Source of the DNA: a virus
IMG/VR virus record: IMGVR_UViG_3300030419_001790
Span: 1 to 22,659 of that record
DNA length: 22,659 bases
Direction: 5' to 3' (one strand)
Positions 1 through 22,659 of the stretch are shown here, piece after piece. Under the pieces are notes generated by a model, which did no database searches, was not told the DNA's origin, and saw only the letters and a program-made list of their open reading frames with translations. How positions within the stretch are numbered: position 1 is the stretch's first letter; each line of letters begins with the position of its first letter. The position numbers and the translations under genes are program-made.

Positions 1-2624
1 TTTTGTGCTTCTAGTTTCTTAAGAACTTCACCTTCACGTTTATTAGCAATGTTTTGTGATACTTGTAGACTTGCTAAAGCTTGTTGTTCTTTTTTAGCTT
101 TATTCTGAAGTCTTTGAATCTGAAGTGCTCTTGCTAACTCTCTAGTTCTTTTTGTTTCTTCTTCTGTTTGTTTTCGGATAATTTCAGGTAATCCAAGAGC
201 TAATCCAGTTGCAATTTTCTGTGCTTTAATTCCTATTTCTCGCTGTTTTTGCATTTCTTCATCTGTGCCCTTAGCCGCTTTTCCTCGTTCTATTAGTGTT
301 TTTAGCATATCAGCTTGTGCTTTTGCACTTTGATTCATACCAAATACACCTTTCATAGCGGCAGTATCTGCCATCTTTATAAATTTACCAAATTCATCAG
401 TAAGTCCTTTGCTAATAGTATCAAGAATCTTTAATCGTCTAACGCGATCATTTGTTAATTCAATTTGTTTCCTTAGTTTGTTAAAACCTGCTGTTAATAT
501 ATCATTAAATATTGAAAACTCTCCAAATGTCTCTTTTAACTCCTCAAATCGTGTTTGCATACCAGCAAGCTGTTTAGAAAGCTTTTCGGTGCTAGTTCTA
601 CCCTCTTCAAATTCTTTATTGGCAGAAGCAGCTACATTACCGAAAGATGCAAGCGCTGCTGCTGTCTGTTTTGATGTAGGAGTGAGAGCTTCCGCATTAA
701 CTTGAAAAGCTTTTAAAAGATCATTAACTCCTTCTAAATCTCCTCCCATAGTTTTAAAAGCATTAACAGTTTGTTCCCCGCTTATACCTGCCTCTCGTGC
801 AGCAGGAGCTATAATCCTAAATGCATCTCCTAATTTTTCAATTTGTTCTAAAGCAGTGGTTGCGGCTAATTTTTCTAATGGAGTATCAGCATCTTCAACC
901 TTCTCTCTCAAGTTATTTATAGCAACTGCAGTGTTCCTTGATATATTTCCAAATTCTCTCACAGTATCAGATGTTTTTCGAAGATGAAGTACATAATCTC
1001 TCCTACCTAATACCTCTATTTCATCTGCTAAGTCTTTCTGTATATCTTTAAGTTTTTCAAATTCTTTCTCTGAAACTCCAGCTTGCATAGCTAATTTTTT
1101 AAATCCTTGAGAACCTCCTTCAACTGATGATAAAAGTGCGCCTACTGTAGTATTTAAATCTTCTGTCTCTTGAGATAAATCAGAGAAAAATTCTGTTACT
1201 TTGCCAATTAAATCAACTCCAAAGAGTTGAAACGCTGCTGTAACTGCAAATATAACACCTAAAAACATATTTAACTTTGCAAAAGCACCACTTAAAAATG
1301 TAACCGCTTTACCTAAAACTAAAGAAGCGGCAGCCATTCCTCTAGCTCCCACGGTAGCTCCCGCTAACGCAATCTTATTTTGATCTATCAATGTATTAAG
1401 AAATGCTATTCGTTTTGAATTAGCCGCGAAATTTTTATTTAAATTTTTAATAGAAGCGCCATATACAGCATTTGCTTTTGTAAGCTGTGATGTAGTTTTA
1501 AGTGTATTTGCTCTTTGTTTTGCTAAAGTGTCAGATAGTTTCTTTTGTTGTTCCTGACTTTGACCGGCAATTCGTGGTTGAAAACCTACTTGACGTTGGT
1601 TTCCTTTGCTGTCGGTAGTTGTTCCAAGTTGACCTTGTGCCATGCCATAAGCACCGCTAAGATCTTTTAAGTTAGCCTTACTTAGTTTAGCTGTATCCGC
1701 TAATTTATCTGTAAAGCTTTGAAGATTTTTAATCATACCAGCAATAGATGCACCAACTATTGATCCAAGTTTGCCGAACACCATTGTTAATATTCCTAAG
1801 AATACAAGTGTAGCGCGATTACCTTCACTTAAAAAGTCAAGAAGTGGTGTTAATGCTGTAGCGATTAGCTGTCCAAAACCTATTGCTAACTCTTGTAGTT
1901 GAACAACAAATTTCTCAAGACTTGCTTGATTACCTCCTACACTAGTATCAATAGCTGAAAACTTTTTCTGTCCTTCTTCAATTACCTCATTTACAAATGC
2001 TTGTCTTTTCTCAAATTGCGTTAAAGAACTTGCTGCTACATTTAATTTTGAAGCGTAGGCCTCAACTGCAGGATCTATACGTGTAAATATACCAATTTCA
2101 TCTAATAGTTCTGGTTCTAGTTTAGCAGTACCTCTTACTACACGCTGCATAGCATCTGTAAGATTTCTTCCTAATGCCCTAGATGCTTTAAGAGATATTT
2201 CACTTAAAGCCTCAATCTGTTTTGTATTAAAACCAGCAGATAAAGCGATGTTAACATTTTGAGCAGCCTCTTCAATTGCAATTTGACCTTTTGTTATCTC
2301 TTTAACAGACGCAAGAATAGTATCACCACTAGCACCCATTTCAGCGGCTAGAGCGCGAGTACCCTTTATTACAGTTTCAAATTGAGTGGCTCTTTGTAGG
2401 GCTGCAAATGCTTGTTGTAGTGCAAAAACGTTTGCGGCAGCACCAGCATAGGCAGCAACAAATCCACCGAGACCTTGTGCTTGTGCGGAAAACTGTTTAC
2501 TAGCAGAAACCCCAGCATTTGTTTGCCTAGTTTGTGCTTTAGTGACTCCTTCGATACCTTTAGCGGCCTTAGCAGATCCTCGTTCTTTGACTTCAATATC
2601 AACAGTATTTTTAATTTTAGCCAC
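1..2624 (-). CDS. Tail tape measure protein (partial, runs off left edge)
   Basis: This open frame covers the first 2624 bases of the minus strand (at least 874 codons) with no stop, and its C-terminus lies outside the window. The start is taken as GTG at 2624-2622, with AAGGTGA five bases upstream. The product is rich in Ala, Lys, Gln and Glu, with long helical and coiled-coil stretches. Two hydrophobic segments lie near residues 270-296 (LVFLGILTMVFGKLG) and 450-473 (MFLGVIFAVTAAFQLF). Tape measure proteins have this make-up; they set tail length and can enter the host envelope on DNA ejection. The gene follows the two tail-chaperone frames directly, which is the usual order in long-tailed phages. 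Family assignment rests on size, composition and synteny, not on a catalytic motif. Confidence 0.88.
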   Translation of the reverse strand, partial: MAKIKNTVDIEVKERGSAKAAKGIEGVTKAQTRQTNAGVSASKQFSAQAQGLGGFVAAYAGAAANVFALQQAFAALQRATQFETVIKGTRALAAEMGASGDTILASVKEITKGQIAIEEAAQNVNIALSAGFNTKQIEALSEISLKASRALGRNLTDAMQRVVRGTAKLEPELLDEIGIFTRIDPAVEAYASKLNVAASSLTQFEKRQAFVNEVIEEGQKKFSAIDTSVGGNQASLEKFVVQLQELAIGFGQLIATALTPLLDFLSEGNRATLVFLGILTMVFGKLGSIVGASIAGMIKNLQSFTDKLADTAKLSKANLKDLSGAYGMAQGQLGTTTDSKGNQRQVGFQPRIAGQSQEQQKKLSDTLAKQRANTLKTTSQLTKANAVYGASIKNLNKNFAANSKRIAFLNTLIDQNKIALAGATVGARGMAAASLVLGKAVTFLSGAFAKLNMFLGVIFAVTAAFQLFGVDLIGKVTEFFSDLSQETEDLNTTVGALLSSVEGGSQGFKKLAMQAGVSEKEFEKLKDIQKDLADEIEVLGRRDYVLHLRKTSDTVREFGNISRNTAVAINNLREKVEDADTPLEKLAATTALEQIEKLGDAFRIIAPAAREAGISGEQTVNAFKTMGGDLEGVNDLLKAFQVNAEALTPTSKQTAAALASFGNVAASANKEFEEGRTSTEKLSKQLAGMQTRFEELKETFGEFSIFNDILTAGFNKLRKQIELTNDRVRRLKILDTISKGLTDEFGKFIKMADTAAMKGVFGMNQSAKAQADMLKTLIERGKAAKGTDEEMQKQREIGIKAQKIATGLALGLPEIIRKQTEEETKRTRELARALQIQRLQNKAKKEQQALASLQVSQNIANKREGEVLKKLEAQ

Positions 2625-2629
2625 TTAAA

Positions 2630-2953
2630 TCACCTTTTCACTTTATTTAAAGATTCTCTTTGTTTTGCTTTTTCTGCATAATACTTTGCAGCTTCTCCCT
2701 CGGCTACTTTTAAAAGATCAAAAACTTCTCTTTTATTATCTAATTGATATATATCCATTATAGCCATCAATCCGGAATAGTCTTTTCCCATCCAAGAACC
2801 AGACATACCTTCCCATATATCAGGAAGAGCATTAAAAAGAACTAAAGCGCCTTGAACATTATATGACAAATCAGCTGGGTCTTTGGGTATTTCTTCATCT
2901 TTAGGCTCCCAGCCCATTTGTTCACACATCTGTAAATACTGATCTAAATTCAT
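2630..2953 (-). CDS. Tail assembly chaperone, frameshift extension (gpT-like)
   Basis: This frame encodes 107 residues from ATG 2953. Its main product is probably not a free protein but the C-terminal part of a gpG-T fusion. The slippery heptamer A AAA AAC at 2992-2998 sits at the end of the upstream chaperone gene. After a -1 shift there, reading continues CTA ATT GAA TAC ... GGT ATG AAT with no stop into this frame, giving a fusion of about 263 residues over 3420-2630. In lambda-like tails the short and frameshifted chaperones load the tape measure protein and recruit tube subunits. No good Shine-Dalgarno lies before ATG 2953, which favours the frameshift. The frame ends five bases before the tape measure start. 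The middle is Trp/Asp-rich and the C-terminus is basic. Confidence 0.75.
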   Translation of the reverse strand: MNLDQYLQMCEQMGWEPKDEEIPKDPADLSYNVQGALVLFNALPDIWEGMSGSWMGKDYSGLMAIMDIYQLDNKREVFDLLKVAEGEAAKYYAEKAKQRESLNKVKR

Positions 2954-2988
2954 ACCCCCGCCCCAAAATACGTTGCGAAGGTATTCAA

Positions 2989-3420
2989 TTAGTTTTTTTC
3001 GTCGTCCTCAGCCTTCTTCTTAGAAAATTGCTCAAAATCATTCATACAATCTGTTACAAACTGATCAAAGATTGTAGAATTTTTCAAAAGCTCTAAAGCA
3101 TCTTCTTCATCATACTCTATATTTTCCTCTGGGTCCATAGTTGAAATATCAGCAGGAAAAAGAATCGGTAAATGTTTAGCTTTAAGTCCTTTCCAATTTT
3201 TGATAGCTTTTTCTGAATAGGCTTCAAGAAATTTATCGTTATCAATTTCTTCTTCTCGTTGACGAGTGCGTTTATTAAATTTAAATGCAAGTGAACGATT
3301 TCTAATTTTCATTAGATCATCGCGATTAAGATAGACGAGTTCAATCTCAAACCCATCAATATCTGGAAATTCAACCCAAGAAGTTGTCTCCTTGGCAATT
3401 AGATTTTTAAGTTTACTCAT
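2989..3420 (-). CDS. Tail assembly chaperone (gpG-like)
   Basis: The 143-residue acidic protein begins MSKLKNLIAKETTSW and ends in a Lys/Asp/Glu-rich tail (KKKAEDDEKN). It lies between the tail tube and tape measure genes, where siphoviruses carry the gpG-type chaperone. The start ATG at 3420-3418 has an SD-like GAGGGGAA six bases upstream (3425-3432). That SD is itself complementary to a segment inside a structured leader (see 3421-3543). The last sense codons are GAA AAA AAC before TAA, forming a canonical A AAA AAC slip site. A purine-rich GAGGA (3005-3009) lies just upstream of it and may stimulate slippage. The unshifted product is expected to be the major form and the shifted fusion the minor one, as in lambda G/GT. 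Confidence 0.8.
   Translation of the reverse strand: MSKLKNLIAKETTSWVEFPDIDGFEIELVYLNRDDLMKIRNRSLAFKFNKRTRQREEEIDNDKFLEAYSEKAIKNWKGLKAKHLPILFPADISTMDPEENIEYDEEDALELLKNSTIFDQFVTDCMNDFEQFSKKKAEDDEKN
2992..2998 (-). promoter_or_regulatory. -1 programmed ribosomal frameshift site (A AAA AAC)
   Basis: In the gpG-like frame the codons GAA AAA AAC TAA contain the heptamer A AAA AAC in the correct phase (X XXY YYZ) directly before the stop. A one-base backward slip joins the frame to 2630-2953 without any stop codon. An SD-like GAGGA lies six bases upstream at 3005-3009. The downstream 40 bases end in a G-rich run before ATG 2953, but no strong stem is obvious. Confidence 0.8.
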
Positions 3421-3543
3421 AGTATTCCCCTCATAAAATGAGTGCCCATCGGTTAATATGCTTTTCGTAAGGTGAGGGGAAACCTATGAATCGCAAGCCG
3501 ATGGGCACTCTCTGTAAAATTTTGTTTCCCCTCAAAAAATTAT
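3421..3543 (-). ncRNA. Structured leader before the tail chaperone gene, possible RNA switch
   Basis: The 123-base gap between tail tube and chaperone genes holds a perfect 13-bp inverted repeat, GAGTGCCCATCGG at 3440-3452 and its complement at 3498-3510, enclosing 45 bases. On the transcript the loop carries UUCCCCUCA (3473-3481). It can pair perfectly over 9 bases with UGAGGGGAA (3425-3433), the SD of the chaperone gene. It can also pair over 11 bases with UGAGGGGAAAC (3524-3534), just after the tail tube stop. The two pairings are mutually exclusive, which is the arrangement of a translational switch or attenuator. The pairings are visible in the sequence; the regulatory role is inferred. 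It is not a tRNA, since it lacks a T-arm and a 7-bp acceptor. Confidence 0.45.
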
Positions 3544-4845
3544 TTAAGCTACTGATTTAGCTGCAAATATTTTTACTTCTCCTCCATCGCCTTTAGAAGC
3601 TGTAGGCTCTTGGGCAACAAAGTTAACACTCATTGAAACAACATCTTCTGTTGCAATCTGTGGAAATTCAAACTGACAAGCATCTAGCTGGAAAGCAACT
3701 TGAGGATCGCCAGAGGTAGAACCTCCAATAATTAGATTAGCATTTGATGTCTGAGCAGATTGTGTACGCGAATCATTAAGAATATTTCTAAGGAATCCAG
3801 ATGATTCAAGCTCACCTGCACGAAGATACATCGTAGCACTTCCAGTAACAGCACGAGTTCCTGTAAATTGACCAATAGGCTCATTAAGTGCTGAAATTTC
3901 CTCTGGAGTTAGGTATGTAATATTATTATTGTAGTCAAATGATAGTGCTGTGACAGGAAAGGTAAATTTCTCATCTGAAGCACTTGCAGATGCTTTATGA
4001 TGGAACTCAATCTGACTAAGACGATTCTTAATAAATGAGTTAGTACTAATTGTACCTGCAACATTCATTTGGTTAAATGGATGATAAGAAGGTCCAGAAT
4101 TAGCAATTAGCTCTGATACATTTGAGTTAGCAGTAAGTGTAACACCTGTATTATTTACACCACCAAAACATGCAATGGCATTATTACGTGCAAAACCTGT
4201 AAGTTCACGCATTGTCGTACCAAAACCTGACCATGTAACTGTAGCAATCTCTTCAATACCGGCATCAACTGTAGCCTGATTAACTGTAGCATTAGAAACT
4301 TGATAAACAACATTATCAAGTTTAAAATAAAGATGATTTTCTGTAGCAGTTGAGAAGTTTGAACGAGTTGAGTGTGAGCCACTAGTTTGTGCAACATTAG
4401 TAGTTAATAGTCTACCAGCGTTTCCACCAGTGGACTTCCAAACACTTTGATATGTAGTACCACTTGAAGGACTAGTATTAGATACTAGTGCTTGCCACAT
4501 ATACCAATCAGCAAGGGGTATAACATTACCAGTTTGGTTTGTTCCACCACCTGTAGCTGGAGCTGTACCACCAGAGTTAACTCCGGTTGGGCGTAAATAA
4601 ACTTGGAAGTTCCAATCAACAGGATTAATAGCAGTATTAAAGCGCTGTTGTGAACGGTCAGGGTCAGTGCCTGATTCTAAACTTGTAATATCTTGGGTAG
4701 CCGCAGACGAGGTAACTGCAAAACCTGCTAACACCTCAAGTTTCCAAGTATTTTCATTTGTCATACTCTCTACAGCCGCTCCATTGATTAAGTCAACCGT
4801 CGAGTAAAATACCTCTGAATTTCTTTGTAGGTTAAGAGAGGCCAT
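3544..4845 (-). CDS. Major tail tube protein
   Basis: The 433-residue protein begins MASLNLQRNSEVFYST, a start style common in phage tail tube subunits. It is rich in Ser, Thr, Asn and Gly with alternating beta-type patterns throughout. It follows the tail terminator gene and precedes the chaperones, which is the standard position of the tube gene. The start has a strong SD (AAAAGGAG, then 7 bases, then ATG at 4845-4843). The length is above that of simple tube proteins (about 150-250 residues), so an added domain is likely. The Gly/Thr-rich stretch around residues 88-106 (PTGVNSGGTAPATGGGTNQ) could be a linker. No sheath gene neighbours it, so a non-contractile tail is expected. Assignment is by context and composition. 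Confidence 0.72.
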   Translation of the reverse strand: MASLNLQRNSEVFYSTVDLINGAAVESMTNENTWKLEVLAGFAVTSSAATQDITSLESGTDPDRSQQRFNTAINPVDWNFQVYLRPTGVNSGGTAPATGGGTNQTGNVIPLADWYMWQALVSNTSPSSGTTYQSVWKSTGGNAGRLLTTNVAQTSGSHSTRSNFSTATENHLYFKLDNVVYQVSNATVNQATVDAGIEEIATVTWSGFGTTMRELTGFARNNAIACFGGVNNTGVTLTANSNVSELIANSGPSYHPFNQMNVAGTISTNSFIKNRLSQIEFHHKASASASDEKFTFPVTALSFDYNNNITYLTPEEISALNEPIGQFTGTRAVTGSATMYLRAGELESSGFLRNILNDSRTQSAQTSNANLIIGGSTSGDPQVAFQLDACQFEFPQIATEDVVSMSVNFVAQEPTASKGDGGEVKIFAAKSVA

Positions 4846-4858
4846 ATTTATTCTCCTT

Positions 4859-5311
4859 TTAAACTAATATATAGTCTATCGTAATTTCAATCTCTCCAAG
4901 ACCATAAGGAGAAAACAATCCCTCATCCACAGATATGCTTGAAATACTGATTTCTTGTATACCTTTATCGGAATTATCTCCAATACGATAAATTACGTGT
5001 TCAATGTCTTGTATAAGATTATCTATTTCATCTTGAGATTCATCATCACTAAAAACATATGCTCTTATGGTAGCGTCCAAAGTCGCAGTTGTCAAACTTT
5101 GAGAATTAAAATCTCTAATTTCGGTTCCCGCAGATACATATACGCTGGGAAAGTCATTAACTTCGTCTAAAAATCTAACTTGTCTTTCTACGTTATTAAA
5201 AAGATTAGTATTATAAGTATAATCAGAATCAAAACCAGATTCTGCACCATCTATTTCTTTTAGTTGAGTTACTAATGTGTCTATTATATCTGATCTTCTA
5301 GAAGTTGCCAT
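4859..5311 (-). CDS. Tail terminator / tail completion protein
   Basis: The 150-residue protein starts MATSRRSDIIDTLVTQL. It carries the segments NDFPSVYVSAGTE, LDATIRAYVFSDDE and SVDEGLFSPYGLGEIEITID. It has the alternating helix/strand pattern and C-terminal Asp-Glu-Gly-Leu-Phe-x-Pro-Tyr-Gly segment also found in the protein at 19097-19522, so the two are paralogues. The gene sits between the neck protein (TAATG overlap at 5311) and the tail tube, the usual place of the tail terminator that caps the tube and joins it to the head. The acid-rich middle (DDESQDEIDNLIQDIE) is helical. Function is inferred from position and size; the paralogy is seen directly. Confidence 0.65.
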   Translation of the reverse strand: MATSRRSDIIDTLVTQLKEIDGAESGFDSDYTYNTNLFNNVERQVRFLDEVNDFPSVYVSAGTEIRDFNSQSLTTATLDATIRAYVFSDDESQDEIDNLIQDIEHVIYRIGDNSDKGIQEISISSISVDEGLFSPYGLGEIEITIDYILV

Positions 5312-6618
5312 TAATTTCCTCTTAAAATTAGAAATTGCCTACCAAAGACAGTCTGCACTACCTCTCTAATAGAACGAGTTACAAAGTCATCAGGATTACG
5401 TGAGGTGCCTATAAAAGTTTTATATATAGGATCATACATAAAACGCATCATATTTTTTCTATAATTAGGTATAACCATAACAGATTTTCTAAATCTACCA
5501 GTTCTTTCTGTAAGTACATCGTCAGATAATGGAGGACCCCGTCTCGGGCCTTTAGGCATAATCTGTGCTAATCTTTTCTGTGTTAAAGCAGTTAATTGAG
5601 CAGTAGAAATAAATTGTTGTGATTTTTTTCTATTCTGTCCTTTTCCTTTTTTAATTGCAATTGTACCTTTAGAAATTATCGCTGATCCAGCTATATATTC
5701 CACTGCATACTGAGAAAATCCAGATTCTTTTAAAAATTCTTTAAGATCTTTAACTCCTCCTTTAGAGGGTAAAGCCATTATAGATGATACTATATCCCTT
5801 AATACGTTACCCATCAGTCCACCATCTTTTAATTCTTTTACAATTACTTTATCCATATCGTTAAGTGCTTTAGTTATAGTACCTGCTGTAAAATACGCTT
5901 GAAATTTAATTCCAGCATCTGTCTCTTTAACTAAAAACTTAAAGCCACCTTTTTGAACTGCTTTTCTAATCTCTGGCCATGTAAACTCGATACGCCTATT
6001 TTGAGTAACTCCTTGAAATACCACGGGAATATTTATAAAATTTGTCTTAGCTAATAAACTAGCCTTAACAGCTTGTGCAGCTTTACCTTTACCATCTAAT
6101 AACTTTAATATAGCTCTTGAATCATTTTGATTCCTAATTAAAGAGTTTACAAACCTAGTAGTAGCAAATTCAGCAGTTTCAGCTTTTCCGCCGGCGCCAA
6201 AACCTGTTACAAGTTCTTGCCTGCCACGTTTTAAAGATATGCCTTGACCACCTGCAACTTTAACAGGACTTGCTCTAACAAATTTTCCATCTTCTTCTCT
6301 TGTGGTAACAGCTTTTAACTCTTCCCCGCTCTCAATAGCAGTATAAAAATCAGGGAAAAAACCTCCACGACCTTCTTGTATCTTACCACCACCTAAAGCT
6401 CTAATCAAAACTGCTTCAACCTTAGTATTTAAATTTTTAGCAATTTTATTTAATTTACTTTTTGTTGCCGATCCTTTTGGAGCTTTAAAAGCTATTGCAT
6501 AAATTTTTTGATTTAGTTTTAAAGCACTTGCAAGAGCATCAGGTCTACTATTGTGTCCTATCAATTCTCTACCATTTATAGAAACAGACGATCTAGTGTT
6601 TATTGAAGTAGCTACCAT
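5311..6618 (-). CDS. Neck / minor structural protein (HK97 gp10-like C-terminus suspected)
   Basis: The 435-residue basic protein is rich in Lys, Arg and Gly. The last 70 residues (LTERTGRFRKSVMVIP ... IREVVQTVFGRQF) resemble HK97 gp10-type neck proteins, in which an RTGxLR-like motif is followed by a helical end. The middle contains many Lys-Gly runs (KKGKGQNRKKS) and could contact DNA or the inner face of the neck. The gene overlaps its neighbours by about one base on each side, at 6618 with the connector and at 5311 with the tail terminator, which indicates translational coupling. It is three times longer than HK97 gp10 (about 140 residues), so the first 300 residues are an unexplained extension. 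The position between connector and terminator supports a neck role. Confidence 0.5.
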   Translation of the reverse strand: MVATSINTRSSVSINGRELIGHNSRPDALASALKLNQKIYAIAFKAPKGSATKSKLNKIAKNLNTKVEAVLIRALGGGKIQEGRGGFFPDFYTAIESGEELKAVTTREEDGKFVRASPVKVAGGQGISLKRGRQELVTGFGAGGKAETAEFATTRFVNSLIRNQNDSRAILKLLDGKGKAAQAVKASLLAKTNFINIPVVFQGVTQNRRIEFTWPEIRKAVQKGGFKFLVKETDAGIKFQAYFTAGTITKALNDMDKVIVKELKDGGLMGNVLRDIVSSIMALPSKGGVKDLKEFLKESGFSQYAVEYIAGSAIISKGTIAIKKGKGQNRKKSQQFISTAQLTALTQKRLAQIMPKGPRRGPPLSDDVLTERTGRFRKSVMVIPNYRKNMMRFMYDPIYKTFIGTSRNPDDFVTRSIREVVQTVFGRQFLILRGN

Positions 6619-7955
6619 TATACAATCCTATATAATTCAAGAACACGGCGAATATGTGGAGGAAAATCAGCAGATAATTTAGCTTTTTCTTGCCTTTCCC
6701 CTTCAAACGAAAATCCTTGTCTATCTTGCTCTTGTTTATGTATAATTTTTATATAATCTAATGTAGCCATTTGTAAATCATAAGGCACATCACCATCTTC
6801 GTAGCCTGCACGATATTTTACTTTTAGTGCATTTGCATATGGATTAAATTTAGGAGGGCCTCCAAGAGTTAGTGATGGGTATGAGTTCTTAACGGTAGGA
6901 TAATTACCAGTAATACCAACATGACCAACATTACGAGTAATTTTACCACTATCTCGTGCAAAGGTAAACTCATTAGTAGTTGCGGAGGAATCAGAAAAAT
7001 CAACATCATTATTAGAACCATCACAATGAATTAATAAGGTGGTATCATCATCAGTAGAGTGTTGATGAGTAGGCGCGGTAAAAGCGCCAGTATACTGAGC
7101 AGATCGAGAGATACGTATCTCATCCATTTGACCAATAAATACATTTGCATTTGAAGGATTTCTACCTATTTCAACATTACTTGTAAAATCAGGAATATCA
7201 ACTGTCTTAGCAATTGTAGTACTTCCTACAGAGGTGCCATCTCTATATAAAGTCAAACTAGTTCCATTTCTAACTACAGCTACATGAGTCCAAGTATTTG
7301 CTACATAACCACTAACACTTGCATCTGCTACATTAGTAGTTTCTGTGCCTCCTTCTACTGCTCTAAATTGTAATCCTTCAACAGCATGATATCTAAACTC
7401 CCAAAAATCATTTGTATCTGTATTGTGGCTTATAAAAGTCTGGGTGCTAGATAAAGAACTCATCCTAACTTGAATATCAATTGTAAAGTCTTCGGTATCA
7501 AAATAAAAGTCGCCCTGATCTTTAACTGCTAAATAGTTTGATCCGTCAAAGTTAGCAGAAGTTGTCCCAAATTTTTTAATTCTTTTAAGCTTACTAACAC
7601 TACCAATGTTAGTAATTGTATGATTATCTTTATCCTCTCCGGTTGTAACATCTAAGCCTGTAGATGTAGGATTAGCTAAAAATTCATAATCTGTCCCGTT
7701 AAATTCAGCTACAGAATAAACGTTATTGAGAGGGAGTCTACTACTGTAAACTGCGGTCGCGCCCCCATCAAAAACTTCAAAATAATCATTTGCGAGAACC
7801 TGTTGACCAATGTAATGCTCAACGACCGCAGTTGCATATGATATGGCATTTGTTATACTACCATCATGCTTATCACTAGATATAGTTAGATAATCTTTTA
7901 CTTGTGCTAAAGTAACATAAGGATATTTACCTAGATTCTCCTCAAATTTTTCCAT
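6618..7955 (-). CDS. Head-tail connector (gp6-like) with inserted LamG-like domain
   Basis: The 445-residue protein looks like a small connector split by a large insert. Residues 13-60 (VTLAQVKDYLTISSDK, then ISYATAVVEHYIGQQV) match the start of gp6/gp15-type head-tail adaptors. Residues 377-445 (LKVKYRAGYEDG, then DLQMATLDYIKIIHKQ) match their helical end. Between them, residues about 130-312 resemble a concanavalin A/laminin G jelly roll: SANFDGSNYLAV, FTIDIQVRMSSL, NTWTHVAVVRNGTSLTLYRDG, IGQMDEIRISRSAQYTG and TTLLIHCDG. LamG-type domains in virions often bind glycans or decorate surfaces. The gene follows the small protein at 7958 and is coupled to the neck gene. The fold reading is by pattern; the insertion logic is inference. 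Confidence 0.72.
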   Translation of the reverse strand: MEKFEENLGKYPYVTLAQVKDYLTISSDKHDGSITNAISYATAVVEHYIGQQVLANDYFEVFDGGATAVYSSRLPLNNVYSVAEFNGTDYEFLANPTSTGLDVTTGEDKDNHTITNIGSVSKLKRIKKFGTTSANFDGSNYLAVKDQGDFYFDTEDFTIDIQVRMSSLSSTQTFISHNTDTNDFWEFRYHAVEGLQFRAVEGGTETTNVADASVSGYVANTWTHVAVVRNGTSLTLYRDGTSVGSTTIAKTVDIPDFTSNVEIGRNPSNANVFIGQMDEIRISRSAQYTGAFTAPTHQHSTDDDTTLLIHCDGSNNDVDFSDSSATTNEFTFARDSGKITRNVGHVGITGNYPTVKNSYPSLTLGGPPKFNPYANALKVKYRAGYEDGDVPYDLQMATLDYIKIIHKQEQDRQGFSFEGERQEKAKLSADFPPHIRRVLELYRIV

Positions 7956-7957
7956 GA

Positions 7958-8158
7958 TTATTTACCTTTTTTACCAAAACTAGTTGTTTTAGCTTCTACA
8001 GGCTTAGCTGTTTTAGCTTCAACAGGCTTAGGTGCGTTTGCAGCGTCCCAAGCTACTTTTTGTTCATCAATCAGACCAGGACCCCAACCATGTCGTTCAA
8101 GCCATTTAGAGGCTTCTTCCCAGGATTCCATATCTTTAATTTCTGAAGTTAGTTCCAT
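7958..8158 (-). CDS. Small protein after the capsid gene (unknown function)
   Basis: This 66-residue protein begins MELTSEIKDMESWEEAS. ATG 8158-8156 is chosen because AGGAG lies seven bases upstream; a longer frame to 8176 has no SD. The N-terminal half has a short helical, Trp-rich motif (ESWEEASKWLERHGWGPG). The C-terminus carries a tandem KPVEAKT repeat and a basic end (SFGKKGK). Its place between the major capsid gene and the connector would suit a head decoration or a completion peptide, but no family was recognised. A hairpin at 8178-8207 lies between it and the capsid gene. Confidence 0.7.
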   Translation of the reverse strand: MELTSEIKDMESWEEASKWLERHGWGPGLIDEQKVAWDAANAPKPVEAKTAKPVEAKTTSFGKKGK

Positions 8159-8177
8159 TGTTAATCTCCTAAACACT

Positions 8178-8207
8178 AAAGGGGAGGCAGTTACCCACCT
8201 CCCCCTT
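8178..8207 (-). terminator. GC-rich hairpin downstream of the capsid gene
   Basis: The arms AAGGGGGAGG and CCTCCCCTTT (read on the minus strand) form a 10-bp stem with one G-U pair around a 10-base loop. Only a short T run (TTT, then AGTGTTT) follows, so it is at best a leaky terminator or an RNA-stabilising 3' hairpin. Placed after the most abundant virion gene, it would lower expression of the connector genes relative to capsid protein. Confidence 0.5.
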
Positions 8208-8233
8208 GTGACTCCAAGTTATTATTTAAAATA

Positions 8234-9643
8234 TTAACCAGTCAGTACTTGACAAGCATATGGGTACTTGGTCGAATCAAGAGCCGCATTACTATTAGTA
8301 GTAAGAGCCTTGAAGTCAAAACGAGTACTAAGGTACATCGCAGTGACCTGCTGGCGAGGTTCATACTCGCTCTCAATCTCCATACCCCGACGTTCCGCAA
8401 TCATGAAGCCTGGCTTGTAAACCAAAGCACCAATCTGACGACTGGAACCGCCGACGACATCCAAGAATTCAGTGATCTGAATCGGAATACCGTAGACCGC
8501 GCCGACAGAACCTGTTAGGTAAGTCGCGTTAGGTCCGAACTTATCGACCGTACGGAAATCAGAGGTAGTAACCAAGTTATTATAACCTTCAATAGTGGTC
8601 AAATAAACTAGCTGATCTCCAAGCTGTAGGCCATACTTTCCGAGAGTGCCGCGGGCCGAAGCAATATCCGTAGGATCTGCTTTATCCGAGGCAGAACCCG
8701 TAGTAGCAGAAAGAGATGCGTCAGAGGCGAGTTTAACAACACCTTTGAATACCGCACCATAACCGGTACCTGCTGTAATAGCATTAGTTGGAGCTGCCGT
8801 AAAGCCTGACAAAGCACCTGTACCACGAAGAATGGCTTTATCAATGGCGCGAGCCAATCGACGAGTAGCAGCTGCACGGAGGAAGTCGAGAAGAGGTAGA
8901 ACCGTATCTTCTTCTTCATCCTTGGCAAGATGCGTAGTAGCCATAAATTTATGTGGCGTGAAAGTAACCGCAGAGATGGAGTGCTGATTAGAAGTTGGCA
9001 CACGCGTAGTATCCGCAATGCCTGTGGCAAACGTGCCAGAGGCAAATTGTGCTACATCACCATCAGTATCTTCATCGGCGACTGGTACACGGAAGTTCCT
9101 AGCGTCAACCGCAATGCGATTAAACATAGGAGCAATAACGAGTTGCTGTTCCATTTCCGTGTAAATATTGCTTGAGAAGTTAGAGAGGAATTGATCGACA
9201 GAAGTGATCGCCTTCATGCGAGCACCCATCTTCGTATCGAAAACATCCGCTTTATTCATGCATTTAGCAAGAAGATAGGCATTTGCCATGTCCTTCTCAG
9301 AGAATTGAGATGTATTACGCTGATTCTCTTGATACACCATTTTAGTGTGGGTAAGAGCCGTAACCTCATCTTTATATTTAGCAATCTGGGCTTTGAGTTC
9401 CTCAAGTTCCTCAGACTCCTTTTTAATAGAAGCACCAGTTTCCTGAGCTTTTTCCGCAGCGTCCGACTCCTTCATTACAGCTTCGCCGGTCTTTTCAACC
9501 AACTTGGCTACTTCTGGTTCAGACACTTGCGCGGCTGGAGCAGCTTTCTGTTCGATAGCTTGTTCAGCCGTTTCGACCTTATCAATAGCGGCTTCAGAGC
9601 CTGCGTTAGTAAGATCAATGGTATCTACGACCTGTTCTGCCAT
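8234..9643 (-). CDS. Major capsid protein from internal in-frame start
   Basis: Within the fused frame, ATG at 9643-9641 is preceded by AAGGAGAA with seven bases between AAGGAG and the start, the best SD in the region. Translation from here gives 469 residues starting MAEQVVDTIDLTNAGS. They comprise an Ala/Glu-rich delta-like coiled coil (to about residue 120) and the HK97-fold capsid domain. This would make separate capsid subunits in excess over the protease fusion. Base composition changes at this start: the row 8341-8400 has 34 G+C in 60, whereas the row 10021-10080 upstream has 17 in 60. The capsid identity is family knowledge; separate expression is inferred from the SD. Confidence 0.72.
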   Translation of the reverse strand: MAEQVVDTIDLTNAGSEAAIDKVETAEQAIEQKAAPAAQVSEPEVAKLVEKTGEAVMKESDAAEKAQETGASIKKESEELEELKAQIAKYKDEVTALTHTKMVYQENQRNTSQFSEKDMANAYLLAKCMNKADVFDTKMGARMKAITSVDQFLSNFSSNIYTEMEQQLVIAPMFNRIAVDARNFRVPVADEDTDGDVAQFASGTFATGIADTTRVPTSNQHSISAVTFTPHKFMATTHLAKDEEEDTVLPLLDFLRAAATRRLARAIDKAILRGTGALSGFTAAPTNAITAGTGYGAVFKGVVKLASDASLSATTGSASDKADPTDIASARGTLGKYGLQLGDQLVYLTTIEGYNNLVTTSDFRTVDKFGPNATYLTGSVGAVYGIPIQITEFLDVVGGSSRQIGALVYKPGFMIAERRGMEIESEYEPRQQVTAMYLSTRFDFKALTTNSNAALDSTKYPYACQVLTG

Positions 9644-11149
9644 AGTATCGTTCTCCTTTTCAAAGTATCCGTGAAGCTTAAGAGCCAGACTAATATTTGA
9701 ATCTTCATGTGCCTCACTAGTTAGCTCTTTAAGAGCTTTAATTTTTTGTGTGTAAGTATGAGCAAACTTCTGCTCAATTTCATTCCATTCTGACGATGGT
9801 GTGGTTTTTATGTTAATTAAAGTATTAAGTTGTTCCTGTTGCTGAGGCTCTAAACTTACTGAATCTTTAAATCTGTAGAGCTGTGCCTCTGTTGCGTTAC
9901 AATACTTATTAAAGTCTTGTTTTAGATCTTGAGTAGCTTCACCAAAATTTTGAACTATTAAATCGTATTTGGATCCGATATCCCAGGTATTAACGACAAA
10001 AATGTCATCTGCGTTAACATCAACATTATTATCACAATCTTTTCCTTGTAAGTCAACCTCTAAAAATTTAAAAGTTGGACTTTGGGCGGTTGCAATTTTT
10101 GTGACTTTGTATCTGGTGTTTTGATATTTAACGAAATCACCATTACCAATCCTGGAAGTCTCAGTCGATAGAAGATTTAAAAATGGGATAGGTTGATTAG
10201 GATCTACCTCAATCTCAATATCTTCTTCTTCTTTATCTTTAATATCTTCTTCAATCTCCTCTTCTTTAACCTCAATCTCAAGTTCATCTATACTTGCTTC
10301 AGACACAGGCAATACTTGACCATGACCTTCTGCATGAACAGATTCTTGTTCTGAGGGAGAAAGAGGACGCTCACTGACATCTGCATCTTGGTCAGGACCA
10401 ATTGCATCATGAACTGCTACACCGACCATACTAATTTCATGTGTATGACCATCAGCAGCTTCAAGCACACCGTTTTTAATTTTATGTGCATGGTTAGCCA
10501 TATGAGAGGCATAAGTTGTTACACCATCCATATTCTTATCCATTTCAACAGTATGATAATGACCTTCTGCTAAATCAGTAATTCCAGCCTTAATTTTGGC
10601 AGCTTTCTCGTCTTTAGTTGAGTCATCCTCAGACTTGAATGATTTTACAAAATCTGCATAATCACTATCAGTCTCAAAGCTTTTACGGACACTGAATAAA
10701 GAATCTTGGTTACAAGGTACACTTACAACAGAGATTTCTAACAATTCTACATCAGTAATATACATCGAGTCATCTTCTCGATTATAGTTACCATCTTTAA
10801 CTTTAAAACCGACACTAAAACTCTTAAGAGCGCCGTCCTTTATTAGGGTCTGAATACCGTGGTTATTTTCCGCAGCATCACTAACCGCTGCTTCAACGAA
10901 AATACCTTTTTTATCCACAGTAATCTTATTTACTTTACCAATTGGACAATCGTGTTTATGTTGGTAAAGAAGGACTGGATTGCGTCTGAAGTTATCAACA
11001 CCTTTAGCCCATGCATCGGCAGTAACTATATCACCAGCACGATCTTTTGATGTTGTGTTTGCATAACCAGCAATTTTAAGATTCTTGTCTTTTTTGGACA
11101 TAGAAGCTTTTTCTATTGCGCTGTTTATAAAAAGCATTTTATCCTTCAT
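8234..11149 (-). CDS. Prohead protease / scaffold / major capsid protein fusion
   Basis: One frame encodes about 971 residues. ATG 11149-11147 is chosen because AAGGA lies seven bases upstream; the same frame opens at 11224, deeper inside the portal gene. Residues 20-150 are a U35-type HK97 prohead protease with candidate His at YQHKHD (64/66), Ser at LKSFSVGF (110/112) and Glu at ELLEIS (138). Residues about 200-500 hold a His-rich stretch (GHYHTVE, ANHAHKI, DGHTHEI), a very acidic run (EEEIEEDIKDKEEED) and helical sequence, possibly scaffold. From residue 503 the protein is an HK97-fold major capsid protein with an N-terminal coiled coil (ELEELKAQIAKYKDEV) and capsid segments (RLARAIDKAILRGTG, YGIPIQITEFLD). 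An internal SD and ATG precede this part (see 8234-9643). Confidence 0.87.
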   Translation of the reverse strand: MKDKMLFINSAIEKASMSKKDKNLKIAGYANTTSKDRAGDIVTADAWAKGVDNFRRNPVLLYQHKHDCPIGKVNKITVDKKGIFVEAAVSDAAENNHGIQTLIKDGALKSFSVGFKVKDGNYNREDDSMYITDVELLEISVVSVPCNQDSLFSVRKSFETDSDYADFVKSFKSEDDSTKDEKAAKIKAGITDLAEGHYHTVEMDKNMDGVTTYASHMANHAHKIKNGVLEAADGHTHEISMVGVAVHDAIGPDQDADVSERPLSPSEQESVHAEGHGQVLPVSEASIDELEIEVKEEEIEEDIKDKEEEDIEIEVDPNQPIPFLNLLSTETSRIGNGDFVKYQNTRYKVTKIATAQSPTFKFLEVDLQGKDCDNNVDVNADDIFVVNTWDIGSKYDLIVQNFGEATQDLKQDFNKYCNATEAQLYRFKDSVSLEPQQQEQLNTLINIKTTPSSEWNEIEQKFAHTYTQKIKALKELTSEAHEDSNISLALKLHGYFEKENDTMAEQVVDTIDLTNAGSEAAIDKVETAEQAIEQKAAPAAQVSEPEVAKLVEKTGEAVMKESDAAEKAQETGASIKKESEELEELKAQIAKYKDEVTALTHTKMVYQENQRNTSQFSEKDMANAYLLAKCMNKADVFDTKMGARMKAITSVDQFLSNFSSNIYTEMEQQLVIAPMFNRIAVDARNFRVPVADEDTDGDVAQFASGTFATGIADTTRVPTSNQHSISAVTFTPHKFMATTHLAKDEEEDTVLPLLDFLRAAATRRLARAIDKAILRGTGALSGFTAAPTNAITAGTGYGAVFKGVVKLASDASLSATTGSASDKADPTDIASARGTLGKYGLQLGDQLVYLTTIEGYNNLVTTSDFRTVDKFGPNATYLTGSVGAVYGIPIQITEFLDVVGGSSRQIGALVYKPGFMIAERRGMEIESEYEPRQQVTAMYLSTRFDFKALTTNSNAALDSTKYPYACQVLTG

Positions 11150-12407
11150 CGCTTGTTCCTTCATCAATTTGATTTTCAGACTCTTCGTTGGGAGGTCTGC
11201 CCCCTTGAGTGGCATCCACTGCACTACCTGCTATATTCTGAGGTATTCTGATGCCATTTTCACCATCTATAGATGGATATCCTAATCCGGCTCTTGCTTC
11301 ATTTGGAGTTATGATTCCAGTATTAACAAGAGTCGAATAATAAATACTTTGTGTGCGTTCATCTGGTCTAAGTGCTGGTATTGCTAATTTATCAGGTTTA
11401 ACTTCAACACCATTATTGAAAAACAACATAAACGCACTACAAAACTGATTCAAGATAGGCATTACAGTATGTTGATAAAAGAGTTTTTGATTCGCATCAA
11501 TATTAGCATTATTACCACTCTTTAACAACACATATGGTACGCCTAATGCCTTTGCCATATCTTGTTGAATTCTTTCAATTGAGTTTTCAAAATCAAGTTC
11601 TTGAAACTTTACCGTTGAAAACTGATCTATTTTTAATCCTCCATCTAAAATTGCTGGATGCCTAGCATTATCAAAAATAGTTGTATATGAGTTCCTCCAT
11701 CCTTCTAAAAGTCTCTCTTTAACACGTTTACTAAGAATATTATCAGTAGTAAGAACAAAACCAGGTATAGCGTTATTTTTAAAGAACTGCCTTTGAAAAT
11801 TAATCATATAATAGTAAAGTTCGATTAATCTTAACAAAGGTTTTAACTTACTTGTACCTCTAAAAATACTTGAAGTATTTTCATTAGTTACGTGTATAAT
11901 CTCTTGTGGCTGGAATGTTATAGCTTCGCTTTTTCTTGTCTCCTTATTATAACCAAAAAAATCAGAACTTTGCTGATTGGCAATCATGTAGTTATAATGA
12001 TTAACAAAAGTATGTGGGTCGGGAACTACTTCTACATCATTAGCCGGTAACAAATATAAATCATTACCATCGTAATAAAAAAATGCGTTGCCGTCAAGAT
12101 GAAAATCTAAAAGAGCACGACGGAAAAAACGGACCCTATCCTCAAATGGATTAGGTCGTATATTTAAAAGTTTATTAACTTTTTTAGCGGGGGTATTTCC
12201 TGTGATTTTAAGAGGTGTATCAACACATGCAGATATTACCATTTCAACAGCACGATGTATAATCTCAATTTCTCTATATGCTTGTTCAAAATCAACAATG
12301 GTCTCAGGAGAAGCATAAGGTTCTAATGACGCTATTGATGGTTGTGCAGGATTAAGCTTTTCACTTAACCACTCTCTCCACCTAGGTGTATCTTTAAGTT
12401 CAGCCAA
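11139..12407 (-). CDS. Portal protein (HK97 family)
   Basis: The protein has about 422 residues and matches the HK97/phage SPP1-superclass portal pattern: PYASPETIVDFEQAY near the start, NPFEDRVRFFRRALLD, DGNAFFYY, FRGTSKLKPL (residues 182-191) and FQRQFFKNNAIPGFVL (204-219). The family motif AKALGVPYVLL also precedes the C-terminal helices. The portal is the dodecameric ring through which DNA enters and leaves the capsid. TTG at 12407-12405 is chosen because AAAAGGA lies eight bases upstream. TTG at 12431 is the most upstream alternative but lacks a spaced SD. The start overlaps the end of the HNH gene and the stop overlaps the start of the protease fusion, so the three are translationally coupled. 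The length fits the family. Confidence 0.9.
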   Translation of the reverse strand: MAELKDTPRWREWLSEKLNPAQPSIASLEPYASPETIVDFEQAYREIEIIHRAVEMVISACVDTPLKITGNTPAKKVNKLLNIRPNPFEDRVRFFRRALLDFHLDGNAFFYYDGNDLYLLPANDVEVVPDPHTFVNHYNYMIANQQSSDFFGYNKETRKSEAITFQPQEIIHVTNENTSSIFRGTSKLKPLLRLIELYYYMINFQRQFFKNNAIPGFVLTTDNILSKRVKERLLEGWRNSYTTIFDNARHPAILDGGLKIDQFSTVKFQELDFENSIERIQQDMAKALGVPYVLLKSGNNANIDANQKLFYQHTVMPILNQFCSAFMLFFNNGVEVKPDKLAIPALRPDERTQSIYYSTLVNTGIITPNEARAGLGYPSIDGENGIRIPQNIAGSAVDATQGGRPPNEESENQIDEGTSDEG

Positions 12408-12771
12408 CTGCTTTATCCTTTTGTAGCTCAATCCACTTTTTTACTTTAGGAGCTAAGTGATTTAAATAGTTTTGTCCATACAAAGTATGTAATTTATTAT
12501 GATGAAATTTACATAAAGTATAAAGATTTGATGACTTTAAAAATTCTTTGTTATCTTTAGCAAATTTCACTCTTAGAATTTTTATCATCTCTACACTTGT
12601 AACTTGTTTAAAGTTATTATCAATGCACCACTTCTGCCAAAGTTGAGAAAGGCTATAAAGATGATGAAGCTCTAAATTATCTTTACTTCCGCAAATTACG
12701 CACTTATCACGAGCTTTATAATCTTTTTTAATATAATCACGGACGTATTTAATCGGAAATCTTTTTAACAT
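12400..12771 (-). CDS. HNH endonuclease
   Basis: The 123-residue basic protein carries an HNH/zinc core: CVICG (C24, C27), LELHHLYSLS (H36, H37), LYTLCKFHHNKLHTLYG (C87, H90, H91, H95). The two Cys/His pairs would hold a zinc, and the paired His with the later N/H form the beta-beta-alpha-metal nuclease site. It lies between the glycosyltransferase and portal genes inside the structural block. It may be a homing endonuclease that invaded the terminase-portal junction, or an HNH that helps packaging. The SD is weak (AGATAAAAT before ATG 12771). Its end encodes the portal SD, so it appears built into the operon. Confidence 0.85.
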   Translation of the reverse strand: MLKRFPIKYVRDYIKKDYKARDKCVICGSKDNLELHHLYSLSQLWQKWCIDNNFKQVTSVEMIKILRVKFAKDNKEFLKSSNLYTLCKFHHNKLHTLYGQNYLNHLAPKVKKWIELQKDKAVG

Positions 12772-12797
12772 ATTTTATCTATCTTATCCATTTATTA

Positions 12798-13439
12798 CTA
12801 GTCTGTCCAACCAATATTTTGAAATTTTTTAATCACGTTCCATCTTTTTGTAAAATGATCAGTATCCTTATTTAAACCCACATCCCCTTCTGGTAGAAAC
12901 ATAAATCGACCTGAGGTTAATTTTAATGGTGTTCCCAATCTATGCTTAATTAAATAACTTACAATTATATCATCACCTCTTTCTGGGTAGCCCACTTTTT
13001 GAAGATCTAACTCTATTTCATTAAGTACAGATTGTTTTACTAAAACGCATGATCCGATAATAAAATCAACCTCTTCCGATTCCCAAACATCTTCTAACTC
13101 ATTATAAGCATTAGCGGTATTTACACCTCGTTTACCGTATATACCAGTAATAGGTAAGTTAGATTTTACCATATTTTTTATTAAAGTTATAGATGGTAAA
13201 ATATCGTCATCTAAAATAATTTTATATTCTTCTGGATATTCAAAACAACGAATCCAACGTTCCATACAAAAATAATTTTTATCATTATTTATAACATCTA
13301 CACCATTACCCCAATACGGGAGTAAATAGTCAGGATTATTATTAATTACGGTAATATTTGAAAAAACTTTTCTAAGAGTAAATACAATCTTTTTTACATT
13401 TTCTGGACGTTTATAGTTTAAGATAATTAATCTAAGCAT
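12798..13439 (-). CDS. Glycosyltransferase-like protein (GT-A / GT2 type)
   Basis: The 213-residue protein starts MLRLIILNYKRPENVKKIV, matching the first strand and helix of GT2 nucleotide-sugar transferases (ILNYxRP). It carries an acidic DDD at residues 77-79 (IILDDDILP), the place of the metal-binding DxD motif. Further on it has FIIGSCVLVKQSVL and GYPERGDDIIVSYL, typical of the acceptor half with a catalytic Asp in the D-D-x-x-x pattern. It would transfer a sugar to protein, DNA or a host glycan. It overlaps the large terminase stop by eight bases and lies before the HNH gene, an unusual place for such an enzyme. No signal peptide or membrane helix is present. The family is likely; the acceptor is unknown. 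Confidence 0.72.
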   Translation of the reverse strand: MLRLIILNYKRPENVKKIVFTLRKVFSNITVINNNPDYLLPYWGNGVDVINNDKNYFCMERWIRCFEYPEEYKIILDDDILPSITLIKNMVKSNLPITGIYGKRGVNTANAYNELEDVWESEEVDFIIGSCVLVKQSVLNEIELDLQKVGYPERGDDIIVSYLIKHRLGTPLKLTSGRFMFLPEGDVGLNKDTDHFTKRWNVIKKFQNIGWTD

Positions 13440-14679
13440 AAATAGAAATATTACTCATTTTCTGATGTGTATAAATTGCATATCTAACTGCATCACATGG
13501 GTGAGAAGACCAATCATGAATTGGCTTAGGTTTCTCAGTATTAGGATTCCAACGATATGATGACATAGCAGAAAAAGTATGTGATGCTCCTTCTACATCA
13601 AAATAAAGTTTGTCTTGCTCAATTAAAACTTGTAAAGAAGATATTCCATCATTAACAGATTTAATTGCATTTTCACAATATATATCATAATCAAAAGCAA
13701 AATCAGCTTTTACTTGAGCAGCCGCTGAATCAATATAAATATTATCTATACTCCATTCGTCAACTTTATCTTGAATATTATTAGCTAATTCAGAGGTTGT
13801 AGATTCTTTTGATACAAACTCATCTATTATCCAATACTCATCACCATTTGTACCAATTACTACAAAAACATTCTCATCTCGATAACCAACATCAAGTCCT
13901 GCTATAACTTCGGTAAATCTTTCTCCTACAAATTCACCAATGTGTTTATCTTCATCAAGTGCTTCATACACCTGATCTTCTGTTGTTGTCCATTCACATT
14001 CATACTCCTGTGCAAACATAGCCCTTGACATAGCTTTTTGTGCTTCATCTATATCATTTTGTGATAATAAAGGATTTGAACGATATGTAAAAAGATCACT
14101 ACCCCATTCTGGAAACTCATCATCATTACCTCTAAGATAATAATTATATAAGTAATTACCTTTTCCTCTAGGTGTAGATATCCATAAACATCTTGAGTTC
14201 TCAAATGTTGATAATGCAGGACGTAAGTCTCTTATAAAATATTCATCGTTAGGAATTACCGCTGCTTCATCTACGATTAATAAATTAGCTGCTCGACCAA
14301 TTAACGAATCTCTATTATTAGCAGAAAGCAATCTAAATATAGAACCATTTATAAGTTTTACTACCTTATCTTTTTGATTAAACTTGTCAACTTCAACTCC
14401 TAGATTTTTAATTAAATCAGTAACATAATCCCAGATAATTGAGGAAAGTGAGAAATTAGGAGCAACAACCATAACTTGTTGTCCTGGTTCTAAAAGTTTT
14501 GCAAAAGCTAATATAGATGCAGCATATGATTTACCTGTACGACGCGCAGCTACCTGTACCCAAAAACGATTACTATCTAAACCATAAACCATCGCCCACT
14601 GTGCTTCATTAAATTGAATTGGCGTAGGTAAACGATCTAAAAGTTTTTGAATTTTGAGTTTGAAAAATTTATTTCTCAT
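13432..14679 (-). CDS. terL: Terminase large subunit
   Basis: The 415-residue protein has both domains of a packaging motor. The ATPase shows Walker A AARRTGKS (residues 44-51), Walker B LLIVDEAA (D137, E138) and a coupling-type STPRGKGN near 168. The nuclease shows acidic residues at GLDVGY (D263), YIDSAAA (D317) and HPCDAVRYA (D396). It cuts concatemeric DNA and pumps it into the prohead through the portal. It is preceded by the coiled-coil/TM gene (ATGA overlap at 14676-14679) and overlaps the glycosyltransferase gene at its end. The small subunit is about 4 kb away (18654-19100), separated by fibre genes. The length is normal for the family. Confidence 0.95.
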   Translation of the reverse strand: MRNKFFKLKIQKLLDRLPTPIQFNEAQWAMVYGLDSNRFWVQVAARRTGKSYAASILAFAKLLEPGQQVMVVAPNFSLSSIIWDYVTDLIKNLGVEVDKFNQKDKVVKLINGSIFRLLSANNRDSLIGRAANLLIVDEAAVIPNDEYFIRDLRPALSTFENSRCLWISTPRGKGNYLYNYYLRGNDDEFPEWGSDLFTYRSNPLLSQNDIDEAQKAMSRAMFAQEYECEWTTTEDQVYEALDEDKHIGEFVGERFTEVIAGLDVGYRDENVFVVIGTNGDEYWIIDEFVSKESTTSELANNIQDKVDEWSIDNIYIDSAAAQVKADFAFDYDIYCENAIKSVNDGISSLQVLIEQDKLYFDVEGASHTFSAMSSYRWNPNTEKPKPIHDWSSHPCDAVRYAIYTHQKMSNISIYA

Positions 14680-14978
14680 TTAGGAAAGATTTGCATAATT
14701 GTATAAATAAACCCGGCAACTGCCGTGGTAAAACCGCCTACATAAAAAAGAGTCTTTATTGTTGATTGTCCCTGTGTTGCAAGACCATTTAATATTTGTA
14801 TTTCTTTATGCATCTCATCATGCTGTTTTTGGGCAGAATCTAGCATCTGAAGAATGTTATGATATCGTTCTTCACAAGTTGCTTCATGAGAAGCTATCGC
14901 AAGCTTATTTGCTTGTGATCTCTCATGAAGCACTTCTAGTTCGCTTTGTATTTGATCTAACTCTCTGGTTTCTGCCAT
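14676..14978 (-). CDS. Coiled-coil protein with C-terminal TM helix (XhlA/holin-like)
   Basis: The first 70 of 100 residues form a charged heptad-like coiled coil (LDQIQSELEVLHERS, LQMLDSAQKQHDEMH). A single hydrophobic helix follows near residues 76-96 (FYVGGFTTAVAGFIYTIM) with a short KxK-free end. This is the layout of haemolysin XhlA-type and some class III holin-related proteins, which sit in the inner membrane with the coil in the cytoplasm. It lies between the collar/fibre gene and large terminase and overlaps terL by ATGA. No endolysin is adjacent, so a lysis role is only suggested. It could also be a membrane anchor for packaging. Confidence 0.55.
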   Translation of the reverse strand: MAETRELDQIQSELEVLHERSQANKLAIASHEATCEERYHNILQMLDSAQKQHDEMHKEIQILNGLATQGQSTIKTLFYVGGFTTAVAGFIYTIMQIFPK

Positions 14979-14984
14979 TAGACA

Positions 14985-15782
14985 TTACGTCTTTATGATA
15001 TAGTTTGCTACCTGAGCTGGAAGTGTTAAATTGTGCGTATGACTTGAGGTAGTAACACCGGTAACTGCTGTTGCGGTTGAGGAGTCTTTTGCTGACGTTG
15101 AGAAAGTACCAGTAGTTGTGGTAATACTCTGTGTAGCAGCCGCAGTAGCGACAACAGCTGAAGCAGATGCAGCAGCTGTTATAGCACCTACAGTACCGTT
15201 GTTAGTGCCTTTACCTAAAGGTAAACGATCACGAAGATCTGGTACGTTAAAGGTAGTAGAACCATCTCCTGTACCAAAAGCAGTACTAATAATTGCAAAA
15301 AGTACCGAATAAGTGGATCTAGATATAGCAGCGTCATTGCAAAGCAAATAACCTGTTGGTGCTGTAGCACCTCCGTAAGGTACAATAGTACCAGGGGGTA
15401 CTAGACCACCACCAGCACTATCAGCAACACTACTTGCAGTAAGTGCGCCAGTATTTGCAGTACCACGAACATCAAGATTAAAACCACTTGTGACAGTAGC
15501 ATCACCAAGAATGAGGTTAGCAACACCAGTAGAGCTTACTCGAATCGCTGCGTTTGCAGGAACACCCAAACTGACTGTACTAGCGGCAGGTGCCGTATTA
15601 CCTAGTAAGCCAATATTACCAGTTGCTCCTCGTTCTACAATCGCTCTAAATCCGCCAGCAGCACTACCATCGTGAACCCGGATCTGATCTAAATCGGTGT
15701 CTACTGATAACTCACCAGCGGCACCGGTAAAACTATTATTTTGTGACGTAGTTCCACGTCGAAGTTGTAATTGTGTAGGCAT
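14985..15782 (-). CDS. Tail fibre/collar protein with RRGT N-terminus and tail-collar domain
   Basis: The 265-residue protein begins MPTQLQLRRGTTSQN, the short beta-type N-terminus found on many marine-phage fibres and Mtd-like proteins. Residues about 128-192 match the phage tail collar domain: PPGTIVPYGG, APTGYLLCNDAAISRSTYS, FGTGDGSTTFNVPDLRDRL. The rest is Ala/Thr/Ser-rich with SSHTHNLTLP near the end, like the His-containing tip of collar proteins. It probably helps bind the host surface. SD AGGAG lies seven bases before ATG 15782. It is the last of three fibre genes before the terminase. No reverse transcriptase or variable-repeat pair was seen, so it is not a diversity element. Confidence 0.78.
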   Translation of the reverse strand: MPTQLQLRRGTTSQNNSFTGAAGELSVDTDLDQIRVHDGSAAGGFRAIVERGATGNIGLLGNTAPAASTVSLGVPANAAIRVSSTGVANLILGDATVTSGFNLDVRGTANTGALTASSVADSAGGGLVPPGTIVPYGGATAPTGYLLCNDAAISRSTYSVLFAIISTAFGTGDGSTTFNVPDLRDRLPLGKGTNNGTVGAITAAASASAVVATAAATQSITTTTGTFSTSAKDSSTATAVTGVTTSSHTHNLTLPAQVANYIIKT

Positions 15783-15792
15783 TTAAGTTCTC

Positions 15793-16878
15793 CTATGAAA
15801 GTGCACCCTGATCTACAGTGGCTAATTGATCTGTGGGATCTACTAATAAATTTAATACTGTTACGGTATCTGTTATAATTTGTCCAAATGCGTCGTTTGT
15901 TTCTGTTCCAGTTACAGAACCACAATCTGTATCAGAACCCAAAGTTGTTGCAGGATTTGTAGCGGTAGAAACATTTGTAAATGAAAGAGTGCCTGAACCA
16001 TCTGTTTGAATTACTTGACCGTTATCTCCATCTGCTGTTGGCATACTAAAAGCAACACTATTAGATGTAAGAATAAGTTTACTGCCGTCAGAAGATATAG
16101 ATTCACCAGCATCATGTAACTGAAAGGTAGGTGATCCTCCTGTATCTGTTAATGCTAACCCGGTATCATGAACGTGTGTTAAAACAATTTCATCATTTCC
16201 GCCAAAAGAAATTGTAGCACCATCATGTTGCAATTCTAAATCTTGAGTTAAGGTAACATCACCATCTGCTCCAATTGAAATTGCGTCTGGATCGGAAGCT
16301 GAACCAATTGTACCTGCATCTTTAATTTTAATATCGTCAACAAATGCGACAATACCAGATGAGTCAATAGTCATAGCTGTTGGAGCTGATGCAGAACCTA
16401 TAGTACCATCATCTTTAACAACGATATCATCTACAAAGGTTACAATACCTGTTGAAGCAATAGTAATAGCAGTAGCAGCAGAAGCGACACCAATTGTACC
16501 GCCGTCTTTAATAAGTATATCATCTTTAAAGGTTACGATACCTGAATCAGCAAGTGTCATAACGTCTGCTACAGAGGCATTTCCTATTGTAGCCCCATCT
16601 TTAAGTAAAATATCATCTTTAAATGTGACAATACCACCAGAACTAATTTGCATAGCATCTGTAGCACCCAGAGAACCAATATCACCATCATTAGGTACTA
16701 AGAAACCTGTATGAGCATGTATCGTAGTAGAGGCAAAAACATTACCGGTTACATGAACATTGGCAACTGGATTTATCGCAGCACCAAATGCTATTCTGTT
16801 CTCAGTAGCATGTGCATTTGCTGTATTAGTGATATCTTGTCCGAGACCACCAACAAATTTTCCTACGCGTGTGACCAT
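15793..16878 (-). CDS. Tail fibre protein with 31-residue beta repeats
   Basis: Residues 82-205 of this 361-residue acidic protein are four tandem 31-residue repeats with the pattern GIVTFKDDI-xxKDxxTIG-xAS-xxxxMTI. A partial copy precedes them (DIGSLGATDAMQIS). Later residues (DLELQHDGATISFGGN, TGLALTDTGGSPTFQL) continue the beta style. Such repeats fold as beta-helical or shaft segments in trimeric fibres. The start has AAAGGTGAT eight bases before ATG 16878, and the gene has its own promoter (16908-16936), which is rare inside this block. It is likely a shaft or adapter in the tail fibre. No receptor domain or chaperone was recognised. Confidence 0.65.
   Translation of the reverse strand: MVTRVGKFVGGLGQDITNTANAHATENRIAFGAAINPVANVHVTGNVFASTTIHAHTGFLVPNDGDIGSLGATDAMQISSGGIVTFKDDILLKDGATIGNASVADVMTLADSGIVTFKDDILIKDGGTIGVASAATAITIASTGIVTFVDDIVVKDDGTIGSASAPTAMTIDSSGIVAFVDDIKIKDAGTIGSASDPDAISIGADGDVTLTQDLELQHDGATISFGGNDEIVLTHVHDTGLALTDTGGSPTFQLHDAGESISSDGSKLILTSNSVAFSMPTADGDNGQVIQTDGSGTLSFTNVSTATNPATTLGSDTDCGSVTGTETNDAFGQIITDTVTVLNLLVDPTDQLATVDQGALS
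16264..16635 (-). repeat. Four tandem 93-bp repeats in fibre gene
   Basis: Four in-frame repeats of 31 codons encode GIVTF-like starts and TIG turns. Copies 1 to 3 are most alike in protein and differ mainly at variable positions; the fourth is more diverged, and a degenerate fifth continues as GDVTLTQDLELQHDG. They probably arose by tandem duplication of a beta-shaft unit. Confidence 0.75.
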
Positions 16879-16907
16879 TTATATCACCTTTCGTATAATT
16901 TCAATTA

Positions 16908-16936
16908 AGTATAACTTCACTATAAGATAGTGTCAA
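16908..16936 (-). promoter_or_regulatory. Sigma70-type promoter before fibre gene, with palindromic spacer
   Basis: On the minus strand TTGACA (16936-16931) and TATACT (16913-16908) are 17 bases apart, a near-consensus sigma70 promoter. Start 16878 lies about 30 bases downstream. A palindrome, CACTAT-N3-ATAGTG (16918-16932), overlaps the -35 edge and the spacer and could be an operator. Confidence 0.7.
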
Positions 16937-16945
16937 TTAAAAATT

Positions 16946-17929
16946 TTAAGTATGTGAGACTATTTCTAGACCTACCCCAGCTGTAAATGTAGCTTCTTTG
17001 AATTGCACATTATGAGAGGAGTTAGCTAAAACATATTGGTTTTTAATTTGATATACGCCATCTAGATATACTTCAGTTTCATTTATATCTGCTACAGTTG
17101 TACCTATGTTATATGAATTCGCAGAAGTTGTAGTATAGTGCGCATTTGCAAAACCATCAAGAGCAAGTTTTGAATCTATCTGAGTTTGTACAGCTGAACT
17201 TACGCCATCAAGATATCCAAGCTCAGTTGAGGTAACATCAGATACCGCAATTTTACCAGATCCACTACTTAGTAAAGCACGAGAAGCAGTTAGATCAGAA
17301 GTAGTTACAGTAGAAACTGCTCCTGCAATATTATTAGTGCGCCTAGTCTCCGCTGCAGTAAATTGAGTCTGAATTGCAGAGGTGACTCCATCAAGATACC
17401 CAACTTCAGTTGAAGTAACGGCACTTACAGCTAGCTTACCAGAACCATTAGATATTACAGCTCTATCGGCAGTAAGATCAGCAGTGGTAACTGTAGATAC
17501 AGCACCCGCAATATTATTAGTACGTCTTGTCTCGGCTCCCGTAAACTGTGTTTGGATCGCAGAAGATACACCATCAAGATATCCAAGCTCGGTAGCAGTA
17601 ACATCACTTATAGCAATTTTACCTGACCCATTTGTTACCATCGCTCTTGATGCTGTTAGATCAGAAGTTGTTACTGTTGATACAGCGCCTGCAATATTAT
17701 TAGTACGTCTTGTCTCGACTGCTGCTGCATTAGCAGATACAGTATTTATATTCGAATTAAGTTGTGTAAAGGTTACAAAGTCATTAGCCGCAGATACCGC
17801 CGTTACAAGTTCTGCTTTTGTCATTTTCTTTGTTTGATCAGCACTTATATCGACAATAACAAAGACGTCTGTATCTACTGCATCACCACCTGCAAGAGCT
17901 GTTAAGTCTGTAATTTTTACATTAGCCAT
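16946..17929 (-). CDS. Tail fibre protein with three 61-residue repeats
   Basis: The 327-residue protein has an N-terminus MANVKITDLTALAGGD, common on phage fibre or baseplate proteins that begin with a short adaptor strand. Residues 74-134, 135-195 and 196-254 are three tandem repeats of 61 residues that start RRTNNIAGAVSTVTT and contain ELGYLDGVSSA (or EVGYLDGV). The last 70 residues are different (YNIGTTVADINETEVYLDG) and may be a tip or trimerisation head. ATG 17929 is preceded by AAGAGAG. It lies upstream of the promoter for the next fibre gene. The ELGYLDGV element is frequent in marine-phage structural proteins; a receptor-binding role is inferred. Confidence 0.68.
   Translation of the reverse strand: MANVKITDLTALAGGDAVDTDVFVIVDISADQTKKMTKAELVTAVSAANDFVTFTQLNSNINTVSANAAAVETRRTNNIAGAVSTVTTSDLTASRAMVTNGSGKIAISDVTATELGYLDGVSSAIQTQFTGAETRRTNNIAGAVSTVTTADLTADRAVISNGSGKLAVSAVTSTEVGYLDGVTSAIQTQFTAAETRRTNNIAGAVSTVTTSDLTASRALLSSGSGKIAVSDVTSTELGYLDGVSSAVQTQIDSKLALDGFANAHYTTTSANSYNIGTTVADINETEVYLDGVYQIKNQYVLANSSHNVQFKEATFTAGVGLEIVSHT
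17168..17710 (-). repeat. Three tandem 183-bp repeats in fibre gene
   Basis: Repeats begin at 17710, 17527 and 17344 on the minus strand. In the segment AGAVSTVTT the residues are identical in all three copies but eight of nine third bases vary (for example GCA/GCG/GCA, GGC/GGT/GGA, ACA/ACC/ACT). The protein has therefore been kept while the DNA has drifted. Confidence 0.85.
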
Positions 17930-17941
17930 ATTTTTCTCTCT

Positions 17942-18313
17942 TTACGACACTTGCTGTGCAACTAGGAAGTTATCATCTTGTGTCAAAATATTTTTATCGT
18001 CTTGGCTCATTAGCCGGTCAAAAGGTCTATCTTCATCATTTCGTGCAATTATACGTCCGTCTTGCGTTAATAAGAATCCTCCATCTTGTAACAACAGTAA
18101 CTGTGTAGGTTCAGGTAATAAATCAGATGTTATATCATCATTTGGTTCTACAACTAAAAACGCAGGAGTTAATGGTGTTCCGCGTTTACGTTGACTTATT
18201 AGTACATCGCCATCTTGTGTTAAAAAATATAAAGCATCTGTAACACCACCAGCGTCATGTCCTGGACCATTTACTCCAGAAGAGATGCCTAACCCAAGAC
18301 CGAGGCCAGCCAT
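17942..18313 (-). CDS. Small structural-type protein with LTQDG repeats (unknown)
   Basis: The 123-residue acidic protein begins with a Gly/Leu run (MAGLGLGLGISSGVNGPG). It then has three or four short repeats around L-T-Q-D-G (YFLTQDGDVLIS, FLLTQDGRIIAR, NILTQDDNFLVAQ), each like a beta hairpin. No family was recognised. It starts in a TAATG overlap with the upstream gene at 18313-18315 and is followed by the fibre gene at 17929. Place and repeat style suggest a virion surface or fibre-adaptor protein; this is inference. Confidence 0.55.
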   Translation of the reverse strand: MAGLGLGLGISSGVNGPGHDAGGVTDALYFLTQDGDVLISQRKRGTPLTPAFLVVEPNDDITSDLLPEPTQLLLLQDGGFLLTQDGRIIARNDEDRPFDRLMSQDDKNILTQDDNFLVAQQVS

Positions 18314-18657
18314 TACTTACGCTCGCTTACATACAGCGTGCCTGAGTCACTGCTCCCTATAACACATATAAATTTATCAAACTCACGAACCAATGCCCCA
18401 CCACCAAGAGCTATGTCAAGAAATGTTGTAGCAGGTAAAAAATGCCCATTTGACGTAGTACATGTTACAGCGGAATCACCGGTTTGAATAAAGCAATCTT
18501 TTGTAGAATAAACCGAAATGACGGAGATCGTTTCGGAAATTTCCGGTGAAGTGTTGGCCGAACCTGCTGTAAATGGAACTTGATGTCCTTTACCTGGTTT
18601 TAATCCGAGAACGTTAATTGCTTGGTTTTGACCATCAGCTGGCATTGTTGTCGTCAT
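18313..18657 (-). CDS. Unknown small virion-type protein (beta-rich)
   Basis: This 114-residue protein is Ser/Thr/Gly-rich with alternating beta pattern (ISETISVISVYSTKDCFIQTGD, read in two parts) and an end GSSDSGTLYVSERK. Four Cys residues are spread through it with no zinc motif. ATG 18657 overlaps the small terminase stop (ATGA), so it is coupled to terS. The length and beta pattern would fit a single jelly-roll or Ig-like decoration subunit, but no family match is claimed. Confidence 0.55.
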   Translation of the reverse strand: MTTTMPADGQNQAINVLGLKPGKGHQVPFTAGSANTSPEISETISVISVYSTKDCFIQTGDSAVTCTTSNGHFLPATTFLDIALGGGALVREFDKFICVIGSSDSGTLYVSERK

Positions 18658-19100
18658 TCCATTAAGTCCTTCATTAGCTTATCATAATTGTTAATCTGTA
18701 CCGCAACGGCGGGTCCAGTTGATTTTGGCTTCAATGCTGATTCCACTTCGTGGAGATGTTTCATCCAATCAAGAAGATCTTTTTTCGAATATATGCCTGT
18801 CTCTACGGCGTCTTGAATTTTTTGATCAATCACCTGATTAATCAAATTGATACGCTTGATCCGATTGAGGTAGCCTTGCGTAGCGAATACATTATCAACA
18901 TATGATTTTACTTCTTTCTTCTCAATCACGGATGTGATTCTGTCTTGAGAAACAGCATATTCGTCTGCAATCTCTTCTACAGATTTACCACTGAGATAAT
19001 CATTCGCAATAGCTAATACTACAGGATCGAGCGGAGGAGCTTCGAGTGTCTTATTAAGTGCATCTACTGTAGTAGTTGGTGCAACAGCATTTGAAGTCAT
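18654..19100 (-). CDS. terS: Terminase small subunit
   Basis: The 148-residue protein has an N-terminal helix-turn-helix near residues 25-60 (ANDYLSGKSVEEIADEYAVS, then RITSVIEK), the DNA-recognition part of small terminases. A helical middle (LNRIKRINLINQVIDQKI) is likely to make the oligomer ring. The C-terminal part (NNYDKLMKDLME) may contact TerL. It would recognise the packaging site and feed DNA to TerL. It is the third gene from the leftward promoter and overlaps both neighbours by four bases. Its separation from terL by fibre genes is unusual. An alternative is a plain regulatory HTH protein, but the coupling to a virion-gene operon favours TerS. Confidence 0.68.
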   Translation of the reverse strand: MTSNAVAPTTTVDALNKTLEAPPLDPVVLAIANDYLSGKSVEEIADEYAVSQDRITSVIEKKEVKSYVDNVFATQGYLNRIKRINLINQVIDQKIQDAVETGIYSKKDLLDWMKHLHEVESALKPKSTGPAVAVQINNYDKLMKDLME

Positions 19101-19522
19101 GTATTTTCATCCACATCATATAAAATTTCAACTTCTAAATCTGCAATGCCATATGGCTGAAAAAGTCCTTCATCAGTGCGAAAAGATACTACACGCGCAT
19201 CTGACACACCATTAGCTTTTGCAGCGACATTAGCAGAAAAAGAATCTACCTTTGATTCTACATTTTGTGCGAAAATTTCAGCTGTGTCAATATTATTTTC
19301 ATCAAAAACATAACCACGGAGTGCAACACCTATACTACCTAGCCTCCGATTAGCACCAAGCTCTTCACGACTTTCCGAGCCAGGAGTAAGACAAACAGTA
19401 GGAAAATCATTTATCTCTTCAAGATACTTGAACCGCCTGAACACGTTTGATGCATCGACATCAGGGGCCTGCCCTAACTCGGTAACTAAACCATCAATTA
19501 TTTGTTTTCGTCTGGTTGCCAT
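19097..19522 (-). CDS. Tail-terminator-like protein, paralogue of 4859-5311
   Basis: This 141-residue protein aligns along its whole length with the tail terminator at 4859-5311. Shared points are MATRRKQIIDGLVTEL against MATSRRSDIIDTLVTQL, YLEEINDFPTVCLTPGSE against FLDEVNDFPSVYVSAGTE, LRGYVFDENN against IRAYVFSDDE, and TDEGLFQPYGIADLEVEI against VDEGLFSPYGLGEIEITI. It is shorter by a few residues in the acidic middle. It sits beside terS, about 14 kb from its sister. It may replace the sister in another virion state, serve the head-tail joint, or be a duplicated relic under new control. It overlaps the upstream gene by 25 bases and terS by four. Confidence 0.7.
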   Translation of the reverse strand: MATRRKQIIDGLVTELGQAPDVDASNVFRRFKYLEEINDFPTVCLTPGSESREELGANRRLGSIGVALRGYVFDENNIDTAEIFAQNVESKVDSFSANVAAKANGVSDARVVSFRTDEGLFQPYGIADLEVEILYDVDENT

Positions 19523-19917
19523 ACAATTTCTACCAATTCATCAAGAGTATTACATTTAGCCTGCGCCTTAGTGAATTTTTCACTAAGGCGTGTGTAATCT
19601 TTAACAAGCCATTTTAATATTTCTCGTTTAATTCTATGATCACTAATATCTATAAACTCAGAATCAAACCAACTTTTCCATTCTTCTATTGAAGGTAAGT
19701 ATATATCTAACTCCCTATTATGTTGTGAATCCACTGGAGTATACTGAGGATGTACGGGTGACTGTAATGGTAGACACTGTAGTCCTAATTTATCAATAGG
19801 TATTCTAGCATCATCATACCCAACAGGGGGTAACCCTGGCCACCAATAATTTCCTGTATCATCTTCCGCATCAGGATAGTTAAAAACTAAAGGCCCGTAT
19901 TTAAATTTTTCTTTCAT
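19498..19917 (-). CDS. First gene of the leftward operon (unknown)
   Basis: The 139-residue protein has no recognised family. Visible points are a Trp/Pro/Tyr-rich N-terminal half (GNYWWPGLPPVGYDD) and an acidic/helical C-terminal half (EEWKSWFDSEFIDISDH, then ILKWLVKDYTRLSEKF). It reads as a soluble adaptor. ATG 19917 has GAGGGAA upstream and lies about 22-30 bases after the leftward promoter start point. Its end overlaps the tail-terminator paralogue. Because it is the first gene after the promoter and near terS, it may be packaging- or head-linked, but this is a guess. Confidence 0.6.
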   Translation of the reverse strand: MKEKFKYGPLVFNYPDAEDDTGNYWWPGLPPVGYDDARIPIDKLGLQCLPLQSPVHPQYTPVDSQHNRELDIYLPSIEEWKSWFDSEFIDISDHRIKREILKWLVKDYTRLSEKFTKAQAKCNTLDELVEIVWQPDENK

Positions 19918-19945
19918 TATTCCCTCATGTATAATTCTCTAATAT

Positions 19946-19974
19946 ATAATACTACTCCTTTCAAAGGATGTCAA
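19946..19974 (-). promoter_or_regulatory. Main leftward sigma70-type promoter with palindromic spacer
   Basis: On the minus strand TTGACA (19974-19969) and TATTAT (19951-19946) are 17 bases apart. This is the best promoter in the window and would drive the structural block starting at 19917. A 6-1-6 palindrome TCCTTT-N-AAAGGA (19956-19968) fills the spacer right after the -35, so a repressor bound there would block the polymerase. Confidence 0.75.
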
Positions 19975-20060
19975 TATTTCTCTCGGATTTTTGAAAAAAC
20001 CCCTTATAAAGGCTCTGAGCAGGTGCGCGCCGCGTGCAAGCTAGGTCAAGTCTCGATAAC

Positions 20061-20076
20061 CGCCCCCATAGGGGCG
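20061..20076. other. GC-rich 6-bp hairpin
   Basis: CGCCCC and GGGGCG are separated by CATA. No T run follows on either strand, so it is unlikely to terminate transcription. It lies six bases from the 15-bp palindrome. Confidence 0.4.
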
Positions 20077-20081
20077 CGAGT

Positions 20082-20096
20082 TGCGAATGATTCGCA
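20082..20096. promoter_or_regulatory. Fur-box-like palindrome TGCGAAT-G-ATTCGCA
   Basis: This is a perfect 7-1-7 inverted repeat of the kind bound by Fur-family regulators (TGATAAT-N-ATTATCA). Compared by eye with the 19-base Fur consensus, 12 of 19 positions agree. A near-identical element (13 of 15) lies at 21496-21510, also upstream of a rightward promoter. Phage-encoded operators could look the same, so the protein that binds it is not known. Confidence 0.5.
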
Positions 20097-20147
20097 TTTG
20101 CATATGAAAATAAAATAAAAAAAGATAAAAAAACTTGCGAAAAAAAT

Positions 20148-20167
20148 CGTTTAATATCAATGACTTA
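20148..20167 (+). repeat. Direct repeat copy 1, CGTTTAATATCAATGACTTA
   Basis: It matches the copy at 21583-21602 at 18 of 20 bases, and the preceding GCGAAAAA run is also shared. A weaker copy is at 20205-20222. Each strong copy ends about 70 bases before a TTGACW-N15-TATA promoter (68 and 71 bases). Confidence 0.75.
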
Positions 20168-20204
20168 GCAATAAAAAAAGCATAAAAAAAACGCCGAATA
20201 ACGC

Positions 20205-20222
20205 AATAAAATCAATCACTTA
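20205..20222 (+). repeat. Weak direct repeat copy, AATAAAATCAATCACTTA
   Basis: It shares ATCAA and CTTA with the copies at 20148-20167 and 21583-21602 in the same spacing, 14 bases before the rightward promoter. Confidence 0.45.
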
Positions 20223-20235
20223 CAGGCGAACCCGT

Positions 20236-20262
20236 TTGACATATAGGGTTGATTGCTATACA
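20236..20262 (+). promoter_or_regulatory. Rightward promoter, TTGACA-N15-TATACA
   Basis: TTGACA (20236-20241) and TATACA (20257-20262) are 15 bases apart, with TGC before the -10 (extended -10). The ten bases GATTGCTATA recur at exactly the same distance from TTGACT at 21674-21700. The short 15-base spacing may be offset by the extended -10. It would drive the HNH gene, whose SD follows. Confidence 0.65.
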
Positions 20263-20291
20263 CTCTTAATCATCGAAACAAGGAGATAGAC

Positions 20292-20693
20292 ATGAGCATT
20301 TCAAGAACAGTTTCCAACGGACGCGATTTCTCAGCCGCCATCAAGCGCGAGGTCCTCGGCGGTTTCTGCGTATGCTGCAAAAAAGAAAAGGCCACGCAGG
20401 TCGATCATTGCCACGCGCTACAGTTCGGCGGTTCCAGCGATATCGACAACGCCACGGCATTATGTGGCCGTTGCCATTTCGAGAAAACCCGCGCCGAGGC
20501 ATCCGCCAAAGACGCGCAAGCCGTCGAGAAAATCATCAAGCGATTTTCCAAAATGACCTTCACGGCAGGTGGCAAGCGTCGGGTGATCGTACCAAGTCGC
20601 GATAGCGAAGCCGCCAAAATGGCAAGGAAAATTTTCCGAGCCAAAATGCAGAAAAATCACAAACTAGGTGCTAAACTCCGGCGCGCTAAGTGA
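20292..20693 (+). CDS. HNH endonuclease (right arm)
   Basis: The 133-residue basic protein has an HNH core: CVCC (C26, C29), VDHCHALQFGG (D38, H39, H41), DIDNATALCGRCHFEKT (N53, C58, C61, H62). The two CxxC pairs would bind zinc and D-H/N/H form the metal site of a nicking or cutting nuclease. HNH proteins of this size next to terminase genes are part of many cos-phage packaging motors; here it is divergent from terS. ATG 20292 is chosen for AAGGAG seven bases upstream, and the 39-base upstream extension of the frame has none. The C-terminal half is basic (AKLRRAK), which suits DNA contact. A stem at 20678-20700 overlaps its stop. Confidence 0.87.
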   Translation: MSISRTVSNGRDFSAAIKREVLGGFCVCCKKEKATQVDHCHALQFGGSSDIDNATALCGRCHFEKTRAEASAKDAQAVEKIIKRFSKMTFTAGGKRRVIVPSRDSEAAKMARKIFRAKMQKNHKLGAKLRRAK

Positions 20694-20700
20694 GCGCCGG
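20678..20700 (+). terminator. GC-rich hairpin overlapping the HNH stop codon
   Basis: CCGGCGC (20678-20684) and GCGCCGG (20694-20700) form a 7-bp stem with a 9-base loop. The HNH stop TGA (20691-20693) lies in the loop edge. There is no T run after it, so it may slow ribosomes or protect mRNA rather than end transcription. Confidence 0.4.
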
Positions 20701-20723
20701 CATAGGTAGGAAAGGGTAGTTTA

Positions 20724-20966
20724 ATGTCGAAAGTTGGTTTTAAAATGATCTCAGACTGGGTACGAAAGCACGACGCCGCAGTCGCAGAACACAAGGCCGC
20801 AATGGCCGCAGGTGCCAAGTTGAATTCTTATCTGGTACGATATGAGAGCGATCACGGCAGGACAGCTTGCCAATTTGTGAAAGCGGCAAACGAGACTGCC
20901 GCCGCTCTTGACTTCAACACTGCAACGTGCTATCAATATGTAATATTAACTGTGGAAAAGAGGTGA
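20724..20966 (+). CDS. Small unknown protein
   Basis: This 80-residue protein begins MSKVGFKMISDWVRKHD and has an Ala-rich helical middle (AAVAEHKAAMAAGAKLNSY). The last third (AANETAAALDFNTATCYQYV) reads like a short helix-turn-helix, as in small phage regulators, but the pattern is weak. AGGAAAGGG lies eight bases before the ATG. The gene follows HNH by 30 bases and is followed after four bases by the next small gene. No family was recognised. Confidence 0.6.
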   Translation: MSKVGFKMISDWVRKHDAAVAEHKAAMAAGAKLNSYLVRYESDHGRTACQFVKAANETAAALDFNTATCYQYVILTVEKR

Positions 20967-20970
20967 TAAA

Positions 20971-21117
20971 ATGAGTTTAAAAAAAGACGCATTGTGGGAA
21001 ATGTCCTATCGGTATAAACAAGCGGCCAAGGCCGAGGCCGATTTAAAAGAAGCGGAAAAGTTAACCGCTAAGTGTGTTGAATACTATGAGCTATGGAAGG
21101 AAAGTTATAATGATTAG
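20971..21117 (+). CDS. Small charged helical protein (48 residues)
   Basis: ATG 20971 has AGAGGTGA upstream. The product is a single amphipathic, Lys/Glu/Ala-rich helix (KQAAKAEADLKEAEKL, then CVEYYELWKESYND). It is coupled to the next gene, whose start ATG 21110 lies inside the final codons. It was found by reading, as it is only 48 residues long. Function unknown. Confidence 0.6.
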   Translation: MSLKKDALWEMSYRYKQAAKAEADLKEAEKLTAKCVEYYELWKESYND

Positions 21118-21292
21118 ATTTTTTATTGGTTTAATGTTGGTGATTGCAGGTACAGCCACAATCGACACGCCAGCCGAATTGATCATGCAAGGGCATGACA
21201 GTTCTAATTGGATGCTGTTCACAATACTAACAGCAATCGGGTTGCCTTGCATGATGTGGGGCGTGTTAGGTATGAATAGGAAAGGGTTTTAA
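21110..21292 (+). CDS. Small two-helix membrane protein (60 residues)
   Basis: ATG 21110 is chosen because GGAAGGAAAG precedes it and it overlaps the upstream gene's end. The 60-residue product has two hydrophobic stretches, MIRFFIGLMLVIAGTATI (residues 1-18) and WMLFTILTAIGLPCMMWGVLGM (31-52), with a short polar loop. This is a two-TM layout shared with class II holins, but no charged C-terminal tail is present beyond NRKGF. It is followed by a second two-TM protein two bases later. A membrane or lysis role is possible; no family was recognised. Confidence 0.65.
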   Translation: MIRFFIGLMLVIAGTATIDTPAELIMQGHDSSNWMLFTILTAIGLPCMMWGVLGMNRKGF

Positions 21293-21294
21293 TT

Positions 21295-21483
21295 ATGACC
21301 AAAGATGTAATGCATATATGCGCGGTTATGTTAATGTTTGCCGGTGTGTTTAGTTTTGCGTTTTGTTTGCTAATGCTATTCGCTGTAAATCCAGCCGGTG
21401 ATTTTTTACTTTGTGCAATGGGAATATCCATCGCATCCATACTTGGTGGAATGTGCGCTGTCCTATTGAACAATGAAAGATAG
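21295..21483 (+). CDS. Small two-helix membrane protein (62 residues)
   Basis: ATG 21295 is preceded by AGGAAAGGG. The 62-residue product has two hydrophobic segments, CAVMLMFAGVFSFAFCLLML (9-28) and LLCAMGISIASILGGMCAVLL (38-58), joined by a short AVNPAGDF loop, and it ends NNER. Together with 21110-21292 it forms a pair of adjacent small membrane proteins. Holin/antiholin pairs are one option; envelope-changing or superinfection-exclusion proteins are others. The gene ends in front of the 14-bp hairpin at 21491-21521. Confidence 0.65.
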   Translation: MTKDVMHICAVMLMFAGVFSFAFCLLMLFAVNPAGDFLLCAMGISIASILGGMCAVLLNNER

Positions 21484-21490
21484 GACTAGG

Positions 21491-21521
21491 CAAGATGAGA
21501 ATGATTCTCATTCTCATCTTG
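21491..21521 (+). terminator. 14-bp perfect hairpin after the membrane-protein pair
   Basis: CAAGATGAGAATGA and TCATTCTCATCTTG are separated by TTC, eight bases after a stop codon. The stem is strong but A+T-rich and no T run follows, so it is not a standard intrinsic terminator. The core (21496-21510) is also the Fur-like palindrome. Confidence 0.4.
21496..21510. promoter_or_regulatory. Fur-box-like palindrome TGAGAAT-G-ATTCTCA
   Basis: This is a perfect 7-1-7 inverted repeat. By eye, 15 of 19 positions agree with the 19-base Fur consensus over the surrounding GAGAATGATTCTCATTCTC. It differs from the 20082 element at two of 15 positions, as a matched pair (C to A, G to T), so the palindrome is kept. 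It lies 178-192 bases upstream of the second rightward promoter. Confidence 0.55.
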
Positions 21522-21582
21522 ACGCGCCAGTGGCAGAGGTGCCAAAACTTAGTTAAACGTGAGTGCAAAAGGCGCGAAAAAG

Positions 21583-21602
21583 CGTTTAATATCAAGGTCT
21601 TA
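21583..21602 (+). repeat. Direct repeat copy 2, CGTTTAATATCAAGGTCTTA
   Basis: It matches 20148-20167 at 18 of 20 bases, with GCGAAAAA before it in both. The distance to the next promoter is 71 bases, close to that of copy 1 (68). Confidence 0.75.
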
Positions 21603-21673
21603 CACCAGGATACCCTAAGGGGTCCCCCGCGCTAACCCATTGATTTCATTACGTTATTTCGTGCACTTTTTTC

Positions 21674-21700
21674 TTGACTATCAAGACGGATTGCTATAAG
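21674..21700 (+). promoter_or_regulatory. Second rightward promoter, TTGACT-N15-TATAAG
   Basis: TTGACT (21674-21679) and TATAAG (21695-21700) are 15 bases apart, with TGC before the -10. GATTGCTATA (21689-21698) is identical to the first rightward promoter. The next ATG (21709) is only eight bases downstream of the -10, so a transcript from here would have almost no leader. Confidence 0.62.
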
Positions 21701-21708
21701 ATCACACC

Positions 21709-21828
21709 ATGATGAAAAACAAATTCAAAATTATTCTTCCTTGGTTGATTAAAGCATATCTGTGCTATTCAATCGTTTCCGAAACCATCGTGATCGGTGG
21801 TGTCATTTACCTAATTTTCTTCAACTAG
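21709..21828 (+). CDS. Mini membrane protein (39 residues), possibly leaderless
   Basis: The frame starts ATG ATG at 21709 and ends TAG at 21828. The product is basic at the start (MMKNKFK), then hydrophobic (IILPWLIKAYLCY, IVIGGVIYLIFF). It has no SD, and the promoter -10 ends eight bases upstream, so it would be read leaderless. It could equally be an untranslated leader for the HAD gene, which has its own SD. Function unknown. Confidence 0.45.
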   Translation: MMKNKFKIILPWLIKAYLCYSIVSETIVIGGVIYLIFFN

Positions 21829-21836
21829 AGGTGACT

Positions 21837-22304
21837 ATGAAAAACGTAACAATCTTTGACCTAGACGGCACTTGCATCAATAGCGAACATCGCCAAGCAA
21901 CATTGCCAGACGGCACGCTTGATCTCGCGCATTGGTTAGAAAACGCAACGCCAGAAAAAATATTTGGCGACACGCTTTTACCGCTTGCCCAAGAGGTTCG
22001 CAGACGACAGAAAAAAGGCGATTTCGTAATTGTCTGCACCGCTCGAAATATGCAAGATGCGGATTTTGAATTTCTAATGAACGAGGGTATCAACCCCGAT
22101 ATGATTTTATCTCGCAAGGTTGGCGACAATCGTGCCGATGGCGAGTTAAAAGCAAATCAGCTTCGGCGGTTGTTCAATCTTCGGCAATTCAAACAAGCGA
22201 ACAAGGTAATGTTCGATGACGCTTCCAGCGTTCGGTCTACACTTCGCAAACTAGGAATTGCTGTTATCCATCCACGCAAATATAATGAAAGGGCTGTGGC
22301 ATGA
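21837..22304 (+). CDS. HAD-superfamily phosphatase
   Basis: This 155-residue protein has the four HAD motifs in order: FDLDGT (D8 nucleophile, D10), VCTAR (T68), K105 (GELKANQL) and MFDDASS (D127, D128). The compact cap and the DNRADGELK stretch before motif III resemble the phosphatase domain of T4-type polynucleotide kinase and phage nucleotidases. Substrates could be 3'-phosphate nucleic-acid ends or small phosphates. ATG 21837 is chosen for GAGGTG five bases upstream and because motif I begins at residue 7; the 25-residue upstream extension has no such signal. It overlaps the PPK2 start by ATGA at 22301-22304, so the two are coupled. Confidence 0.85.
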   Translation: MKNVTIFDLDGTCINSEHRQATLPDGTLDLAHWLENATPEKIFGDTLLPLAQEVRRRQKKGDFVIVCTARNMQDADFEFLMNEGINPDMILSRKVGDNRADGELKANQLRRLFNLRQFKQANKVMFDDASSVRSTLRKLGIAVIHPRKYNERAVA

Positions 22305-22659
22305 ATCACGAATTACAAAACTATATTCGCTTAAACGAATTGGCCGAGCGTATCCACGCCAGCGGTCAGCGTGTTGCGGTTGTTTTAGAAGGGCGAGATG
22401 GTGCTGGCAAATCTGGCACAATTCGCAAGCTAACTAAATACTTGCCACCCTACACGTTTCGGGTTCAGCAATCTTTTAAGCCTAACAAATCCACCATGAA
22501 AAACTGGTTGCCATCATGGGCGAAAAAAATGCCACGCCAAGGCGAGATTGTTTTTTATGATCGGTCTTGGTATTCTCGCGCTTTGCTTCAGCCTGTCATG
22601 GGCTGGTGTTCTCAAATTGCGTATGAGAATTTTATGGATGCGGTTACATATTGGGAAAA
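22301..22659 (+). CDS. ppk2: Polyphosphate kinase 2 (PPK2), partial at right edge
   Basis: The visible 119 residues are the N-terminal half of a PPK2 enzyme. Walker A is GRDGAGKS (residues 31-38) after RVAVVLE, Walker B is FYDRSWYSRA (D87), and VMGWCSQIAYENFMD follows, matching the family's VMGFCTxxEYExF. PPK2 moves phosphate between polyphosphate and nucleoside mono- or diphosphates. Class I enzymes make polyP or NTPs, and class II and III act on NMPs. The N-terminus is short before Walker A, typical of the single-domain form. It is the second gene in an ATGA-coupled pair with a HAD phosphatase. The lid and C-terminal part lie outside the window, so subclass is not fixed. Confidence 0.93.
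   Translation, partial: MNHELQNYIRLNELAERIHASGQRVAVVLEGRDGAGKSGTIRKLTKYLPPYTFRVQQSFKPNKSTMKNWLPSWAKKMPRQGEIVFYDRSWYSRALLQPVMGWCSQIAYENFMDAVTYWE

Follow-up and report, generated by a model that had tools for sequence, protein, structure and literature searches.

A PPK2 gene at the end of a phage contig

Is the gene interrupted by the end of this viral contig a genuine polyphosphate kinase 2 (PPK2), and what would a phage gain from such an enzyme? The DNA analyzed here (the window) is a 22,659-nucleotide stretch of a linear viral contig, whose final 359 bases hold an ATG-started frame (22301-22657, + strand) lacking a stop codon before the contig end. A sequence-only reading had identified this gene as PPK2 by its GRDGAGKS, DRSWYSRA, and VMGWC segments. 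All three were found, and the identity was upheld by Pfam PPK2 (PF03976), which matched the 119-residue fragment with 91.9 bits (E 5.7e-26; gathering score, 22.3 bits) over profile positions 13-126 of 229. A six-frame search gave the same result, and TIGR03707 (class I PPK2) was the best NCBIfam family for the gene. In the PDB, the fragment matched 18 distinct sequences, the named ones all being PPK2 or polyphosphate (polyP) phosphotransferases. A closer match to another P-loop kinase was also checked, and the best non-PPK2 hit, dTMP kinase, was marginal (E 4e-4).

Scanning viral contigs with PPK2 yielded 60 relatives. Two of them, L002 and L003, are 89% identical to the window's part of the gene and carry it whole and unbroken (208 amino acids), which completes the reading frame and shows no frameshift in its second half; the complete L002 protein scored 155 bits with PF03976, above the gathering score. 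The record that contains L003 (G002, analyzed in full as L197) shares its gene order with the window, mostly at 80-98% identity, across HAD and PPK2, HNH, tail genes, terminase, portal, and capsid. Since this collinearity runs from PPK2 through the head genes, the contig end is phage DNA, as the earlier placement of the gene had implied, and a host origin of this end was ruled out. Comparison of the window with L002 gave a dS of 0.48 and a dN of 0.07 for PPK2 (dN/dS of ∼0.15) and a dN/dS of ∼0.04 for the HAD gene, while five further close pairs of phage PPK2 genes ranged from 0.04 to 0.16; another pair, L040/L042, was mis-registered and left out. The PPK2 gene is under purifying selection. The features of the window are listed in Table 1.

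Table 1. Features of the window that bear on the PPK2 gene
Feature	Position	Strand	Basis or remark
Leftward head and tail module (tape measure, protease-capsid, portal, terminase)	3..19917	-	Marks DNA as phage
HNH endonuclease, head of rightward gene block	20253..20693	+	PF01844 E 8e-7; kept in G002
HAD phosphatase, Pnkp 3'-phosphatase type	21837..22304	+	PF25109 E 6e-7; phrog_415 E 4e-26
PPK2 gene, 5' part	22301..22659	+	PF03976, TIGR03707; 119 codons, truncated by contig end
Beta strand and Walker A, VAVVLEGRDGAGK	22373..22411	+	Catalytic D33, K37 (L002 numbering)
Walker B DRSWYSRA, Ser at class-marker position	22559..22582	+	Alignment; class residues per PMC8776046

Other features of the window were recorded alongside. 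Prohead protease and major capsid protein form a single 996-amino-acid frame with a long acidic middle (8234-11224, - strand), of which a relative carries a 912-amino-acid version (L191:16397-19135). Between the terminase and an HNH-like gene lies a 213-amino-acid protein (12798-13439, - strand) that resembles a short glycosyltransferase and has no match in Pfam or PHROG. Two divergent promoter-like pairs with perfect TTGACA and 17-base spacers (19946-19974, - strand; 20236-20264, + strand) sit where the leftward structural genes give way to the rightward PPK2 block; across the window, the count of promoters and terminators was not above that of shuffled sequence. No RNA families were found in the window.

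By its marker residue, the phage enzyme falls outside the three PPK2 classes

Class I PPK2 enzymes convert NDPs to NTPs, class II enzymes convert AMP to ADP, and class III enzymes act on both NMPs and NDPs. The residue that follows Walker B marks the class: Asn in class I, Gly in class II, and Glu in class III (PMC8776046, PMC11641546). At this position (N122 in the numbering of Francisella FtPPK2) the window and 66 of 66 phage members have Ser, which places the phage clade outside all three classes by that marker. With TIGR03707, L002 (180.4), L174 (171.5), and L051 (150.4) scored below the class I equivalog cutoff of 301.8; among bacterial fragments, the Ser-type L066 scored 250.1 and the Asn-type L087 scored 325.4. 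The Gly-Ala-Gly form of Walker A, proposed earlier as the mark of a divergent subgroup, did not hold up, because the Gly of GRDGAGK occurs in many ordinary class I bacterial enzymes, in a sample partly drawn using that motif. The informative differences are instead GKS, Ser after DRSWY, and GWC. The divergent subgroup itself, with its short N terminus, stands as a separate Ser clade of compact proteins (∼205 to 213 amino acids).

Databases tend to give this branch another name. The sole PHROG match of the phage PPK2 is phrog_761, "thymidylate kinase," and its best BFVD match is a long phage protein of the same name. This label was rejected: TIGR00041 (thymidylate kinase) gave just 19-25 bits against a cutoff of 83.25, and dTMP kinase reached E 9e-4 versus 4e-53 for PPK2 families.

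Catalytic residues are kept, whereas the nucleotide pocket is changed

We aligned the 66 distinct phage members and read their active sites in FtPPK2 numbering; lid residues, which lie beyond the window's end, come from the relatives alone. Translation and alignment place D33 and K37 of L002 at D62 and K66 of FtPPK2. These two residues, together with D117, R118, R178, W186, K187, and D192, are invariant (66/66), and so are the PPK2 motifs Walker A DxxGK, Walker B RSxY, and the lid Arg and Lys. K228 is replaced at most by Arg in 65 members, and R232 is kept in 60. Other positions of the proposed polyP pocket of FtPPK2 (PMC4748334) vary: an R174 equivalent is missing in 26/66 members, a K229 equivalent is mostly missing, and H76 is Tyr or Phe throughout. 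An AlphaFold model of L002 (m9038a96dc766; pLDDT 88, pTM 0.87) had FtPPK2 with bound polyP (5ll0) as its best structural match (TM 0.91, rmsd 1.7), and the phage protein is thus predicted to have the PPK2 fold.

These data bear on a PPK2-derived kinase that has lost the use of polyP and now takes phosphate from ATP or another donor, as a thymidylate kinase does. The common fold of PPK2 and thymidylate kinase, the two database names, and the partly different polyP channel would all accommodate such an enzyme. We nevertheless regard it as unlikely, given the disparity of the family scores and the invariance of the K66, R118, and R178 equivalents, which are required for polyP binding: K66A, R118A, and R178A substitutions in FtPPK2 weakened it (PMC8776046).

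The nucleotide pocket region of FtPPK2 has been placed between D117 and F132 (PMC4748334). Within it, all 66 phage members carry the changes N122 to Ser, E127 to Gln, and F132 to Trp, at positions where Ser-type bacterial enzymes have Ser, Glu or Gln, and Tyr or Phe. As these Ser-Gln-Trp changes are fixed in the phage clade, ADP/GDP specificity is not to be assumed, and the altered pocket suggests an acceptor preference that differs from ADP/GDP.

PPK2 is an accessory gene next to a HAD phosphatase

In the window, as in L002, the end of the HAD gene and the start of PPK2 overlap in the sequence ATGA, in agreement with the shared operon proposed from the sequence, and the two genes overlap or abut also in the distant L050-L052. 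Against the PDB, the HAD profile best matched Pnkp1 (E 0.0018), and a phage polynucleotide kinase followed (E 0.013). Its invariant residues (D8, D10, R19, T68, R70, K105, D127, and D128, with D101 nearly so) correspond, in their order and roughly in their spacing, to those that are essential in the T4 Pnkp phosphatase. Gene overlap and Pnkp-type motifs would suit a nucleic acid end-healing pair in which PPK2 acts as 5' kinase and HAD as 3' phosphatase. This pairing is nonetheless the least probable of the alternatives weighed here, since PPK2 lies outside the Pnkp kinase family, the genes stand apart in most phages, and HAD also occurs alone, as in the 14 loci described next.

The idea of an obligate HAD-PPK2 pair was given up after a strong start. 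Of 43 first-group loci whose upstream sequence extends for 3.5 kb or more, 41 have HAD upstream of PPK2, often several genes away. In contrast, 14 newly fetched HAD loci that continue for 3 kb or more downstream, by selection ones not previously fetched through PPK2, all lacked PPK2 within 3-10 kb downstream. These phages thus carry HAD frequently, and often without PPK2, whereas PPK2 is accessory. Being on phage DNA and accessory within its lineage, PPK2 qualifies as an auxiliary metabolic gene.

Its accessory nature and its position beside variable small genes would also fit counterdefense, i.e., the refilling of nucleotide pools after host defense enzymes have broken down dNTPs or ATP; the chemistry would be identical. 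We deem this role very improbable; PADLOC returned nothing beyond a trivial P-loop match, and membership of PPK2 in a defense system was dismissed on the same result. A nucleoside deoxyribosyltransferase-like gene, with a Pfam score below the cutoff, occurs at most seven genes away in 20/52 loci. Small HTH genes resembling sigma-70 region 4 (cluster c2/c0, e.g., L038:7429-7770) are repeated many times per phage genome, with 114 copies around PPK2 in the set.

A syntenic relative and several carriers encode nucleotide synthesis genes

The window terminase is ∼40% identical to those of T5-like phages, and its protease-capsid protein is ∼34% identical. The carriers of PPK2 are large, probably marine phages. 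A syntenic 173.5-kb contig (G027), whose tape measure, capsid, portal, terminase, and HAD proteins are 34-71% identical to those of the window, encodes NrdA, NrdB, ThyX, dUTPase, DNA polymerase A, a DnaB-like helicase, and Hsp20. A second carrier set (L148 onward) has Hsp20, phage lysozyme, MazG, and NAD-dependent ligase, with ribonucleotide reductase (RNR) in several. Among 17 phage records, all fragments, RNR is present in 7 and no nucleoside diphosphate kinase (NDK) was found. As RNR is common in large phages and most records are fragments, its co-occurrence lends weak support to a nucleotide role.

G027 ends just 5' of the PPK2 position in the near-identical relative L065, and G026, from a different metagenome, ends at the same base (L064 and L063, respectively). 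The window's own end also falls inside PPK2. Strain variation at this gene may break assemblies. By eye, the 173-kb relative also has several consecutive proteins of radical-SAM appearance (CxxxCxxC), accompanied by small partners and resembling a peptide or sugar modification cluster (L186:19407 to L187:6958), and a block of nucleotide-sugar and glycosyltransferase-looking genes (L188:6768-17961).

A single phage clade with mostly marine bacterial relatives

A profile scan of IMG/VR returned at least 203 viral loci of the PPK2 family, a lower bound because the scan was motif seeded; PPK2 is not rare in phages. In a tree of 157 rows, built by a quick method without bootstrap, all 66 distinct Ser-type phage sequences fall on one side of a branch of length 1.14 (SH-aLRT 100). 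The 24 Ser-type enzymes of bacteria that nest with them come mainly from marine groups (SAR202, Marinimicrobia, Luminiphilus, Porticoccaceae, and SAR86), and the nearest bacterial relatives are ∼35-43% identical to L002; the quick method and the long phage stem leave the exact sister group uncertain. Asn-type PPK2s from huge phages, Moraxella phage Mcat6 (a match in an unannotated part of its record), the gut, and L053-L061 lie outside the Ser clade, indicating that phages acquired PPK2 more than once. A search of isolated phages for Ser-type PPK2 found just Asn-type or distant ones.

A separate bacterial PPK2 group was noted as well. At 24 loci (L092-L144; Parvibaculum, Acidocella, Ferrovum, and others), the Walker B Asp is replaced by Asn (NRSWYN), and in 24/24 an Asp also follows the Lys of Walker A (GKDG), whereas GKG goes with DRS in 29/29 others. 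By these motifs, the catalytic Asp appears to have changed places.

Proposed function

Two-subunit RNRs produce dNDPs. Together with the undetected NDK and the NDP-to-NTP activity of class I enzymes, this makes transfer from polyP to (d)NDPs the most likely reaction. We therefore favor, as a reasonably probable function, a compact PPK2, closest to class I, that moves the terminal phosphate of polyP onto NDPs, most likely including dNDPs. Host polyP would be the donor, the reaction would run from polyP toward the nucleotide, and the acceptors would be (d)NDPs, among them most likely the dNDPs supplied by the RNR that the phage itself encodes. The phage would thereby obtain (d)NTPs without spending ATP or depending on host Ndk. 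Family membership, the catalytic and most polyP-contact residues, purifying selection, the phage context, and the dNTP synthesis genes of a relative count for this function; the altered pocket, the differing polyP-channel positions, and the TIGR03707 score of 180 against 301.8 count against it.

The enzyme could mainly work in reverse, storing NTP phosphate as polyP and so altering the phosphorus storage or stress state of the host. PPK2 reactions are reversible, polyP synthesis by some class I enzymes is documented (PMC8776046), and viral ppk has been proposed to cause polyP accumulation (PMC13188868). We consider this direction improbable, because a replicating phage needs NTPs, and the RNR, ThyX, and dUTPase genes of the relative indicate nucleotide supply. 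A bolder extension of polyP-to-nucleotide transfer, which we put forward as a possibility on the doubtful side, is that the Ser-Gln-Trp clade forms a fourth functional class of PPK2, specialized in phages for converting dNDPs or dNMPs to dNTPs with host polyP. DNA synthesis would then be fed by a storage polymer rather than by ATP and host Ndk.

If the enzyme is active, hundreds of phages would draw on host polyP to fund nucleotide synthesis, and phage replication would be tied to marine phosphorus storage. The clade is one subfamily, open to testing and marked by three fixed residue changes in the nucleotide pocket, which the database name thymidylate kinase would hide. A polyP-driven kinase of ∼205 amino acids would, if it accepts dNDPs, have practical value in nucleotide regeneration.

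Comparison with earlier reports and known PPK2 enzymes

Viral ppk1/ppk2 have been described as auxiliary metabolic genes (PMC9636769, PMC13188868), reportedly also by Li et al. in 2025 (Water Res 268:122678, cited there). Expression of ppk2 by lytic viruses is on record (PMC9636769), as is viral ppk2 from reservoir sediments (PMC13188868, where reference is also made to work on polyphosphate kinases encoded by viruses in sludge). Like the present genes, those PPK2 genes sit on viral contigs; some of those reported earlier are transcribed. Unlike the present clade, they appear in the accessible portions of both sources as annotation counts, without subfamily, signature, or genome context. Our literature search, which covered sources outside subscription journals, found no biochemistry of a phage PPK2. 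As far as these sources show, the new points are that the phage enzymes form one clade, that this clade is compact and has a Ser-Gln-Trp signature and the genome context given above, and that it goes under the name thymidylate kinase.

Among characterized enzymes, the phage protein is closest to class I PPK2s (FtPPK2, S. meliloti SMc02148, and P. aeruginosa PA0141), with which it shares the P-loop fold, Walker A and B, the lid Arg, the Trp-Lys pair, and most polyP-contact residues. It differs from them in Ser rather than Asn after DRSWY, in the Glu-to-Gln and Phe-to-Trp pocket changes, in its small size and short N terminus, in a score under the TIGR03707 cutoff, and in an overall identity of ∼34%. 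PPK2s of huge phages (634-735 kb) and Mcat6 are also found on phage records but, unlike the Ser clade, are Asn type with a class I signature. The Ser-type enzymes of marine bacteria, the sister group in the tree, share Ser at the class-marker position with the phage proteins, yet they have Tyr or Phe where phages carry Trp and a longer C-terminal part.
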